In this document: in pieces, positions 1 through 64,000 of the stretch | How positions within the stretch are numbered: the stretch's first letter is position 1 | Layout of the letters: each line of letters starts with the position of its first letter | Assembly (NCBI RefSeq): GCF_018476525.1 | Contig: NZ_JAHCST010000006.1 | Location: 62,001-126,000, forward strand | Reading direction: 5' to 3' | Length of the DNA stretch: 64,000 nucleotides | DNA from: Acrocarpospora catenulata | GTDB taxonomy: Bacteria > Actinomycetota > Actinomycetes > Streptosporangiales > Streptosporangiaceae | The notes under the pieces: model-generated | The model's input: only the letters and a program-made list of their open reading frames with translations | Databases searched by the model: none | What the model was told of the DNA's origin: nothing | Position numbers and translations under genes: made by a program

Positions 1-810
1 GTCTCCTTCGGAGGGCGTGACCTGCTCGGCATGCCCAGGCGGGAGCTGAACCAGAGGCTGGGCACGGACATCGCTATGATCTTCCAGGACCCCGGCCGAT
101 CCCTGAACCCGGTGGTTCGCATCGAGCGGCAGATCACCGAGGGGATCCGCCGGCACCTCGGCGTCAGCCGCAGCGAGGCGCACACGCGCGCCCTGCGGCT
201 GCTCGACGAGGTCGGGGTCTCCGATCCCGAGCGACGGCTGCGCAGCTACCCGCACGAGCTCTCCGGCGGCATGCGCCAGCGAATCATGATCGCCATCGCG
301 TTGAGCTGCGAACCCCGGCTGCTGATCGCCGACGAGCCGACGACCGCGCTCGATGTGACGATCCAGCGGCAGATCCTCGATCTCCTGCGGCGGCTGCAAC
401 GGGAACGCCAGATGGCGATGATACTGATCAGCCATGACCTGTCCCTGGTGGCCGGCCGTACCGACGACGTCGCCGTGATGTACGCGGGCCGCCTGGCCGA
501 GGTCGGCCTGACGAAGGAGGTGTTCCGGTCGCCGCGCCACCGCTACACCGAGGCGCTGCTGGCGGCGACCCCGTCGGTGAAGTCCACACCGCACGCCCGG
601 TTGCGGCTGATCCCCGGATCGCTTCCGGACGCCACCGACCCGCCGGACGGATGCCGCTTCGCGGCCAGATGTCCCCGAGCGGATCATGCCTGCTCGATCG
701 AGCCGCTGGAGATGGTCCGGGTGGGTGCACGGCACGAGACGATCTGCCGGCATCCGCTCGGGGAGGCCGAGGCCGTACCGGCCGTCGGGGGCGAAAGGAG
801 CACCTCATGA
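1..810 (+). CDS. Peptide/nickel ABC transporter ATP-binding protein (DppD type), 5' partial
   Basis: The reading frame is open from base 1, so the start codon and the Walker A motif lie upstream of the window. The 269 visible residues carry Q-loop [11 protein letters not shown], signature LSGGMRQR, Walker [13 protein letters not shown], the H-loop LISHD, and the C-terminal oligo/dipeptide-transporter extension with the CRFAARCP cysteine motif. Proteins of this family hydrolyse ATP at the inner face of the membrane to drive import of dipeptides, oligopeptides or nickel. The stop overlaps the start of the next ATPase (ATGA), the standard DppD-DppF arrangement. The permease and binding-protein genes are presumably upstream; substrate cannot be told. 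Confidence 0.93.
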
Positions 811-1790
811 CCGGACTTCTCACGAAAGACTCCGACGTCCTCTTGCGCGCCGAGGAACTCGTCGTCGAGTTCCCGACCAAGGCCGGTGTCCTGCAGGCGG
901 TCTCCGGGGTGTCATTCCAGGTCGCTCCCGGCCAGACGCTGGGCATCGTGGGTGAATCCGGGTGCGGCAAGTCGACGACCGGCCGCGCGCTGCTGCGGCT
1001 CAGCGACTTCACGTCCGGATCGGTGCAGTTTCTCGGGGAGAAGCTGGAACAGGCCGGCCATCGGCGCATGCGTGAACTCCGGCGCAGCATGCAGATGATC
1101 TTCCAGGATCCGCTGGGCTCGCTCAACCCGCGCAGGAAGGTCCGCGACATCGTCGTGGAAGGCCTGCGCGTCGCGGGGGCCGGAGACGACGAATGCGCAC
1201 GTGTCGCCCGTGAGGTGCTCGACCAGGTCGGGCTGCCGATCGACCGCTTCGGCGACGTCCGGCCGCGTGCGCTGTCCGGGGGGCAGGCCCAGCGGGTGGC
1301 CATCGCGCGGGCGATCGCGGTGCGGCCCACGCTGCTCATCTGCGACGAGCCGGTGTCCGCGCTGGATGTGTCCGTGCAGGCGCAGATCCTGAATCTGATC
1401 GAGGACCTGAAGCAGGAGTACGCGTTCACGGTTCTGTTCATCTCCCACGACCTGGGCGTGGTCCGCTCGGTGAGCGACCAGATCATGGTCATGTATCTCG
1501 GCAAGGTCGTGGAGATCGGCGACCCTGAGCAGGTGTATTCGGCGCCCGCCCATCCGTACACGCGCGCCCTGCTGGACTCGGTGCCCGACGCCACCGCCGA
1601 GGAGGGGTTCGCCGGGCCCGCGCTGAAAGGTGACATCCCCTCACCGCTGTCGCCGCCCAGTGGCTGCCGCTTCCGTACCAGGTGTCCCCGGGCTGCCGAC
1701 CTGTGCCGCGAGCAGGAGCCGACGCCGCGCACCTGGGGAGCAGGGCGTCAGGTGGCCTGCCACTTCCCCCTGGATTCACCCGGTCAGTAG
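807..1790 (+). CDS. Peptide/nickel ABC transporter ATP-binding protein (DppF type)
   Basis: Second ATPase of the importer, 327 residues. The start ATG at 807 overlaps the preceding stop and follows AAAGGAG at 794-800; an upstream in-frame ATG at 651 lies inside the previous gene and is rejected. Motifs: Walker A GESGCGKSTT, Q-loop IFQDPLGSLNP, signature LSGGQAQRVA, Walker B LLICDEPVSALD, H-loop FISHD, and a C-terminal CRFRTRCP extension as in DppF/OppF. It would pair with the preceding gene to energise one permease. It ends the operon, with a strong hairpin directly after it. Confidence 0.94.
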   Translation: MTGLLTKDSDVLLRAEELVVEFPTKAGVLQAVSGVSFQVAPGQTLGIVGESGCGKSTTGRALLRLSDFTSGSVQFLGEKLEQAGHRRMRELRRSMQMIFQDPLGSLNPRRKVRDIVVEGLRVAGAGDDECARVAREVLDQVGLPIDRFGDVRPRALSGGQAQRVAIARAIAVRPTLLICDEPVSALDVSVQAQILNLIEDLKQEYAFTVLFISHDLGVVRSVSDQIMVMYLGKVVEIGDPEQVYSAPAHPYTRALLDSVPDATAEEGFAGPALKGDIPSPLSPPSGCRFRTRCPRAADLCREQEPTPRTWGAGRQVACHFPLDSPGQ

Positions 1791-1798
1791 AGAACGGA

Positions 1799-1827
1799 CG
1801 TGGCCCCCGGCTCTGCCGGGGGCCACG
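1799..1827. terminator. 12-bp perfect hairpin between convergent genes
   Basis: Bases 1799-1810 pair perfectly with 1816-1827 around a 5-base loop (stem core TGGCCCCCGG). It sits 9 bases after the stop of the plus-strand ATPase and just before the stop of the minus-strand racemase gene, so it can serve as a bidirectional intrinsic terminator. There is no T tract, which is common in actinomycetes. Confidence 0.75.
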
Positions 1828-1837
1828 GTCATGCGCG

Positions 1838-2986
1838 TCACCCGCCGATCGCGCCGACGGCACGAAGCTCCCGCACCTCCTCCTCGGTGAGACCCAGGCC
1901 GGTCACGACCGCGTCGGTGTCCTGGCCGATGCCGGGGGCGGTACGGGGCAGCTCGGCCGATGTGCGGCTGAAGCGGGGAGCGGGCGCCGGATGGACCACG
2001 CCGTCGATGGTGACGAACGTGCCACGATCGACGTTATGCGGGGCCTCGACGGCTTCAGCGGGCGTGTAGACCGGAGAGAAACACGCCTCGACGCCATCGA
2101 AGGAGGCGCACCACTCGGGCCTTGTCCTGGTCCGGAAAATCTGCGCGAACCGCGCCTTCAGCCACGGCCAGGCGTCCCTGTCCATCTGGGCGGGAAGCGT
2201 CGCCGCGTCGAGACCGAGCACCCCCAGCAGCGCCGCGTAGTACTGCGGCTCGATGGCGGCGACCGCCACGTAGTGGCCGTCTGCGGTCTCATACGCCTGA
2301 TAGAAATGCGCACCCGAGTCGATCACGTTGGTGCCGCGGGGACCCCACTGGCCCTTCGCGGCGGTGTCGTAGAACGGCGCCATGAGCAGCGCCGCGGCGT
2401 CCACCATGGCGGTGTCCACCACCTGGCCGATACCGGAGCGTCCCGCCTCGACCAGGGCCGCCAGGACGCCGGCCACCAGCAGCATGGCTCCCCCGTAGTC
2501 GGCCACGATGTTCATCGGCGGCACCGGCGGCCCGCCGGCCGATCCGATCGTCGACAGCACACCGGCCACCGCGATGTAGTTGAGATCGTGCCCGGCGACG
2601 GAGGCGTACGGCCCCGTCTGCCCGTAGCCGGTCATCCGGCCGTAGATCAGCCGCGACCGGCGGGCCAGGCAGGGCTCCGGCCCGAGTCCCAGGCGCTCGG
2701 CGACTCCCGGCCGGAACCCCTCCAGGAGGATGTCCGCCTGATCGAGCAGCCGCATGACCAGATCGACGCCATCGGGATGTTTGAGGTTGACGCAGATCGA
2801 CCGGCGGTTCCGCTCCAGGATCCGCACGTGGCTCTCGCCACCCGGACGGTGGATCTGGATGACCTCGGCCCCCATGTCGGAGAGCATCATCCCGGCGAAG
2901 GGCACGGGCCCGATGCCGCCCAGTTCGATGACCCGCACCCCGGTCAGCGGGCCGGTGCCGGAGGTCTGCGTCGGGGTGGAGGTCAT
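1838..2986 (-). CDS. Alpha-methylacyl-CoA racemase (CaiB/BaiF superfamily)
   Basis: 382 residues, closely resembling mycobacterial MCR/AMACR: RNRR..NLKHPDG, LLEGFRPGVAERLGLGP, RMTGYGQTGP, QVVDTAMVD. The three residues known in MCR as active-site acids/bases are in place: His133 (AGHDLNY), Asp163 (VADYGG) and Glu246 (AIEPQYY). It would interconvert (2R)- and (2S)-methylacyl-CoA esters, needed for beta-oxidation of branched (isoprenoid/sterol side-chain-like) acids. I prefer ATG 2986, which has GGGAG six bases upstream; ATG 3013 (391 residues) overlaps the upstream stop (ATGA) and is the alternative. Second gene of a minus-strand pair after the tandem CoA-transferase. Confidence 0.9.
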   Translation of the reverse strand: MTSTPTQTSGTGPLTGVRVIELGGIGPVPFAGMMLSDMGAEVIQIHRPGGESHVRILERNRRSICVNLKHPDGVDLVMRLLDQADILLEGFRPGVAERLGLGPEPCLARRSRLIYGRMTGYGQTGPYASVAGHDLNYIAVAGVLSTIGSAGGPPVPPMNIVADYGGAMLLVAGVLAALVEAGRSGIGQVVDTAMVDAAALLMAPFYDTAAKGQWGPRGTNVIDSGAHFYQAYETADGHYVAVAAIEPQYYAALLGVLGLDAATLPAQMDRDAWPWLKARFAQIFRTRTRPEWCASFDGVEACFSPVYTPAEAVEAPHNVDRGTFVTIDGVVHPAPAPRFSRTSAELPRTAPGIGQDTDAVVTGLGLTEEEVRELRAVGAIGG

Positions 2987-3009
2987 GGGCGGCTCCCTGT
3001 CCGTGTGCG

Positions 3010-5328
3010 TCATCTGCCGACCGGGTTCCGGCCGACGACGCCGGCCCGTTCGAGATCTGCGAGGCCGTCGTGCACGACCGCGCCCAGCACCTGCTCGTTG
3101 TGCTCGCCGAGCAGCGGCGGCGCGGACCGCAGCCACGGTTCCCGCCACCGGCGCGCGAACCGGAACGGCATGCCCAGGGTGGCGCGCGCTCCCGCGAGCG
3201 GATGCACAAAACGCTCGATGTATGAGCGGGCGGCGTGTTGCTCGTGCTCGTCGACGCGTGACGGCTCGCAGACCCGGGCCGCCGGCACCCCCGCCTGGAT
3301 GAGGGCCCGCTCCAGTTCGCGGACATCTCGGCCCTGGCAGGCCCGGGCGATCGCCGCCTCCAGCCGGTCGGCTGCTGCGTCGTCGACCGGAACGGTGAGC
3401 CCCGCGAGCTTGAGGACCTTGCCGATGCCGTCCAGCTGGTCCCGAGACTCCGCCGAGACGGCCAGCCATTCATCGGAGCCGTCCGCGCCACACGCGAACA
3501 CGCCCTGGAGCAGCGTCCGCGGCCCCCGGTTGCCGCGCCGGCGCGGCGGCTGCCCGTACGCGTCGAACTCGACGACAAGGGCGGCCGACACATTGAGCGC
3601 CGTCTCCACCATGGGCACCTCCACGCACACACCGCCCCCGGTGCGATCGACATGTTCGAGGGCGACGATGGCCGCGAACGCGGCGTGCAGACCCGCGATC
3701 GGGTCGCAGGGGCCTTTGAGGATCATCGGCGGCCCGTCGGAGTAGCCAGTCATCCAGGCGGGCCCGGCCGCCTGCTCGATGGTCTGGGCGAGGCCCACGC
3801 GGTCCCGCCAGGGACCCTCCAGCCCGAAGGCGGGCATCCGGATCAGGGAGAGTCTCGGGTTGCGCTCCTTGAGGACCTCCGCCGTGAGGCCGAAGCCGTC
3901 CATGACCCGGGGAGAGAAGTTCTCGACGACCAGGTCGAATCCGGCCGCCAGGTCGAGGAAGACGCTCCTGCCGCGCGGATCGGCCAGATTGAGGGTGACC
4001 GCCTGCTTGTTCCAGTTCGACGCCTGGAACAGGCCGCCCCACTCCCACCAGGGTTCGTCGGTCGGCGTCCGCCCCCGCGGAGTCGCGAAGCGCATGCCGT
4101 CCGGCCGCTGCACCGACTCCACCTTGACGATCTCCGCCCCGAGGACGGACAGCACCTGGGTCATGAAAGGACCGGCCCAGAAAGCGGTGAGGTCGACGAT
4201 CCGCACACCGCTGAGCGGAAGCGGCCGCTCGCAGATCGACTGACGGCGGGCACGCGGCGCGTGACACCATCGCGGGTCGCGAGAATGCGCCCCCAGCGCG
4301 GGCGACGCGAGGTTCCGCAGCGGCGGGTTCCGCCCGTCGACCAGGTACGGAATGCGGGGCTGCCGGAACCCGCCGTCAGCGTTGTCGACATAGACCCCGC
4401 GATCGGCGAAGTGGCCGACCTTGGTCAGCGTCTCCGGCGAGCCGAGGGGCGCGACAGGCAGGCGGAACGCCGCGGCGAGTTCTTCGATCTCCGCCGCGGT
4501 ACGCGCCGACGTCCACTCGTCGATGATGGCCGAGAGCTCGGCGAACCGTTCCGGCGTGCGAATCGACGGGTCGTCGGCGAGCTCCGGCCGGCCCAGCAGA
4601 ACGGCGAAATCGGCGAACATCTGTCCGGTGGCCGTGCAGAGCCCGATGTGGCCGTCCACCGTGGGGTGGTTGGACGGCAACCAGGTGAAGCGGCGTTCGG
4701 GCCCGGGGTGGCGGCCGTCCAGGCTCGCCGTCAGCGGCATCTGCATCGACATCGTCGAGCACATGGCCTCAAGCATGGACAGATCGACGTGCTCGCCCTC
4801 CTCCTGGCGGGCCAGCGCCGCGGCCACCACGCCGGCGAAGCAGCCGGCGATGAACTCCCCCAGCCGGCCTCCGGCGAACACCGGCGGCCGGCCAGGAAGG
4901 CCGCGGCTGCCCGTCGATCCGGCCATCGCCTGCAACGTGAACTCGTTGACCGGCCGGTCCCGCCAGGGACCGGTCCTGCCGAACGGGGTGATGGACAGGA
5001 CGTGTACGCGCGGATGCTTCGACCTGATCTCGCGGATAGCCGCGTCGTCGAGCTCCCCGGACTCGATGACCAGGTCGGCCGTGGCGACCAGGTCGCCGAC
5101 GGCCGCGTCGGGGAACGAGCCGAGGACGGACCGCTTCCCCGCGTTGATGAAACGGAACAGCGCGGAGTCCCCGGTGATATCCACATCGACGTGGGTCCAC
5201 CGCCGTAGCGGATCTCCGGAGGCCCCTTCCGCCTTGACGACGTCGGCTCCCGCGTCGTGCAGGAGCTTGCCGCAGTACGGCCCGGCGATATTGGTTGCGA
5301 ACTCGACGACGCGAAGGCCATCCAGCAT
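3010..5328 (-). CDS. Tandem family III CoA-transferase (two CaiB/BaiF domains in one chain)
   Basis: 772 residues: one CaiB/BaiF domain at about 1-340 and a second from about 370 to the end, joined by a short basic linker. Single-domain family III enzymes are about 400 residues and intertwine as dimers, so this chain would be a covalent dimer. The first half has the catalytic-type motif EHVDLSMLEA; in the second half the matching position reads VEVPMVETA, Asp replaced by Glu, suggesting only one competent site. ATG 5328 has GGAG six bases upstream; GTG 5340 is the alternative. It likely moves CoA onto a carboxylic acid whose product the downstream racemase then handles. A GCAACTA operator candidate lies about 80 bp upstream. 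Confidence 0.88.
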   Translation of the reverse strand: MLDGLRVVEFATNIAGPYCGKLLHDAGADVVKAEGASGDPLRRWTHVDVDITGDSALFRFINAGKRSVLGSFPDAAVGDLVATADLVIESGELDDAAIREIRSKHPRVHVLSITPFGRTGPWRDRPVNEFTLQAMAGSTGSRGLPGRPPVFAGGRLGEFIAGCFAGVVAAALARQEEGEHVDLSMLEAMCSTMSMQMPLTASLDGRHPGPERRFTWLPSNHPTVDGHIGLCTATGQMFADFAVLLGRPELADDPSIRTPERFAELSAIIDEWTSARTAAEIEELAAAFRLPVAPLGSPETLTKVGHFADRGVYVDNADGGFRQPRIPYLVDGRNPPLRNLASPALGAHSRDPRWCHAPRARRQSICERPLPLSGVRIVDLTAFWAGPFMTQVLSVLGAEIVKVESVQRPDGMRFATPRGRTPTDEPWWEWGGLFQASNWNKQAVTLNLADPRGRSVFLDLAAGFDLVVENFSPRVMDGFGLTAEVLKERNPRLSLIRMPAFGLEGPWRDRVGLAQTIEQAAGPAWMTGYSDGPPMILKGPCDPIAGLHAAFAAIVALEHVDRTGGGVCVEVPMVETALNVSAALVVEFDAYGQPPRRRGNRGPRTLLQGVFACGADGSDEWLAVSAESRDQLDGIGKVLKLAGLTVPVDDAAADRLEAAIARACQGRDVRELERALIQAGVPAARVCEPSRVDEHEQHAARSYIERFVHPLAGARATLGMPFRFARRWREPWLRSAPPLLGEHNEQVLGAVVHDGLADLERAGVVGRNPVGR

Positions 5329-5408
5329 CAGCCGCTCCACAGGTTCCGGGCGCCGTCGACCGGCGCCGAGGGCTGGTGACGGCCAGAGCCTAACAAATTT
5401 AACTGCAG

Positions 5409-5423
5409 TCAGGCAACTAGTTT
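5409..5423. promoter_or_regulatory. Candidate tandem-MarR operator, site A
   Basis: AGGCAACTAGTTT at 5411-5423, in an AT-rich stretch between the CoA-transferase start and the MarR gene end (it overlaps the MarR stop codon). It matches the site at 6790-6803 on the other strand at 12 of 13 positions, and shares GCAACTA with the two copies before the nitroreductase gene. Confidence 0.5.
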
Positions 5424-6514
5424 GGGATCATGGTTTCGGTGGCTTCGGCCCCGACCGTGGACGCCAGGGCTCCGGTTCCCGGGAACACGTGGCCTGGCAG
5501 CGCGAGCAGCCCGTCGAGGAATCCCGCGCACAGATCCAGGAACCGCCTACTTTTCGCCGATTCCCACATCGACATCGCGTCGGCGAACGGGGCGAATTCG
5601 CATTCGTCGACCCGGCGAATCAACGCGGTGCCCTTTCGGCTTATCTTGATGCGTTTACGCCGGGCGTCCAGCGTGTCATCGGCACGAATAATGAGTTCGT
5701 TTTCTTCGAGCTGCCTGACCCGCCGGCTGGTCCGCGAGGTGTCCAGGTTGATCCTCCGCCCGAGCTCGGTCACGTCCACCGGGCCGTGCCTGCTGATGAC
5801 GCGCAGGGCGACCAGCGGCTGCTGGGCGATCGGCGACTGGGCGGCCGCCAGCACGGCACGCGTACTGGCGGCGCTGGTGGCGAAGGCGCCGGCCCACCTC
5901 AGGAACACCAGGATCAGCGGGATGGTCCTGGTGAGTGCCGCGTGGACCTGGGGATCCGGCTTCCAGGGGTCGATGTCGTAGGAGTCGATCTGTTCCGGGA
6001 TCCGCTGCCGTAACCGCGTGCGCAGCCGCGGCAGCAGATCCGCGATGAGGCCGCCGAACTCCTCGATGTCCGCCACCGGCCAGCCTGCGACGACGGCGAT
6101 GTAGTCGGCGAGCCAGACGCGCTGCCAGGCGTCGGCGGCCTCCCGGCCATGTGCCGTGGCGCGCACCCGGCTGCTGCGGCCGTCGGTGACACCGGGAAAC
6201 CTCTCGACCAGCCCCAGCGCCTCCAGACTGGCGACATGCCGGCTGGCCCGGGAGAAATTGACCCCGAGTTCGGAGGCGACCCGGCCGATGGCCATCGGCT
6301 CGTCCACGAGCAGGATTTGAATCGCCCGGAGGTCAGCCATTGTGATGGGATATCCGGTGCTTTCCCGCAATCGCTCCGATTGTCTGCTCACCGGACGAGC
6401 GCTGAGCGCGAGAAAATGCAGGAGCCGCACCACCGGGTTGCCGGCACGCATGGTCGTGCTCCGGGTCTGCGGCGCACTCGTCGGTCCTCCGGTCACCCTA
6501 CCATCGTGAATCAT
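5417..6514 (-). CDS. Tandem MarR-family regulator (two winged-helix domains)
   Basis: 365 residues, over twice a normal MarR protein (about 140-160). It has two winged-helix units. The first (about residues 55-140) contains MADLRAIQILL, IGRVASELGVNFSRASRHVASLEALGLVER and the wing GRSSRVRAT. The second (about 235-310) contains PLVALRVISRHG, VTELGRRINLDTSRTSRRVRQLEENELI and the wing ARRKRIKIS. The chain therefore resembles a covalently linked MarR dimer. It lies between the CoA-transferase pair and the MaoC gene and probably represses both, sensing a CoA ester or free acid; that is inference. ATG 6514 has AGAGG just upstream. A weak GCAACT-TTTT copy at 6528-6537 lies before its own start. Confidence 0.82.
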   Translation of the reverse strand: MIHDGRVTGGPTSAPQTRSTTMRAGNPVVRLLHFLALSARPVSRQSERLRESTGYPITMADLRAIQILLVDEPMAIGRVASELGVNFSRASRHVASLEALGLVERFPGVTDGRSSRVRATAHGREAADAWQRVWLADYIAVVAGWPVADIEEFGGLIADLLPRLRTRLRQRIPEQIDSYDIDPWKPDPQVHAALTRTIPLILVFLRWAGAFATSAASTRAVLAAAQSPIAQQPLVALRVISRHGPVDVTELGRRINLDTSRTSRRVRQLEENELIIRADDTLDARRKRIKISRKGTALIRRVDECEFAPFADAMSMWESAKSRRFLDLCAGFLDGLLALPGHVFPGTGALASTVGAEATETMIPN

Positions 6515-6548
6515 TGCCCTCTTTCACGCAACTTTTTCGCCAGAGTAG

Positions 6549-6571
6549 CCCCGACGGCCGAGCCGTCGGGG
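6549..6571. repeat. 10-bp perfect hairpin in the tandem-MarR leader
   Basis: CCCCGACGGC at 6549-6558 pairs with GCCGTCGGGG at 6562-6571 around a 3-base loop, 35 bases upstream of the MarR-gene start. No T tract follows on either strand. It may be a 5'-UTR structure or a divergent-transcript terminator. Confidence 0.5.
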
Positions 6572-6789
6572 GTCGGTCTGATTACACCGGCGTTTCCGGT
6601 CGCCTTCGCGGCGTTACACCAATGGACGACCGCCCAGAACGTGCGAAACCTGCGGCCTATCACTCTGCGCGCCGCCTTCACACGGCACGAGCTTCACGAT
6701 CTCGCGCCTCGATGCCGCGCGCCGCGTACCGGACGCGCTCCCTGCCGCCCCCGGCCGACCGCACGCCGCCTGAAGGTCCAGCGCGCCTA

Positions 6790-6803
6790 AATTAGTTGCC
6801 TAC
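6790..6803. promoter_or_regulatory. Candidate tandem-MarR operator, site B
   Basis: Read on the minus strand this is TAGGCAACTAATT, near-identical to site A. It lies in the AT-rich island between the MarR and MaoC genes, about 230 bp before the MaoC start, so either a long MaoC leader exists or the site serves both directions. Confidence 0.45.
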
Positions 6804-7029
6804 TAGCATGCATATAGCTTAGGCTGCCTCTCGTGATGCCGCACGGCCAACGCGCGGCCGACTCGTCCGCTCGCGAGATCCAGATGGCCCGCCATCGGCG
6901 GGTAGACGGTCGTGAACGCTTGCGGACCCGCGTCGGATGCTTCCGTAACGCGTACGCCCGCGTGAACACGGCGGCACACTCCTCGCCGTGGCGCTGACAA
7001 GCCCGCGCAGGTCTCGTGAAAGGAACACC

Positions 7030-8166
7030 GTGACGGACAAAATCAAGACACTTGAGGAATTCGAGCACGAATACCAGCAGGGCTTGGGCGAGCCGATGCA
7101 CCCGCGGCCGTGGCGGAAGGTGACCGAGGAGTGGCTGTACCGCTTCGGGACCGGCGCGGGAGACTTCAATCCCCTCTTCCGGGACGCGGAATATGCCGCC
7201 GGGGGACGCTACCATGAATTGACCGCGTCACCCGCGTTCATCTTCTCGGTCGATTTCGGCGCGAGCGCCTCCATCTGGGGGCACATTCCGGAGAGTCGCG
7301 TCTCGATGTCCGACCTCACGATTCTCTACATCGGTAACAGGGTCCACTGGTACCGGCCCATCTGGCTGGGCGACAAAGTGCGCGCCATCGAAACACCGAT
7401 CGGCATCAAGCGCGTCGAAATGCGCCAGACCGGCGCCGCTCTGATCTGCACCGGGCAGACCGAGTACTGGAACTCGCGCGGCGAACTCGTCGCCCGCCTC
7501 GAGAACGACATGCTGCGTTTCGTGAACCAGGCCCGGCCCGTCGAGTCGGCGGTCGCCGAGCAGGGCGGCAAAGTCGCCCCGGACCCGCTGGTATGGAAGC
7601 GCGAACGCCGCGGCGCCGAGCCGAGGTACTGGACCGACGTGCGGGACGGCGAAGAGATCCCCGACCTTCCGAAGGGCACCTACACCACCACCGAGCTGTA
7701 CATGTTCGCCCACCTGGCGCTCGGCGGCAATCGCTCGCGAGAGGTCGACGAGGGGACGATCGACATGGGCGCGGGCGGCCGGGCCGACCCCGAGTACGCA
7801 CGATCGAGCAGGGCACAGGCGACGTCCTTCGACTTCGGCCCCCAGCGCTCCTGCTGGCTGATCCAGGCGGTGTCGGACTGGGCCGGGGATCACGGGGCCC
7901 TCCGTTACGGCGAGACCCGCCTCAAGCGTCCCAACCTCGTCGGCGATACCAACACCATCCGTGGACGGGTCGAGAAGAAGTACCGCGACGACGCCGGCGC
8001 ACCCCTGGTCGACGTGGTCGCGGAGAACGTCAACCAGCGGGGCGAGGTGACCGCGTCAGCCAAGGTCACCGTCCGCCTGCCGGAGAACGAGTCGCAGCTT
8101 TCCGAATCGATCCCTTCGCTGCTCTTCGCCGCCGAGCGATCCCCCCAGGCTGGAATCTACGGGTAG
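7030..8166 (+). CDS. Double-hotdog MaoC/FAS1-like acyl-CoA hydratase
   Basis: 378 residues. GTG 7030 follows AAAGGA with five bases spacing. Two hotdog-type segments are visible: an N-terminal FAS1-like dehydratase half (about 15-165, with FGTGAGDFNPLFRD and the TASPAFIFSVDF region) and a C-terminal MaoC-like half (about 195-360, with LALGG and FDFGPQRSCWL). These proteins hydrate enoyl-CoA or dehydrate hydroxyacyl-CoA. Placed beside racemase, CoA-transferase and the shared operator, it most likely serves the same acyl-CoA route. The catalytic Asp/His pair is plausible in the DFNPLFRD segment, but the usual HxDxxxA form is altered, so activity is uncertain. Confidence 0.82.
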   Translation: MTDKIKTLEEFEHEYQQGLGEPMHPRPWRKVTEEWLYRFGTGAGDFNPLFRDAEYAAGGRYHELTASPAFIFSVDFGASASIWGHIPESRVSMSDLTILYIGNRVHWYRPIWLGDKVRAIETPIGIKRVEMRQTGAALICTGQTEYWNSRGELVARLENDMLRFVNQARPVESAVAEQGGKVAPDPLVWKRERRGAEPRYWTDVRDGEEIPDLPKGTYTTTELYMFAHLALGGNRSREVDEGTIDMGAGGRADPEYARSSRAQATSFDFGPQRSCWLIQAVSDWAGDHGALRYGETRLKRPNLVGDTNTIRGRVEKKYRDDAGAPLVDVVAENVNQRGEVTASAKVTVRLPENESQLSESIPSLLFAAERSPQAGIYG

Positions 8167-8336
8167 CGGCGCACCGTTAAGGCGGCGCTGACTCGTGACG
8201 ACGCCACGGCCGACCTGGCAGCGCTCGCACCCAGAGCCGGCCAGGCCGTCCGTGCGCGCAGCGAGAAGACAGGCCTGACCGGCTTCACAATCGATAGGAG
8301 ACGGACCGGCCAACTGGCCACACCCAGTGAGTTGTT

Positions 8337-8351
8337 CTTCAGTAACTGAAG
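8337..8351. repeat. Palindrome CTTCAGTAACTGAAG at the transposase-remnant end
   Basis: Seven-base arms around one central base. It overlaps the stop of the transposase remnant, so it could be residue of an insertion-sequence end or a small terminator; no matching second copy was found. Confidence 0.35.
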
Positions 8352-8590
8352 ATCGCATTGTGTGATGCCGAAATGGTCCAGTCGCGTTCGTGATGCAGCA
8401 GGACGAGTGCCGCCTGGGTGATCTTCCCGATGCGCCAGGGATCGAGGCTGACCCGGCGCAGGGCCTTGAAGGTGACCGTGAGCAGAGCGTTCGCACGCTC
8501 GCCGACCCCGCGAGCCCTCGCAGCAGTTTGTTGTAGATGTGCTGGTGGCGTTTCTTCTTCGCCGGGACGTGGGCGACAAGACAATGGCTC
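8339..8590 (-). pseudogene. C-terminal remnant of a DDE transposase (IS5/IS1182-like)
   Basis: The minus strand reads GVGERANALL..FKALRRVSLDPWRIG and ITQAALVLLHHER, the typical end of actinomycete IS5-superfamily transposases (GERA-N-ALL followed by a helix with an R-I-G step). Just upstream the match continues in a different frame (VPAKKKRHQHIYNKLL around 8530-8590), so a frameshift is present, and nothing of the catalytic core remains before the neighbouring nitroreductase gene. Dead element; family assignment from memory. Confidence 0.55.
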
Positions 8591-8679
8591 AGTGGCTGAA
8601 CGACGATCTGCCCGGGCGACAGGCTGCTCGCAGCCGCCTCCCGGGCGCTCCGCCGGCTGTGCCGAGCACAGCCGGGGGT

Positions 8680-9405
8680 TCAGTCGCCGAAGCCGCGGAA
8701 CTCGATGGCTTCCGCTATGGTCGCCCGCTCGGTACGGAACGCGTTGACCGGGTGCTCGGTGTCGGCGTAGCCGAAGGAGATACCGCACACCACGTGCCGC
8801 TCGGCCGGGATATCAAAGTGCGCACGCACCACATTCGAAAAGTTCGCGATCGACGCCTGCGCGATGGTCGCGACTCCCAGGCTCTCCGCCGCCAGGAGGA
8901 AGTTGGCGACGTAAGCCCCGCAGTCCACGTACCCGTAAGGACCGAGTTGGGCTTCGCTGGTCACGATCGCGACGTGCGGCGCGCCGAACAGTCGGTAATT
9001 CTCGAATGCCTGACGCATCCGGCCCTCGGAGTCTTCGCGGGTGATGCCGAGACTGTCGTAGAGGGCATATCCGGACCGTCGCCGCCGCTCTTTGTAAGGT
9101 CCCTCGTAGCGGCCAGGCGGCGGCACATCGTATGTTCCGCGCACTTCGGCGGCGCCTCGCATGAGACTACGCCGGAATGACTCAGTCTCTTCGCCCGAGG
9201 TGACGATAACCTGCCATGGCTGCGAATTACACCAGGACGCGGTCCGCTGTGCCGTATCAAGAATCCGCAGAATCGCTTCCCGCGGAACCTGGGTATCGAG
9301 AAAGGCGCGACAGCTGAAGCGCCTGTCCAGCAGCCGCCTCAACACCCGCGCGTCGCCAAGGTCCTCCACAAGTTTTACATCCGAACTGAGTGTCATTTTC
9401 CGCAC
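8680..9405 (-). CDS. Nitroreductase-family FMN oxidoreductase
   Basis: 241 residues, typical of the NfsA/NfsB-PnbA fold: RRFSCRAFLDTQVPREAILRIL, then WCNSQPWQVIVTSG (the N-S-Q-P-W FMN-binding signature), and C-terminal SLGVATIAQASIANF and GISFGYAD. Such enzymes reduce nitroaromatics, quinones or enone-like substrates with NAD(P)H and FMN. The start is GTG 9405 or the in-frame ATG 9396; neither has a clear ribosome binding site. Two GCAACTA sites lie 50-90 bp upstream, tying it to the tandem-MarR regulon. The physiological substrate is unknown. Confidence 0.88.
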   Translation of the reverse strand: MRKMTLSSDVKLVEDLGDARVLRRLLDRRFSCRAFLDTQVPREAILRILDTAQRTASWCNSQPWQVIVTSGEETESFRRSLMRGAAEVRGTYDVPPPGRYEGPYKERRRRSGYALYDSLGITREDSEGRMRQAFENYRLFGAPHVAIVTSEAQLGPYGYVDCGAYVANFLLAAESLGVATIAQASIANFSNVVRAHFDIPAERHVVCGISFGYADTEHPVNAFRTERATIAEAIEFRGFGD

Positions 9406-9456
9406 TTCTCATTCGACGGTCACCGTGATTGAGGCAACGCTCTCACCCACCGAAGA

Positions 9457-9491
9457 TAGCAACTATTTGACTAACTATCAAGCAACTATCT
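9457..9491. promoter_or_regulatory. Candidate tandem-MarR operators, sites C and D
   Basis: AGCAACTAT occurs twice in direct repeat, 9459-9467 and 9481-9489, 22 bp apart (two helical turns on one DNA face). The block is bounded by AGATAG at 9454-9459 and CTATCT at 9486-9491. It lies 50-90 bp upstream of the nitroreductase start and is strikingly AT-rich for this genome. Confidence 0.5.
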
Positions 9492-9976
9492 CTCGACTAC
9501 GCGCCCGTCGCCAGCCGGGAGCCTGATCTCGCCTGCGTCGGTCATCGCGGCGAAGGACCCGAGGATGAAGTTGTCCATGAACCAGGTCGGGCGCAGAATC
9601 GCCGAGGTGACGGGGAGGCTCTGCAGAGCCAGTTCCGCCGTACGCGATGGGTCGGTGTCGGGGGCCTTTCGGCATCGAGAGTGGACAGCAGGACGATCGT
9701 GTCGACTCCCACCACCGCGATGGTCTCCAGCAGCCGCGGAGCTTTCTCCGGCGCGCCGGGATGGCTGTAGGGAATCACGAAGTACGCGGCGTCGCTGCCG
9801 GAGGACGCGGCTGTCCAGGTGTCCTCGTCGTCCCAGTGGAAGGGAACCCATTCGCCGTGTCCGGAAGGGCTCCTTCCGGCCGCTCGCACCCGCCATCCCA
9901 CGGCCGCTGCCAGCCGGGTGACATGGCGGCCGGTCTTACCGGTCGCACCGAACACCGTGACCGTATAGGGAGGCAT
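9486..9976 (-). pseudogene. Frameshifted, truncated NmrA-like NAD(P)-binding protein
   Basis: The start ATG 9976 opens a Rossmann protein (VTVFGATGKTGRHVTRLA, then AAYFVIPYSHPG and IAVVGVDTIVLLSTLD). The match then continues in another frame (LALQSLPVTSAILRPTW, FMDNFILGSFA) from about 9650 and stops at 9486 after PAGDGRVVER. Family members (NmrA/QOR2-like, about 280 residues) continue well beyond this point, so the gene has one frameshift near 9640-9660 and has lost its second half. The neighbouring nitroreductase operators abut its 3' end. Confidence 0.7.
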
Positions 9977-10053
9977 GCGTCCGGAGTGACATGAAGCGCC
10001 CGGCCGAGATGACGTTGGTGTCCATCCGGCCAGAGCCGACTTGGATGCCATGG

Positions 10054-10422
10054 CTACCTACGCCTAAGGCCGATGCGGATCGGGTGGAGCATGTACTCCG
10101 CACGCCTCCTCAGCATCGCCAGCGCCATGAAGACGAACATGAGCAGGCTCGCGGTCGCGAGAAACGCGGCTATCGCCGAACCGGCGTTGGGCAGGTAGCC
10201 GGCGACCCGGTCGCCCTGCCGCACACCTTGTGATCGCAGCCAGCCGGCCACCGCCGCCGTCCGCCGTTCCAGCTCCGCCCAGGTGATCTCGGTGAACCGG
10301 CCGTCCTCGGTCACCTCGACGACGGCCACCGCGCCGGGGTCGCGGTCGCGGAAAACGTGGGTCGTGTAGTTGAGCTCGCGTGCGCCCCGCGCGCCCCCAA
10401 CGAGGGTCTCCAACCTGTTCAA
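10054..10422 (-). pseudogene. Fragment of an AMP-forming acyl/acetoacetyl-CoA synthetase joined to an unrelated tail
   Basis: The middle of this 122-codon frame reads like the N-terminal region of acetoacetyl-CoA synthetases: NYTTHVFRDRDPGAVAVV, ITWAELERRTAAVAGWL, GVRQGDRVAGYLPN, AIAAFLATASL. Right there, before the ATP-binding core, it changes to LMFVFMALAMLRRRAEYML and a basic tail that looks like the end of a membrane protein. The enzyme is truncated at both ends, so this is a deletion junction rather than a working gene. Confidence 0.6.
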
Positions 10423-10719
10423 GGCGGTCGCCGCGTCAGCAGAAGGCTGTAGATGCTTGCACGTCGTCGAGTGCTTGTCGCGCGATCTCGCTGAAGTCGT
10501 CCACCGCCGAACCCGGCCGCGCCGCCTGCGACGGCGAAGCCGCGATCGGAGTCGCGCTCCTGATGAGGCGCTCCATGCTGTACCGCGCCCGCGCAGGCCC
10601 GGGCGCTCGACCTGCGATCCGGCTCGTCATCCGAGCGCTCCTGCCGCACGCAGCCGACATGGACGCTGTCGAAAAGCGGCGACCTGGATCGCCGGTAAGG
10701 TGGTTGCGTTGTTTGCGAC
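10423..10719. other. About 300 bp without a supported gene
   Basis: Open frames exist on both strands but show no recognisable domain and no good ribosome binding site. Probably decayed sequence continuous with the pseudogene patch, ending at the ArsR promoter. Confidence 0.5.
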
Positions 10720-10735
10720 TTGAAGAATTCTTCAA
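10720..10735. promoter_or_regulatory. Perfect 16-bp palindrome, probable ArsR operator
   Basis: TTGAAGAATTCTTCAA, 52 bp before the ArsR start and in an AT-rich island. ArsR/SmtB regulators bind inverted repeats of the TTGAA..TTCAA kind, so this is a good autoregulatory operator for the following operon. Confidence 0.6.
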
Positions 10736-10787
10736 TTGCCTACATGATGGGTTCGGGTTGGAGTTCCCGGAGCGGAAGGAGTGGGAG

Positions 10788-11150
10788 GTGCCTGTACCGC
10801 TTTATCAAGCGAAGGCGGACTTCTTCCGTACGCTGGGGCACCCGGTGCGGATTCGGGTGCTGGAGCTGTTGCAGGCCGGGCCGCTGCCGGTGCGGGAGCT
10901 GCTGGCCAATCTGAACGTGGAGGCCAGCAACCTGTCGCAGCAGCTGGCCGTGTTGCGGCGGACGGGGATCGTGGTGTCCAGCCGCGAGGGGTCCACGGTC
11001 ATGTACGCGCTGAGCAGCGACGAGGTGGTCAATCTGCTGAAGGTGGCGCGCACCATTCTGGCGGACCTCATCGCGGGGCAGGAGGAACTGCTGGCCGAGT
11101 TGCGCGAGTCCGAAGCCCCGTCCGCGGGTGGATCTGGGAGTTCGGTGTGA
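10788..11150 (+). CDS. ArsR-family repressor without cysteines (Rv0081-like)
   Basis: 120 residues. GTG 10788 follows AAGGAG (10776-10781); longer in-frame starts upstream are in non-coding sequence. Winged-helix motifs: ADFFRTLGHPVRIRVLELL, VRELLANLNVEASNLSQQLAVLRRTGIV, wing GSTVMYAL. There is no Cys or ELCVCDL metal motif, so it is not a thiolate metal sensor. The next six genes follow the order of M. tuberculosis Rv0082-Rv0087, and Rv0081 (same family and place) is a hypoxia-linked regulator. Its GTGA overlap with the next gene makes it co-transcribed and probably autoregulated through the palindrome at 10720-10735. Confidence 0.9.
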   Translation: MPVPLYQAKADFFRTLGHPVRIRVLELLQAGPLPVRELLANLNVEASNLSQQLAVLRRTGIVVSSREGSTVMYALSSDEVVNLLKVARTILADLIAGQEELLAELRESEAPSAGGSGSSV

Positions 11151-11626
11151 GCTTGCTACGGAAGATCAGGAAGACGGGGCGGGTGGCGGAGCCTGTTCCC
11201 GAGCGCGAGGGGAAGGACCTGCCGGCAGCGGCCGAGCTGGGCGGGTCCGTGCAGATCAGGCATGTGGACGCGGGCTCGTGCAACGGGTGCGAGGTTGAGA
11301 TCGCTTCGGCGTTCGGCCCGGTTTATGACGCGGAGAGGTATGGCGCCCGGCTGGTCGCCTCGCCGCGGCATGCCGACGCGCTGCTGGTGACGGGCCCGGT
11401 GACGCGGAACATGGAAGTGGCGCTCCGGCGCACGTACGAAGCGGTGCCCGAGCCGCGGTTGGTGGTGGCATTGGGGGACTGCGCCCGGAACTGCGGCGTC
11501 TTCGCGGAGGCGTACGGCGTGGTGGGCGCGGTGAGTGACGTGGTGCCCGTCGATCTGGAGGTGCCCGGCTGCCCGCCGGAGCCGCAGGTGATCGTCGATG
11601 CGTTGCGGCGGATGACCGGCCGATGA
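11147..11626 (+). CDS. NuoB/HycG-like small subunit of an FHL-like complex (Rv0082-like)
   Basis: 159 residues. GTG 11147 overlaps the ArsR stop; GGGAG lies at 11136-11140. All four ligands of the proximal [4Fe-4S] cluster are visible: AGSCNGCEVEI (two Cys), GDCARNCG and EVPGCPPEP. It would carry electrons between a soluble donor or acceptor and the large subunit, at the cytoplasmic side of the membrane arm. The large subunit here lacks nickel ligands, so the cluster must serve something other than classical hydrogen chemistry. Confidence 0.9.
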   Translation: MSLLRKIRKTGRVAEPVPEREGKDLPAAAELGGSVQIRHVDAGSCNGCEVEIASAFGPVYDAERYGARLVASPRHADALLVTGPVTRNMEVALRRTYEAVPEPRLVVALGDCARNCGVFAEAYGVVGAVSDVVPVDLEVPGCPPEPQVIVDALRRMTGR

Positions 11627-13683
11627 ACCTCGTGGCTGTCTGCTTCGTGGCGGCGTTGTGCGCCTGCGCGCTGGCCGCGTTGGCCGCGCTGCTCGTCCCG
11701 GCGCGCCGGCGTCCGGCGGTGACCGGCGTGATCACGGCTGTCGCGGGGGCGCTCGCGGCCGTCGCGGGGGTGGCCGCGATCGGCGACGGCGGCTGGCAGG
11801 TCTGGCTGCCCGATCTGCTGCCCCTGGCCGGCGTCCGGCTGGCCCTCGACTCGCTGGCCGGCGTGTTCGTCGCCGTCACCGGCGCGGTCACTGTCTGCGC
11901 GGCCCTGTACGGCGCGGGCTACACAGCGGGCGGACGCGACCGCGGCCAGGGCGGAGACGATGCGGGCGGGCACGGGGGGCATGCGCTGGATGGGCGTATC
12001 ACCCAGGCCATGGTGCCGTTGTTCGTGGGATCGCTGCTGCTCGTCCCGGCGGCCGACAGCGTGAGCACGCTGCTGCTGGCCTGGGAGTTGATGGCCATCA
12101 CCTCGTTGTTGCTGGTGATGGCCGAGCACCGGCAGCGGGAGGCGGTGCGGGAGGCGGCGGTCTGGTACGCGGTGATGACCCACCTGGGGTTCGTCGCGAT
12201 CTTGTGTGGGTTGCTGGCGTTCGTCGCGGCAGCGGGCGGGGACTCCTTTGAGCAGCTGCGGGTCGCGGCGGTTGACCCGGGCACCCGGTCGGCGGTGTTC
12301 CTGGCGACGTTCGCGGGATTCGCCGCCAAGGCGGGCATCGTGCCGTTGCACGTGTGGCTGCCGAGAGCCCATCCTGAGGCGCCCAGTCATGTGTCCGCGC
12401 TGATGAGCGCCGCCATGGTGAACATGGGTGTTTACGGCATCCTGCGGGTCGGGTTCGATCTGCTCGGCGGCGGGCCCGCGTGGTGGTGGCTGGTCGTGCT
12501 GACGGCAGGAGTGCTGTCCGCCCTGTACGGAATCCTCCAGGCCGTCGTGGCCACGGACCTGAAGCGCCTGCTCGGCTACTCCACGACAGAGAACATTGGT
12601 TTGGTGCTGATCGGGACGGGTGCGGCGGGATTCTTCGCGGCCGGGGGTTCCGGGGCGCTGGCGGGGCTGGCGCTGGCGGCGGCGTTGCTGCACATGGTCA
12701 ACCACTCGGCGTTCAAGACGGTGCTGTTCCTGGCCGCCGGTTCGGTGCTGCGGGCCACGGGCAGTCGCGATCTGGACGCGCTGGGCGGGTTGCGCGAGCG
12801 CATGCCGTACACGGCGGGGCTGTTCGCGGTTGGGGCGTTGTGCGCGTCGGCGTTGCCGCCGGGGAACGCGTTCGTGAGCGAGTGGCTCCTGTTGCAGAGT
12901 CTGATCCAGTCGGGGTCCGGCGCGGGGCTGGCCGGGGCGGTGCTGATGCCGGCGGCGGTCGCGGGTATCGCGTTGTCGGCCGGGCTGGCGGTGGCGACGT
13001 TCGTGAAGGCGTTCGGAGTGGGGTTCCTGGCGCGGCCCCGCAGCGCGGACGCCGAGCGGGCGGTCGAGAGCCCGCGATCGATGGTGGGCGGGATGGGGCT
13101 GGCCGCCGGGTGCTGTGTGGCGCTCGCGCTGGCTCCGGCGCTGATCCTGCCGGCGCTGGCCCCGGCCGTCGTGGCGCTGACCGGTGATTTCGGGGTGAGC
13201 GTCCAGGACGTGACCCTGCGGGTGGACGCGGGCCTGAGCACGGTGTCGCCGACGCTGATCGCGGTGTCGCTGCTGGTGGCGGTCGTCGCCGTGCTGGGGC
13301 TGGCGCGGGCGGCGATGGCCCGGCGGGCCCGCCGGGCGGCCCGGCTGTGGGACTGCGGGCTGGGGCCGATGTCGCCGCGCATGGAGTACACGGCGACGTC
13401 GTTCGCCGAGCCGCTGCAGCGGGTGTTCGACGACGTGCTGGCCCCGGAGAGCGATGTGGACGTGACACCCGCCAGGGAGTCGGCCTACCTGGTGGAGCGG
13501 GTGAGCTTCCAGACCCGCGTGCCCGACCGGATCGAGCGCCGCCTCTACGATCCGCTGGTGGCCGCCGCGGCCGCCGCGGGCGGGGTGGCCCGGCGGCTGG
13601 CCAACGGCAGCGTGCACCGGTACCTGGCCTACGGTTTCTGCGCGCTGACCGGCGCGCTGGTGGTGCTGGCGGTGATCTGGTGA
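11623..13683 (+). CDS. HyfB/HycC-like proton-translocating membrane subunit (Rv0083-like)
   Basis: 686 residues, almost wholly hydrophobic, with the NuoL/MrpD antiporter signature around residues 225-275 (FAAKAGIVPLHVWLPRAHPE, SHVSALMSAAMVNMGVYGI) and a second half-channel (VVATDLKRLLGYSTTENIG, MVNHSAFKTVLFLAAGS). The buried lysines of the family are retained. Start ATG 11623 overlaps the previous stop. Predicted to pump H+ or Na+ in the membrane arm of the complex. Confidence 0.9.
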   Translation: MNLVAVCFVAALCACALAALAALLVPARRRPAVTGVITAVAGALAAVAGVAAIGDGGWQVWLPDLLPLAGVRLALDSLAGVFVAVTGAVTVCAALYGAGYTAGGRDRGQGGDDAGGHGGHALDGRITQAMVPLFVGSLLLVPAADSVSTLLLAWELMAITSLLLVMAEHRQREAVREAAVWYAVMTHLGFVAILCGLLAFVAAAGGDSFEQLRVAAVDPGTRSAVFLATFAGFAAKAGIVPLHVWLPRAHPEAPSHVSALMSAAMVNMGVYGILRVGFDLLGGGPAWWWLVVLTAGVLSALYGILQAVVATDLKRLLGYSTTENIGLVLIGTGAAGFFAAGGSGALAGLALAAALLHMVNHSAFKTVLFLAAGSVLRATGSRDLDALGGLRERMPYTAGLFAVGALCASALPPGNAFVSEWLLLQSLIQSGSGAGLAGAVLMPAAVAGIALSAGLAVATFVKAFGVGFLARPRSADAERAVESPRSMVGGMGLAAGCCVALALAPALILPALAPAVVALTGDFGVSVQDVTLRVDAGLSTVSPTLIAVSLLVAVVAVLGLARAAMARRARRAARLWDCGLGPMSPRMEYTATSFAEPLQRVFDDVLAPESDVDVTPARESAYLVERVSFQTRVPDRIERRLYDPLVAAAAAAGGVARRLANGSVHRYLAYGFCALTGALVVLAVIW

Positions 13684-14624
13684 CCGGTGTGGCCGGGGTC
13701 GTGCTTCAGGTGTTGCTCGTGGCTGTCGGGTCGCCGCTGCTGGTGGGCGTGATGCGGCAGGTCAGGGCCAGGCTGGAGGGCCGGGCGGGAGCCGGGCTAT
13801 GGCAGCCGTGGCGGGATCTGCGGAAGCTGATGCGGAAGCAGGCGATCACTCCGGCCGGGACCGGGTGGGTGTTCCGGGCGGCGCCGATGGTGCTGGCGGG
13901 CACGGCGCTGGTGGTGGCGGCGGTGGTGCCGCTGGTGACCACGGAGTCGCCGCTGGACGGGGTCGCGGACCTGTTCGCGGTGACCGCGTTGCTGGCGCTC
14001 GGTTCGGTGGCGCTGGCGCTGGCGGGGCTGGACACCGGGACGGCCTTCGGCGGGATGGGGGCCAGCCGCGAGGTGACGGTGCTGGCGCTGGTCGAGCCGA
14101 CCATCCTGGTGTCGGTGTTCGCGCTGTCCATCCCGGCCGGATCCACCAACCTGGGCGAACTGGTGGCGGCCGCCGAGGCGAACTGGCTGTCGCTGCTCTC
14201 GCCGGTCACCCTGCTCGCGGCGGTGGCCCTGGCGATCGTGTCGATCGCCGAGTCGGGGCGGATCCCGGTGGACAACCCGGCCACCCACCTGGAACTCACG
14301 ATGATCCACGAGGCGATGATCCTGGAGTACGCCGGGCCCGACCTGGCGCTGATCGAGTGGGCGTCGGCGATGCGGCTCACCCTGCTGCTCGGCCTGCTGG
14401 CCGGGCTGTTCGCGCCGTGGGGGATCGCCACCGCCGGGGCCGGGGCACTGGGCCTGCTGGTAGCCGCGATCGTGGTCGTCGTCAAGGTGACCGTGCTCGG
14501 CGTGGCACTGGCCGCAGGCGAGGTGTTCATGGCCAAGTTGCGGCTGTTCCGCATCCCCGAACTGCTGGCCGGCTCCTTCCTGATGGCACTGCTGGCGGTC
14601 GCCGCCTCCTACTTCCTGGTCTGA
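13680..14624 (+). CDS. hycD: NuoH/HycD-like membrane subunit (Rv0084-like)
   Basis: 314 residues. GTG 13680 overlaps the previous stop (GTGA); an upstream in-frame start lies within the HyfB gene and is rejected. Multiple membrane helices with the NuoH/HycD acidic-loop signature SIAESGRIPVDNPATHLELT, MIHEAMILEYAGPDLALIEW. This subunit links the peripheral arm to the proton channels and lines the quinone-side entry in complex I. The retained Glu/Asp/His loop suggests a working coupling element. Confidence 0.9.
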   Translation: MTGVAGVVLQVLLVAVGSPLLVGVMRQVRARLEGRAGAGLWQPWRDLRKLMRKQAITPAGTGWVFRAAPMVLAGTALVVAAVVPLVTTESPLDGVADLFAVTALLALGSVALALAGLDTGTAFGGMGASREVTVLALVEPTILVSVFALSIPAGSTNLGELVAAAEANWLSLLSPVTLLAAVALAIVSIAESGRIPVDNPATHLELTMIHEAMILEYAGPDLALIEWASAMRLTLLLGLLAGLFAPWGIATAGAGALGLLVAAIVVVVKVTVLGVALAAGEVFMAKLRLFRIPELLAGSFLMALLAVAASYFLV

Positions 14625-14636
14625 CTGGTGTGATGA

Positions 14637-15296
14637 ATGCCTGATCTCACGTATACCGAACTGCTGTACCTGGCCTGTGGCGCCTTCCTGCTCACGGGCG
14701 TGATGGTGCTCTGGCGGCGTGACCTGCGCGCCGTCATCCGGCTGTTCGCCCTGCAGGGCCTGGCCCTGGCCGCCGTGATCGGCGTGCTCGCGGCCCACCA
14801 GGGCGACCTCGAACTCGCCCTGGTCGGGATCGGCGTCGGGGCGCTGCGCGCGGGGCTGTTGCCGTACCTGATGGCCAGGGCGCTGGCGGCCGGGGGCGAG
14901 GACCGGGAGACCCGGCCGCTGGTGAACGTGTCGGCGTCGCTGGTGGTGGCCGCCGCGCTGGCGATGCTGGCGTACGCGATCTCCCGCCCGCTCACCGAGC
15001 TGGCGCCCAGCCCGGCCACCCGGGCGGTGCCGGTGGCGCTGACCGTGCTGCTGGTCGGATTCTTTGTGCTGGTCACCCGGCGGCGGGCACTGTCGCAGGT
15101 GGTGGGCTTCCTGCTGATGGACAACGCGATCACCGCCACCGCCTTCCTGACCACCAGCGGGGTGCCCCTGGTGGTGGAGCTGGGCGTCTCCCTGGACGTG
15201 CTGCTGGCCATCCTGGTGCTGTACGTGCTGACCAACCGGATCCGCGCCTCCTTCGGCGGCACCGACCTGGACGAGTTGCGGGAGTTGCACGACTGA
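14637..15296 (+). CDS. hycP: HyfE/HycP-like hydrogenase-4 component E (Rv0085-like)
   Basis: 219 residues, about seven membrane helices, matching HyfE in length and pattern (LFALQGLALAAVIGVLA, LVGIGVGALRAGLLPYLMARAL, GVSLDVLLAILVLYVLTNRI). It combines NuoK-like and NuoJ-like helices. ATG 14637 comes 12 bases after the previous stop; the stop overlaps the next ATG (TGATG). Confidence 0.88.
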   Translation: MPDLTYTELLYLACGAFLLTGVMVLWRRDLRAVIRLFALQGLALAAVIGVLAAHQGDLELALVGIGVGALRAGLLPYLMARALAAGGEDRETRPLVNVSASLVVAAALAMLAYAISRPLTELAPSPATRAVPVALTVLLVGFFVLVTRRRALSQVVGFLLMDNAITATAFLTTSGVPLVVELGVSLDVLLAILVLYVLTNRIRASFGGTDLDELRELHD

Positions 15297-16774
15297 TGCG
15301 CGCGAGCGAGCTGCTGGTGGCCGCGCCCGCCGGGGTTCCCCTGCTGGCCGCGGCGGTGTACGCCGTCTTCGGGTGGACCCGCAGGACCGCGTGGCTGGGG
15401 GCGGTGGCCGCGGCCCTGCTGCTGGCCGCCGCGGTCGGCCTGGCGGTCGCCGTCACCGGGAAACCGGCCCTGACGGGGTGCTGGGGGCTGCTGCGGGTGG
15501 ACGCGCTCAGCGCGTACATGCTGATCGTGATCGGCGCGGTGGCGTTGCCGGCGATGTTGGCCGGGCCGGGGTACCTGGCGGACAGGACCGGGCCGCGGGC
15601 GGCGGTGCTGGCCCGCAGGTACGGGGTGTTCACCCAGCTCTTCCTGGCGGCGATGGCGCTGGCGGTGCTGGCGGCCAGCCTGGGCCTGGTGTGGGTGGCG
15701 GTCGAGGCCACCACGATCGTGACCGCGTTCCTGGTCGGGCACCGGCACACCCGCAAGGCCACCGAAGCGGCCTGGAAGTACGTGGTCATCTGCTCGGTGG
15801 GCATCGGTCTCGCGCTGCTGGGCATCGTGCTGCTGTACTTCGCGGCCCTGCACGCCGGGCTCGGCGAGGGCGAGGGCCTGGACCTGGCCCTGCTGGCCGA
15901 GCGGGCCACCGCGCTGGACCCGGGGGTGACCCGGCTGGCCGTGCTGCTGCTCCTGCTCGGGTTCGGGACCAAGGCGGGTCTGGCGCCCATGCACGCCTGG
16001 CTGCCCGACGCGCACAGCCAGGCCCCGGCGCCGGTGTCGGCGCTGATGTCGGGCGTGCTGCTGGCGGTCGCCTTCTACGCCATCCTGCGCGTCAAGGTGG
16101 TCGCCGACCAGGCGCTCGGCCCGCAGTTCACCCGCGTGCTGCTGGTGGCCGCCGCGCTGGCCTCGCTCGCGGTGGCGGCGGCGCTGCTGCTCGCCCAGCG
16201 GGACTTCAAGCGGCTGCTGGCCTACTCCAGCATCGAGCACATGGGGCTGCTGGCGCTGGGCGCGGCGGTCGGCGGCGCGCTGGCGCTCGGCGCGGTGCTG
16301 CTGCACATCCTCGGGCACGGGCTGGCCAAGTCGGCTCTGTTCCTCGGGTCGGGCCACATCCAGCGGGCGGCGGGCAACAGCCGGATCGAGTCGGTGCGCG
16401 GCCTGGCCGCGCGCGCGCCCCTGCTGGGCGGCGCGTTCGGGGTGGGCCTGCTGGCACTGCTGGGCATGCCGCCGTTCAGCCTGTTCGCCAGCGAGCTCGG
16501 CATCGCCAGGGCGGGGTTCGGCGCCGGGCTCGGCTGGGTGATCGTGGCCGCGTTCGCCCTGATGCTGGTCATCGTGGCCGCCGTCGGGCGGCACGCCCTG
16601 CTGATGCTGCTCGGCCGGTCGTCGGAGCCGGGAGATCGGACAGATCGGGTGGATCGGGGCGCCATCCCGCTGGTGGCCGCGCTGGGCGTGTGCGCGGTGC
16701 TGGGGATCACCCTCGGCCCGCTGGGCGACCTGCTGGGTTCGGCCGCCGCCATCGCCACCGGAGTCGCCCCGTGA
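15296..16774 (+). CDS. hycQ: HyfF/HycQ-like proton-channel subunit (Rv0086-like)
   Basis: 492 residues, NuoN/NuoM-type antiporter-like subunit: WVAVEATTIVTAFLVG, GFGTKAGLAPMHAWLPDAHS, APAPVSALMSGVLLAVAFYA, AQRDFKRLLAYSSIEHMGL and HGLAKSALFLGSGHI. It retains the TM5 Glu, TM7 Lys and TM8 Lys-type residues of the family. Probably the second ion-pumping module of the membrane arm. Confidence 0.9.
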   Translation: MRASELLVAAPAGVPLLAAAVYAVFGWTRRTAWLGAVAAALLLAAAVGLAVAVTGKPALTGCWGLLRVDALSAYMLIVIGAVALPAMLAGPGYLADRTGPRAAVLARRYGVFTQLFLAAMALAVLAASLGLVWVAVEATTIVTAFLVGHRHTRKATEAAWKYVVICSVGIGLALLGIVLLYFAALHAGLGEGEGLDLALLAERATALDPGVTRLAVLLLLLGFGTKAGLAPMHAWLPDAHSQAPAPVSALMSGVLLAVAFYAILRVKVVADQALGPQFTRVLLVAAALASLAVAAALLLAQRDFKRLLAYSSIEHMGLLALGAAVGGALALGAVLLHILGHGLAKSALFLGSGHIQRAAGNSRIESVRGLAARAPLLGGAFGVGLLALLGMPPFSLFASELGIARAGFGAGLGWVIVAAFALMLVIVAAVGRHALLMLLGRSSEPGDRTDRVDRGAIPLVAALGVCAVLGITLGPLGDLLGSAAAIATGVAP

Positions 16775-18234
16775 GCATCCGCACCGTCACCGAGATCCGC
16801 CCCCGCGACCTGCCGGGGGAGGCGGAGCGGCTGCTGGGCGACGGGTACCGGCTGGCGCTGGTGTCCGCGCACGAGCAGGCCCGCGGATTCGGCCTGGTCT
16901 ACCTGTTCACGGCCGCGGACCCCGACCGGCGCAGCGAACTGCGGCTGCTGGTGCCGTTCGAGAACCCGGCCGTCCCCAGCCTGGCCGGGCTCTCCTTCCC
17001 GGCCGGGCGCTTCGAGCGCGAGGTGCGCGACCTGTACGGCGTGACCCCGCTCGACCACCCGTTGCCGCGCCGTCTCGTCCGCCACCACCACTGGCCGCGC
17101 GGCTGGTATCCGATGCGCGCCGACGCGGGCCCGCCGCCCTCCTTCGGCGATCCGGAGGGGCCCTTCCCGTTCGTGACCGTGGCAGGCCCCGGCGCGTTCG
17201 AGATCCCGGTCGGGCCGGTGCACGCCGGGCTGATCGAGCCGGGACACTTCCGGTTCTCGGTGGTGGGCGAATCCATCATCAAGCTCAAGGCCCGCCTGTG
17301 GTTCGTGCACCGGGGCATCGAGAAGCTGTTCCGGGGCCGCGCCGTCGCCGACGGGCTCCCGCTGGCCGAGCGCGTCAGCGGCGACACCTCACTCGGGCAC
17401 GCGCTGGCGTACTGCCTGGCCGTGGAGGAGGCGCTGGGCGTGACCGTGGAGCCGGAGGCCCAGGCGAGGCGGGCGGTGCTGCTGGAGCTGGAACGGCTCT
17501 ACAACCACGTCACCGACCTTGGCGCGCTCTGCAACGACGTCGCCCACTCGATCCTGCACGCCCAGGCCGGGCGGGTCCGGGAGCGGCTCCTGCGGATCAA
17601 CGCGGAGGTCACGGGCCACCGGCTGCTGCGCGAGGCGGTCTCGGTCGGCGAGGTGAAGCTGCGGTCGCTGCCCGACCCCGCCCAGCTGCGGGAGATCGGG
17701 GCCGACGTCGCCGAGATCGCCGCGCTGGCCCTCGGGCACAAGGTGGTCGCCGACCGTTTCACCGGCACCGCGGTCCTCGGCGCGCAGGCCGCCAAGGACC
17801 TCGGCACGCTCGGGTACGTCGCGCGGGCCAGCGGCCTGGACGTGGACGCCCGCCGCGACCATCCCACCCTGGACCTCGGGGCGTTCCCGCCCGCCGTCGA
17901 GAGCGGCGGGGACGTGCTGGCCAGGTTCCAGGTCCGGGTACGGGAGATCGCCGCCTCGATCGAGCTGATCGCCCGCCTGCTGGACCGCCCGCCCGCCACC
18001 GTGCCCGCGACCGGCCCGCAGGGCACCGGAGTGGGCATCGTCGAGGGCTGGCGCGGCACCATCGTGCACCGGGTGGAACTCGGCGCGGACGGCACGCTGG
18101 CCCACGTGAAGATCGTCGATCCGTCGTTCTTCAACTGGCCCGCCCTGCCGGTGGCGCTGCGCGGCGCCATCGTGCCCGACTTCCCGCTGGTCAACAAGAG
18201 CTTCAACCTGTCCTACGCGGGCAACGACCTGTGA
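16771..18234 (+). CDS. hycE: HycE-like large subunit (NuoC-NuoD fusion) lacking all Ni-Fe ligands (Rv0087-like)
   Basis: 487 residues: NuoC-like N-terminal third (about 1-125, FEREVRDLYGVTPLDHP), then a NuoD/hydrogenase-large domain. In hydrogenases the nickel is held by RxCGxC and DPCxxC. Here the first site reads ERVSGDTSLGHALAYC and the second VDPSFFNWPALPVALR; all four ligand positions are non-cysteine. Only two Cys exist in the whole chain, neither in a CxxC. It therefore cannot bind a [NiFe] centre and is more like NuoD. GTG 16771 overlaps the previous stop. No hydrogenase maturation or formate dehydrogenase gene is in the window, so the electron donor is unknown. Confidence 0.9.
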   Translation: MSIRTVTEIRPRDLPGEAERLLGDGYRLALVSAHEQARGFGLVYLFTAADPDRRSELRLLVPFENPAVPSLAGLSFPAGRFEREVRDLYGVTPLDHPLPRRLVRHHHWPRGWYPMRADAGPPPSFGDPEGPFPFVTVAGPGAFEIPVGPVHAGLIEPGHFRFSVVGESIIKLKARLWFVHRGIEKLFRGRAVADGLPLAERVSGDTSLGHALAYCLAVEEALGVTVEPEAQARRAVLLELERLYNHVTDLGALCNDVAHSILHAQAGRVRERLLRINAEVTGHRLLREAVSVGEVKLRSLPDPAQLREIGADVAEIAALALGHKVVADRFTGTAVLGAQAAKDLGTLGYVARASGLDVDARRDHPTLDLGAFPPAVESGGDVLARFQVRVREIAASIELIARLLDRPPATVPATGPQGTGVGIVEGWRGTIVHRVELGADGTLAHVKIVDPSFFNWPALPVALRGAIVPDFPLVNKSFNLSYAGNDL

Positions 18235-18288
18235 TCAGCGTGGGCTCCTTCGGGTCCGCCGGCGGCTATGAGTACGAAAGACGATCCT

Positions 18289-18308
18289 TTCGGGACCAAG
18301 GACCCAGG
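18289..18308. promoter_or_regulatory. DosR/DevR-like box 1
   Basis: TTCGGGACCAAGGACCCAGG closely follows the published DosR consensus TTSGGGACTWWAGTCCCSAA (GGGAC and CCC half-sites in register). It lies 55 bp after the hycE stop and about 190 bp before the preferred ATPase start, a position suited to hypoxia/redox activation of the ATPase gene. Confidence 0.5.
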
Positions 18309-18387
18309 TGTCGCTGGGCCTGGCGCACGAAGGTGAGAAAGATGATCCGGGCATCGGTCTCGACACGTACCTAGGAACGGAGCGGTC

Positions 18388-18519
18388 ATGCCCAAGCAAG
18401 CGAGCGCCCCGCCGTACCCTCGCGTACGAGGACGGAACGCATCATCTGCTGCCGTACAGGGACTATCGGCCCTTGGATCCGCCGAAGGGCGTGAGCAGTA
18501 TGACCGGCGCCACCGCTGA
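18388..18519 (+). CDS. Possible 43-residue proline/arginine-rich leader ORF of the ATPase gene
   Basis: ATG 18388 is preceded by GGAG with six bases spacing. The peptide begins MPKQASAPPYPRVRGR, has a Pro-Pro and a Pro-Arg cluster, and ends 17 bases inside the ATPase gene in another frame. Proline-rich leader peptides (mgtL of enterobacteria) sense Mg2+ by ribosome stalling ahead of mgtA. The same logic is possible here, but only position, ribosome binding site and composition support it. Confidence 0.35.
   Translation: MPKQASAPPYPRVRGRNASSAAVQGLSALGSAEGREQYDRRHR
18459..18472. promoter_or_regulatory. DosR/DevR-like box 2 (weaker)
   Basis: GGGACTATCGGCCC: correctly spaced GGGAC and CCC half-sites, poorer flanks than box 1. 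It lies 28 bp before the preferred ATPase ATG and inside the leader ORF, so it could be fortuitous. Confidence 0.3.
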
Positions 18520-21073
18520 ACAGGTGGTGCCGCTCGGTGCCGCGGCCGCGGCCGTGATGAGGCCCGCGGACGTGCTGGAGGCGCTGTCGACCTCCGCCGA
18601 TGGCCTGTCCTCTGGCGAGGCCGCGCGTCGACTGGCCGGGTACGGTCCGAATGCTGTGCGCTCGCACCGCGCCCGCCCGTTGCGGGTGCTGCTGCGGCAG
18701 TTGCGCTCGCCGCTGCTGGTGCTGCTCGCGGTGACGGCGCTGGCCTCGTTCTTCCTGGGCGAGCGGACCGACGCCCTGATCATCGGGGTGATCCTGCTGG
18801 CCTCGGTCGGGCTGGGCTTCTTCAACGAGTACCGCGCCGAGCGAGCCGTACAGGCGTTGCACGAGCAGATCAGGCACCACGCGGCCGTCCTGCGAGACGG
18901 CCGGCCCTGCCAGGTGGACGTCGTGGATCTGGTGCCCGGTGACGTGCTGCGGCTGCGGCTGGGCGAGGTGGTGCCCGCCGACGCACTGGTGCTGTCGGGT
19001 ACGGCGCTGCAGTGCGACGAGTCCGTGCTGACCGGGGAGTCGATCCCGGTGGACAAGCCCGCGGGTTCCTCCTGCGTCCTCATGGGGTCCGTGGTGAAGG
19101 CGGGCAGCGGCAGCGCCGTGGTCGTGGCGACCGGCGGCGGCACCGCGTTCGGGAAGATCGCGCTCGGCCTGGGCGAGGAGGAGCCGCCGACGGAGTTCCA
19201 GATCGGGCTGCGGCGCTTCTCCACGCTGCTGATCAAGGTGGGTGCGGTGCTCACCGTGGCGATCTTCGTGGTGAACCTGGTGCTCCAGCGGCCGATCCTG
19301 GACGCCCTGCTGTTCTCCCTGGCGATCGCGGTCGGCATCTCCCCCCAGCTGCTGCCCGCGGTGGTCTCCACCAGCCTGGCGGCCGGGTCCCGGCAGCTCG
19401 CACGGCGTAAGGTGCTGGTCAAGCGGCTGGTGTGCATCGAGGACCTGGGCGACATCGAAGTGCTGTACACCGACAAGACCGGCACCCTCACCGAGGGCAG
19501 GATCAGCTTCATGCGTGCCCTCGACACCACCGGCGCGCCCTCGCCGCTGCCGCTGGCACCCGGCCTGATCTGCACCGACGCCGAGGTCGAGAACGGCAGG
19601 GTGGTCGTCGGCAACCCGCTGGACGCGGCCCTGTGGGAATCCCCTGGGACGTCGGCGGCGGCCGCCGGCTGGCGGCGGATCGCCACGCTGCCCTTCGACC
19701 ACGACCGGCGCCTGGTGTCCGTGCTGGCCGACGATGCCGCAGGGCAGCGCATGATCATCGCCAAGGGTGCGCCGGAAACCCTGCTCGACCGATGCGTGGA
19801 CGTGCCCGGCCCGGCCAGGGCCGTGCTGGAGGCCGAATTCGCGGCGGGCCACCGCACCATCGCCGTGGCCGCCAAACCCGCACCCGGCAAGGCGGAGCTG
19901 GCCTTAGACGATGAGCACGACCTGCGTCTGCTGGGATTCCTGGTCTTCCTCGACCCGCCGAAGACCAGCGCGCGTCAGGCGTTGCGGCGGCTGGCCGAGC
20001 TCGGCGTCCAGGTCAAGGTGATCACCGGCGACAACGCGCGGGTGGCCGCGCATGTCTGCCGCGAGCTCGGACTTCCCGAGGGCGGTACGCTCACCGGCGA
20101 CGACCTGGCCGGCATGGACGACGAACGCCTCGCCGAGGCCATCCCCGCCACCACGGTCTTCGCCAGGATCGACCCCGAGCAGAAGGCCCGCATCGTGCGG
20201 CTGCACCGCCAGGGCGGGGTGGACGTCGCCTTCCTCGGCGACGGCGTCAACGACGCGCTCGCGCTGCACGCCGCCGACGTCGGCATCTCCGTCGACTCCG
20301 GCACCGAGGTGGCCAAGGACGCGGCCGACGTCGTCCTGCTGGAGAAGGACCTCGCTGTGCTCGCCGACGGCGTGGTGACCGGACGACGTATCTTCGCCAA
20401 CACCATGAAATACGTGCTGATGGGCACCTCCAGCAACTTCGGCAACATGTTCAGCGCCGCCGGCGCCTCGGCCTTCCTCGGTTTCCTGCCGATGCTGCCC
20501 TCGCAGATCCTGCTCAACAACCTGCTGTACGACACCAGCCAGCTCGCCATCCCCACCGACACGGTCGACGAGGAGCAACTGGCCAGGCCCTCCCGCTGGG
20601 ACATCACGCTGATCCGCCGCTTCATGCTCTTCTTCGGGCCGATCAGCTCCCTGTTCGACTTCGCCACGTTCGGCGTGATGCTCTGGGCGTTCTCCGCGGG
20701 GCCCGCCCTCTTCCGCTCCGGCTGGTTCGTCGAGTCGCTGGCCACCCAGACCCTCGTCATCTTCGCCGTCCGCACCCGCCGGGTTCCCTTCTTCCGCAGC
20801 CACCCCAGTGTGCCGCTGCTGCTCGCGGCGCTCGGCGTGGTGACCGTCGGGGCGGTCCTTCCCGCTACACCCTTCGCGGCCTCGCTCGGGTTCAGCCCAC
20901 TGCCCGGAGCCTTCTTCCTGGCCCTGGTGCTGATGGTGCTGGCCTACCTCGCGCTGATCGAGCTCGGCAAACGCCGCTTCTTCCGTACGGCTCCCGCCGT
21001 ACCACCCGAACGCCCGCGCCGGCCAGGCCACCGGACCCACCGCCGCGCCGCACACTTCAACACAACGAGCTAG
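18500..21073 (+). CDS. Mg2+-type P-type ATPase (MgtA/MgtB-like)
   Basis: 857 residues. Motifs in order: TGES actuator loop, membrane segment GISPQLLPAVVSTSLA, phosphorylation site DKTGTLTEG, nucleotide-site KGAPE, VKVITGDN, hinge GDGVNDALALHAADVGISVDSG, then six C-terminal membrane helices with NNLLYDTSQLAIPTD, typical of MgtA. It would import Mg2+ at the expense of ATP. I chose ATG 18500; GTG 18491 and GTG 18308 (AAGGA five bases upstream) are in-frame alternatives, the latter adding 64 residues of poor family match. A 260-bp leader after hycE holds DosR-like boxes and a leader ORF, suggesting its own regulation. Confidence 0.88.
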   Translation: MTGATAEQVVPLGAAAAAVMRPADVLEALSTSADGLSSGEAARRLAGYGPNAVRSHRARPLRVLLRQLRSPLLVLLAVTALASFFLGERTDALIIGVILLASVGLGFFNEYRAERAVQALHEQIRHHAAVLRDGRPCQVDVVDLVPGDVLRLRLGEVVPADALVLSGTALQCDESVLTGESIPVDKPAGSSCVLMGSVVKAGSGSAVVVATGGGTAFGKIALGLGEEEPPTEFQIGLRRFSTLLIKVGAVLTVAIFVVNLVLQRPILDALLFSLAIAVGISPQLLPAVVSTSLAAGSRQLARRKVLVKRLVCIEDLGDIEVLYTDKTGTLTEGRISFMRALDTTGAPSPLPLAPGLICTDAEVENGRVVVGNPLDAALWESPGTSAAAAGWRRIATLPFDHDRRLVSVLADDAAGQRMIIAKGAPETLLDRCVDVPGPARAVLEAEFAAGHRTIAVAAKPAPGKAELALDDEHDLRLLGFLVFLDPPKTSARQALRRLAELGVQVKVITGDNARVAAHVCRELGLPEGGTLTGDDLAGMDDERLAEAIPATTVFARIDPEQKARIVRLHRQGGVDVAFLGDGVNDALALHAADVGISVDSGTEVAKDAADVVLLEKDLAVLADGVVTGRRIFANTMKYVLMGTSSNFGNMFSAAGASAFLGFLPMLPSQILLNNLLYDTSQLAIPTDTVDEEQLARPSRWDITLIRRFMLFFGPISSLFDFATFGVMLWAFSAGPALFRSGWFVESLATQTLVIFAVRTRRVPFFRSHPSVPLLLAALGVVTVGAVLPATPFAASLGFSPLPGAFFLALVLMVLAYLALIELGKRRFFRTAPAVPPERPRRPGHRTHRRAAHFNTTS

Positions 21074-21106
21074 AGAGGCCCCGGCTGCCCGTGCGGCGCG
21101 ACGTGC

Positions 21107-21568
21107 TCAGGACGGTGAGGATTTCCAGGCGGCGGCCACCTCGACGGACCGCATGATGTGTTCCGGCAGTGTGGCGGTCACGACGTTCTCGATGGTGACG
21201 TTCTCCAGTAGGGCCCGCAGGTCGGCCCGCAGGGCGATCCAGACGAACTGCAGCGCCTGCGCGCTTCCCTCGTACCGCAGGTCCTGCGGGGCCTCGCCGC
21301 GTATCGTGGCCAGGGGCCCGTCCACCGCGCGGATGACGTCGGCAAGCGAGATTTCGCCGGCCTTGCGCGCGAGCAGGAAACCGCCCGTGGAACCGCGCTG
21401 GCTCGTGATGAGTCCGGCCCGGCGAAGGTCGCGGAGAATGAGATCGAGGAACTGACGCGGGATCTGTTGCGCTTGGGCGACCTCGACGGCGGAGGTCGGA
21501 CCGCCGCCGGTCGCCGCGAGTTCGATCACCGCCCGCAACGCGTAGTCCGTTCGTGCCGAGAGCCTCAT
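21107..21568 (-). CDS. Rrf2-family regulator without Fe-S cysteines
   Basis: 153 residues. N-terminal winged helix MRLSARTDYALRAVIELA, VEVAQAQQIPRQFLDLILRDLRRAGLITSQRG and wing TGGFLLARK are classic Rrf2. The region that holds three Cys in IscR/NsrR has none, and no Cys is present anywhere, so it is not an Fe-S sensor of that type. It would bind another effector, as CymR does. ATG 21568 has GGGGAA upstream. It faces the end of the ATPase gene, with its back to the large monooxygenase operon; a role in sulfur control of that operon is possible but unproven. Confidence 0.85.
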   Translation of the reverse strand: MRLSARTDYALRAVIELAATGGGPTSAVEVAQAQQIPRQFLDLILRDLRRAGLITSQRGSTGGFLLARKAGEISLADVIRAVDGPLATIRGEAPQDLRYEGSAQALQFVWIALRADLRALLENVTIENVVTATLPEHIMRSVEVAAAWKSSPS

Positions 21569-21674
21569 GGTTCCCCGAGTCTCGCCATGGGCGCATACCC
21601 TGCCTGTCCGGTTGAGTCTGAATTGTTCCGATATGCGACGTGATTAATCTACGACGGCCGCCCCGTCAGGAATA

Positions 21675-22460
21675 CTAAACCGGCTCGGTGGCCGGGTGCC
21701 CACCGTCCAGGTACGGCCGGTGTTCACCTGCGGTGACCGCGACGTCGAGCTGGTTCCGCGGCGGCGCAGAAACCGCAGGGAAGCGTGTCGACAGGGCGGC
21801 GAGCGGCAGGACTGCCCGGTTGAAATCGATCGTCGTCTCATTCCCCACAACCGGGGCCGGAACGTGGATATTGCGGAATGGGTAGCCCATGCCCCGCGTC
21901 GCGTCGCGGAAGATGGCGTGGAAGGCCCCTCGTGGCTCGTGCGTCGCGATCAGTTCGAACCGGCGCCCATCGATTTCGAACTGGATCAGCGCGTCGAGGA
22001 TGATCCAGCGTTCGTGACCGTCGGTGCACGGGGCGACGGTCCGTACGACCCGGTCGGGTTCCAGTTCCACGACCGTTGCGGGAAGTACCCAGTCGTAGTG
22101 CGGCTCGAAAACCTCAAGCCCGCCGAACGTGATCCGATGGATGCGGTCTTCGATGGCGTCCAGGGCGAAGACGCCCTCGGCGTCGATGAGATTCCGTTGC
22201 TGCGGGGTCAGCGATTCCAGGTCCACACTGTTGTTGGGCAGGCAGAGCGGCACTCTGATGAGCCTGTCGTCCCAGGTGTGGGCGAGGTCGGAGCCGACCG
22301 GCGAACTGGGTTGGATCTGGTGCACGTCGTCGGGGTAGGGCGCGACACCCGCCGAGCCGCGCACGCGGATACCGCACATCGCGGAGAGAGGCCCGTACGG
22401 GGCCGCGAGCGCTTCCGCCCGCGCGGCGTGCCAGTGCCGCCACTCGTCGATGTAGGCCAA
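21675..22460 (-). CDS. DUF1684 family protein
   Basis: 261 residues. The C-terminal part carries the DUF1684 pattern HAIFRDATRGMGYPFRN, TIDFNRAVLPL and RNQLDVAVTAGE; the N-terminal segment WRHWHAARAEALAAPYGPLS also fits. No biochemical function is established. Last gene of the operon that starts with the dipeptide-type permease; 81 bp separate it from the binding-protein gene. DUF1684 genes often accompany flavin monooxygenases, which fits here. Confidence 0.8.
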   Translation of the reverse strand: MAYIDEWRHWHAARAEALAAPYGPLSAMCGIRVRGSAGVAPYPDDVHQIQPSSPVGSDLAHTWDDRLIRVPLCLPNNSVDLESLTPQQRNLIDAEGVFALDAIEDRIHRITFGGLEVFEPHYDWVLPATVVELEPDRVVRTVAPCTDGHERWIILDALIQFEIDGRRFELIATHEPRGAFHAIFRDATRGMGYPFRNIHVPAPVVGNETTIDFNRAVLPLAALSTRFPAVSAPPRNQLDVAVTAGEHRPYLDGGHPATEPV

Positions 22461-22541
22461 CTCTCACTCCTTCATGACGGCGCTCCCGGGTTCCCGCCCG
22501 AGGGTGCTCAGGCGGGAACAGGGAACAGGAACGGAGAACAG

Positions 22542-24101
22542 CTACTTGGCCCACTCGAGATCGTAGGCACGGTTGAGGTCGTCGGCCCGGGGGGTGTACT
22601 TGATCCGCTTGGACACCACGTAGGTCTGAGGCTGGGGCCACATGTCGATGATGCGGACCGTGCGGATGTTCTCGGCCGTGAACCGCTTGATCGCCGCTGC
22701 CTGCTCCGCTACCGTCTTCGCGGTCCACGCGGCCTGGACGGCGGCGTCGATCTCGGAGCTGACCGGGCCTTTCGCGTTGGTCGCGGGGTAGGCCTCCTTC
22801 GACTGGTACTTGAGCGTGGCCTCGGCGCTGGAGTTCGACGGCGACGCCTCACCGATGAAGATGAGCTCGGGGGCCGTCTCCTCGGACTTGAGCAGATCGC
22901 TCCAGGTCGCCAGCGGCAGCCGGCGCAGCGCCGCGTCGAACCCGACGGCCTTGAGCTGCTCCACGATGACCTCAGAGGTCTGCGGGCCGCCGGGGAACTG
23001 GTACTCGGCGACCGCGAGTTCCGCCCTGGCGCCCACCGCGCCGGCCTCCTCGAGCAGTTTCCGCGCCCGCGGCGGATCGTAGGGCCACGGCTCCAGGTCC
23101 TCCTGGTAGCCGACGTAACCGATGCCGAACGGCTGCTTGCGCGACGGCTCGACCAGGCCCTTGAGGATCGTCTTGGTGATGGTCGCCCGGTCGATGGCGA
23201 TCGCCGCCGCCTCGCGGACCCGAGGGTCGTCCCACGGCTTCTTCGAGGCGTTGACCTGCAGGATGTGGATGCGGTTACCCGGCCGACCGCCCGTGATGAA
23301 GTCGCCGGTCGCCTCGAACTGCTCAAGGTCCGACGGGCTGAGCTGCACCGCGACGTCGATCTCGTTGGCGAGCACACCCGAGATGATCGCCGCCTGTTCG
23401 CTGAACACGCGGTACTCGACGCTCTTGACCTGCGGTGCCTCGCCGAAGTACGTCTCGTTGACGGCCAGCTTGATGCTCTGGTCCGGGGCGAACGACACGA
23501 GCTTGTAGGGGCCGGACGCGTTGACTTCGGTGTTCGGGTCGTGGGTCTTGAGCCACTCGATCGGCAGGAGGTGCCACCCGGCCACGATTCCGGGGAAGGA
23601 CAGGAAGGTGCCCTGCGTGCGGAACACCACCTCGGTGTCGGAGGTCGCCTCCGCCTCCCGCACCGCCGAGACCACCTTGGCGCCGGCGACGAGCTTCGCG
23701 TCGTTCTTGAGCCGCTCGAAGTTGCTCACCACGGTCCGCGCGGTCAGCGGCTCGCCGTCCTCGAAGGTGACGCCGGAGCGCAGTTTGAAGGTCCAGACGT
23801 CGTCGGCGGTCTGGCTCCATTCGGTGGCGAGGTCACCCACGAGCTTTCCGTCGGCGCCGAACCGGGTCAGCGCGGCGTAGACGTTGCCGACGACGGTCAG
23901 GTTGGCCTTGCTGTTGGAGGCGAGCCCGGGGTCGAGGCTGACCACGCTCGACACGGCGATCACGACGGGCGCTTCGCGGTCGGCGGCCGGGGCCGCTCCC
24001 GTGGAGCCGCCGCAGCCGGCCAGAGCCACCGATGCCGCGAGCGCGGTGATCACCACGGAGTTTCCGGCACGTCGTCGACGCGCCCGGCGGAGAATGGGCA
24101 T
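22542..24101 (-). CDS. Family 5 extracellular solute-binding lipoprotein (peptide/nickel ABC type)
   Basis: 519 residues. Basic N-terminus, hydrophobic segment and lipobox VALAGCGG predict a membrane-anchored lipoprotein. Body: VVIAVSSVVSLDPGLASNSK, ADGKLVGDLATEWSQTADD, VWTFKLRSGVTFEDGEPLTA, DDPRVREAAAIAIDR, the SBP_bac_5 signature. It would capture the substrate for the DppB/C permease and the fused ATPase encoded upstream in the same operon. Only three bases separate it from the preceding stop. Confidence 0.92.
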   Translation of the reverse strand: MPILRRARRRRAGNSVVITALAASVALAGCGGSTGAAPAADREAPVVIAVSSVVSLDPGLASNSKANLTVVGNVYAALTRFGADGKLVGDLATEWSQTADDVWTFKLRSGVTFEDGEPLTARTVVSNFERLKNDAKLVAGAKVVSAVREAEATSDTEVVFRTQGTFLSFPGIVAGWHLLPIEWLKTHDPNTEVNASGPYKLVSFAPDQSIKLAVNETYFGEAPQVKSVEYRVFSEQAAIISGVLANEIDVAVQLSPSDLEQFEATGDFITGGRPGNRIHILQVNASKKPWDDPRVREAAAIAIDRATITKTILKGLVEPSRKQPFGIGYVGYQEDLEPWPYDPPRARKLLEEAGAVGARAELAVAEYQFPGGPQTSEVIVEQLKAVGFDAALRRLPLATWSDLLKSEETAPELIFIGEASPSNSSAEATLKYQSKEAYPATNAKGPVSSEIDAAVQAAWTAKTVAEQAAAIKRFTAENIRTVRIIDMWPQPQTYVVSKRIKYTPRADDLNRAYDLEWAK

Positions 24102-24104
24102 GAC

Positions 24105-25838
24105 TTACCTTTCCTGGTTCTTCCGGGCCGTGCCGGTCGGTGTGGCCTTTGGCCCTGGCGCTTCGGCGAGCCGGTCGTAGGCGGGGACGAGCACCTGGTC
24201 GAAGGTGAGCTCCCGCGCGCCGGCGGCACCGGGAACGGGTTCGACGCCCGCGCGGAAGGTGGGCACCGCGAACCGGGTAGGCCCGCCGACGTCGAGGACG
24301 AGCGTGTCGAACAGCTCCCAGGGGAACTCGGCGCGAACGCGCCCGGACAGCAACGCACCGCCCGAGGCCGCTTCGCTGATCACGACGTTGACGGCCTGCG
24401 CGGCTCCCAGCAGGTGCCCTCGCCCGATGTCGCCCGCCAGGTGCGTCTGGCCGTGCTCGCTGAGCAGTTCCCTGACGAGGCGAAGGTGCCCCCGCACGAT
24501 CGCGGCGAGTTCACCGTCGAGCCCGCCGAGTACGGCGTCGAGCTCGGCGGCGACACCGTCGAGCCCGCCGCCGAGTTCGCCGTCGAGTTCGCCGCCGAGT
24601 TCGAGGAGCACGGCGGAGACCACCGCCTCGCCCCACGCCGACGCGCGGATCAGGTCCAGTGCCTCCCGCAGTACCGGCACTCGCCCGTCGGCGCCGGGAA
24701 TGGCGCCCGCACGGAGTACCTCGGCGATCGGTGTCGCGAGTTCCTCGGTGAGAATGGCGACCACCTCGTGGCCCCTGGTGGTCAGGTGCGGAAACGCGCG
24801 CAGTCGCCGCGGCGGGATGATGAACGTCGCGCGCCGCGTCACCGTCATGAAGGAGTTGATCCCGTTGCGGTGCCGGGCGCCCACCGCGGGGTGCGCGTCG
24901 GCGGCGTCGGAGCCGTTCATGATCGCACGGGTGTTGTTGAAGTCACGCAGCTCCCGCTGCAACGAGACGAAATGCGTCCCGGGCGCCCCGTCGTCGAGGG
25001 TCGCGAAGTCGCGTCGATTGATCAACGGGACGTCGTTGACCCGGGCCCGCGCCGCCGCCTGGGCATGGCCGATGATCCCGTGCTCGGCGACGGTCGCGCG
25101 AGCCTTGAGGTGGTCACTGGGCGCGTCGTCGACGAAGGCCTCCGCCTCGGCCGCGGAGACGGTCGGCGCGTGCAGCAACGCCGACTGCTCGTCGCGGTCC
25201 TTGGCGTGCCATTGCTCCAGGTTCAGCACGATCCGGCTCACGTGCGCGGTCGTTCCACCGGCCCACTCCCCTTCACGGATCGTGACGGTCTCCTCCGGCG
25301 CCTGGCTCTTGCGGTACACCGAACGGAATCCGAACAGCAACGGGGAGGACTCGGGGATCGCCACCGAGCTGACCCGTTCCGCGGGCAGCCCGGCGCCCAC
25401 GAAACCGGTCCGCTCGTCGCGCAGCCGCAGCACGCCGTCGAGCCCGGTGCCCTCCGGGCCGAAGAGGAGTCCCTTCGCCGCGTGCAGCGGAGCCTCCTCG
25501 TCGCTCGCGAGGTGGATGAAGAAGTCGTAGTCCTCAAGGACCGGGTCCTCCCACCGCGCCATCTTGACCGGCCGGTTGACCGGCGAGGCCGTGTGGGTGA
25601 AGCGCTCGAACCAGGTCGTCCCCCAGCCGAGCGTGGTCAGCAGTCCCGCCGGGCCGTACGGGTGGCGTCGTTCGAGTTCCGCGAAGAGCGTTTCCAGCGC
25701 CGACTGGTCACGCGACGTCGGCGTCCGCACGACGTCGCCCAGCAACAGCAGATGGAACCTGGGGGGAAGCGGGCGGCCCTGCTCGTCCCGGGCGAAGGTG
25801 GCCTCCCATTCGTGCTGCCCCACCGGTAGCCCGCTCAC
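24105..25838 (-). CDS. Dyp-type-peroxidase-like protein (DUF7405-like)
   Basis: 577 residues; GTG 25838 overlaps the stop of the upstream gene (GTGA). Visible segments: LLLGDVVRTPTSRDQSALETL, HVSRIVLNLEQWHAKDRDEQ, FATLDDGAPGTHFVSLQREL, FNNTRAIMNGSD and NGINSFMTVTRRATFIIPPR, which I recall from DUF7405, a group related to Dyp-type heme peroxidases. The usual Dyp GxxDG motif is not evident, so heme peroxidase activity is uncertain. A Gly/Leu/Asp-rich repeat (GGELDGELGGGLDG) occurs near residues 410-440. No signal peptide seen. Its operon suggests action on the same imported substrate as the monooxygenases. Confidence 0.6.
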   Translation of the reverse strand: MSGLPVGQHEWEATFARDEQGRPLPPRFHLLLLGDVVRTPTSRDQSALETLFAELERRHPYGPAGLLTTLGWGTTWFERFTHTASPVNRPVKMARWEDPVLEDYDFFIHLASDEEAPLHAAKGLLFGPEGTGLDGVLRLRDERTGFVGAGLPAERVSSVAIPESSPLLFGFRSVYRKSQAPEETVTIREGEWAGGTTAHVSRIVLNLEQWHAKDRDEQSALLHAPTVSAAEAEAFVDDAPSDHLKARATVAEHGIIGHAQAAARARVNDVPLINRRDFATLDDGAPGTHFVSLQRELRDFNNTRAIMNGSDAADAHPAVGARHRNGINSFMTVTRRATFIIPPRRLRAFPHLTTRGHEVVAILTEELATPIAEVLRAGAIPGADGRVPVLREALDLIRASAWGEAVVSAVLLELGGELDGELGGGLDGVAAELDAVLGGLDGELAAIVRGHLRLVRELLSEHGQTHLAGDIGRGHLLGAAQAVNVVISEAASGGALLSGRVRAEFPWELFDTLVLDVGGPTRFAVPTFRAGVEPVPGAAGARELTFDQVLVPAYDRLAEAPGPKATPTGTARKNQER

Positions 25839-26524
25839 GTCAGCACCCGCTCGCGGAGGAACTCCCGGTCCTTGCGGAGTTCGGCGAAACGCGGCAGGGA
25901 CACCCCGCCGGCCTCCGGCGGGGTCGCGTAGATTCCGAAGGTGGTCCCCTGCGCCGCCGTACGCTCCCGCGCGGCCGCGATGATGGTCGCGGCGAGGCCG
26001 TGCGCGCTGACCAGCCCGTCGACCAGCGGGCTCTGGCTGGCGTGCACCGAGTACGCCCGGGTGTCCGGCTCCAGCGACAGCCAGGTCGGCCGCACGATCG
26101 TCCAGCTCAGCGAGGTGCTCCGCAGCGCGCGTTCGAACTCGTGCAGTCCCCAGGTGCCGGCCTTGGCGTTCGGGTGCGCCCGGCCGTGCCCGACCAGGAA
26201 GTGGCTGACCAGCACGGTGTGGGCCGAGGGCGCCCGCGCGGCGAGCGAGGCGACCAGGGAGGTCGCCAGGAGCCGGATCCGGCTCTCGTCGCCGGGCGCC
26301 GGGGTGGACTGCGGCGCGATGACGACCACGTCCGCCCCTTCCGCCAGGGCGCCCGCGTCGGAGTGGCGGGCGCTGGGCCCGTCGATCGTGTCCAGGACGT
26401 GCGCGCCGGCGGCGGCCGCCTGGCGCAGCGCGGCCGCCGACATCCAGGGGCGGACGTTGAACTCGACCCCTGGGTCCAGTTCCTCGGTGACGTGCAGCCC
26501 GGGCGTCAGCTGAACGATTCTCAT
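25835..26524 (-). CDS. NAD(P)-binding Rossmann protein, atypical SDR
   Basis: 229 residues. ATG 26524 overlaps the aldo/keto reductase stop. The chain shows ADVVVIAPQSTPAPGDESR, HTVLVSHFLVGHGR, LRSTSLSWTIVRPTWLSLEP, a pattern of NmrA/atypical SDR proteins (the SWTIVRPTW strand is diagnostic). The glycine-rich nucleotide loop at the N-terminus is missing or altered (MRIVQLTPGLHVTEEL), so cofactor binding is doubtful. Probably an accessory reductase or sensor in the operon. Confidence 0.6.
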   Translation of the reverse strand: MRIVQLTPGLHVTEELDPGVEFNVRPWMSAAALRQAAAAGAHVLDTIDGPSARHSDAGALAEGADVVVIAPQSTPAPGDESRIRLLATSLVASLAARAPSAHTVLVSHFLVGHGRAHPNAKAGTWGLHEFERALRSTSLSWTIVRPTWLSLEPDTRAYSVHASQSPLVDGLVSAHGLAATIIAAARERTAAQGTTFGIYATPPEAGGVSLPRFAELRKDREFLRERVLT

Positions 26525-27597
26525 GCGGTGTTCCTCCCAATCGCGGGGTTCGGGTGACCGGCCCACCTGCGGCGGCCGGCATCCTGCAGGGCCAACGGCG
26601 TGTGTCCCTGGTCGCGCTCGATCAGCGCGCTGCCGGGCGGCACGATCTCGTCGATCGCGTCGAGTACGGCGTCGTCCAGGCCGGCCTCGGGCGCGGACAG
26701 GGCGGCCCGCAGATGGTCGGCCGTGCGCGGTCCGACGATGGCCGAGCTGACCGCGCGGTGGTGCAGGACGAAGGCGATGGCCAGCTCGATCAGTGTCAGG
26801 CCGGCCTCGTCCGCCAGCGCGCTGAGGCGGCCGACCGCCGCCAGCTTGCGCTGGTTCTCCTCAAGCGTCAGGTTCGTGCGCTCCGGCTGTTTGCGCAGGC
26901 GCTGCGACCAGCTCTGCACGGCGTGCTCCTCGCCTGAGCGGGTCAGGCTTCCAGAGAGCCAGCCGGCGGCGAGGGGGCTCCACGACAGCACCCCGATGCC
27001 GTACTGCTCGGCGACAGGGAGCACCGCGCGCTCGGCGCCGCGGACCAGGATCGAGTACGGCGGCTGCTCGGTGGCCGGGCGCTCCCGGTGCCGCAGCAGG
27101 GCCACCAGCTGGGCCTCGACGAGCTGGTGCGCCTCGAAGGTGGAGGTCCCGAAGTAGCGGATCTTGCCCTGTGACACCAGATCGGTCAGCGCGCCGAGCG
27201 TCTCGTCGATGTCGGTCAGCTCGTCGGGCCGATGGGACTGGTAGATGTCGATGTAGTCGGTGCGCAGCCGCCTGAGGCTCAGCTCGACGGCCTGGAAGAT
27301 CCACCGGCGGGTCCCGCCCTGGCGGAGCGGGCCGCCCTTGGGCCGGAAGAACTTCGTGGCGAGCAGGACGTCGTCGCGGGCGCCGCGCTCGGCGAGGACC
27401 TCCCCGATCACCTCCTCGGACTGTCCCTGGAAGTACGAGTCGGCGGTATCGATCACGTTGATGCCCGCGTCCAGAGCCGTATGGATGACCTGGCGACTGG
27501 TTTCGTGGTGCTCGGCCGTGGCGTGGCCGAGGTTGAGCGTGCCGAGGGTGAGCGGGGTGACCTGCAGGCCGGTCCGGCCGAGGATGCGGTGTGACAT
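26521..27597 (-). CDS. Aldo/keto reductase
   Basis: 358 residues. ATG 27597 has AAAGGA four bases upstream, preferred over GTG 27618. Family motifs: LGRTGLQVTPLTLGTLNLG, GINVIDTADSYFQGQSEEVIGEVL, LATKFF, IDIYQSHRPD, GKIRYFGTSTFEA, VLSWSPLAAGWLSG. Catalytic Asp/Tyr/Lys/His of AKRs are represented by DTADSY, ATK and QSHR. It reduces carbonyls with NADPH. In-operon location suggests it handles an aldehyde or ketone released by the flavin monooxygenases. Confidence 0.92.
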   Translation of the reverse strand: MSHRILGRTGLQVTPLTLGTLNLGHATAEHHETSRQVIHTALDAGINVIDTADSYFQGQSEEVIGEVLAERGARDDVLLATKFFRPKGGPLRQGGTRRWIFQAVELSLRRLRTDYIDIYQSHRPDELTDIDETLGALTDLVSQGKIRYFGTSTFEAHQLVEAQLVALLRHRERPATEQPPYSILVRGAERAVLPVAEQYGIGVLSWSPLAAGWLSGSLTRSGEEHAVQSWSQRLRKQPERTNLTLEENQRKLAAVGRLSALADEAGLTLIELAIAFVLHHRAVSSAIVGPRTADHLRAALSAPEAGLDDAVLDAIDEIVPPGSALIERDQGHTPLALQDAGRRRWAGHPNPAIGRNTA

Positions 27598-27611
27598 GGG
27601 GTCCTTTCGGG

Positions 27612-28823
27612 CTACCACAGAGCGGGAGACTCCAGTTCCTCGTCGATGAGGAACTGGCCGAGCAGCCGCGCCTTGGTCGCGGCGGGATTGTGCGTGGAGA
27701 CCGTCCGGATGTTGCGCCAGTGCCGGTCGAGGTTGAGCCTGCCGCGCGTCGAGGACGCCCCGCCGAGATCGAACAGCAGGTTGGCCGCGTACGGCCCGGC
27801 CTGGTCGATCACCACCTTCGCGCGCGCGATGCGGACGGCGAACTCCCGGGCCAGGGACGGGTCCGGATCACGGGCCAGCACCGTCGCCATCGCCCGGTCG
27901 AAGGCCCGCGCCGCCGAGCGGACCAGGTCGCCGGCGAGGGCGGCGACCGACGCCAGCTCGCCGACCACCCGCCACAGCTGCGGGTCGTTGACCGGGTCGG
28001 CGGCGAGCGCGGTGGAGAAGTTGCGGGTACGGGAGCGCAACAGCGCGATCCCGTCGTCGACGACGCCGCGCAGGATGCCCACCTGCATGGCGAGGATGTA
28101 GATCTGGCCGAGCACGTAGTAGTTCAGGTCGGTGCCGGAGCCCTCGCCGTCCTCGATCAGCTCGTCGTCGCCGACGGCGACGTCGTCGAAGACGGTCGTA
28201 CCGGAACCGGTGAGGCGCTGGCCGAAGCCGTCCCAGTCGTGCAGCAGGCGCACCCCCTCCCGGCGGCGGGGCACCACCGCCGTCACGCTGCGGCCGTCCG
28301 ATGCGACCGATGCGGAGACCGCGAGCAGGTCCACGTACGGGCTGCCGGTGGAGTAGAACTTCTCCCCGGACAGGTGCCGGCCGGTGGCGTCCGAGGTGAC
28401 CGTGGTGGAGAACTTCTCGACGCGGAGCCTCCCGACCGCGCTCGCGGAGAGCTCTCCGGCCAGGTTCGCGAACAACTCGCCCGCCGCCGCACGGCGCAGC
28501 CAGTACGCGCGCTCGCGCTCCCGCGTCGAACGCAGCCGCGCCTCGACGAAGGCGAAGTGCGTACGCACGATGTGGGCCAGGTTCGGGTTGACCTGGGCGA
28601 TGTCGGCCACGATGGCGAGCAGGTCCTCGATCGAGCCGCCGCTGCCGCCGTACTCCACCGGTACCCGGAAGGCGCTGAACCCCGAGGAGCGCAGGAGTTC
28701 GACGAGATCGGTGAATCCTTCGAGCTGCTCCTCCCGCCCGCGCGAGCGCTCGGCGATCTCCGCCAGGAAGGCGCGGTAGCGGTCGGAGTCGCGGGTCAGG
28801 ACGGTTTCCAGTCGTGTGGTCAC
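27612..28823 (-). CDS. Acyl-CoA-dehydrogenase-fold flavin monooxygenase (SfnB/DszC-like)
   Basis: 403 residues. GTG 28823 overlaps the previous stop and has GGGAGGA upstream. Acyl-CoA dehydrogenase fold: FRVPVEYGGSGGSIEDLLAI, FANLAGELSAS, GEKFYSTGSPYVDLLAVSA, C-terminal ASSTRGRLNLDRHWRNIRT. The last motif, and the partnership with an LLM oxygenase, is typical of DszC/SfnB enzymes that oxygenate S- or N-containing small molecules using FMNH2, rather than of beta-oxidation dehydrogenases. Substrate unknown. Confidence 0.82.
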   Translation of the reverse strand: MTTRLETVLTRDSDRYRAFLAEIAERSRGREEQLEGFTDLVELLRSSGFSAFRVPVEYGGSGGSIEDLLAIVADIAQVNPNLAHIVRTHFAFVEARLRSTRERERAYWLRRAAAGELFANLAGELSASAVGRLRVEKFSTTVTSDATGRHLSGEKFYSTGSPYVDLLAVSASVASDGRSVTAVVPRRREGVRLLHDWDGFGQRLTGSGTTVFDDVAVGDDELIEDGEGSGTDLNYYVLGQIYILAMQVGILRGVVDDGIALLRSRTRNFSTALAADPVNDPQLWRVVGELASVAALAGDLVRSAARAFDRAMATVLARDPDPSLAREFAVRIARAKVVIDQAGPYAANLLFDLGGASSTRGRLNLDRHWRNIRTVSTHNPAATKARLLGQFLIDEELESPALW

Positions 28824-30945
28824 TGGTTCCTCCCATTGCCGGCCCGCACGAGCGGGCCGCGGTCGGCGGCGAAGACGGGTTCGCCGGTCAGCAGATGCCG
28901 CCCGACCGCCTGCTGCAGGTAGGAGTGGGGCAGCGCGCGGGTCGAAGCGAGAAAGTAGGTGAGCGCATCGAGATAGGGGTCGGCCTGGGCCTCGCCGGGA
29001 ACCAGGTCGTGCTGCGTCCACGCGGCGAGGTTCGCCACCGCCGCGGCCGTCGCCGCGATCCGTCGCCCGATCTGGTCGCCCGCGCCGCCGGAGCCGGGGG
29101 CGAACTGCCCGGCGGCCTCCTCGACCAGGGCGTCGAGCGCGGTCGCCCCGGCCCACGCGATGGCGTCCACCCGGCCCAGCCGCTCCAGGGTCAGGGGATC
29201 ATCCGTGGGCGCGGCTCCGCCGGCGGTGACCTGATGCGCCGCGACCTCGCGCCAGCGCAGCAGCGCGCCGACGCTGACCGCGGTCGCCCACACCGTCGCG
29301 TAGGGCCGGCGCAGCTCAGGGTCGGCCAGTCGCGCCCGCGCCACGCCTGTGCCGAGGAGGTGCGCTTCGGGCTCGCCGCGGTGGCCGAGCTCCAGGGCGA
29401 CACCCCAGGACTCCACCGGGCTGAGCGGGGCCGGCTCTGCGGTCAGCAGCGGTTCGAGCTCACGCCGGCTCGTCGTGGCGGGCAGCCCGGCCAGCCACTG
29501 CCGTCCCGCGCGGAGGCGTTCGTCGCTCTCCAGGACCAGCCGTGCGGTGGTCACCGGCGAGTCGGCCGGTCGGTCGCCGGTGGTGCCGGAGGGTCTCCCG
29601 GCCCCGCCGCGGGAGCCGGCCGACGACGGCCGCCACGGCGGCGTCGGCAGGCCGAGGTGATCCCGCAGCGTGGTGCCCTGGTAGTCGGCACGGTAGAGGC
29701 CCCGCTCCTGCAGGATCGGGACCACCTCGTCGACGAAGGCGGCGAGTCCTTCCTCGACCACGTCGAACCCGAGGTTGAACCCGTCGGCCGCGCCGCTGCG
29801 GTACCAGTGTTCGAGCTTGTCGGCCAGGCCCCGCGGGGTTCCCACGAATCCGGTGTGCCCGGCCCCCGTGCGCAGGATCTCCCGCACTGTCCTGCCCTGG
29901 TCGACCAGGTGCAGGACGGAGTCGACGAACCCCTCGGAGTTGCGGCGGTACTGCCGTTCGACGTCGATGCGGTCGCGGTCGATCGGCTTGTCGAGGTCGA
30001 GCGTCGCGGGATCGAGCCCCAGGCGCCCGGCGAGGAACTCCAGCCGGTGTGCGCTGTCGCCCAGCTCGTCCAGTTCCGCGCGGCGCCGGTGCGCCTCCTC
30101 GTCGGTGCTGGCGAGGTTCACCGTGACGCCCGGCATCACCAGGATCTCCGCCGGGGAGGAGCGCTCCACCCGGGACCGCGCGGCGGCCAGCTTCTTGCGA
30201 TAGTCGACCGCCACCTGGCGTTCGCTGGCTGCCACGAAGACGGCGTCGGCGAAGCGCGCCGCGAGTTCCAGCCCGTGCGGGGACGCGCCGGCCTGCAGAA
30301 TGACCGGGTAGCCCTGGGCCGAGGGCGGGACCGCGGATCCGCCGCGGACCCGGAAGTGCCTGCCCTCGTAGTCGATGCCCCGGACCTTGCCGCGCTCGGC
30401 GAAGACGCCCCGGGCCTTGTCCGCGACGACCGCGTCGGGCGCCCAGGTCTGCCACAGCCCGAGCACGACCTCGACGAACTCGCTCGCCCTCGCGTAGCGC
30501 TCGGCCTTCTCGATCATCGTGTCCAGGCCGTAGTTCAGCGCGACCGCGGGGGTGTGGTTGGTGACGATGTTCCAGCCCACCCGGCCGTTGGAGACCCGGT
30601 CCACCGACAGCAGCGACCGGGCCAGGTTGTACGGGTGGTGCCAGGTGGTCGAGATCGTGGCGACCAGCCCGATCCGCTCGGTGTGCTGCGCCAGGGCCGA
30701 CAGCAGCACCAGCGGATCGAAGCTCTGGTGCTGCGGGGTCGTCTCCACGTCGGGCGACAGCCGCGGGACGTCGGAGAGGAAGAAGGCGTCGATGAGACCT
30801 CGCTCGGCGAGGCGTGCCACGCGCACGAAGTAGTCGAGGCTGAACCCCGCCTGGGCGTCGGCCTCGGGAAGCCGCCACGCGCCGTTGTGCGAGCCGACCC
30901 CCGTGATGTTCACCCCGATGTGGATGCCGTTGCCGTTCTGTCTTG

Positions 30946-30949
<4 letters not shown>
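28820..30949 (-). CDS. NtaA/DszA-family FMN-dependent LLM monooxygenase with a 230-residue C-terminal extension
   Basis: 709 residues; normal NtaA/SnaA/DszA proteins are about 440-460. GTG 30949 overlaps the ATPase stop and has AGGAGGG seven bases upstream. Residues 1 to about 436 are a full LLM monooxygenase (ERGLIDAFFLSDVPRL, ISTTWHHPYNLARSLLSVDR, GRVGWNIVTNH, VILQAGASPHGLELAARF). A Gly/Ser/Pro linker follows, then about 235 mainly helical residues (ELEPLLTAEPAPLSPVESWG, RRPYATVWATAVSVGALLRW) that I do not recognise. It needs FMNH2 from a separate reductase, none of which is obvious in the operon. Confidence 0.85.
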
Positions 30950-32651
<1,702 letters not shown>

Positions 32652-32655
<4 letters not shown>

Positions 32656-33521
32656 GTGTCGGCTCCTTCCAGCGAGAACCGCTTGGCCAGCGCGTCACCG
32701 AGTAACTGGGCCGAGAACAGCAGCGCGGCCAGCGCCAGGCCGGAGAAGACCGACACCCACCACGCCGAGGCGATCTGCGTCCGCCCGAGGCTGACCATCA
32801 GGCCCCAGTCCGCGGTGGGCGGCTGGATGCCCAGGCCGAGGAAGCTCAGGCTGGCCTCCATCAGCACCGCCGTGACGAAGTTCGCCGTCGCGGTCACCGC
32901 GATGACCGGCAGCAGCGCCGGGACGAGGTGCCGGGTGATGATGGTGCGGGTCGGCAGGCCGAAGACCCGCGCCGCTTCGACGAAGGCCCGGTTGCGCAGG
33001 CCCTGGGCGAGCGCTCGCGTCACCCGGAAGTGGAGCGGCCAGGACTCCAGCGCGATCACCAGGATCACGTTGACGAAGCCCCCGCCGAGCATCGCCAGGA
33101 CGAACAGGGCGATGACGATGCCGGGCACCGAGAGCTGGATGTCGGCGACACGGGCGAGCACGGAGTCGAGCCGGCCGCCACGGAAGCCGGCGAGCACGCC
33201 GAACGCCACCCCGACGGCCACGGCGGCCGCCACGGCGAGCACGCCGATCAGCAGCGGAGGACGCCCGCCGTGCAGCACCCGGGAGAACACGTCCCGGCCG
33301 AACAGGTCGGTGCCGAACAGGTGGCCGTCCGTCAGCGACGGCGGCTGGGACATGCTCGCCAGATCCTGGGCGTTGGGCGGGTACGGCGCCAGGAGCGGGG
33401 CGAAGACGATCGCCAGGGTGATCAGCGCCGCCGGGGCCACGGCGGCGTAGCGCCACCACTGCCGGCGCCTGGCGCCTCGCCCCCGCGTGCCGGGGGCGGT
33501 GAGACCGGCCAAGGTGCTCAT
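32652..33521 (-). CDS. Peptide/nickel ABC permease, DppC type
   Basis: 289 residues, six predicted helices, with LASMSQPPSLTDGHLFGTDL and GRDVFSRVLHGG (the N-terminal DppC feature), and the cytoplasmic EAA loop VEAARVFGLPTRTIITRHLVP. It forms the membrane channel with the DppB-type partner encoded immediately upstream. Confidence 0.92.
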
Positions 33522-33524
33522 TGG

Positions 33525-34499
33525 TCAGGCCCTCCGGCTCGCGAGCGGGTCGACCAGCGCCGCCAGGATGTCGGTGACCAGCGTCGCCAGGATGTAGGCG
33601 ACCGCGACCAACAGGACGCCGGTCAGCGCGACGGAGTAGTCGCGGTCGTTGACCGCGTCGATCAGCATCGAGCCGACCCCCGGCCAGCGGAAGATGACCT
33701 CGATCGTGACGGCTCCGGCGATCAGCCCGCCGAGCTGGATGCCCATCAGCGACAGCGCGGGGCCGAGCGCGTTGAGGCCGACGTGGCGCAGCAGCACCCG
33801 GTTGCGGCTCACCCCCTTGGCGACCGCGGTGATGACGTGATCCTCGCCCGCCGTCTCCAGCACCTGGGCCCGGTACAGGCGCGCGGCGCCCGGCAGCACG
33901 CCGATCGTCAGCACCGTCGCCGGCAGGATGAGGTTCTCGACGGTGCCGTACCCCGCCGAGGGGAGCACGCGCAGGTGGACGCTGAACAGGATCACCAGGA
34001 GCAGGGCCAGGTAGAAGGCGGGCAGCGAATGCCCGATCCGGCTCAGCCCGAGCGGCAGCGACCGGAGCGGCCACCAGCGGCTCGTCGCGGAGACGTATCC
34101 GATGAGCAGGCCGAGGAGGTTGCCGGCCACGAAGGCGACGGAGCCGAGCAGCGCCGTGGCGGGGACCGCGTCCAGGACCACGTCGATGGCGGGTACGTGG
34201 TAGTTCACCGAGTCGGGGAAGCTGCCGGTGAAGGTCTTCACGAAGAAGTCGACGTACTGCCGCGGCAGCGGCTGGTCGAAACCGTACGCCGCGGCGATGC
34301 GGTCGATCTCTTCCTGGCTGGCGTCCGGCGGCGCGACCAGGCGTTCGGGGCTGCCGGTCGCGTTGAGGAAGACGAAGGCGCCGGTGACCGCCATCCAGAC
34401 GGCCAGGAGGCCCTGCAGCAGGCGCCGGAGCAGGAACCGTCCTGACAACGGCACGCGCACGGTGTCGGACCAGCGCACTGCCTTCGGCACGCGCGTCAT
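33525..34499 (-). CDS. Peptide/nickel ABC permease, DppB type
   Basis: 324 residues. ATG 34499 is preferred to GTG 34517, which has no ribosome binding site. N-terminal RFLLRRLLQGLLAVWMAVTGAF, then YGFDQPLPRQYVDFFV, and the EAA loop ITAVAKGVSRNRVLLRHVG and FRWPGVGSMLIDAVNDRDY typical of DppB. First gene of the ten-gene minus-strand operon that runs to 21675. Confidence 0.92.
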   Translation of the reverse strand: MTRVPKAVRWSDTVRVPLSGRFLLRRLLQGLLAVWMAVTGAFVFLNATGSPERLVAPPDASQEEIDRIAAAYGFDQPLPRQYVDFFVKTFTGSFPDSVNYHVPAIDVVLDAVPATALLGSVAFVAGNLLGLLIGYVSATSRWWPLRSLPLGLSRIGHSLPAFYLALLLVILFSVHLRVLPSAGYGTVENLILPATVLTIGVLPGAARLYRAQVLETAGEDHVITAVAKGVSRNRVLLRHVGLNALGPALSLMGIQLGGLIAGAVTIEVIFRWPGVGSMLIDAVNDRDYSVALTGVLLVAVAYILATLVTDILAALVDPLASRRA

Positions 34500-34800
34500 G
34501 GGGCACCTCACTCGCAAAAGAGGATTTAACCAATCAGATAAGTAGGTTTTTGGCCGGCAATGGTCCCTGCGGGACGCGAGCGCGTCAGCGTGATAGAGGG
34601 TCTGCCGGGAATGTGTGCGGCGACCGCCGGTCCGGTATCCGGCGGAGCTCTAAGCCAGGCCGCCTCGGCGGCGGAACGTTGGTGCGAGGTGCAGCCGACA
34701 TCGGCACGAGTCGGGCGCGCGGCCGATCGGCCCCACACCCGGCTTCGTCTGGATGAACATCGCACCTCCTCGAACTGTCATCAGCATATATCCCTACAAA
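34500..34800. other. 300-bp promoter-containing gap upstream of the monooxygenase operon
   Basis: No gene supported. The first 60 bp are AT-rich and should hold the promoter of the dppB-like gene. CCAATCAGAT at 34530-34539 recurs nearly exactly in inverted form at 34800-34809 (ATCAGATTGG), the second copy lying at the 3' end of the exporter gene. Significance uncertain. Confidence 0.45.
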
Positions 34801-36660
34801 TCAGATTGGAATACTCTGGTTTCTTCCTCTCGGATGGTGAGACATCCGCGCGAAGTCGCCGCCCCGCTCCCGCAGCGTCGCCGGCGACCCGTCTTCTACG
34901 ATCCGGCCGTCGCGCAGCACCACCACCCGATCGGCCATCTCCACCGTGGACAGCCGGTGCGCGATGATCAGGGCGGTGCGGCCCTCGAGCAGCCGCACCA
35001 GGGCATGCTGCACCGCCGCCTCACCGGCCAGGTCGAGCGAGCTGGTCGCCTCGTCGAGGACCACCACGGTCGGGTCGGCGAGGAACGCGCGGGCGAAGCA
35101 GACCAGCTGCCGCTGACCGGCCGAGAGCCGGGCGCCCCTGGCGTTGACCTCGGTGTCGTAGCCATCCGGCAGGGCGCGGACGAAGCCGTCGCAGCCGACC
35201 GCGCGAGCCGCCGCGACGATCTCGTCCCGGGTGGCGCCCGGCTTGCCCAGCGCGATGTTGTCGGCGACGGAGCCGCTGAACAGGTAGCTCTCCTGCGTCA
35301 CCAGCAGGACGTGCCGCCGCAGATCCGCGAAGGACAGATCGCGTACGTCGATCCCGTCCAGCCGCACGCGCCCCGCCGCGACGTCGTAGAAGCGCGCGAG
35401 CAGCCGCGCGATCGTGGACTTGCCCGCACCGCTCCCCCCGACCAGCGCGACGGTCTGCCCCGCGGGGACCCGCAGGTCGAGCCCTGGCACGGTGTCGACG
35501 CCCGGGCGGTACCGGAAGACCACGCCCTCAAAGGCGATCTCGCCGCGCGCGGTGGGCAGCGCGACCGGAACCGGGCGCTCGCCGACGGCCGGGCGCCGCG
35601 CGAGCAACCCGGAGATCTTCTCCAGCGAAGCCACCGCCGCCTGCAGCGCGTTGTAGAAGCGCGCCATCTGCTCCAGCGGCTGGAACGACCGCTTGGCGTA
35701 CAGGACCGCGGCGATCAACGTGCCGATCGCGAGCTCACCGGAGAGCATCCGGTAACCGTCGATCGCCAGCAGCGCCGCGACGGTCAGATTGCCGATCAGG
35801 ACCAGCGCGGGATCATAGACGCCGTTGAGCGAGATGGTCCGCATGTCGGCGTCCCGGAACGCCTCCGACAGGCCCGCGTACTCCGTGGCCGCGCCGCGCT
35901 CGCGCCGGAACGCCTGTACGGCCCGCATGCCGACCATCGTCTCCACGAAATGCCCGATGAGGTTGGCCGAGGCGGTCCGCGACGTGCGGTACTGCCGCTG
36001 CGACGCGCGGTGGAACCACCGGGTCACGCCGAACACCGGCACCAGCGCGAGGACGAGGACCGCCGCGCTCGGCGGGTCGAGCAGCAGGAGAAGGAGCGCG
36101 TTGAGGAGCATGAACATCAGGCCGGACAGGAGCTGGCCGGCACCCGTGTCGAGCAGTTCGCGGATGTCGTCGACATCGCTGGTCTGCCGGGCGATGGCCC
36201 GGCCGGAGGTGTAGCTTCCGTGGAAGTCGAGATCGAGCCGCTGGCAGTGCCGGAACACCCGGCGCCGCAGGTCGAGCAGCGCGGCCTGACTCACCGCGGC
36301 CGTCAGCCGGATCGACAGCCAGCTCAGCGCGCCGCCGGCCAGGCCCACCGCCACGAGCGCGGCGCCGTACCACAGCGCGGACCGCGCGTCACCGGCGCGC
36401 AGTCGCGGCAGTGCCTCGTCGACCCCGACGGCGATGAGCAGCGGACCACTGGCCCGGGCCGCCTGGGCGGCCACGACGACGGCGACGAGCCGGGCGACCC
36501 TGGCGCGCATCGGGCGCAGCAGGCTGCCGAGCAGCCGGAAGGAGCGCCGCCGCACGGCACGGTTCGCCGCCTTGTCGAGCTCGATCCGGTCCTCATCGGC
36601 CACGCCGTCGGCCACGCTGTCGGCCACGCTCGGTACCCCGGGCGGCGCACCGTGGCTCAT
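34801..36660 (-). CDS. ABC exporter subunit with canonical ATPase site
   Basis: 619 residues: six-helix exporter domain (about 60-340), then an ATPase domain with Walker A GGSGAGKSTI, signature LSAGQRQ, Walker B VVVLDEATSSLD and H-loop IIAHRLST. ATG 36660 overlaps the stop of the partner gene. It is the catalytically intact half of a heterodimeric exporter of the TM287/288 or LmrCD type. Substrate unknown; MocR control suggests an amino-acid-like or antibiotic substrate, which is speculative. Confidence 0.9.
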   Translation of the reverse strand: MSHGAPPGVPSVADSVADGVADEDRIELDKAANRAVRRRSFRLLGSLLRPMRARVARLVAVVVAAQAARASGPLLIAVGVDEALPRLRAGDARSALWYGAALVAVGLAGGALSWLSIRLTAAVSQAALLDLRRRVFRHCQRLDLDFHGSYTSGRAIARQTSDVDDIRELLDTGAGQLLSGLMFMLLNALLLLLLDPPSAAVLVLALVPVFGVTRWFHRASQRQYRTSRTASANLIGHFVETMVGMRAVQAFRRERGAATEYAGLSEAFRDADMRTISLNGVYDPALVLIGNLTVAALLAIDGYRMLSGELAIGTLIAAVLYAKRSFQPLEQMARFYNALQAAVASLEKISGLLARRPAVGERPVPVALPTARGEIAFEGVVFRYRPGVDTVPGLDLRVPAGQTVALVGGSGAGKSTIARLLARFYDVAAGRVRLDGIDVRDLSFADLRRHVLLVTQESYLFSGSVADNIALGKPGATRDEIVAAARAVGCDGFVRALPDGYDTEVNARGARLSAGQRQLVCFARAFLADPTVVVLDEATSSLDLAGEAAVQHALVRLLEGRTALIIAHRLSTVEMADRVVVLRDGRIVEDGSPATLRERGGDFARMSHHPRGRNQSIPI

Positions 36661-38432
36661 GTGCCCACCACGGTCGGCGCCGGTCGTGCCGCGGCGTGCG
36701 GCTCACCGTAGACGATGGACCGGTAGACGGCGCTGCCGGCGGCGAGGTCGTCGTGCGTACCGGTCGCCACGATCCGCCCACCGTGCAGGACCGCGACCCG
36801 GTCGGCGAGGGCGATGCTCGACAGGCGGCCGGCGATGAGCAGCGTGGTGGTGCCCGCCAGACGCGTCCGCAGCCGCCGCGACACGGCGGCCTCGGTGTGC
36901 ACGTCCAGCGCCGACAACGGGTCGTCGAGGACCAGCACCCGCGGCCGGCACAGGATCGCCCGCGCCAGCGAGAGCCGCTGCCGCTGACCGCCGGACAGGC
37001 TCATGCCCTCCTCGCCGATCCGGGTGTCGAGCCCGTCGGGTAACTCCCGCACGAAGTCCGCGTGCGCTATCTCCAACGCCTCCCACAGCTCCTCGTCCGT
37101 GGCCTCGGGCGCGCCGAGCGTGACGTTCGCCCGTACCGATGCCGAGAAGAGGACGGGTTCCTCGAACGCGACCGCCACCAGCCGGCGCAGATCGTGGCGG
37201 CGCAGCTCGCGCACGTCCACTCCGTCGATCCGCACCGCGCCGGCGCTCGCCTCCCAGAACCGGGGAATGAGCTGGCCGATCGCGGACTTGCCGCTGCCGG
37301 TGAGCCCGACGAGCGCCAGCGTCTCCCCAGGCTCGATGACGAGGTCGACGTCGCGCAGGAGCGGTTGCGTGCCGTCGTAGGAGAACGACACCCGGTCGAA
37401 GACGACCTGGCCGCGACCGTCGGGTACGGGCCTCGGCTGGGCAGGGTCCGCGATGCCGCGACGGTGGTCGAGAAGTTCCAGAAACCGGTCGAGAGCGGTT
37501 TTCGCCTCCATCGAGACCGCGAACTGTTCACTCAGCCGCTCCAGCGGACCGCCCATGACCGCGGTGAGCGTGAAGATCGCGAGCAGGCCGCCGACGGTCA
37601 GGTCGCCGGTGGAGATCTCGTGGAGACCGGCGAACAACAGCGCTGCGAGCAGGATGTCCGGTACCCCCGTCACGGCGAAGGTCATGACGGCCCGTTGGCC
37701 GGCCTTGCCGAGTTCGGTTCTTCGCAGCGCGCCGGCCCGCTCGGTGAAGCCGTCGAGGGCGTCGCGTTCCCGGCCGAACGCCTTGAGCACCCGGATTCCG
37801 TGTACCGCCTCCTCGACGGTGGCGGCCAGGTCGCCGGCCTGGTCCTGGGCGCGGCGGGACAGCACGGCGTACCTACCCCGGGCGCGGAAGCTCAGCGCCA
37901 GCGCCGGGACCGAGCCGACAAGATAGACCAGGCCCAGCACCCAGTCGATCCACAGGATGAGCACGACGCCGGCGACGATGGTGATGGCGTTCACACAGGT
38001 CTGGCTCAGGCCGAAGATGAGCCATCGCCGGAATCGGCGCACGTCGCTGATGGTGCGGCTGAGCAGTTGCCCGCCGCTGTAGCGGCCGTGGACCGAGAGC
38101 GGCAGGTCGGACAGGTGGCTGAAGAGCAGCACACGCAGGTCCGACTCCAGCCGGGTGCCCGGTCCGACCAGGGTGCGGCGACGGGTCACGATGAGCGCCG
38201 CCTCGCCGATGCCGAGCGCGGCCACCACCGCCACGCCAAGCCACAGTCGCCGCTCGCCGCCGCCGGTCAGCGTGTCGTTGACGATCCACCGCAGGGCCTG
38301 CGGGATCGCCAGCCCCAGCAGCGCCGCGCAGACCGCCGCCGCCAGGCCGAAACCGAGCCGCGGAATCACGCTCCTGGCATACGGCAGGACCCTCCGCAAC
38401 GATGCCGTGAACGATCGGCGCGCAGGTGTCAT
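36657..38432 (-). CDS. ABC exporter subunit with degenerate ATPase site
   Basis: 591 residues: exporter membrane domain plus ATPase domain. Walker A GLTGSGKSAI and signature LSGGQRQR are intact, but Walker B ends in VLVLDDPLSALD (catalytic Glu replaced by Asp) and the H-loop reads LIAGRLSS (His replaced by Gly). Such asymmetry marks heterodimeric exporters with one non-hydrolytic site. ATG 38432 overlaps the MocR-type gene stop, so regulator and exporter are one transcript. Confidence 0.9.
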   Translation of the reverse strand: MTPARRSFTASLRRVLPYARSVIPRLGFGLAAAVCAALLGLAIPQALRWIVNDTLTGGGERRLWLGVAVVAALGIGEAALIVTRRRTLVGPGTRLESDLRVLLFSHLSDLPLSVHGRYSGGQLLSRTISDVRRFRRWLIFGLSQTCVNAITIVAGVVLILWIDWVLGLVYLVGSVPALALSFRARGRYAVLSRRAQDQAGDLAATVEEAVHGIRVLKAFGRERDALDGFTERAGALRRTELGKAGQRAVMTFAVTGVPDILLAALLFAGLHEISTGDLTVGGLLAIFTLTAVMGGPLERLSEQFAVSMEAKTALDRFLELLDHRRGIADPAQPRPVPDGRGQVVFDRVSFSYDGTQPLLRDVDLVIEPGETLALVGLTGSGKSAIGQLIPRFWEASAGAVRIDGVDVRELRRHDLRRLVAVAFEEPVLFSASVRANVTLGAPEATDEELWEALEIAHADFVRELPDGLDTRIGEEGMSLSGGQRQRLSLARAILCRPRVLVLDDPLSALDVHTEAAVSRRLRTRLAGTTTLLIAGRLSSIALADRVAVLHGGRIVATGTHDDLAAGSAVYRSIVYGEPHAAARPAPTVVGT

Positions 38433-39790
38433 TCGACATCCACCAGCGCGAGGCCGGAGGCGACTGTGGCCACGGCGGCGGCCAGGTCCTCCACCAGGTT
38501 CGGATCGTCGGGAAGCCGGGTGGTCGCGATGCGGATGTGCGGCTCCGGGTCCGGTTCCAGCCAGGCGTTGCCGCCGGCCACGACCCTGATCCCGAGCGCC
38601 GCGAGATCCGCCACCGCACCGAGTTCCCCGCGGACGGGGATCCAGGCGAACAGCCCGCCGCGCGAGGACACCCGCAGGTCACGGCGGCGCAGGGCCCGCT
38701 GCAGGGCGGCGTGACGCCGCGTGTAGACCTCGCCTGCCGCCGCCGCCCGCGCCCAGGCGTCACGATCGGCCAGCAGGCTGGCCAGCACGCTCTGCAGCAG
38801 TCCGCCGACCCGCACCCCGCTCCCCCGCTGCTCCTCGCGCAGGCGGTCGACGACCGCCGGAGCGCCGCCGACGACGGTGACCGCGAGATCGCCGCCGAAC
38901 GCCCGCCAGTACTGGCTGATGCGCACCGTACGCTCCGGGAAGCGCGCCCCCAGGGTCGCACCGCGGAACAGCCCCGCAGCGGCGTCCTCCTCGACGATCA
39001 GCGTACGGGCGCCGTGGCCGGCGATGACGTCGGCCAGCGCGTCGCGGCGCTCGGGGGTGAGGCTGACGCCCAGCGGCACCTGACCACAGGGCTGGTAGAC
39101 GAAGATCTCGGCGCCGGCGCGCAGGGCCCGGTCCAGTGATTCCGGGAGCGGACCCTGCTCGTCACCGTCGACCGCGAGCGCGCGGCCGGAGACTTCCCTG
39201 ATCACGCTGGCGGTGCGCAGCAGCCCCGGTGTCTGCGCCGCGACCACCCCCGTGCGCCCGGCCAGCGCCGCGCGCACGGTCATCCGCAGCGCCGCGTAGC
39301 CGCTCGGAAGCGCGGCGAAGGAGTCGGCGGGGAACGGCCAGGACTCCGCCAACCGTGAGCGCAGCACCCGGTCGATCACACACGTGTGGTCCATGGCGCG
39401 CCCCGGGTCGACCGCGGCGGCGAAGATCCCCGCCGTCGGCGGCACCAGCGCGACGTCGGGGAGCGCGTGGATCAGTTCGACCGCGGCCCAGCCCGCGAAC
39501 GGCGTCGCGGCGGCGGTGGACGATCCCCGCTCTCGCGGGCCGATGACCCGGGTGCCGCCCCGCCGGCTGGTCTCGACCAACCCGTCGTGGCGCAGCAGCA
39601 CCCATGCGTCGGTCACCGTGCTCACCTTCGCGTTCAGCGTGGCCGCGAGCGAGCGGATGGTGGGCAGCCGCGCCCCGGCCGGCACCTCGCCGGAGTCGAT
39701 GAGGCGGGCCAGACCAGTGCTCACCTCCCGCGCGCTGGTAGCGGCGATCCGGTGCGCCAGCCAGTCCGCGGAGATGACCTGACTCTCCAT
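38429..39790 (-). CDS. MocR/GabR-type regulator lacking the PLP lysine
   Basis: 453 residues: GntR winged helix (about 10-85, GLARLIDSGEVPAGARLPTI, VSTVTDAWVLLRHDGLVET) and a fold-I aminotransferase-like domain (VYQPCGQVPLGVSLTPERRD, LIVEEDA). The segment that should contain the Schiff-base lysine reads VRISQYWRAFGGDLAVTVVG. The whole protein has a single Lys, in the DNA-binding domain, so it cannot form an internal PLP aldimine. It probably senses a ligand without PLP. ATG 39790 has GGGGGG upstream; CAAACAT direct repeats in the promoter are its likely binding sites. Confidence 0.85.
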   Translation of the reverse strand: MESQVISADWLAHRIAATSAREVSTGLARLIDSGEVPAGARLPTIRSLAATLNAKVSTVTDAWVLLRHDGLVETSRRGGTRVIGPRERGSSTAAATPFAGWAAVELIHALPDVALVPPTAGIFAAAVDPGRAMDHTCVIDRVLRSRLAESWPFPADSFAALPSGYAALRMTVRAALAGRTGVVAAQTPGLLRTASVIREVSGRALAVDGDEQGPLPESLDRALRAGAEIFVYQPCGQVPLGVSLTPERRDALADVIAGHGARTLIVEEDAAAGLFRGATLGARFPERTVRISQYWRAFGGDLAVTVVGGAPAVVDRLREEQRGSGVRVGGLLQSVLASLLADRDAWARAAAAGEVYTRRHAALQRALRRRDLRVSSRGGLFAWIPVRGELGAVADLAALGIRVVAGGNAWLEPDPEPHIRIATTRLPDDPNLVEDLAAAVATVASGLALVDVE

Positions 39791-39800
39791 TCGCCCCCCG

Positions 39801-39839
39801 CAAACATATTTTCCAAACATAAAATTGCCATACAAACAT
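39801..39839. promoter_or_regulatory. Three CAAACAT direct repeats, likely MocR-type operator
   Basis: CAAACAT at 39801-39807, 39814-39820 and 39833-39839, spaced 13 and 19 bp, directly upstream of the MocR-type gene in a very AT-rich stretch. MocR/GabR proteins classically bind direct repeats near their own promoters. A further near copy, CAAACAC, lies at about 39874. Confidence 0.55.
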
Positions 39840-39977
39840 TGAATCGCCCTATCGGCGCATTCGTAGCAAACACAACCACAGGGCGATCGGCTCTTCAACC
39901 CTTTACCAGCAGAATCCCAGAACTGGCTGGTGCACAGCGGGCGGCGCCTGGGACATCACAATCAAACAATAAGAATT

Positions 39978-39984
39978 ATGTTTG
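39978..39984. promoter_or_regulatory. Inverted CAAACAT copy
   Basis: ATGTTTG, the reverse complement of the CAAACAT repeat, in an AT-rich patch just past the 3' end of the MarR gene. MocR sites often include one inverted half-site; alternatively coincidental. Confidence 0.3.
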
Positions 39985-40012
39985 GACTGGGCGTCCTGGG
40001 GCGGCCGACTGT

Positions 40013-40441
40013 TCAGCGGGTGTGCTGGGCGAGCAGGGCCGTGATGGCGGCGGTGGCGTGCCGCCTGTCGGCGTCCGGGAGGGTCTGGCCCATCGCGTCG
40101 AGTCTCGCGGAGATCTCGTTGTGCACGTCGCGGGCGAGTTGTTCGCCCGCGGGGGTCAGGCCGGCCTGGCAGGTGCGGCGGTCGCGGGGGTCGCCGACGC
40201 GGGTGACGAGATCGCGGCGCTCCACCCGGTCCACGAGGCCGGAAAGGCTTGACTTCTCCAGGTGCAGGAGGCGGCTGAGCTCCGACATGCCGAGCGGGCC
40301 GCCGATCAGCATGCACAGCAGCTGCGCCTGCTGCGGGGTGATGCCGTGCTCGCGGCTGACATCGACGAACACGTACTGCACCAGGTGGGACATCCGCACC
40401 AGCGCGGTGGCGAACTCCGACTCGACCGTCGTGTCGATCAT
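40013..40441 (-). CDS. MarR-family repressor
   Basis: 142 residues: ATALVRMSHLVQYVFVDVSRE, GITPQQAQLLCMLIGGPLGMSELSRLLHLEKSSLSGLVDRVERR, wing DPRDRRTCQAGLT. ATG 40441 follows GGGAGGTGCC. Divergent from an MFS transporter gene, the usual repressor-efflux arrangement; inverted repeats fill the intergenic region. Presumably released by a transported drug or phenolic ligand. Confidence 0.92.
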   Translation of the reverse strand: MIDTTVESEFATALVRMSHLVQYVFVDVSREHGITPQQAQLLCMLIGGPLGMSELSRLLHLEKSSLSGLVDRVERRDLVTRVGDPRDRRTCQAGLTPAGEQLARDVHNEISARLDAMGQTLPDADRRHATAAITALLAQHTR

Positions 40442-40492
40442 GGCACCTCCCGATACGAGTCTAGTTGACGATGGTTCGTAGTCCTAACTAAT

Positions 40493-40529
40493 CTAGTTCG
40501 CAGTACCAACTATTCGTGATGCGAACTAG
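40493..40529. promoter_or_regulatory. MarR-type operator between marR-like and MFS genes
   Basis: CTAGTTCGCA (40493-40502) and TGCGAACTAG (40520-40529) form a perfect 10-bp inverted repeat with a 17-bp spacer; inside it TAGTT-N9-AACTA (40494-40512) is a second palindrome. A related CTAGTT half lies at 40460-40465. The right arm abuts the MFS ribosome binding site. Confidence 0.6.
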
Positions 40530-40538
40530 GGAGGGGTC

Positions 40539-41954
40539 GTGATCGCACCCACTCCGACGGAGCGCCCACCCGGCCGTGTCAACAGCGGCAACGGGGTCCT
40601 GGCGGCACTCGTCACGGCGGTTTTCGGCTACGCACTCATGCAGACGGCGGTGGTCCCCGCGCTCGGCCTGCTCACCAGGGAACTGCGGACGACGCCGACC
40701 TGGTCGGCCTGGATCCTCAGCGCGTTCCTGCTCTCCAGCGCCGTGCTCACCCCGCTCCTGGGCCGCCTGGGTGACATGTACGGCAGGCGTCGGGTGATGG
40801 TCGGCGTGCTCGTCGCGTACGCGGTGGGAATGACCGGCGCGGCGCTGGCACAGAACATCGGCCAGCTCATCGCCGCCCGGGTCGTGCAGGGTGCGGCGCT
40901 GGCGGTGGTGCCGCTGTCGATGGCGATCCTGCGCGAGGCACTGCCCCGGGACCGGCTGCCGTACGGGATGGGGCTGGTCTCCGGCATCGTCGGAGCCGGG
41001 GCCGGCGCCGGGCTGGTGGTCGGCGGGTTGCTGGCCGACCTCCTGTCCTGGCGGTACCTGTTCGTTCTGGGCGCCGCCCTGGCGCTGGTCAGCCTGGTGC
41101 TGGTGGGGCGGTGGGTGCCCGCCCACCACCACACCGCGCCGGGCCGCCTCGACCTGCCCGGGGCCGCCCTGCTCGCCTTCGGCCTGGTCTCGATACTGCT
41201 CGCCCTCACCCAGGGTCCCTCATGGGGGTGGACCTCGGCGTGGGTGCTCGGCCTGTTCGGGCTCGGCCTGCTGCTGTTCGCCGCGCTCGTCGCGGTGGAG
41301 CGGCGCAGGGACGACGCGCTCATCGACATCGGCGAGCTGACCGATCCGCCGATGCTGGCCACGCACGCCGCCGCCCTGCTGTTCGGCGCCGGCTCCTACT
41401 TCTTCTACCTGGCGATGCCGCTGCTGGCCCAGCAGGAACCGGGAGCCGAAGGTACCGGTTTCGGCGCCTCGGTCACTGTGGCGGGCCTGCTGATGCTGCC
41501 GGGCATGCTGGCCATCATCCCGGCGGGTATGGCGATCGGGCGGATCTCGGCGACGCTCGGCCCGCGCTGGCCGCTGGCGGGCGGATTCCTGCTGTTCACC
41601 GCCGGGGCGGCGCCGCTCGCCCTCGCGCATGACGCGTACTGGCACCACCTGGTGTTCTACACGGTTGTCGGGGTGGGGTCCGGGCTCGTCATGGGGGCGC
41701 TGCCCAAGCTGATCGCCGACGTCGTGCCGCCGGCCCGCACGGGCACCGCCAACGGCATCAACAACATCATCCGCACCGTGGGCAGCGTCATCGGCAGCCA
41801 GCTCGCCGCCGCCGTCATCGCCTCGACCGTCTCCGGCCGCGCCGCGGCGGTGCCCGACTCCGCCTTCGCGGCCCTGTTCTGGCTGGGCGCCGCCGTCGCG
41901 GCCGTCGGGGCGGTCGTCTCGCCGTTCGCCGTACGTCGGCGCGTCCGCGCATGA
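40539..41954 (+). CDS. MFS multidrug efflux transporter (DHA2-like)
   Basis: 471 residues, about 14 membrane helices. GTG 40539 follows GGGAGGGG. Motif A appears as LLGRLGDMYGRRRVMVGVLV and motif C-like glycine-rich helices as GIVGAGAGAGLVVGGLLADLLSW. DHA2-type proteins expel drugs by proton antiport. Divergent MarR gene and shared operator indicate substrate-induced expression. Confidence 0.92.
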   Translation: MIAPTPTERPPGRVNSGNGVLAALVTAVFGYALMQTAVVPALGLLTRELRTTPTWSAWILSAFLLSSAVLTPLLGRLGDMYGRRRVMVGVLVAYAVGMTGAALAQNIGQLIAARVVQGAALAVVPLSMAILREALPRDRLPYGMGLVSGIVGAGAGAGLVVGGLLADLLSWRYLFVLGAALALVSLVLVGRWVPAHHHTAPGRLDLPGAALLAFGLVSILLALTQGPSWGWTSAWVLGLFGLGLLLFAALVAVERRRDDALIDIGELTDPPMLATHAAALLFGAGSYFFYLAMPLLAQQEPGAEGTGFGASVTVAGLLMLPGMLAIIPAGMAIGRISATLGPRWPLAGGFLLFTAGAAPLALAHDAYWHHLVFYTVVGVGSGLVMGALPKLIADVVPPARTGTANGINNIIRTVGSVIGSQLAAAVIASTVSGRAAAVPDSAFAALFWLGAAVAAVGAVVSPFAVRRRVRA

Positions 41955-41957
41955 GGC

Positions 41958-42050
41958 TCAGGATCGGTCGAGCAACCAGGCGGGCTCGCCTACCGTCATG
42001 GCGGTGATCGTCTCCGGCGGGATGCCGCAGCGGGCAAGCTCGGGCACCAT
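41958..42050 (-). pseudogene. 30-codon remnant resembling the end of a phosphotriesterase-like protein
   Basis: The frame reads MVPELARCGIPPETITAM, then TVGEPAWLLDRS and stop. This resembles the C-terminus of phosphotriesterase-family amidohydrolases (VPxLRxxGVxxExIxxMxVxNPxxLL). No upstream coding part remains; the MerR gene ends immediately before it. Weak, short evidence. Confidence 0.3.
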
Positions 42051-42056
42051 CCGGGC

Positions 42057-42446
42057 TCAACCACGGCCGGTCGTCGCGTCTACCTCGACTCCGGCTCGAG
42101 CGGCGAGTTGTTCGCGCACTCGGGACAGGCGGGCGATCTCTTCGTCGAGGGCGGTGAGCCTGCGTTCCACCACGCGGTTCGCAGTGGAGCAGCCGGGGCC
42201 GCCACGCGGCGGCAGCGTGTCGCCCTCCAGGAGGTGCAGGCGATCGGCGCAGGTGCGTACGTCCTCGATGGTGAGCCCGAGTGACAGCAGTTCGCGGATG
42301 ATACGGACGCGGGCTACCTCGCTCTGCCCGTACTCACGTTGGCCGGTCAACGTGCGCGGGGGTGGAGGCAGCAGCCCGCGCTGCTCGTAGAAGCGGAGTG
42401 CCCGGGGCGTGGTGCCCGCCGCGGCGGCGGCGTCGCCGATGCGCAT
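42057..42446 (-). CDS. MerR-family regulator
   Basis: 129 residues: MRIGDAAAAAGTTPRALRFY, QRGLLPPPPRTLTGQREYGQ, VARVRIIRELLSLGLTIEDV and a coiled-coil dimer helix (VVERRLTALDEEIARLSRVR). Two Cys (RTCADRLHLL, GPGCST) are present but not in a SoxR-type cluster. It lies 17 bp after the oxidoreductase gene and probably activates it through the dyad at 43532-43549, oxidant or electrophile being plausible inducers. Confidence 0.9.
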   Translation of the reverse strand: MRIGDAAAAAGTTPRALRFYEQRGLLPPPPRTLTGQREYGQSEVARVRIIRELLSLGLTIEDVRTCADRLHLLEGDTLPPRGGPGCSTANRVVERRLTALDEEIARLSRVREQLAARAGVEVDATTGRG

Positions 42447-42463
42447 CAGTCCTCCCAGAAGTC

Positions 42464-43483
42464 CTACAGTTCGACGATGACGGTCCCGAAATGCCGTCCA
42501 TCGATCAGTTCCCGCAACGCTTGCGGCGCGGAATCAATGCCCGCTACCCGAACGTGCGGGAACGTGATGTCGCCCGCGCGTAGCCAGCCGCCGAAGCGTT
42601 CGAGCCACTGGGATCGCGCCTGCTCATCGCGGCCTTGGAAGGCTTGTATGGAGATCCGCTTGAGGATCAGCTGGTAGATGTCGAGCTCGACGGGCGCCGT
42701 GCCACCCGTTCCGTGGCGTGACATCTGCCCGGACAGCGCACCGACCAGGACGAACCGGGCACCGGGCCGGGCCACGGCGAGCGCCGCCTGGAGGTGGTCG
42801 CCGCCGACGTTGTCCAGGTAGACGTCGATGCCGTCGGGGGCGGCCTTCGCCAGCTGCTCCTCGATCGTCGCCGTGCCGCGGATCACGGCCGCGTCGTACC
42901 CCAGTTCAGAGGTCAGCCGATCAGCCTTCTCCTGGGAGCTGGTGCTGCCGATCACCTGACCGGCGCCGAGCAGCCGGGCGATCTGCCCGGCCAGCGAGCC
43001 GACCGCGCCCGCGGCACCCGAAACGAACACCGTATCGCCCGATCTGACCTCGGCATCTCTGGTCAGCGCCGCGTAGGCGAGCCCGCCCTGGCCCAGATGC
43101 GCGACGGGGTCGGGCAGCGCGTCGCCCAGCAGCTTGACCTGGCCGACCGGCACAACCGCGTACTCGCGCCAGCCCAGCCAGTGGGAGACCAGGTCGCCCG
43201 CCTGCGGCCCGTCATCCCCGGTGGTCGACACGACCTCCCCGATCGCGGGTCCGAGCAGGGTGTCGCCGGGGCGCAGCGGCGGCATGGGCGTGCCCTTCGC
43301 GCTCCCGCTGATCAATGTGCGAAGCGCGGCGAAGACCTGGAAGAAGCGATTGCGGACCAGCACCTGGCCCTTGTCCGGCACAGGCAGCGGGACCTCGGCG
43401 ACCACGAAATGCTCTGGCTTGGGCAGCCCGTCCGGCACGGTGACGAGCCGGACTTCTCTTGACACTTGCGGAAGGGACGGCAT
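42464..43483 (-). CDS. NADP-dependent medium-chain oxidoreductase (CurA/LTB4DH-like)
   Basis: 339 residues, zinc-free MDR family: REVRLVTVPDGLPKPEHFVV, QVLVRNRFF, WLGWREYAVVP, VFVSGAAGAVGSLAGQIARL (NADP-binding AxxGxxG), DVYLDNVGGDHLQAAL, RISIQAFQGRDE. Members reduce the double bond of alkenals, curcumin-like enones or prostaglandins. First gene of a pair with MerR; likely an electrophile detoxification unit. ATG 43483 without a strong ribosome binding site. Confidence 0.9.
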   Translation of the reverse strand: MPSLPQVSREVRLVTVPDGLPKPEHFVVAEVPLPVPDKGQVLVRNRFFQVFAALRTLISGSAKGTPMPPLRPGDTLLGPAIGEVVSTTGDDGPQAGDLVSHWLGWREYAVVPVGQVKLLGDALPDPVAHLGQGGLAYAALTRDAEVRSGDTVFVSGAAGAVGSLAGQIARLLGAGQVIGSTSSQEKADRLTSELGYDAAVIRGTATIEEQLAKAAPDGIDVYLDNVGGDHLQAALAVARPGARFVLVGALSGQMSRHGTGGTAPVELDIYQLILKRISIQAFQGRDEQARSQWLERFGGWLRAGDITFPHVRVAGIDSAPQALRELIDGRHFGTVIVEL

Positions 43484-43531
43484 ACTCCGCTCCTCGGATG
43501 TACGGGTCGAAAGGGCGTGGCGACCCTAACC

Positions 43532-43549
43532 CTTGACCCGCACGTCAAG
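43532..43549. promoter_or_regulatory. MerR-type dyad CTTGAC-N6-GTCAAG
   Basis: Perfect 6-bp inverted repeat, 49 bp upstream of the CurA-like gene, overlapping a TTGAC -35-like element on the minus strand. MerR proteins bind dyads within the promoter spacer, so it fits as target of the MerR regulator encoded downstream. Confidence 0.45.
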
Positions 43550-43673
43550 AGCAAGGGTGCCCGCAGAGCGGATGGCAGGTTGATCACAGAGTCGGCCGTC
43601 ATCCTCGCCTGCGCCCTCGGCCGGCGTGGGTACTCGTGCTCACCTTCCGCAGGTGCGGCCTCGACGATCTCCC

Positions 43674-44240
43674 TCAACGGACGCGGGTGAGGCCGGCGAC
43701 GGCTCTCATCGCCTGGCCGTGAACGTGGGCGATGGCCGTCGAGTCGAGGGTGGCGCTCGCGGTGTCGAGGAGGGCTTCGACGGCGTGGAGGCCGGCGGTG
43801 CGGTCGGTGGATCGTTCGGTTGTGGGGGCGGGTTTCCAGTAGCCGTGTTCGGACCAGGCCGGGTAGGTGTCGGGTCCGGTCAGCGCGCGTTTCGCGGCGC
43901 CCAGTTCGATGGCGGTGAGCAGGAGCAGGGCCAGGGAACCGGAGGAGTGGGCGCTGCCGGCGGCGTTGAGGAGGTGGGCGCGGTAGAAGTGGGCGAGGTC
44001 GGGATCCGCGGTGGCGATGATCGTGACGATTCTGGTGAGGACGCGCGGGCTGACGCCGGGATCGCCGATCTTGATAGCGAGGAGGCCGGTGTCCTGGAGG
44101 CGGTCGATGCGGTACCCGTCGGCCGGGTAGGAGGCTGAGGTCAGGTCGTTCGCCAGCGCGCGGGCTGCCGCGAGGGCGGCGAAACCGTCGGGGCTGCCGG
44201 AGCGGTGTTCGTGCAGGTGGGTGGCGGGATTGGTGGGCAT
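43674..44240 (-). CDS. Hypothetical protein
   Basis: 188 residues; ATG 44240 follows AGGAGG with six bases spacing, a strong start. The chain is soluble and Ala/Leu-rich, with segments PDGFAALAAARALANDLTS, VLTRIVTIIATADPDLAHFY and SGSLALLLLTAIELGAAKRA. No signal peptide, membrane segment or known catalytic motif. I do not recognise the family. A long AT-rich inverted repeat directly upstream indicates tight regulation. It stands alone between the MerR/CurA pair and a tandem-TetR gene. Confidence 0.75.
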   Translation of the reverse strand: MPTNPATHLHEHRSGSPDGFAALAAARALANDLTSASYPADGYRIDRLQDTGLLAIKIGDPGVSPRVLTRIVTIIATADPDLAHFYRAHLLNAAGSAHSSGSLALLLLTAIELGAAKRALTGPDTYPAWSEHGYWKPAPTTERSTDRTAGLHAVEALLDTASATLDSTAIAHVHGQAMRAVAGLTRVR

Positions 44241-44265
44241 GGTCCACCTCCTGGGCAGCACCGGT

Positions 44266-44299
44266 ATTTCATGTATATTAGATCGATAATACATGAAAT
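44266..44299. promoter_or_regulatory. 34-bp AT-rich inverted repeat (11-bp perfect arms)
   Basis: ATTTCATGTAT (44266-44276) and ATACATGAAAT (44289-44299) around a 12-base centre. CCGG flanks on both sides almost extend the symmetry. It lies 26 bp before the hypothetical gene start and resembles an operator for a dimeric repressor; the binding protein is unknown. Confidence 0.6.
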
Positions 44300-44390
44300 C
44301 CGGCCGAGGTCGACCGCTACAGCCGCGCGGCCGAATTCCTGCAGACCGCCAGGGAACTGTGGGCTCACCCGCGAGCGGATGCCCCTCCCG

Positions 44391-45617
44391 TCACTCGCCG
44401 TTCGAGAGCAGCCCGAGCACGAAGAGGCGGGCGAAAATGTCGGCGAGTTCCGCGGGGCTCAACCGGCCGGTCGGGTTGTACCAGCGGGCCGCGGAGTTGA
44501 ACATGCCGATGAGGGTGCGCGTCATGAGGCCCGCGTCCAGTGGGCGCAGTCGGCCGGAGTCGACCCCTGCCTCGATCACGTCACGGAAGATGGCCACCCA
44601 TCGCACGTTCAGCTTGTCGATGCTGCGGTGGGCTATGGGTTCCAGGTAGCGCATGTTCTCGTTGATCACTGCGATGGCGTCGCGCCGGGCGGCGACGAAC
44701 TCGGTGTGGGAACGGATGAGCGCGACCAGCATTGCCACCGGATCCGTGGGGACCCCGCGCAGGGCCGACTGCAACTGCGCGATGCTGTCCTTGTAGGTGT
44801 TGCGGTGGATCTCCTCAAGAAGATCGTGTTTGTAGCCGGCGTGGTACATCACGGCGCCCTTGGTGATCTCGGCCACGTCGGCGAGGTCGCGGATCGAGCT
44901 CGCGTGGTATCCGGCCCGGGCGAAACTCTTGGTGGCCGCGTCGACTACCTTCTGGCGGCCGGCGTTCACCGCCGAGGTCGTCACCTGGGGCGCGGGCGAC
45001 GCGGTGGGCAGCGCCTGGCTCCGGTCCGCGGCGGCGCCGCGCAGGAACAGGTCGGTGGTCAGCTCGGCGATCCCGGGCACCGTCAGCGGGCCGTCCGGCT
45101 GGTACCAGCGGTGCATCTCGGTCATCGCCCCGAGCATCGCCTGCGCCACGACCCGCGCGTTGACGTCGACGAACTCGCCCTGGTCGATCCCCATGCGGAT
45201 GATGGACACCGCCGCGGACTCGTAGTCGTCGCGGCGCCGCTCGATGAGTTTGGCGTTCTTCTCGCTGAGATGCTTGCGCTCTCCGAAGAACACTCCGATC
45301 GCGGTCGGGTGTTCGGCGACCATCTGCACGTGGCGGGAGATGAACGCCACCAGCAGATCGACGGGGTCACCGTTGTCGGTGGCCTGAGGGAAGAGCTGCT
45401 GCACCGTGAAGCTGTCGTGCAGCTCGAAAAGCAACTCTTCCTTGGAGGTCACGTATCGGTAGAGTGTGCGCTTGGTTATTTTGGCCGCCCGCGCGATGTC
45501 ATCCATGGTCGTCGAATCGAAACCCTGGAGAGCGAACAGCTCGGTCGCGCATTCGAGAATCTGCTGCCGTCTTTCCTCAGCCGGAATTCGATTCGCCGAG
45601 CGACGCGCAACCGTCAT
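44391..45617 (-). CDS. Tandem TetR regulator (Mce3R-like)
   Basis: 408 residues with two TetR units: first helix-turn-helix QQILECATELFALQGFDSTT, DDIARAAKITKRTLYRYVTS (about 15-65); second QKVVDAATKSFARAGYHASS, RDLADVAEITKGAVMYHAGY (about 220-270). M. tuberculosis Mce3R (about 400 residues) has this architecture and controls lipid/sterol-related genes. ATG 45617 follows AGGAG. A paralog is encoded at 53931-55208. Together they are the best candidates for readers of the AGTATAC sites further right. A GCTGGTT-N5-AACCAGC repeat precedes the gene. Confidence 0.9.
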   Translation of the reverse strand: MTVARRSANRIPAEERRQQILECATELFALQGFDSTTMDDIARAAKITKRTLYRYVTSKEELLFELHDSFTVQQLFPQATDNGDPVDLLVAFISRHVQMVAEHPTAIGVFFGERKHLSEKNAKLIERRRDDYESAAVSIIRMGIDQGEFVDVNARVVAQAMLGAMTEMHRWYQPDGPLTVPGIAELTTDLFLRGAAADRSQALPTASPAPQVTTSAVNAGRQKVVDAATKSFARAGYHASSIRDLADVAEITKGAVMYHAGYKHDLLEEIHRNTYKDSIAQLQSALRGVPTDPVAMLVALIRSHTEFVAARRDAIAVINENMRYLEPIAHRSIDKLNVRWVAIFRDVIEAGVDSGRLRPLDAGLMTRTLIGMFNSAARWYNPTGRLSPAELADIFARLFVLGLLSNGE

Positions 45618-45694
45618 GAGCCCGCTCCTGTTCGAGACGACAACGACGGCATCTCCGTTTGCTGTGTTGGGGGCGACAAGCCTCCGTTCCGGTG

Positions 45695-45713
45695 GCTGGT
45701 TCCATCAACCAGC
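45695..45713. promoter_or_regulatory. Inverted repeat GCTGGTT-N5-AACCAGC upstream of tandem-TetR gene
   Basis: Perfect 7-bp arms about 80 bp before the regulator start. Candidate autoregulatory operator; it differs from the AGTATAC motif, so a separate regulator or mode is possible. As RNA it could also form a small hairpin. Confidence 0.4.
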
Positions 45714-45749
45714 ATAGGGTAATCCCAACCCGATCCAGTCAGCACGATG

Positions 45750-45782
45750 TGCCGGCGGCGGGCCGTCGCCGCACCGCCGGCA
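45750..45782. terminator. Hairpin after the SsuABC-type operon
   Basis: TGCCGGCGG (45750-45758) pairs with CCGCCGGCA (45774-45782) around a GC-rich 15-base loop, 28 bp past the permease stop on the minus strand. No T tract. Confidence 0.5.
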
Positions 45783-45810
45783 TGTGGTTCATCAGGCTCT
45801 TCCGGGAGCC

Positions 45811-46707
45811 TCACCGCCCGCTGACGCTCGGGATCCAGGGTGTCAACCGGCGACCGAGGAAGGTGATCGCCCCCTGGAAGGCGACACCGAACAGTGCGAC
45901 GGTGACGATTCCGACATACATCCGCGGCGCGAGGAACAGCTGCCAGGATTGCCAGATCAGGAATCCAAGCCCGTTGTCCCCGTGGACGAACTCGACGCCG
46001 ATCGCCACCAGGACCGCCATTCCCGCGCTGATTCGCAGCGAGACGACGATGCCCGGCATGGCCGCCGGAATGATCACGTGCTGGAACCGCCTGACCCGGG
46101 AGACGCTCATGGAGTTGAACGCCTCGTGGTACCCCTTCGGAACCTCCAGGACCGCCGCCGTCGTCGAGATGCAGACCACGAAGAAGACCGCGATCATGAT
46201 GAGCAGGATGGCGGGCCGCTCCCCCAGGCCGAAGATGAGCAGCAGCAGCGGCAGGACCGCGAGCTTGGGGACCGTGTAAAGGGCACTGATGATCGGCCCG
46301 ATCGCCACACGCAGCGACCGCACCGAGCCGAGACACATGCCGATCGTCACCCCCAGCAGCGCCCCCAGGGCCGTGCCTTCGAGGATGCGCCGGACGGAAC
46401 CCCACAGGTGTTCCCACAGGATGCCCTCTTCGATCAGCCGTCTGGCCTCGACCGCCACGTCGGTGGGCGCGGGGAAGAAGTTGCGGTCGATGAGCTCGTT
46501 GACGGCTGTGAGCTGCCACAACATCACCAGGATGACCGGGGTCCCCCAGCGCAGGACGTTGTCCAGCCGGCGCCTGCGACGCACGGACCCCTTCAGATCG
46601 CGTTCCCGTGGGCCCGGCACGACCCGCACCGTCCGCGCACGCTCCTGGCCATCGGGCACTCCGAGCCCGGCCGGATCGCTGACCGTCTCGCTCCTCACTT
46701 CAGTCAT
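45811..46707 (-). CDS. ABC permease, SsuC/TauC type
   Basis: 298 residues; ATG 46707 overlaps the ATPase stop. Six helices and the conserved loop SMSVSRVRRFQHVIIPAAMP (EAA-type), with WEHLWGSVRRILEGTALGAL upstream, typical of nitrate/sulfonate/taurine permeases. Import channel for the substrate captured by the lipoprotein encoded two genes upstream; location beside a catabolic cluster suggests an organic acid or ring compound rather than sulfonate. Confidence 0.9.
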   Translation of the reverse strand: MTEVRSETVSDPAGLGVPDGQERARTVRVVPGPRERDLKGSVRRRRRLDNVLRWGTPVILVMLWQLTAVNELIDRNFFPAPTDVAVEARRLIEEGILWEHLWGSVRRILEGTALGALLGVTIGMCLGSVRSLRVAIGPIISALYTVPKLAVLPLLLLIFGLGERPAILLIMIAVFFVVCISTTAAVLEVPKGYHEAFNSMSVSRVRRFQHVIIPAAMPGIVVSLRISAGMAVLVAIGVEFVHGDNGLGFLIWQSWQLFLAPRMYVGIVTVALFGVAFQGAITFLGRRLTPWIPSVSGR

Positions 46708-47531
46708 CGCGAATCCCTCGTGCCGGTCTTCATCGTGCCGGGCAGCGCCTTCTCCACCTCGACCCGCAGCAGATCCCAGATGCGCTGTTCGAGCTCGGCG
46801 AACTCCGCCGAGCCCCGGATCCGCGGGTCACGCGGGCGTTCGAAGGGCACGGGGAAGTCGGCGACCACTCGGCCGGGACGCGAACTCATCAGGACCACCC
46901 GGTCGCCGAGGTAGATGGCCTCGTCCAGGTTGTGGGTGATGAACAGGACCGAGCGCCGCTGCGTCTGCCACAGGGCCACGAGCTCGTCTTGCATGATCGT
47001 GCGGAGCTGGATGTCCAGGGCTGCGAACGGCTCGTCCATGAGGAGGAGTTCGGGCTCCAGCGCGAAAGCCCGTGCCACCGAGACCCGCTGGCGCATTCCG
47101 CCCGACAGGGTGTCCGGCAGCACGTCGGCGAAGTCGGCCAGGCCGACACGATCGAGCCAGGCCTCGGCCAGCTCCGCGCTCCTCTTCTTGGGCACCCCGT
47201 TGAGTTGGAGGCCGAGGCGTACGTTGTGGGCGACGGTCTTCCACGGGAAGATGCCGTAGTCCTGGAACACCACCGAGCGCCATGGGCGGGCCGGGTCGAC
47301 GTGGGACACCTCGACCTGGCCGGTGCTGGGCTTCATCAGGTCGGCGACGATGCGCAGCAGGGTCGACTTCCCGCAGCCCGAGGGACCCACCATGCAGACG
47401 AACTCGCCCTCGCCGATGGTGAGATCCACGGCGTCCAGCGCCTGGACCGGCGCGGCCTTGTGCGGGAAGACTTTCGAGACCCCTTCGACCCGCACCTTGA
47501 CCCCGGCCTCCGAGTGCGCGATCACGCTCAT
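46704..47531 (-). CDS. ABC ATPase, SsuB/TauB type
   Basis: 275 residues: Walker A GPSGCGKSTL, Q-loop FQDYGIFPWKTVAHNVRLGL, signature [14 protein letters not shown], Walker B LLLMDEPFAALD, H-loop FITHNLDEAIYLGDRV. The FPWKTV and DEPFAALD forms are specific to the SsuB/TauB/NrtD group. Overlaps both neighbours (ATGA). Confidence 0.92.
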   Translation of the reverse strand: MSVIAHSEAGVKVRVEGVSKVFPHKAAPVQALDAVDLTIGEGEFVCMVGPSGCGKSTLLRIVADLMKPSTGQVEVSHVDPARPWRSVVFQDYGIFPWKTVAHNVRLGLQLNGVPKKRSAELAEAWLDRVGLADFADVLPDTLSGGMRQRVSVARAFALEPELLLMDEPFAALDIQLRTIMQDELVALWQTQRRSVLFITHNLDEAIYLGDRVVLMSSRPGRVVADFPVPFERPRDPRIRGSAEFAELEQRIWDLLRVEVEKALPGTMKTGTRDSR

Positions 47532-48643
47532 CCGGCCAGTTCCTTCAGGAATCCGTCGTAGAAGACGGAGGCGTACTCCAGCGGCTTGTCGTAGTTGAGC
47601 ATCGCGGAGCCGGCGACCTTGCGTGCGGCGAACTCCGACTGGGCGCCGTCGAGGTAACGCTGGTCCAGCCGCGCGGCCATCTGGGCGGGGTCGCCGGTGC
47701 CGTAGTCGTCCGAGGGCAGCTTGACGAGGGTGTCGCCGGGCTGACCGGTGTACTTGCTCGCGATCTTCACGATTTCCTGGTCCTTCGTCCAGTCGCCCTG
47801 GAGGTGGTCACGGACGGTACGGGTGAGGGCCCTGGTCAGTGCGAGGCCGACCTGCGGCTCCTTCTCCAGCAGCGACGGGCCGTACAGGTAGGCGGAGACC
47901 GGGTACTCGGGTTTGCCCGACACCCAGACGCAGCAGTCGTTCTCCTTGAGGGTCAGCCAGAAGGGGTCGAGGACGAGGCCTGCGTCGATCGAGCCGTTGG
48001 TGAGGGCGGTTGCGACGTCGGCGGCCGCGAGTGTTTCGAGCGTGACGTCCTGGGGCGTGATCTTCGCGCCGTCCCCGGCCTTCGCGTTGATCGGCTCCAG
48101 GTAGTAGTAGAGACTGACGTTCGGGCCCGAGGGGCCGTAGATCTTCAGGCCCTTGAGTTCCTCAGGTTGGACGACGCCGTCATCACCGGCGACCTTCTTC
48201 GACACCCACAGACCGAACTTGGACTCGGGCCGCGTGGTGCCGCCGGGGAAGGCCAGGCGGACGTTCTTGCCGCTCGCCTGGAAGTTCAGGATGCCGGCCG
48301 AGACGGTGCCGTTGGTGAAGTCGGCGTCGCCACGCTCCACGACCAGCAGGTTGTCGGGGATCCCGATGGTCTCGAGCTTCAGCTCGATGTTCTCCTTCTC
48401 CAGTTCGCCCTTGGCGTCGGCGACGTACACGGGCAGGTTGGAGATGATCGCCCCCACCTGTGCCATGGTCACCGTGGTCCGCTGGGACAGCGGCCTGGGG
48501 GCCAGGGGATCAGCGCTGTCGCTTGCCTGCGCCGAGGTGATCTTCGGCGCTTCCGAGTCACTTGACCCGCACGCCGCCAGCCCGCCCAGCACCAGGACGC
48601 CGGCGAATCCGGCGAGGGCCACACGCTTAACGGAATCCAACAT
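47528..48643 (-). CDS. ABC substrate-binding lipoprotein, SsuA/NMT1-like
   Basis: 371 residues. Lipobox LGGLAACGSS anchors it outside the membrane. Body fits the NMT1/THI5-like fold: MAQVGAIISNLPVYVADAKG, GIPDNLLVVERGDADFTNGT, LEPINAKAGDGAKITPQDVT, AAADVATALTNGSIDAGLVL. ATG 48643 follows GAGGAA. Promoter region holds one AGTATAC site. Ligand unknown. Confidence 0.9.
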   Translation of the reverse strand: MLDSVKRVALAGFAGVLVLGGLAACGSSDSEAPKITSAQASDSADPLAPRPLSQRTTVTMAQVGAIISNLPVYVADAKGELEKENIELKLETIGIPDNLLVVERGDADFTNGTVSAGILNFQASGKNVRLAFPGGTTRPESKFGLWVSKKVAGDDGVVQPEELKGLKIYGPSGPNVSLYYYLEPINAKAGDGAKITPQDVTLETLAAADVATALTNGSIDAGLVLDPFWLTLKENDCCVWVSGKPEYPVSAYLYGPSLLEKEPQVGLALTRALTRTVRDHLQGDWTKDQEIVKIASKYTGQPGDTLVKLPSDDYGTGDPAQMAARLDQRYLDGAQSEFAARKVAGSAMLNYDKPLEYASVFYDGFLKELAG

Positions 48644-48702
48644 CGGTTATTCCTCACTGCTCCACCGGGGGGAGCGACTTTCAGGTTCCCGGGCCAGCCG
48701 AT

Positions 48703-48709
48703 GTATACT
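48703..48709. promoter_or_regulatory. AGTATAC site 1 (importer operon)
   Basis: GTATACT on the plus strand, AGTATAC on the minus strand, 60 bp upstream of the SsuA-like start. On the minus strand the context is GTCAAGTATACATC. Sits in a rare AT-rich stretch; see the regulon finding. Confidence 0.5.
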
Positions 48710-48873
48710 TGACGGTGAGTGTAGACACAGCCGCAGATGCTGGCAAGGTTTCATCAAAGTAAACTTCTCGGTAAGTGTATGGTGGACGGTCACGACTCGC
48801 CGCGGCGCCTCCGGGGCCGGCCTGATCAGCAGCGTGCCGGATCGATGTCCGTCCGTCGCTCCTGCCGTGGGCC

Positions 48874-50091
48874 TCAGGCCAGGCGCTCGACGATCATCGC
48901 CATGCCCTGGCCGCCGCCGACGCACATGGTCTCCAGGCCGATGGTGGCGTCGCGGCTCGCCAGGCCGTTGAGGAGTGTCGTGGTGATCCGCGCGCCGGTC
49001 ATCCCGAAGGGGTGGCCGATGGCGATCGCGCCCCCGTGCACGTTCACCTTGGCGAGGTCTGCGCCGAGTTCGTCGACGCTGGCCAGGACCTGGGAGGCGA
49101 ACGCCTCGTTGATCTCGAACAGGTCGATGTCCCCCAGGGACATCCCGGCCCTGTTCAGGGCGTCGCGCGTCGCCTCGACCGGCCCCAGGCCCATGATCTC
49201 CGGCGAGACCCCGGAGATCCCGGTCGCCACGATCCTCGCCAGAGGGGTCAGACCGAGTTCCCCGGCCCGGACGTCGCTCATGATCACCAGTGCCGCCGCG
49301 CCGTCGTTCAGGGGGCAGGCGTTCCCCGCGGTCACCGTGCCCTTCTTCCGGAACACGGGCTCCAGCCGGGCCAGACCCTCCAGGGTGGTGCCGCGCCGGG
49401 GGCCGTCGTCGCGCGAGACCACGGTCCCGTCAGGCAGCGTCACCGGGGTGATCTCACGGCCCCAGAACCCGGCGTCGAGCGCCGCTTCCGCCAGGTTCTG
49501 CGAGCGCGCGGCGTAACGGTCCTGGTCCTCCCGGGAGACGGCGTAGCGGGTGGCGACGTTCTCGGCCGTCTGGCCCATCGCGATGTAGATGTCGGGGACC
49601 TGGCCGTCGGTCCGGGGGTCGGACCAGGCCGTGTTGGCCACGGCCTGGTCGGCGGTCCGGCGTTGAGCCTGGTCGTACCGGGGGTTGTGGACGGTGGTGT
49701 CCGAGTCGGGCGGATTCGGGCCGAGCCGGGAGACGGTCTCGACGCCGACGGAGAGGAAGACGTCCCCCTCGCCGGCCCGGATGGCGTGCATCGCCATCCG
49801 GGTGGTCTGGAGGGATGAGGAGCAGAAGCGGTTCACGGTGACGCCGGGCAGCTTGTCGAGTCCGAGCCCGACGGCCACGACGCGGCCCAGATTGAACCCC
49901 TGTTCCCCGCCGGGCAGCCCGCAACCCAGGATCAGGTCGTCGACCGTGGCGGGGTCGAGGCCGGGAACGCGGTCGAGCGCCGCCCGCGCCACCTGGACGG
50001 CGAGTTCGTCCGGGCGGATGGTGGTCAGGCTTCCTTTGTACGCCCTGCCGATGGGCGAGCGGGCGGCACTGACGATGACAGCCTCAGGCAA
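48874..50091 (-). CDS. Acetyl-CoA acetyltransferase (degradative thiolase)
   Basis: 405 residues. TTG 50091 follows GGAG with five bases spacing; no in-frame ATG is nearer. Active site complete: nucleophile VNRFCSSSLQT, GGAIAIGHPFGMTGAR histidine and ETMCVGGGQGMA second cysteine; also EINEAFASQVLAS. It would release acetyl-CoA or propionyl-CoA in the last step of each beta-oxidation cycle. Divergent from the lactonase operon, with two AGTATAC sites in between. Confidence 0.95.
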   Translation of the reverse strand: MPEAVIVSAARSPIGRAYKGSLTTIRPDELAVQVARAALDRVPGLDPATVDDLILGCGLPGGEQGFNLGRVVAVGLGLDKLPGVTVNRFCSSSLQTTRMAMHAIRAGEGDVFLSVGVETVSRLGPNPPDSDTTVHNPRYDQAQRRTADQAVANTAWSDPRTDGQVPDIYIAMGQTAENVATRYAVSREDQDRYAARSQNLAEAALDAGFWGREITPVTLPDGTVVSRDDGPRRGTTLEGLARLEPVFRKKGTVTAGNACPLNDGAAALVIMSDVRAGELGLTPLARIVATGISGVSPEIMGLGPVEATRDALNRAGMSLGDIDLFEINEAFASQVLASVDELGADLAKVNVHGGAIAIGHPFGMTGARITTTLLNGLASRDATIGLETMCVGGGQGMAMIVERLA

Positions 50092-50117
50092 GATGACTCC
50101 TAGGAAACTATATGTTC

Positions 50118-50124
50118 AGTATAC
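50118..50124. promoter_or_regulatory. AGTATAC site 2 (thiolase promoter)
   Basis: TTCAGTATACAAA on the plus strand, 27 bp upstream of the thiolase start. Could overlap a -10 element (TATACT on the minus strand). Confidence 0.5.
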
Positions 50125-50208
50125 AAATTGGGCCGAGCCTGGGCCATGCCGCGTTCCTGGGATGTATGGATTCCGGGTGAACGTGCCGGGCGGGGTTGCG
50201 CGGACTCG

Positions 50209-50220
50209 GTATACTGACCG
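50209..50220. promoter_or_regulatory. AGTATAC site 3 (lactonase operon promoter)
   Basis: GTATACTGACCG, the exact reverse complement of CGGTCAGTATAC at 61765-61776 before the Baeyer-Villiger gene: twelve identical bases, opposite orientation relative to the genes. 20 bp upstream of the lactonase-like start. Confidence 0.55.
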
Positions 50221-50240
50221 TACCGATTACAGGAGGCGGT

Positions 50241-51101
50241 GTGGAACTCGAGGTGCTCGTCGACGGTCTCGGATACGTGGAGTCGCCGCGCTGGCACGAC
50301 GGCCGGCTCTGGCTGTCCGACTTCGACCAGGGGGAGGTGCTGACCGTCACCGGCGAACGGGTGACCGGCCGCCTGCCGGTCCCCGGCACCCCGTCGGGGC
50401 TGGCCTTCACCCGTCAGGGAGCGCTGGTGGCGTCGATGCGGACCGGGCGGGTACTGGGCCTGGGCCCGGAAGGCGTGACCAGGACCTGGGCCGACCTGAG
50501 CGGGGTGGCGGTCGGGCTGCTCAACGACATGACGGCCGACCGGCACGGCAATCTGTTCGTCGGTTGCTTCGGCTACGACCTGGCGGCCGGGGAGCGTCCC
50601 CGGCCGGGCCCGCTGCTCCGGGTCGCTCCAACGGGAGAGGTGTCGGTGGCCTGCCCCGACGTCACCTTCGCCAACGGGATGGCGGTTACCGGGCGGGACG
50701 AACTGCTTGTCGCCGAGACCCCCCGGCGGATCATCACCCGGTTTCGGATCGCCCCCGACGGAACGCTGCACGACCGCGCGGTCCACGCGGAGCTCGGGTC
50801 GCACCAGGCCGACGGCCTTTGCCTTGACGCCGCGGGTGGCGTCTGGTTCGGTTCTCCGTTCGCGGGCGAGTTCGTCCGGATCGACGCCCGGGGCCGGATC
50901 ACCCACACCGTGCCGACCACCGGCCGCTGGGCGGTGGCCTGCGTGCTGGGCGGCCCGGACGGTGACACCTTCTTCGGCCTCACGGCGGAGACCGACCTGC
51001 GGCGATACCACCTCGGCCAGTCCCTCGGGCGCGTCGAGCGCGCCACGGCCCCCTACCCGCGGGCCACGGAGGTGAGCGATGGACTTCGACTGGACTCCTG
51101 A
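50241..51101 (+). CDS. SMP-30/gluconolactonase-like hydrolase
   Basis: 286 residues. GTG 50241 follows AGGAGG, preferred to an upstream in-frame start. Six-bladed propeller pattern: GYVESPRWHDGRLWLSDFDQ (metal-ligand Glu), PSGLAFTRQGALVASM, LLNDMTADRHGNLFVG (Asn/Asp ligands), FANGMAVTGRDELLVAET, ADGLCLDAAGGVWFGSPF. Such proteins hydrolyse lactones using a divalent metal. With a Baeyer-Villiger enzyme in the same regulon, a role in opening a lactone ring is attractive. First gene of a five-gene operon. Confidence 0.9.
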   Translation: MELEVLVDGLGYVESPRWHDGRLWLSDFDQGEVLTVTGERVTGRLPVPGTPSGLAFTRQGALVASMRTGRVLGLGPEGVTRTWADLSGVAVGLLNDMTADRHGNLFVGCFGYDLAAGERPRPGPLLRVAPTGEVSVACPDVTFANGMAVTGRDELLVAETPRRIITRFRIAPDGTLHDRAVHAELGSHQADGLCLDAAGGVWFGSPFAGEFVRIDARGRITHTVPTTGRWAVACVLGGPDGDTFFGLTAETDLRRYHLGQSLGRVERATAPYPRATEVSDGLRLDS

Positions 51102-52212
51102 GCAACGGCGCCTGGCGGCCGAGGCGGCGAAGGTCGCCGCAGACGCCGTCACCCGGTTCGGCGCCCACTCCGACGCCTGGATGACGGGATACTCTCGCGA
51201 GTTCTCCAGGGAGCTGGCCGTACGCGGCTGGATCGGCATGGGCTGGCCCGAGGAGCACGGCGGTGGCGGACGCCCGCCGCTCGACCGGTTCATCGTGAGC
51301 GAGGCGATGCTGACCGCGGGGGCGCCCATCGCGGCGAGCTGGTTCGCCGATCGCCAGATCGGCCCCTCGCTCATCGCTTTCGGCAGCCAGGAGCAGCGCC
51401 GTCGCTTCCTGCCGGGCATCCTCGCCGGGGAGTCGACCTGGTGCATCGGCATGAGCGAACCCGGCGCGGGCAGCGACGTCGCGTCCCTGCGCACCCGCGC
51501 CCGCAGATCCGGGCGCGGCTGGGTGGTGGACGGCCAGAAGATCTGGACCAGCTTCGCCGCCACCGCGGACTTCTGTTACCTGATCTGCCGCACCGGGGAC
51601 GGAACGGGACACCAGGGCATCAGCGAGTTGATCGTGCCGATGGACACCCCCGGCATCACCGTGCGGCCCATCCTCGACATGGCGGGCGGACGGCACTTCT
51701 GTGAGGTCTTCTTCGACGAGGCCGAGGTCCCGGCCGAGAACCTCGTCGGCGTCGAGGGCGCCGCCTTCGGGCAGACCATGAGGCAGCTGGAACACGAGCG
51801 CGGCGGCGTCGACCGGCTGCTGTCCAACCGCCTGCTGTACGACACCGCCCTGCCCCACGCCGACCTCTCCAAGGCTGAGGTCCGGCAGGAGATCGCCCGG
51901 CTGGAGACCGGCTACCGCGTCGGCCGCCTCATGGTGCTCAGGGAGACCGCGCGGCAGGGCCCGGCGGGTTTCTCCGCCGTCACCAAGGCGTTCTGCACCG
52001 AGCACGAGCAACGGGTGGCCGCCTTCGCGTCGCGCACCCTGGGGCTTCCCGCCCTGGCCTGGGACGGCCTCGGCCGCGCCCTGGCCTACGCGCCCAGCTA
52101 CACGATCATGGGCGGCACCGGCGAGGTGCTGCGCAACATCGTCGCCGAACGCATGCTCGGACTGCCAAGGGAAAGCAAGGTGTACGGATCGTTTGGTATA
52201 CTTGGTGGGTGA
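51079..52212 (+). CDS. Acyl-CoA dehydrogenase 1
   Basis: 377 residues. ATG 51079 overlaps the previous gene by 23 bases. Motifs: WPEEHGGGGRPPLDRFIVSE, WCIGMSEPGAGSDVASLRTR (FAD/substrate loop), WVVDGQKIWTSFA, YTIMGGTGEVLRNIVAERML. Introduces the 2,3-double bond of an acyl-CoA with transfer to electron-transfer flavoprotein. Its last codons (SFGILGG) contain AGTATAC site 4 and a rare ATA codon. Confidence 0.93.
   Translation: MDFDWTPEQRRLAAEAAKVAADAVTRFGAHSDAWMTGYSREFSRELAVRGWIGMGWPEEHGGGGRPPLDRFIVSEAMLTAGAPIAASWFADRQIGPSLIAFGSQEQRRRFLPGILAGESTWCIGMSEPGAGSDVASLRTRARRSGRGWVVDGQKIWTSFAATADFCYLICRTGDGTGHQGISELIVPMDTPGITVRPILDMAGGRHFCEVFFDEAEVPAENLVGVEGAAFGQTMRQLEHERGGVDRLLSNRLLYDTALPHADLSKAEVRQEIARLETGYRVGRLMVLRETARQGPAGFSAVTKAFCTEHEQRVAAFASRTLGLPALAWDGLGRALAYAPSYTIMGGTGEVLRNIVAERMLGLPRESKVYGSFGILGG
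52196..52202. promoter_or_regulatory. AGTATAC site 4 (inside the end of acyl-CoA dehydrogenase 1)
   Basis: GTATACT in the coding end of the dehydrogenase gene, 7 bp before the next start. It forces codons ATA and CTT, both rare in this genome, which suggests selection for the DNA signal. May allow separate expression of the last three genes. Confidence 0.45.
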
Positions 52213-53108
52213 ACAACGACACCCTTCCGGACACCGAACGCATCCTCGTGGTCGGGGGTGGCACCATGGGTGCCGGAATCGCGCAGGCGTTCCTCGAGAA
52301 CGGCTTCGCGGTCTGCCTGACGGAGATCGACGACACCGCGGCCCTCGCCGCCCGGGAGAGGGTCCTCGCCGGGCTGGAGAGACGGGCGGCCAGAAACGAA
52401 CTCCCCGCCGCGGTGGCAGAGCTCGCCCGCCGGCTCGACGTCGGCGCCGGCCTCCCGGCGCGTACGGACATCACGTTCGCCATCGAGTCGGTGCCCGAAG
52501 ACGAGGACCTGAAGGCCGGCGTGTTGAACCGACTGGCCCTGGCCTACCCGGCCGCTGTCATCGCCACCAACACCAGCGCCCTGTCCATCGACGCGCTCGC
52601 CCGGCGCCTGCCGGACGCGGAGCGTTTCGTCGGGCTGCACTTCTTCAACCCGGTCCCCCGGTCGGCGCTGGTGGAGATCGTACGCGGAGAGCGCACCGCC
52701 AGCCGGGTCACGGCCGCCTGCCATGACCTCGTTCGGCGGATCGGCAAGGAGTCGATCGAGGTCAGGGACTCGCCGGGGTTCGCCACCAGCCGGCTGGGCA
52801 TCGCCATCGGCCTGGAGGCGATCCGCATGCTGGAGGAAGGCGTGGCCTCGGCGGAGGACATCGACGCCGGCATGGTGAAGGGCTACCGCTTCCCCATCGG
52901 GCCGCTGGCCCTCAGCGACCTGGTGGGCCTGGACGTTCGGCTGGCCATCGCCGAGCACCTGCACGCGGAGCTCGGCGACCGGTTCCGGCCCCCGGACCTG
53001 CTCCGCCGCCTCGTGGGGGCGGGCCGTCTGGGCGTCAAGTCGGGCCACGGCTTCTACGAGTGGGACGCCCGCGGCAGGATCCGGCGCGCGGCCGACATCA
53101 GCGTTTGA
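52209..53108 (+). CDS. 3-hydroxyacyl-CoA dehydrogenase (HbdA/PaaH-like)
   Basis: 299 residues; GTG 52209 overlaps the previous stop. NAD site ILVVGGGTMGAGIAQAFLEN, then AIESVPEDEDLKA, IATNTSALSIDALARR, FVGLHFFNPVPRSALVEIVRG (catalytic His) and C-terminal GPLALSDLVGLDVRLAIAEH. Oxidises the 3-hydroxyacyl-CoA to 3-ketoacyl-CoA ahead of thiolase. Confidence 0.94.
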   Translation: MNNDTLPDTERILVVGGGTMGAGIAQAFLENGFAVCLTEIDDTAALAARERVLAGLERRAARNELPAAVAELARRLDVGAGLPARTDITFAIESVPEDEDLKAGVLNRLALAYPAAVIATNTSALSIDALARRLPDAERFVGLHFFNPVPRSALVEIVRGERTASRVTAACHDLVRRIGKESIEVRDSPGFATSRLGIAIGLEAIRMLEEGVASAEDIDAGMVKGYRFPIGPLALSDLVGLDVRLAIAEHLHAELGDRFRPPDLLRRLVGAGRLGVKSGHGFYEWDARGRIRRAADISV

Positions 53109-53121
53109 TCAAGGAGTCAGC

Positions 53122-53934
53122 ATGTCCGTTCCGCTACCCGACCTGACCGGACGGGTCGCCGTCGTCACCGGCGCCAGCCGGGGCATCGGCCGGTCCATCG
53201 CCACCACGCTCGCCGGGCACGGGGCCACCGTGGTCCTCGCCGCCCGGACGAAGGACTCGGGGTCGGGCGCGTTCGAAGGCGGGATCGCCGACGCCGCGGC
53301 CGAGATCGAGGCGGCCGGTGGGCGGGCGCTGCCCCTGGTCACCGATCTCACGGACGCGGCGGGCCGGGAACGGCTGGTGTCCACCACGGTCGCCGAGTTC
53401 GGCCGCCTGGACATCCTGGTCAACAATGCCGCCGTCACCTTCTTCGGCGCGATCGACGAGATGCCGATGAAGCGATACGACCTGATGTTCGAGGTGCAGG
53501 TCAAAGCGGCATACCACCTGATGCATCTGGCGATCCCCCACATGAAGGAACAGGGAGAGGGCTGGATCCTGAACATCTCCTCCATCGCCTCCGAGCATCC
53601 CGGGGTGCCACCGCGGACCTGGACCGACGAGTTGCCCGGCACCGTCTACGGGATGTGCAAGGCGGCCCTGGAGCGGGCCAGCACCGGGGCCGCGGCCGAA
53701 CTCTTCCGGCACAACATCGCGGTCAACTCCCTGGCGCCCAACCGGGTCGTGCCCACCCCGGGCACGGTCTTCCACGGGCTCGTCGACAGTAGAGGTGAGG
53801 ACGTGGAGGATCCGGGTCTGATGCCGGCCGCGGCGCTGTTGCTCTGCTCGGGCCCGCCGCGGGAGCTGACCGGCCGCACCGCCCGGTCAGCCGATCTGCT
53901 GGCCGAACTCGGCGCGCTCCCGGCGTCCAGATGA
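53122..53934 (+). CDS. Short-chain dehydrogenase/reductase 1
   Basis: 270 residues; ATG 53122 follows AAGGAG. Classical SDR: VVTGASRGIGRSIATTLAGH, DILVNNAAVTFFG, ILNISSIASEHPG, YGMCKAALERAS (catalytic YxxxK), VNSLAPNRVVPTPG. Probably oxidises a ring or side-chain alcohol to the ketone, supplying substrate for the Baeyer-Villiger enzyme or beta-oxidation. ATGA overlap with the regulator that follows. Confidence 0.92.
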   Translation: MSVPLPDLTGRVAVVTGASRGIGRSIATTLAGHGATVVLAARTKDSGSGAFEGGIADAAAEIEAAGGRALPLVTDLTDAAGRERLVSTTVAEFGRLDILVNNAAVTFFGAIDEMPMKRYDLMFEVQVKAAYHLMHLAIPHMKEQGEGWILNISSIASEHPGVPPRTWTDELPGTVYGMCKAALERASTGAAAELFRHNIAVNSLAPNRVVPTPGTVFHGLVDSRGEDVEDPGLMPAAALLLCSGPPRELTGRTARSADLLAELGALPASR

Positions 53935-55208
53935 GCGGACGGACCCGGGGCGCGAGCCGGGACGGGGCACCGGTCAAGACGTCCAACCGCAAGCCGGCCG
54001 ACGAGCGCCGCGCGGAGATCCTCCGCTGCGCGACCCGGCTGTTCGCCGCCCACGGCTTCGACACCACGACGATGGACGACGTGGCCAGCGCGGCGAAGAT
54101 CACCAAGCGGACCCTCTACCGCTACATGAGCACCAAGGACGAGCTGCTCTTCGAGATCCACGACAGCTTCGCCGGATACTCCTCGGTGCTCGCCGGGCTC
54201 CCGCCGGGCTCCGACGACCCGGTCGCCGAGCTGACCGAGCTGATCCGGCTGCACGTCGCGATGGTCGCCGACCACACCACCGAGATCGGGGTCTTCTTCG
54301 AGGAGCGCAAGCACCTCACCGGCCCGCACGCCCGCCGCATCGAGGAGCGCCGCGACGCCTACGAGAGGCGGGCCGTCGCCATCATCGAGCGGGGGGTGAG
54401 CGCAGGCGTCTTCCACGCGCTGCCGTGCCGCGCGGTCGCGCAGGCGATCCTCGGTGCGATGACCGAGATGTACCGTTGGTACTCCCCCGGCGGCACGATG
54501 GGCGTCGACCAGCTCGCCGCCGCGCACACCCGCCTCTTCCTGTACGGCGCCGCCGCCGACCGCGACGTCGGCGGGTTCCCGTGCGACCGGCCCCCGGCCC
54601 GGCCGGTCGCCCCCGAGTCGCTCGGCGCCAGGGAACGGGTCCGGCGCGCGGCGACCACCAGCTTCGCCGGCCGGGGATTCCACGCGACGTCGATGCGTGA
54701 CCTGGCCGAGGTCGCCAACGTCACCAAGGGCGCGGTGATGTACCACGCCGGTTACAAGAACGACCTGCTCGAAGAGATCATCGCCGCCGCCTTCCACGGC
54801 GGGATCGAGGTCCTGGCCTCCGCGTCCCGGCCGGGGGACCGGGCGATCACCTCGACCCACCGCCTGGTCTGCGCACACCTGGGGTTCCTCAGCACCCACC
54901 TCGACGCGATCGCCGTGGTCAACGACAACATGCGGTACCTGGACGGCGAGGCCTTCGCGCGGATCGACCGGCTCCGCGACCAGTGGCTGGGCCACTTCTC
55001 CGACCTGCTCCACAAGAGCATGGCCGAGGGCGAGCTGGCCGCCTTCGACATCGGCTTCCTCACCCGGACTCTCGTCGGCATGCTGAACTCGGCGGCGCGC
55101 TGGTACCGGCCCGACGGCCCGCTGCCCCCCGGACAGCTCGCCGCCATCTTCTCCCGGCTGTTCTTCTCCGGCATCTCGACCGGGCCGCCTCCCGCGCTCA
55201 CACGGTGA
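53931..55208 (+). CDS. Tandem TetR regulator (Mce3R-like), paralog
   Basis: 425 residues, same double-TetR plan as the gene at 44391-45617 and clearly homologous: AEILRCATRLFAAHGFDTTT, DDVASAAKITKRTLYRYMST, then RVRRAATTSFAGRGFHATSM, RDLAEVANVTKGAVMYHAGY. Both recognition helices (KITKRTLYRY, VTKGAVMYHAGYK) are almost identical between the two paralogs, so they may bind the same or half-matched sites. Last gene of the lactonase operon; its end overlaps the opposing dehydrogenase gene by 11 bases. Confidence 0.92.
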   Translation: MSGRTRGASRDGAPVKTSNRKPADERRAEILRCATRLFAAHGFDTTTMDDVASAAKITKRTLYRYMSTKDELLFEIHDSFAGYSSVLAGLPPGSDDPVAELTELIRLHVAMVADHTTEIGVFFEERKHLTGPHARRIEERRDAYERRAVAIIERGVSAGVFHALPCRAVAQAILGAMTEMYRWYSPGGTMGVDQLAAAHTRLFLYGAAADRDVGGFPCDRPPARPVAPESLGARERVRRAATTSFAGRGFHATSMRDLAEVANVTKGAVMYHAGYKNDLLEEIIAAAFHGGIEVLASASRPGDRAITSTHRLVCAHLGFLSTHLDAIAVVNDNMRYLDGEAFARIDRLRDQWLGHFSDLLHKSMAEGELAAFDIGFLTRTLVGMLNSAARWYRPDGPLPPGQLAAIFSRLFFSGISTGPPPALTR

Positions 55209-56325
55209 GCTCCAGGAGGCGGCTGATGCGCTCCCGGTGCAGGGCCGGATCCCCCCACAGCAACTCGCTGGACTTGGCCCTCTTGAAGTAGAGGTGGGCG
55301 GGGTGCTCCCAGGTGAACCCGATCCCGCCGTGGATCTGGATGTTGTCGGCCGCCGCCCGGAAGAACGCCTCCGAGCAGGTGACCTTGGCCATCGCGGCGG
55401 CGAGCGGCAGCCCCTCGGCGTCGGCGTCGGCCGACCACAGGGCGAAGGCCGACGCGGCCCTGGCCGCCTCGATCAGGATGAGCAGGTCGGCGCACTTGTG
55501 CTTGATCGCCTGGAAGGAGCCGATCGGGCGGCCGAACTGGAAGCGGTTCTTGGCGTACTCGACGGCCATGTCCAGGCAGCGTTGCGCCCCGCCGACCTGC
55601 TCGGCCGACAGGGCGGCCAGGGCCACGTGGTGGGCCCGGTCCAGCGCCTTCGCCGCGTCGCCGCCGATCGGCGTGGCGGGGGCGCCGCCGAACTCCAGCG
55701 TCGCGAACCTGCGGGTCTGGTCCATGGTCGAGTGCGGGTGGCGGCTCAGGCCGGGGGTGTCCGCCTCCACGGCCAGCAGCAGCAGTTCGCCGCCGCTTCT
55801 GGCCGCCACCAGGACGAGGTCGGCGGTGTGCCCGTCGGGTACGAAGGTCTTGACCCCCGTGACCAGGTAACGGCCGCCGCACGCCGGCACCGCCTCGGTG
55901 GTGATGGCCGCCGGGTCCCAGGCGCCTCGCCCCTCGGTCACCGCGACGGTGGCGGTCACCTCACCGGCGACGATGCCCGGCAACCAGGCGGCGGCCGCCT
56001 CGCCGTCGGCCGAGAGCAGGACCGTCGTCGCGAGCACCGAGGTGGACAGGAACGGCAGGCAGGCCAGGTGGGCGCCCAGTTCCTCCATCACCACGCCCAG
56101 CTCGGTGGCGCCCAGGCCGAGACCACCGTACTCCTCCGGCACCAGGAGGCCCTGGAGCCCGAGCTGGTCCGCGAGGTCCTTCCACTGCGCCCGGTCGTAC
56201 CCCCCGGCGCTGTCCATCAGCTCGCGCACCACGCTCTCCGGCGAGTGCGCCGCGAGGTACTTGCGCAACACCCCGCGCAGTTCGAGTTGCTCGTCGGTGT
56301 ACGTGAAGTCCACGGTGGGGCTCAT
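55198..56325 (-). CDS. Acyl-CoA dehydrogenase 2
   Basis: 375 residues; ATG 56325 overlaps the previous stop, AAAGG directly upstream. Motifs: YTDEQLELRGVLRKYLAAHS, LVPEEYGGLGLGATELGVVM, YAKNRFQFGRPIGSFQAIKH, IQIHGGIGFTWEHPAHLYFK. The FADE-type sequence is like the smaller subunits of heteromeric sterol-degrading dehydrogenases, which pair two unlike chains; pairing with dehydrogenase 3 of the same operon is possible. Last gene of a seven-gene minus-strand operon. Confidence 0.92.
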   Translation of the reverse strand: MSPTVDFTYTDEQLELRGVLRKYLAAHSPESVVRELMDSAGGYDRAQWKDLADQLGLQGLLVPEEYGGLGLGATELGVVMEELGAHLACLPFLSTSVLATTVLLSADGEAAAAWLPGIVAGEVTATVAVTEGRGAWDPAAITTEAVPACGGRYLVTGVKTFVPDGHTADLVLVAARSGGELLLLAVEADTPGLSRHPHSTMDQTRRFATLEFGGAPATPIGGDAAKALDRAHHVALAALSAEQVGGAQRCLDMAVEYAKNRFQFGRPIGSFQAIKHKCADLLILIEAARAASAFALWSADADAEGLPLAAAMAKVTCSEAFFRAAADNIQIHGGIGFTWEHPAHLYFKRAKSSELLWGDPALHRERISRLLELTV

Positions 56326-57080
56326 CCTTTCGAACGGGGACGCGCGGCACGCCGCTCCCGGTACCACGGTTGGGTCGTCGACCACACCTGGCGGCCAAGC
56401 TCCAGCTCCAGGCTCCCGGAGTGATCCAGGCCGCGGGTGTCGCTCAGGGTGGACTTGATCAGCCTGGACAGGTCACCCGGCACCCGGGCCGCGCGGGCGG
56501 CCAGCCGGTGGGCCGCGGCCGGCACCTCGTCGTCCTCGACACACGCCCAGGCCAGGCCGATGCGCGCCGCGGTCGCGCCGTCGACCCGCTGGTCGAACAG
56601 CAACATCGCGGTCGCCGCCGCCGGTCCTGCGGCCTCGCGCAGCAGCCAGGACACCCCGCCTCCCGGGTGCAGCCCGATGGCGGCGAACCTGGCGTCGAAG
56701 AGCGCCGACCGCCCGGCCACGCGCAGGTCGCAGGCGAGCGCCAGGTTGAGCCCGGCGCCGACTGCAGGTCCGGCGACGGCGGCGACCGTCGGCAGCGGGG
56801 TGGCCCGGACCCGGAGGAAGGCGGCGTAGATGCGCCGCAGCACCTTCTCGTCCGCGCCGTCGAGCTCCCCGAGGTCGGCTCCGGCGCAGAAAGCGGCGCC
56901 CTCGGCGGCGACCACCAGAGCGCCCACGTCCGCGCGTGTCTCGGCGTGGTCGACGGCGGCCACGATGTCGTCGACGAAGCCGGGCGTCAGGGCGTTGCGG
57001 CGGCCCGGCGCCGCCAGGATCAGGGTCGCGACCCGGTCGGCGACGCGGACGCGCACCTCTCCGAAACGGTGGTCGTCCAT
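56322..57080 (-). CDS. Enoyl-CoA hydratase/isomerase 1
   Basis: 252 residues. Crotonase motifs: LILAAPGRRNALTPGF, GAAFCAGADLGELDGAD (oxyanion loop), AAVAGPAVGAGLNLALACDL and FAAIGLHPGGGVSWLLREAA. The glutamates typical of hydratases are partly replaced (GLHPGGGVSW), so an isomerase or other crotonase reaction is possible. Start ATG 57080; GTG 57092 is the alternative, overlapping the upstream stop. Confidence 0.88.
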   Translation of the reverse strand: MDDHRFGEVRVRVADRVATLILAAPGRRNALTPGFVDDIVAAVDHAETRADVGALVVAAEGAAFCAGADLGELDGADEKVLRRIYAAFLRVRATPLPTVAAVAGPAVGAGLNLALACDLRVAGRSALFDARFAAIGLHPGGGVSWLLREAAGPAAATAMLLFDQRVDGATAARIGLAWACVEDDEVPAAAHRLAARAARVPGDLSRLIKSTLSDTRGLDHSGSLELELGRQVWSTTQPWYRERRAARPRSKG

Positions 57081-57082
57081 GT

Positions 57083-57979
57083 TCAGGTCCACTGCTTCAT
57101 GAGGAGGGCCAGCTCCTCGCCGGGGTCGTCGGGGATGATGAACCCGCCGGTGTCACGGGCCTCGTCCCAGTGGTCGCGAACGGTCTCCACGGTGAGGTCG
57201 CGCGACAGGAAACCGTGGGTGAGACCGACGAAGTACCGGGCGACCCGGCCCGCACCGGCCGAGATGACCTCGCCCGTGGTAGGGCAGCTCTCGTGCGCGA
57301 GCCACGCCACGACCGGGGCCACTCGGGAGGGTTCCAGCGCCTCGGCCGCCTGCGGGGTCAGGATCGACTCGGTCATCCGGGTCCGCGCCGCGGGCGCGAC
57401 GGCGTTGACCTGGATCCCCCGGCGTGCCCCCTCCTGCGCCAGGACCCGGGTGAGGCCCACGATCCCCATCTTCGCGGCGCCGTAGTTCGACTGCCCGAAG
57501 TTCCCGATCAGCCCCGAGTTCGACGAGGTGTTCACGACCCGCCCGTACGACGCGGCCCGCATGTGCGGCCAGGCGTGCCGGGTGACGTAGAACGTGCCCC
57601 GCAGGTGCACGTCGAGGACCGCGTCGATCTCCTCCACCGACATGTTGTGGAAGGCCTTGTCGCGCAGGATCCCCGCGTTGTTGATCAGGATGTCGATCCG
57701 GCCGAACGTCTCGACGGCCCGCGCGACCATGGCCGCCGCGTCGCCGGGCGAGGCGACCGAACCGGTGTCGGCCACGGCAGATCCGCCCAGGTCGAGGATC
57801 TCCTGGACGACCCGCTGCGCGGCTCCCCCGCTCGCGCCCTGGCCACCGACGTCGCCCCCCAGATCGTTCACCACGACGTGCGCTCCGCGCGCGGCCAGCA
57901 GCAGCGCGTACTCCCGGCCGAGCCCGCCGCCCGCGCCGGTGACGAGGGCGACGCGGCCCTCGAAGCCGAGTTCTGACAT
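57083..57979 (-). CDS. SDR 2, multifunctional-enzyme-2 type hydroxyacyl-CoA dehydrogenase
   Basis: 298 residues. FEGRVALVTGAGGGLGREYA, VVVNDLGGDVGGQGASGGAA, ILINNAGILRDKAFHNMSVE, VNTSSNSGLIGNFGQSNYGA (catalytic Ser, Tyr) with AAKMGIVG. The NDLGG and RDKAFHNM features match HSD17B4/MFE-2-like enzymes that oxidise (3R)-hydroxyacyl-CoA of bulky substrates such as sterol side chains. ATG 57979 chosen; GTG 57994 overlaps the upstream stop. Confidence 0.9.
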   Translation of the reverse strand: MSELGFEGRVALVTGAGGGLGREYALLLAARGAHVVVNDLGGDVGGQGASGGAAQRVVQEILDLGGSAVADTGSVASPGDAAAMVARAVETFGRIDILINNAGILRDKAFHNMSVEEIDAVLDVHLRGTFYVTRHAWPHMRAASYGRVVNTSSNSGLIGNFGQSNYGAAKMGIVGLTRVLAQEGARRGIQVNAVAPAARTRMTESILTPQAAEALEPSRVAPVVAWLAHESCPTTGEVISAGAGRVARYFVGLTHGFLSRDLTVETVRDHWDEARDTGGFIIPDDPGEELALLMKQWT

Positions 57980-57990
57980 GACGTGCCCGC

Positions 57991-58824
57991 TCACTTTCCG
58001 ATGAACTTCGGGAGGCGCTTCTCGGCGAAGGCGACGAGCCCCTCGGCGGCGTCGTGGGAGGTCAGGTTGTAGCGGGCGGCCCGCTCCAGCTCCAGCCGCA
58101 TCTGCGCCGCGACGCCGAGCCCGGTCTCGATGCTCTCGTTGATCACGAACTTGGCGTTGGCGACCGCGAGGGGACTCATCCGGGCCGCCAGCTCGGCGAA
58201 CTCAAGACCGGCGGCGAGCAGCCCGTCGTCCGGGACCACCCGGTTGACGATGTTCCACTCCAGCGCCTCGGCGGCCGGGAGGATCCGCCCGGAGAAGATC
58301 AGTTCCCGGGCCCGCTGGGCGCCGATCGCCCGGGGGATCAGGGACAGCGCGCCGCCGCCGCCCATCTGCCCGTACCGCAGGTGGGCGTCCCCGATCCGGG
58401 CCGACTCGGCCGCGTAGGCGAAGTCCGAGCAGACGATGATCTCCAGGCCCCCGGCGACCGCGACTCCGTTGACCAGCGAGACGACGGGCTTTCTGTGCAT
58501 GCGGATGGCGAGGAAGGTCTGGTGCGCCTCCTCCAGGAAGTGCGACCAGCCGACCGGGTCCTTCTGCATCGCGATGTACTTCTTGAGGTTTCCCCCGGCG
58601 GAGAAGGCGGTCCCGGCGCCGGTGATGAGGATGGCGCGCACGCTCTCGTCGGCGTCGCACTCCGCCAGCAGCTCACGCAGCCGCAGCAGCATGGGCAGAT
58701 CCAGCGGATTCAGCTCGTCGGGCCGGTTCAGCGTGAGCAGCGCCGCGAACGCGCCCGACTCGCCGACGGGGTGCATGCTGATCAGCACGGCGTCCTCGGC
58801 GGCGGTCTCCGGTCTCGAAGTCAC
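57991..58824 (-). CDS. Enoyl-CoA hydratase 2
   Basis: 277 residues; GTG 58824 has GAGGA upstream, GTG 58836 is the alternative. Crotonase core: LLTLNRPDELNPLDLPMLLR, GTAFSAGGNLKKYIAMQ, VSLVNGVAVAGGLEIIVCSD, GQMGGGGALSLIPRAIGAQR. The AFSAGGNLK oxyanion loop and MGGGGAL are characteristic. Adds water to an enoyl-CoA in the same pathway. Confidence 0.92.
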   Translation of the reverse strand: MTSRPETAAEDAVLISMHPVGESGAFAALLTLNRPDELNPLDLPMLLRLRELLAECDADESVRAILITGAGTAFSAGGNLKKYIAMQKDPVGWSHFLEEAHQTFLAIRMHRKPVVSLVNGVAVAGGLEIIVCSDFAYAAESARIGDAHLRYGQMGGGGALSLIPRAIGAQRARELIFSGRILPAAEALEWNIVNRVVPDDGLLAAGLEFAELAARMSPLAVANAKFVINESIETGLGVAAQMRLELERAARYNLTSHDAAEGLVAFAEKRLPKFIGK

Positions 58825-58838
58825 TGGCTTCCTCACTC

Positions 58839-60038
58839 TCAGCTTCTCGGGATGTCACGCCAGGGCACGTCCTTGTCGGCCCTCGGGTCGCCGGGGAGAC
58901 CGAGGACCCGCTCGGCGAGCACGTTCTTCATGACCTCGCTGGTGCCGCCCTCGATGGAGTTCGCGCGGCTGCGCAGGAACGCCTTCTGCGGGGTGGAGTA
59001 CTCCATGGCCAGGACGGGACGCACCTTGTCGTACGACTCGTACAGCAGGCCCTCCGCTCCCATCAGGGTCACCAGCTCGGAGTAGACGTCCTTGTTCAGG
59101 TCCGCCGCGATGATCTTCGAGATGGAGCCCTCGGGGCCGGGGGTGTCCCCCGTACGGAGCTGGCTCAGCCTGATGTTGGCCAGGCGCAGCACCTCGGCCC
59201 GGACCCAGAGATCGGCGACGGCGCCGGTGTGCAGGCGGGCGGTGGCGGGGTCGGTCCTGGCGAGCTCGCGGTACCGCTCGACGAGCCGGGCGATCGGGCC
59301 CGAGCCACGCGGCGGGATCACGCCGCCGATCGAGACGCGCTCGTTCATCAGGGTGGTGAGCACGACCTTCCAACCGTCGCCCACCCGGCCCAGCCGCGCC
59401 GCGTCGGGGATGCGGACCCCGTCCAGGAACACCTCGTTGAACTCGGCCTCTCCGGTGAGCTGGTACAGCGGGCGCACCTCCACCCCGGGCGCCGACATGT
59501 CCAGGAGGAACGCGGTCAGCCCCTGGTGTTTGACCGCGTCCGGGTCGGTACGGGCGATGAGCAGACCCCACGACGACCGGTGGGCCATGGTGGTCCACAC
59601 CTTCTGGCCGTCGGCCACCCACTCCGCGCCGTCGCGACGGGCCCGGGCCGCCAGGCCGGCCACGTCGCTGCCCGCGCCGGGTTCGCTGAAGAGCTGGCAC
59701 CAGATTTCCTCGCCGGTGAACAACGGGCGCAGGTGGCGGCGTTTCTGCTCCTCGGTGCCCCACACGACCAGGGTGGGCGCGCACATGCCGTGGCCGATGG
59801 GGTTGATCTCGAAGGCGTCCGGACCCCCGGCCTCCTTGATCACATGGTTGACCGCCGCCTGCAGCCGGACGTCGGCGCCGAGTCCGCCGTGACCGGGGGG
59901 ATGGTTGATCCAGGCCAGGCCGCGGTCGAACTGGGCGGCCAGGAAGTCCCGTACCGGGGTCCGGGCGGGCGGCAGGTCGGCGACCAGGGCGCGAGCCAGC
60001 GAACGGGCCTCGTCCTCGTCGATGCGCGGTTGGCTCAT
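58839..60038 (-). CDS. Acyl-CoA dehydrogenase 3
   Basis: 399 residues; ATG 60038 overlaps the DUF35 gene stop. Motifs: INPIGHGMCAPTLVVWGTEE, WCQLFSEPGAGSDVAGLAAR, WVADGQKVWTTMAHRSSWGL, NSIEGGTSEVMKNVLAERVL. The EGGTSEVMKN segment is typical of FadE-like enzymes acting on bulky acyl-CoA. Possible partner of dehydrogenase 2. Confidence 0.93.
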   Translation of the reverse strand: MSQPRIDEDEARSLARALVADLPPARTPVRDFLAAQFDRGLAWINHPPGHGGLGADVRLQAAVNHVIKEAGGPDAFEINPIGHGMCAPTLVVWGTEEQKRRHLRPLFTGEEIWCQLFSEPGAGSDVAGLAARARRDGAEWVADGQKVWTTMAHRSSWGLLIARTDPDAVKHQGLTAFLLDMSAPGVEVRPLYQLTGEAEFNEVFLDGVRIPDAARLGRVGDGWKVVLTTLMNERVSIGGVIPPRGSGPIARLVERYRELARTDPATARLHTGAVADLWVRAEVLRLANIRLSQLRTGDTPGPEGSISKIIAADLNKDVYSELVTLMGAEGLLYESYDKVRPVLAMEYSTPQKAFLRSRANSIEGGTSEVMKNVLAERVLGLPGDPRADKDVPWRDIPRS

Positions 60039-60457
60039 CTGACTTCCTCACGGGTGCTCACGAGGGCGACCGGGACCATGAAGTCCCCGCCCGGCAGTGG
60101 CCGCATGGCGATGTCCACTCGGGTCCCGGGAGCGACGTCGCCGTCGGTGCCGACGACCCGGGTCACGATTCTGGGCCCGCCGACGCCCCCGACCTCGACG
60201 ATCACCACCGTGTAGGGGGTGGGGTAGAGCGGGACGGCGGGGTGCCGCATCACCGTGCCGCTGTAGACCACGCCCCACAGCGGCGCGGCCTCCGGCTGGA
60301 GCGGGACCGCGCAGGCCCGGCACATCTCCAGGGGCGGGTGCTGCCAGGCGCGGCAGCGGGGGCAGCGCGCCAGGATCAGCCGGCCGCCGCGGGCGCCGTC
60401 CCAGAACGGGCCGGTCAGGGCGTCGGGGACCGGCTGGAAGGCGCTCAGGTCGCTCAT
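60035..60457 (-). CDS. DUF35 Zn-ribbon/OB-fold acyl-CoA-associated protein
   Basis: 140 residues. Zinc ribbon CPRCRAWQHPPLEMCRAC (two CxxC) followed by an OB fold (GVVYSGTVMRHPAVPLY, YTVVIVEVGG). DUF35 proteins form complexes with thiolase-fold proteins; in steroid side-chain breakdown the DUF35 part of ChsH2 is required by the aldolase Ltp2. Encoded immediately after a thiolase-fold protein with ATGA overlap, it fits that partnership. Confidence 0.92.
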   Translation of the reverse strand: MSDLSAFQPVPDALTGPFWDGARGGRLILARCPRCRAWQHPPLEMCRACAVPLQPEAAPLWGVVYSGTVMRHPAVPLYPTPYTVVIVEVGGVGGPRIVTRVVGTDGDVAPGTRVDIAMRPLPGGDFMVPVALVSTREEVR

Positions 60458-61620
60458 CGGGCCGCCTCGAGCAGGAGCGCTCCGCCGTAGGGGCCGCCGC
60501 CTGCGGTCACCACGGCTGTGCTCGCGCCGTCGACCTGGCGCTCGCCGGCCTGCCCGCGCAGTTGCGCGACGGCCTCGTAATGGTGGTTGAAACCATGGAT
60601 GTATCCCTCGGAGAGAAGCCCGCCGTGGGGGTTCACCACGACGTCGCCGCCGTAGCCGGCCCGGCCGTCACGGAAGTAGTCGCCCCCTTCGCCGGGCTTG
60701 TAGAAACCCAGCCCTTCGAGCGAGACCAGCAGGGTGTAGGTGAAACAGTCGTAGACGCAGGCGACGTCGACGTCGGCGGGCCGCAGTCCGAAACGGTTCC
60801 AGAACCGGTCCGCGATCTTGGCGGTGTACATCTCGGTGAAGTCGGGCCAGTTGTTCCACGACCCGCCGGAGTTCCAGGTGAACTCCCCGCCCCTGATGAG
60901 CACGGCCGGCTGGGCGAGGTCCCGGGCCCGTTCCGGTGTGGTGACGACCAGAGCGCAGGCACCGTCCACCTCCAGCGAGCAGTCGTAGACCCGCAGCGGG
61001 TCGGAGACCATCCGCGAGCCGAGGTAGGCCTCCAGGGTGAGCGGGTCCCGCATGACCGCGTGCGGATTACGCCCCGCGTGGGCGCGCAGGGTGATGGCCA
61101 GGGCGCCGAGATCCTCCGGCGTGGTGCCGTACCGCGCCTGGTGCCGCCGGGCCCACATCGCGAACCACTGCGGCGGAACGGCGTAGCCGGAGGCGAAGTC
61201 GAAGACCTGGTCCGGGTGGTTGAGCAGGCTCGCCATGCCGGACCCCTGGCTGTAACGCAGTCCAGAACGGCCGCACAGGGAACGGTAGACGAGGGCGTAC
61301 CTGCACACGCCCGAACTGACGGCCATGGCCGCCGCGTGCACTGAGGTGAAGGAACCCGTGCCGCCCGCGTAGACGTCGAGGTTCCAGGTCAGCTCACCGG
61401 CGCCGATCGCGTAGGGCACCTGCCCGAACGTGGCGCTGTCGTTCATGCTGTACGACGCCACCCCGTCGATGTCGGCGACGTCGAGCCCGGCGTCGGCGAC
61501 GGCGGCCCGGCTCGCCTCGGCGGCCAGCGAGAGCGGCGACCGGGGACCGGCCGGGTCCCTCGTATAGGCCGTTCTGCCGATCCCCACCACCGCCGCGATG
61601 GCCTGGCCGCCATCAGACAT
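60454..61620 (-). CDS. Thiolase-fold protein without catalytic cysteine (Ltp2-like aldolase candidate)
   Basis: 388 residues; ATG 61620 is chosen because upstream in-frame ATGs (61752, 61674) precede an AGTATAC site and lack conservation. Thiolase/SCP-x fold: AAVVGIGRTAYTRDP, LAAEASRAAVADAGLDVADI, ALVYRSLCGRSGLRYSQGSG. At the nucleophile loop it reads VYAGGTGSFTSVH, with Gly where thiolases have Cys; a DCFTYTLLVSLEGLGF segment and NPHGGLLSEGYIHGFNH follow. These traits match Ltp2-type retro-aldolases that cleave tertiary 3-hydroxyacyl-CoA with a DUF35 partner. First gene of the seven-gene operon. Confidence 0.85.
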   Translation of the reverse strand: MSDGGQAIAAVVGIGRTAYTRDPAGPRSPLSLAAEASRAAVADAGLDVADIDGVASYSMNDSATFGQVPYAIGAGELTWNLDVYAGGTGSFTSVHAAAMAVSSGVCRYALVYRSLCGRSGLRYSQGSGMASLLNHPDQVFDFASGYAVPPQWFAMWARRHQARYGTTPEDLGALAITLRAHAGRNPHAVMRDPLTLEAYLGSRMVSDPLRVYDCSLEVDGACALVVTTPERARDLAQPAVLIRGGEFTWNSGGSWNNWPDFTEMYTAKIADRFWNRFGLRPADVDVACVYDCFTYTLLVSLEGLGFYKPGEGGDYFRDGRAGYGGDVVVNPHGGLLSEGYIHGFNHHYEAVAQLRGQAGERQVDGASTAVVTAGGGPYGGALLLEAAR

Positions 61621-61656
61621 TGCCCCCACCTGCTTCCCGTTGCGCACTAAACGCTT

Positions 61657-61663
61657 AGTATAC
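61657..61663. promoter_or_regulatory. AGTATAC site 5 (aldolase operon promoter)
   Basis: CTTAGTATACACA, 37 bp upstream of the thiolase-fold gene start on the minus strand. Confidence 0.5.
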
Positions 61664-61745
61664 ACACGCACCATGCCTCTGACATCACCCCGGTTCCAGG
61701 AGGCCCTCGATCCAATGCACCCCAAGCGAAGACCGTTTGAAGATT

Positions 61746-61776
61746 TTGACATTCAGCCTCTGACCGGTCAGTATAC
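61746..61776 (+). promoter_or_regulatory. Promoter with AGTATAC site 6 for the Baeyer-Villiger gene
   Basis: TTGACA at 61746-61751, 17 bases, then CAGTAT at 61769-61774 form a good sigma-70-like promoter. AGTATAC (61770-61776) overlaps the -10 element, so a bound repressor would block it. CGGTCAGTATAC (61765-61776) is shared exactly, inverted, with site 3. Confidence 0.55.
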
Positions 61777-61822
61777 ATAGCGGTGAGCGAGCGCTCGACC
61801 AAACGCCGAGGGGAGTCGCACG

Positions 61823-63505
61823 GTGAGCAAGGCGGCAGGAGCACCTGACAGGAGTGGAGGGCCGGATCACGAGTTCATCATCATCGGGGCCGGGATCTGC
61901 GGCTTGTACGCCCTTCACCGCCTCCTGGAGATGGGGCGCGACGTCATCGCGCTCGAAGCGCACCCCGGGCTGGGAGGTACCTGGTACAAGAACCGCTACC
62001 CCGGTTGCCGGTTCGATTCCGAGAGTTACACCTATGGGTACTCCTTCTCCCCGGAACTCCTCCAGGAGTGGGACTGGAGCGAGCACTTCGCCGCCCAGCC
62101 GGAGACGCTGCGTTACCTGAACCACGTCGCCGACCGGTTCGACCTGCGCCCGCACATCCGTTTCGACAGCGTGGTCCGGTCAGCCGTCTTCGACGACGGC
62201 GCCGGCGGGTGGACCCTCGAACTCGCCGACGGCCGGCGACTCACCTGCCGTTTCCTCATGACGGCCCTCGGCCTGCTGTCCGCCCCGGTGAAACCGCGCA
62301 TCCCCGGGATCGAGCGGTTCCAGGGCACCTCGTTCCACACCTACGACTGGCCCGAGGGCCTCGACCTCACCGGGAAACGGGTGGGGGTCATCGGTACCGG
62401 GTCGACCGGCGTACAGATCATCGCCGAGCTGGCGGGGCAGGTCGCCGAACTCGACGTCTTCCAGCTCAAGCCGAACTGGTGCGCCCCGCTGAACAACAGC
62501 CCCATCACCCGTGAGGAGATGGCGCACATCAAGGCCGGCTACGACGAGATCTTCGCCCGGTGCGCGGAGACCCCCGGCGGGTTCATCCACGGCCCCGACC
62601 GCCGACCCTTCCACGAGGTGTCGCGGGAGGAGCGGCTCGCGCTGTGGGAGAAGTTGTACGCCTCCCCCGGCTTCGGAATCTGGCTGGGCAACTTCCGCGA
62701 CATCCTCCTCGACGAGGACGCCAACCGGGAGTTCTCCGACTTCATCGCCGACAAGATTCGCAAACGGGTGCACGACCCGGTCACCGCGGAGAAACTGATC
62801 CCCAAGGACCACGGTTTCGGCGTGCACCGGGTTCCCCTGGAATCCGGCTACTACGAGGCCTACAACCACGATTCCGTGCGTCTGGTCGATCTGGAGGAGA
62901 CGCCGATCGTCGAGATCAACGAGACCGGCGTCGCCACCTCGGCAGGCCAGTTCGACCTCGATGTGATCGTGTACGCCACCGGCTTCGACGCGATCACCGG
63001 GTCGTACGACCGCATCGACTTCCGCGGCCGCGACGGGGTGCGGCTCCGCGACAAGTGGGCCGACGGCCCGACGACCTATCTCGGCGCGCTCGTCTCGGGG
63101 TTTCCCAACCTCGTCATGCTCGGCGGGCCCCATTCCGCCTCGGTCGCGACCAATTTCCCGCGCGCCATCGAGACCTCCGTCGACTGGGCCGCCCACCTGT
63201 TCGCCCACGTCATGGCCCTCGGTTACGTCCGGATCGACTGCGATCCCGACGCGGAGACGGAGTGGACCCGGCACATCCAGGATCTCTACCAGCGGCAGTT
63301 GCTGCGCAAGGCCAAGTCCTGGTTCACCGGGTACAACCCGAACATCCCCGGCCAGGACCGCACGCGCTACCTCATCTACACCGGCGGGGCGCCCCGGTAC
63401 AGACGCGAACTGGACGAGGTGGCCGCAGACGGCTACCGGGGGCTGGTGTTCAGCTCGCCCGATGAGGTCCCCCATCTCACCTCGTCAGAGGGCGTGACCT
63501 CCTGA
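61823..63505 (+). CDS. Type I Baeyer-Villiger monooxygenase
   Basis: 560 residues; GTG 61823 with GGGGAG upstream. FAD site IIIGAGICGLYALHRL, the type I BVMO fingerprint FQGTSFHTYDW (FxGxxxHxxxW), second Rossmann motif GVIGTGSTGVQII for NADPH, and VYATGFDAITGSYD. Such flavoproteins insert oxygen beside a ketone to give an ester or lactone with O2 and NADPH. Cyclohexanone/cyclopentadecanone/steroid monooxygenases share this length. First gene of a plus-strand unit facing away from the aldolase operon. Confidence 0.93.
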   Translation: MSKAAGAPDRSGGPDHEFIIIGAGICGLYALHRLLEMGRDVIALEAHPGLGGTWYKNRYPGCRFDSESYTYGYSFSPELLQEWDWSEHFAAQPETLRYLNHVADRFDLRPHIRFDSVVRSAVFDDGAGGWTLELADGRRLTCRFLMTALGLLSAPVKPRIPGIERFQGTSFHTYDWPEGLDLTGKRVGVIGTGSTGVQIIAELAGQVAELDVFQLKPNWCAPLNNSPITREEMAHIKAGYDEIFARCAETPGGFIHGPDRRPFHEVSREERLALWEKLYASPGFGIWLGNFRDILLDEDANREFSDFIADKIRKRVHDPVTAEKLIPKDHGFGVHRVPLESGYYEAYNHDSVRLVDLEETPIVEINETGVATSAGQFDLDVIVYATGFDAITGSYDRIDFRGRDGVRLRDKWADGPTTYLGALVSGFPNLVMLGGPHSASVATNFPRAIETSVDWAAHLFAHVMALGYVRIDCDPDAETEWTRHIQDLYQRQLLRKAKSWFTGYNPNIPGQDRTRYLIYTGGAPRYRRELDEVAADGYRGLVFSSPDEVPHLTSSEGVTS

Positions 63506-63555
63506 GCGCCACGCCGCCCCCGGGGAAGGAGACCAACGAATGAGAGGCGTGAAGC

Positions 63556-64000
63556 ATGACTGACACGATCCTGGTGGACCGGCCGCGGCCCGGGGTCGCC
63601 GTGGTGACCATGAACCGTCCGGAGAGCCTGAACTCCCTGAACAACGAGCTGTTCGTGGCGCTCGCGGACCGGCTCGGGGAGCTGGACCGCGACCGCGAGG
63701 TGAAGGTGATCGTGCTCACCGGGGCGGGCCGGGGGTTCTGCGCCGGGCACGACCTGACGGAAGTGCAGGCCACCCGGAGTCTGTCCATCGGCGAGCGGCT
63801 CATCGGCATCGACGACGAGGTGCGCTGCCTGCTGCTGGTCCACTCACTGACCACACCGACGATCGCGGCGGTCAACGGCCCGGCCCGGGGTGGCGGCATG
63901 TCGATCGCCGTCGCCTGCGACATGCGGGTCGCCAGCACCGCCGCCACGTTCGGCGTGGCCTTCGTCAACATCGGGATCTCCTCCGGCGACGCCGGGCTTT
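63556..64000 (+). CDS. Enoyl-CoA hydratase/isomerase 3, 3' partial
   Basis: The gene runs off the end of the window after 148 codons. Crotonase core is complete so far: VAVVTMNRPESLNSLNNELF, GAGRGFCAGHDLTEVQ (oxyanion loop), AAVNGPARGGGMSIAVACDM and FVNIGISSGDAG. ATG 63556 is 50 bp after the monooxygenase stop. An 8-codon frame MRGVKHD with a good AAGGAG (63526-63531) starts at 63540 and overlaps this start, perhaps coupling translation. Confidence 0.9.
   Translation, partial: MTDTILVDRPRPGVAVVTMNRPESLNSLNNELFVALADRLGELDRDREVKVIVLTGAGRGFCAGHDLTEVQATRSLSIGERLIGIDDEVRCLLLVHSLTTPTIAAVNGPARGGGMSIAVACDMRVASTAATFGVAFVNIGISSGDAGL

Follow-up and report, generated by a model that had tools for sequence, protein, structure and literature searches.

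We describe here a predicted 22-bp operator in Acrocarpospora catenulata (G000), which recurs throughout a catabolic island of roughly 50 kb and which very probably defines a ligand-released repressor regulon, in which tandem-TetR pseudo-dimers would read sites of the ideal form GTATACTGACCGGTCAGTATAC. The sequence establishes where this operator lies, how far it extends, that it is symmetric and confined to the island, and that it stands near tandem-TetR genes in three lineages. Because it recurs about 20 times and accompanies tandem TetRs in three bacterial groups, the operator is most likely a switch through which the whole island is turned on or off together. The regulon and its operator are new; the mechanism is already known in kind.

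The AGTATAC heptamer and the extent of the predicted operator

The first-pass annotation of the window, by which we mean the whole 64,000-nucleotide stretch analysed (C138:62001-126000 in analysis coordinates), had proposed the heptamer AGTATAC as the mark of a regulon. The coordinates and strands of all six copies, at 48703-48709(-), 50118-50124, 50209-50215(-), 52196-52202(-), 61657-61663 and 61770-61776, proved to be correct, and the window holds no further copy. The heptamer is also as rare as had been claimed, with a mean of 0.30 expected against six observed (none of 100 dinucleotide shuffles reached six), and the 12 bases CGGTCAGTATAC are indeed shared by the sites at 50209 and 61770. 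A scan of the whole 10.29-Mb genome, which the annotation had called for, returned 30 strand matches at 25 distinct places, since five AGTATACT instances match both strands and were each taken once. Eleven of these places fall within C138:110703-161010, which is 0.5% of the genome, and the remaining 14 lie outside it. The six sites are thus present but do not make up the full set, which runs on to about C138:161000; the 35 kb of regulon past the window, the weaker sites and the second arm of the motif had been overlooked.

As a free-standing motif AGTATAC has to be rejected. It is real, but, judged from the aligned sites, it makes up just the strong arm of a longer conserved site, a 22-bp imperfect palindrome. 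The extended motif is found in all 23 GTATAC sites that were aligned from two genomes (orientation chosen by fit), every one of which has C at +10 and G at +16. In a leave-one-out test of the flanks 21 of the 23 sites scored 5.4 or more, the 99% level for shuffled flanks being 4.9; the 110703/230803 pair fell below this level (-2.9 and -0.5), and the 14 other AGTATAC places reached -1.0 at most. A search of the orthologous cluster, likewise suggested by the annotation, gave 11 site pairs between A. catenulata and Acrocarpospora pleiomorpha (G127), which are conserved over 21-22 bp and diverged outside. Across these ungapped pairs the identity at +6 to +21 is 0.90 compared with 0.57 and 0.50 in the flanks, while the identity of 1.00 in the core of the footprint is due to the selection of the pairs. 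The arms are unequal in strength, yet the dyad symmetry is clear: 6.17 of 11 positions are paired over the 23 sites and 6.00 over the 12 A. catenulata sites alone, as against 2.8 in shuffles, with maxima of 3.83 and 4.25 among 5000. We had initially read the operator as wholly asymmetric (GTATACT plus CAGT); the imperfect palindrome took the place of this reading after the dyad test and the comparison with sites from Rhodococcus and from G695, a genome of another family. Dyad, footprint and positions are those of a TetR-family operator, that is a (quasi-)palindrome near target starts, although the operator itself is a prediction. A matrix built from six sites outside the window ranked the six annotated sites and a seventh, at 48759, above everything else in the 64 kb. 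Together with the conserved flanks and the 21-22 bp dyad footprint, this supports the earlier proposal of an operator and a regulon at the sequence level.

Could the heptamer instead be a promoter element only, with TATACT serving as a -10 box and recurring through a shared sigma factor? TATACT does resemble the -10 hexamer, and the annotation had placed each site close to the start of a transcription unit, which holds in so far as start codons, themselves predictions, follow at about 10-60 bp. The exception is the site at 52196, which lies within the last codons of an acyl-CoA dehydrogenase gene, just ahead of the hydroxyacyl-CoA dehydrogenase start; both genes seem to belong to a single operon, so that this site is no clear sign of an independent unit. 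TTGACA-like hexamers (at least 4 matches) stand 16-19 bp away in 5 of 23 and 4 of 23 sites in the two orientations, more often than in the background (8%), which is a weak -35 signal. It falls short of the regular -35 partner at 16-19 bp that characterizes a sigma-70 -10 element, and in place of the fixed orientation of such an element the orientation toward the genes is mixed. Furthermore, conservation spans the 22-bp palindrome and drops sharply on either side, eight further predicted operators lack GTATAC but retain the longer motif, and in 200 kb of other A. catenulata DNA every match stayed below 16 bits. On the 22-bp footprint we reject the -10 box as the whole story and consider such a reading extremely unlikely, whereas an operator that overlaps a -10 element at some sites is compatible with a repressor.

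Predicted operators and genes of the island

The island, in which we count 20 predicted operators, encodes a P450, an ADH, a Baeyer-Villiger-type enzyme, a lactonase, a CoA ligase and Ltp2/DUF35 pairs, from which the order of its catabolic pathway can be proposed. Operator 1 (48703..48724, plus strand, GTATAC arm first) has a counterpart in A. pleiomorpha and lies upstream of the ABC importer genes (45811..48643, minus strand), of which the permease and the ATPase are recognized by Pfam; the open reading frame at 47528-48643 had no Pfam match, and its position and signal-like start suggest a probable lipoprotein binding protein. The weaker operator 1b (48759..48780, plus strand, matrix score 18.6) lies 56 bp from operator 1 and lacks GTATAC; the identical 23-mer is present in the A. 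pleiomorpha island. Upstream of the thiolase gene (48874..50091, minus strand, Pfam) stands operator 2 (50103..50124, minus strand, 34.7), for which no paired GTATAC site was found in A. pleiomorpha. Operator 3 (50209..50230, plus strand, 24.4) is located just upstream of the lactonase (SGL) operon, whose probable start is a GTG at 50241 behind AGGAGG. The Pfam-assigned lactonase, acyl-CoA dehydrogenase, 3-hydroxyacyl-CoA dehydrogenase and SDR genes (50241..53934, plus strand) probably form, to judge from their spacing, one operon ending with regulator 2. Operator 4 (52180..52201, minus strand, 27.1) overlaps the acyl-CoA dehydrogenase gene at its 3' end, ahead of the hydroxyacyl-CoA dehydrogenase start, and its conservation is less telling because of this overlap with coding sequence. 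Operator 5 (61642..61663, minus strand, 30.6) precedes what the spacing suggests is probably a seven-gene operon (55198..61620, minus strand, probable start 61620) for an Ltp2-like thiolase, a DUF35/ChsH2-like protein, two acyl-CoA dehydrogenases, two enoyl-CoA hydratases and an SDR. Finally, operator 6 (61755..61776, minus strand, 31.4) is found upstream of a Baeyer-Villiger-type flavin monooxygenase gene (61823..63505, plus strand, Pfam FMO-like), and both G695 and Rhodococcus DMU1 have counterparts of it that precede related genes. The monooxygenase scores 213.8 bits against the NCBIfam model for the pentalenolactone D synthase PtlE, below the cut-off of 1100.

The predicted operators are largely confined to the island. 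All 12 matches to the extended pattern in A. catenulata lie inside it, and the 293 family genomes other than those of A. catenulata and A. pleiomorpha have 0-6 matches each. A scan of 80 kb surrounding the 14 AGTATAC places elsewhere gave a single match, whose 17.8 bits are on a level with the lowest-scoring operator among the 20 of the island (17.6 bits). In A. pleiomorpha, matches outside the island occur at C4:545079, C43:57658, C38:42950 and C110:19607; the first, at only 15.5 and within a predicted coding region, was discarded.

Tandem-TetR regulators and their remote relatives

The two tandem-TetR genes noted earlier at the edge and in the middle of the cluster are confirmed by Pfam, with two TetR_N and two TetR_C_24 stretches each. 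Regulator 1 (P0001, 408 aa; 44391..45617, minus strand) marks the left edge of the conserved island, and directly upstream of it no operator match reached 14 bits; regulator 2 (P0002, 425 aa; 53931..55208, plus strand) is the last gene of the lactonase operon. The two proteins are 52% identical, and both have the TetR_N helix-turn-helix and all-helical C-terminal domain of the TetR family. The AlphaFold model of regulator 1 is helical (pLDDT 81.6, pTM 0.80), and its best Foldseek match is Mce3R (9b7y), with TM 0.76/0.81 over 413 columns. Both regulators have the two units per chain of an Mce3R-type tandem TetR, and from the model of regulator 1 these units are predicted to form an intrachain pseudo-dimer.

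Palindromes are typical targets of single TetRs, and a first look at the A. catenulata genome gave 114 TetR-like candidates, so that a real operator might be read by another regulator encoded elsewhere, for example a single-domain TetR. We regard this as very unlikely: Pfam, applied to 46 of the 50 predicted island ORFs (to two of them in part), recognized a transcription-factor domain in the two tandem TetRs alone, and related tandem TetRs are accompanied by the operator in two other lineages. On sequence grounds the tandem TetRs are the best candidates for operator readers, and as binders regulators 1 and 2 cannot be told apart.

These relatives, 31-36% identical, are encoded in G695 and on a plasmid of Rhodococcus DMU1. 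The G695 neighbourhood has operator matches of 28.3 and 22.2 bits against a maximum of 14.5 in 120 kb of that genome, and the DMU1 neighbourhood has matches of 28.5, 28.5, 23.9, 23.1, 22.7 and 20.9 bits against a plasmid background of at most 14.9 in 50 kb. In all three lineages the operator lies upstream of a thiolase gene (reciprocal best hits, 52-55% identity) and of a BVMO-like gene (33-34% identity). Immediately ahead of the remote regulators' own genes the sites do not rise above background (11.6 and 13.9). The link between tandem TetRs and the predicted operator is in this way independently supported by two other lineages. The operator was absent around the more distant tandem TetR of Rhodococcus DK180, which is 23% identical (11.7 at best in the 21 kb scanned), and a candidate in G1278 was discarded as two adjacent single TetR genes separated by a stop, around which 40 kb gave nothing that reached 9 bits. 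The plasmid comparison covers two of the 349 records with a match. With the top candidates per genome scored, tandem TetRs of this subfamily are rare, being present in at least 3 of the 345 genomes of the order (E 1e-40) and in at least 1 of the 396 genomes of the phylum (E 1e-60). Lineages with the operator beside a tandem TetR are few (three).

Proposed mechanism and relation to known systems

According to the proposed mechanism, one chain folds two unlike TetR units into a pseudo-dimer, whose N-terminal reading helix would take the nearly invariant GTATACTG arm and whose C-terminal helix would take the looser CAG arm. From some 20 operators near gene starts the regulators would repress the island until a pathway intermediate, probably an acyl-CoA or a lactone-derived acid, releases them, and the island units, regulator 2 included, would then be induced jointly. 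Activation through the same operators is very improbable. It could be suited, as could looping, by the 7 of 20 operator centres whose distance to the nearest predicted start exceeds 60 bp and by the seven promoter regions with two operators each; however, the other 13 centres lie within 60 bp, and Mce3R, the nearest structural relative, is described as a repressor (PMC11667970).

For the repressor proposed here, Mce3R (Rv1963c) of Mycobacterium tuberculosis, the sole tandem structure met in the fold comparison, is the closest known parallel. It shares the two TetR units, a similar chain length, the full-length fold, lipid-type catabolic targets and the presence of two sites in one promoter; according to PMC11667970 its two 25-bp sites are 53 bp apart, and the island pairs are 51-164 bp apart. 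The Mce3R operator is described there as non-palindromic, unlike the predicted imperfect palindrome of the island. Identity to regulator 1 in the structural alignment is only 19% and Pfam named no mce genes among the 46 of 50 island ORFs scanned, so that the regulators do not qualify as Mce3R orthologs. KstR2, a TetR-family repressor of lipid/steroid catabolism, is among the sequence and fold matches; however, it and other single-domain catabolic repressors have one TetR unit, which aligns with half of the chain. The KstR2 operator probably also differs from that of the island. AibR and FadR, among the best single-unit fold matches, again align with only half of the chain; their entry titles name isovaleryl-CoA and stearoyl-CoA complexes, which by analogy hints at an acyl-CoA ligand. 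In the open-access literature, searches for operator strings including CTGACCGGTCAG and AGTATAC with TetR, and for tandem or double TetR phrases, gave nothing relevant among the matches listed.

Recognition helix 1 is identical at 8-9 of 9 positions across the 10 pairs compared, and recognition helix 2 at 9-10 of 10 in the two Acrocarpospora pairs but at 4-6 of 10 when Acrocarpospora proteins are set against those from other lineages. We tentatively suggest, as a possibility that falls short of even odds, that the two paralogous tandem TetRs (three in A. pleiomorpha) combine near-identical DNA-reading heads with diverged sensors and so bring several signals to about 20 shared operators as a multi-input switch, the first unit reading the arm kept across lineages and the second the arm that changes with its recognition helix. 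The island offers about 20 natural variants of the predicted operator and two or three paralogs as its candidate readers, with two remote relatives for comparison, and so makes it directly testable how unlike heads in one chain read DNA. In addition, the operator delimits the regulon of a catabolic pathway and can be used as a handle for finding similar islands.

The AGTATAC motif and its predicted operator

The first-pass annotation had reported six AGTATAC sites at the promoters of a catabolic cluster and proposed a regulon of tandem-TetR regulators. All six sites are present in the window, against an expectation of 0.30, and a scan of the whole 10.29-Mb Acrocarpospora catenulata genome confirmed that the motif is clustered: of 25 distinct places, 11 lie in C138:110703-161010 (C138 being the contig whose positions 62001-126000 form the window; the ~50-kb stretch is here called the island) and 14 in the rest of the genome. 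Since these places continue to C138:161010, some 35 kb beyond the window end, the annotation had covered about half of the cluster.

Alignment of 12 A. catenulata sites with 11 sites from Acrocarpospora pleiomorpha NBRC 16267, which are orthologs and not independent, and with orientation picked by fit, gave the consensus GTATACTrAnCRkWCAGWr, in which C at +10 and G at +16 are invariant in 23 of 23 sites. In 11 ungapped ortholog pairs, identity was 0.90 at +6 to +21 versus 0.57 in the left and 0.50 in the right flank, the core identity of 1.00 being due to the selection of sites; past +21, most positions were identical in 3-8 of the 11 pairs and isolated positions in 10 and 9. A dyad axis between +10 and +11 scored highest among 20 axes tested (0.55 versus at most 0.39). 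Paired dyad positions numbered 6.17 of 11 for the 23 sites (shuffles 2.82, sd 0.30, maximum 3.83), 6.00 of 11 for the 12 A. catenulata sites alone (2.81, sd 0.42, maximum 4.25) and 5.38 for eight weaker sites (2.85, sd 0.51, maximum 4.62), this last score being limited by selection with a matrix already containing the symmetry. Based on the ortholog-pair footprint and the dyad test, the predicted operator is a 22-bp imperfect palindrome with a single strong arm, and AGTATAC is the opposite-strand reading of this putative arm.

The pattern GTATACNNNNCRNWNNGW has 12 matches in A. catenulata, all inside the island, 13 in A. pleiomorpha, 11 of them inside its island, and 0 to 6 in each of the remaining 293 of 295 genomes; as the pattern was built from these sites, the Acrocarpospora counts partly follow from its construction, whereas the low counts elsewhere do not. 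With the matrix, no match of at least 16 bits was found in 200 kb of other A. catenulata DNA, and 80 kb around the 14 non-island AGTATAC places gave a single match (17.8 bits). When the matrix was made from six out-of-window sites, their orientation taken from the 23-site alignment, the top seven window positions were the six annotated sites and 48759 (operator 1b), the weakest scoring 15.9 versus 12.4 for the best unrelated window position. Operator-like matches beyond the A. pleiomorpha island (C110:19607-19621, C38:42950, C43:57658 and C4:545079, the last scoring 15.5 only and inside a predicted coding region) are possible distal targets or chance occurrences.

Predicted operators and genes of the island

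At a threshold of at least 14 bits, and with overlapping two-strand matches merged, the island has 20 operator positions (21 by an alternative merging rule at 16 bits). Eight of these lack GTATAC and none of the eight was in the training set; the lowest of the 20 scores 17.6. All 20 centres lie upstream of a predicted start, in some cases a revised one, by at most about 160 bp, and 13 within 60 bp. The operator at 52180-52201 overlaps the last codons of a gene; three further coding overlaps were only apparent, the predicted ORFs being over-long or spurious. Operators are paired in seven promoter regions, with spacings of 51-164 bp.

Matrix sites and Pfam assignments beyond the window place operators at a thiolase and an F420-type monooxygenase (C138:127648), ADH, P450 and ferredoxin genes with a kinase-like gene (132222), a periplasmic binding protein and MFS transporter (136636, 136800), sulfotransferase and enoyl-CoA hydratase genes (140261), a nitronate-monooxygenase-like gene and molybdopterin oxidoreductase (142323, 142374), a CoA ligase (145306, 145377), an acyl-CoA dehydrogenase and metallo-hydrolase (155209, 155314), a DoxX protein (156444), and a CoA-transferase and thiolase-like gene (161001). 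Between the divergent thiolase and F420-type monooxygenase genes, at C138:127626-127661 (locus L002), one GTATAC core is apparently common to two overlapping, oppositely pointing operators, the second of which scores below 8 bits in A. pleiomorpha. Also beyond the window, a predicted ORF with an SDR-like beginning and without a match in a Pfam search (L003:7039-8364, minus strand) appears to be a remnant, truncated or shifted.

Among the matches listed from a search of 297 family genomes, with about six candidates scored per genome, full-length tandem-TetR matches occur only in A. catenulata (two) and A. pleiomorpha (three), and the next matches span one half of the query only; at E 1e-40 there is none in three other same-genus genomes. 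A. pleiomorpha has the island in inverted order (contig NZ_BLAF01000004.1), with protein identities of mostly 84-95% and weaker or absent counterparts for some genes, and 11 of the 12 A. catenulata GTATAC-type sites have a counterpart there. Upstream of its third tandem-TetR paralog (L050:12608-13855), which is not found in A. catenulata, lies an 18.1-bit operator, about 65-120 bp away according to which start is used. At the protein level, the match to the A. pleiomorpha island ends at regulator 1; BLASTP (1e-10) gave no counterpart, in the 120 kb of A. pleiomorpha compared, for any of the six predicted ORFs in window 38429-44294. The island has the appearance of an accessory block.

Operator matches near remote tandem-TetR genes

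An order-wide search, with matches in 3 of 345 genomes, found one additional tandem TetR (33% identity) in G695, a genome of another family, and a plasmid search found two, 31-36% identical, on the Rhodococcus sp. DMU1 plasmid; searches of class (394) and phylum (396) genome samples returned A. catenulata only. In a sample of 256 genomes from the G326 family, the sole match, in G1278, proved to be two adjacent single TetR genes.

The Acrocarpospora matrix, untrained on either lineage, gave two operator matches around the G695 gene (28.3 and 22.2, with a background maximum of 14.5 in 120 kb of G695) and six around the DMU1 genes (28.5, 28.5, 23.9, 23.1, 22.7 and 20.9, with a background maximum of 14.9 in 50 kb of the same plasmid). 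Directly upstream of the remote regulators, matches of 11.6 and 13.9 were at background level, and a more distant tandem TetR (Rhodococcus DK180 pDK3, 23% identity) has no operator within 10 kb (maximum 11.7). The island thiolase (C138:126447-127616) and the Baeyer-Villiger-like gene have reciprocal best matches in both neighbourhoods (52-55% and 33-34% identity, respectively), and both genes have upstream operators in all three lineages. In G695, the predicted Baeyer-Villiger-like ORF is over-long, with the operator inside it; with the candidate start 14917, which lies 25 bp from the operator, the protein would have an N-terminal extension of some 150 residues, the same as in the annotated DMU1 gene.

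The DMU1 region (L068 and L098; NZ_CP050953.1, 75082-160000) carries a catabolic cluster related to the island and including two tandem TetRs, with transposase and group II intron genes nearby; of its six distinct operator matches scoring over 20 bits, three lie upstream of flavin monooxygenase-like genes.

Tandem-TetR regulators and the proposed mechanism

Regulators 1 (window 44391-45617, minus strand) and 2 (53931-55208, plus strand) each have two TetR units and are 52% identical. With boundaries of the analyst's choice, their recognition helices are identical at 9/9 and 9/10 positions and their ligand domains at 63/125 and 55/125. For regulator 1, the AlphaFold model (pLDDT 81.6, pTM 0.80) matches Mce3R structurally along the entire chain (E 1.9e-13, TM 0.76/0.81, 19% identity), and the matches ranked after it span about one half of the regulator. 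For Mce3R, PMC11667970 describes a DNA-binding pair formed by two unlike units of a single chain, on 25-bp sites.

When Acrocarpospora is compared with the other lineages, 8-9 of the 9 positions of the first recognition helix are identical and the GTATACTG arm is conserved; the second helix is identical at 4-6/10, and the base following CAG, T or A in Acrocarpospora, is mostly G or A in the others. These few contrasts suggest that unit 1 may read the strong arm.

From Mce3R and TetR proteins in general, and for the arm assignment likewise, we infer that the tandem TetRs would most likely repress at operators close to starts and that a pathway intermediate would most likely release them. In the matrix scan of the island, no operator of at least 14 bits was found directly upstream of regulator 1; regulator 2 is the final gene of a probable operon downstream of operator 3 (window 50209..50230) and most likely would autoregulate through it. 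The enzyme families of the island, namely P450, alcohol dehydrogenase, a Baeyer-Villiger-type enzyme, lactonases, CoA ligases, acyl-CoA dehydrogenases and Ltp2/DUF35-like pairs, suggest that its substrate is a cyclic terpenoid-like or steroid-like compound.
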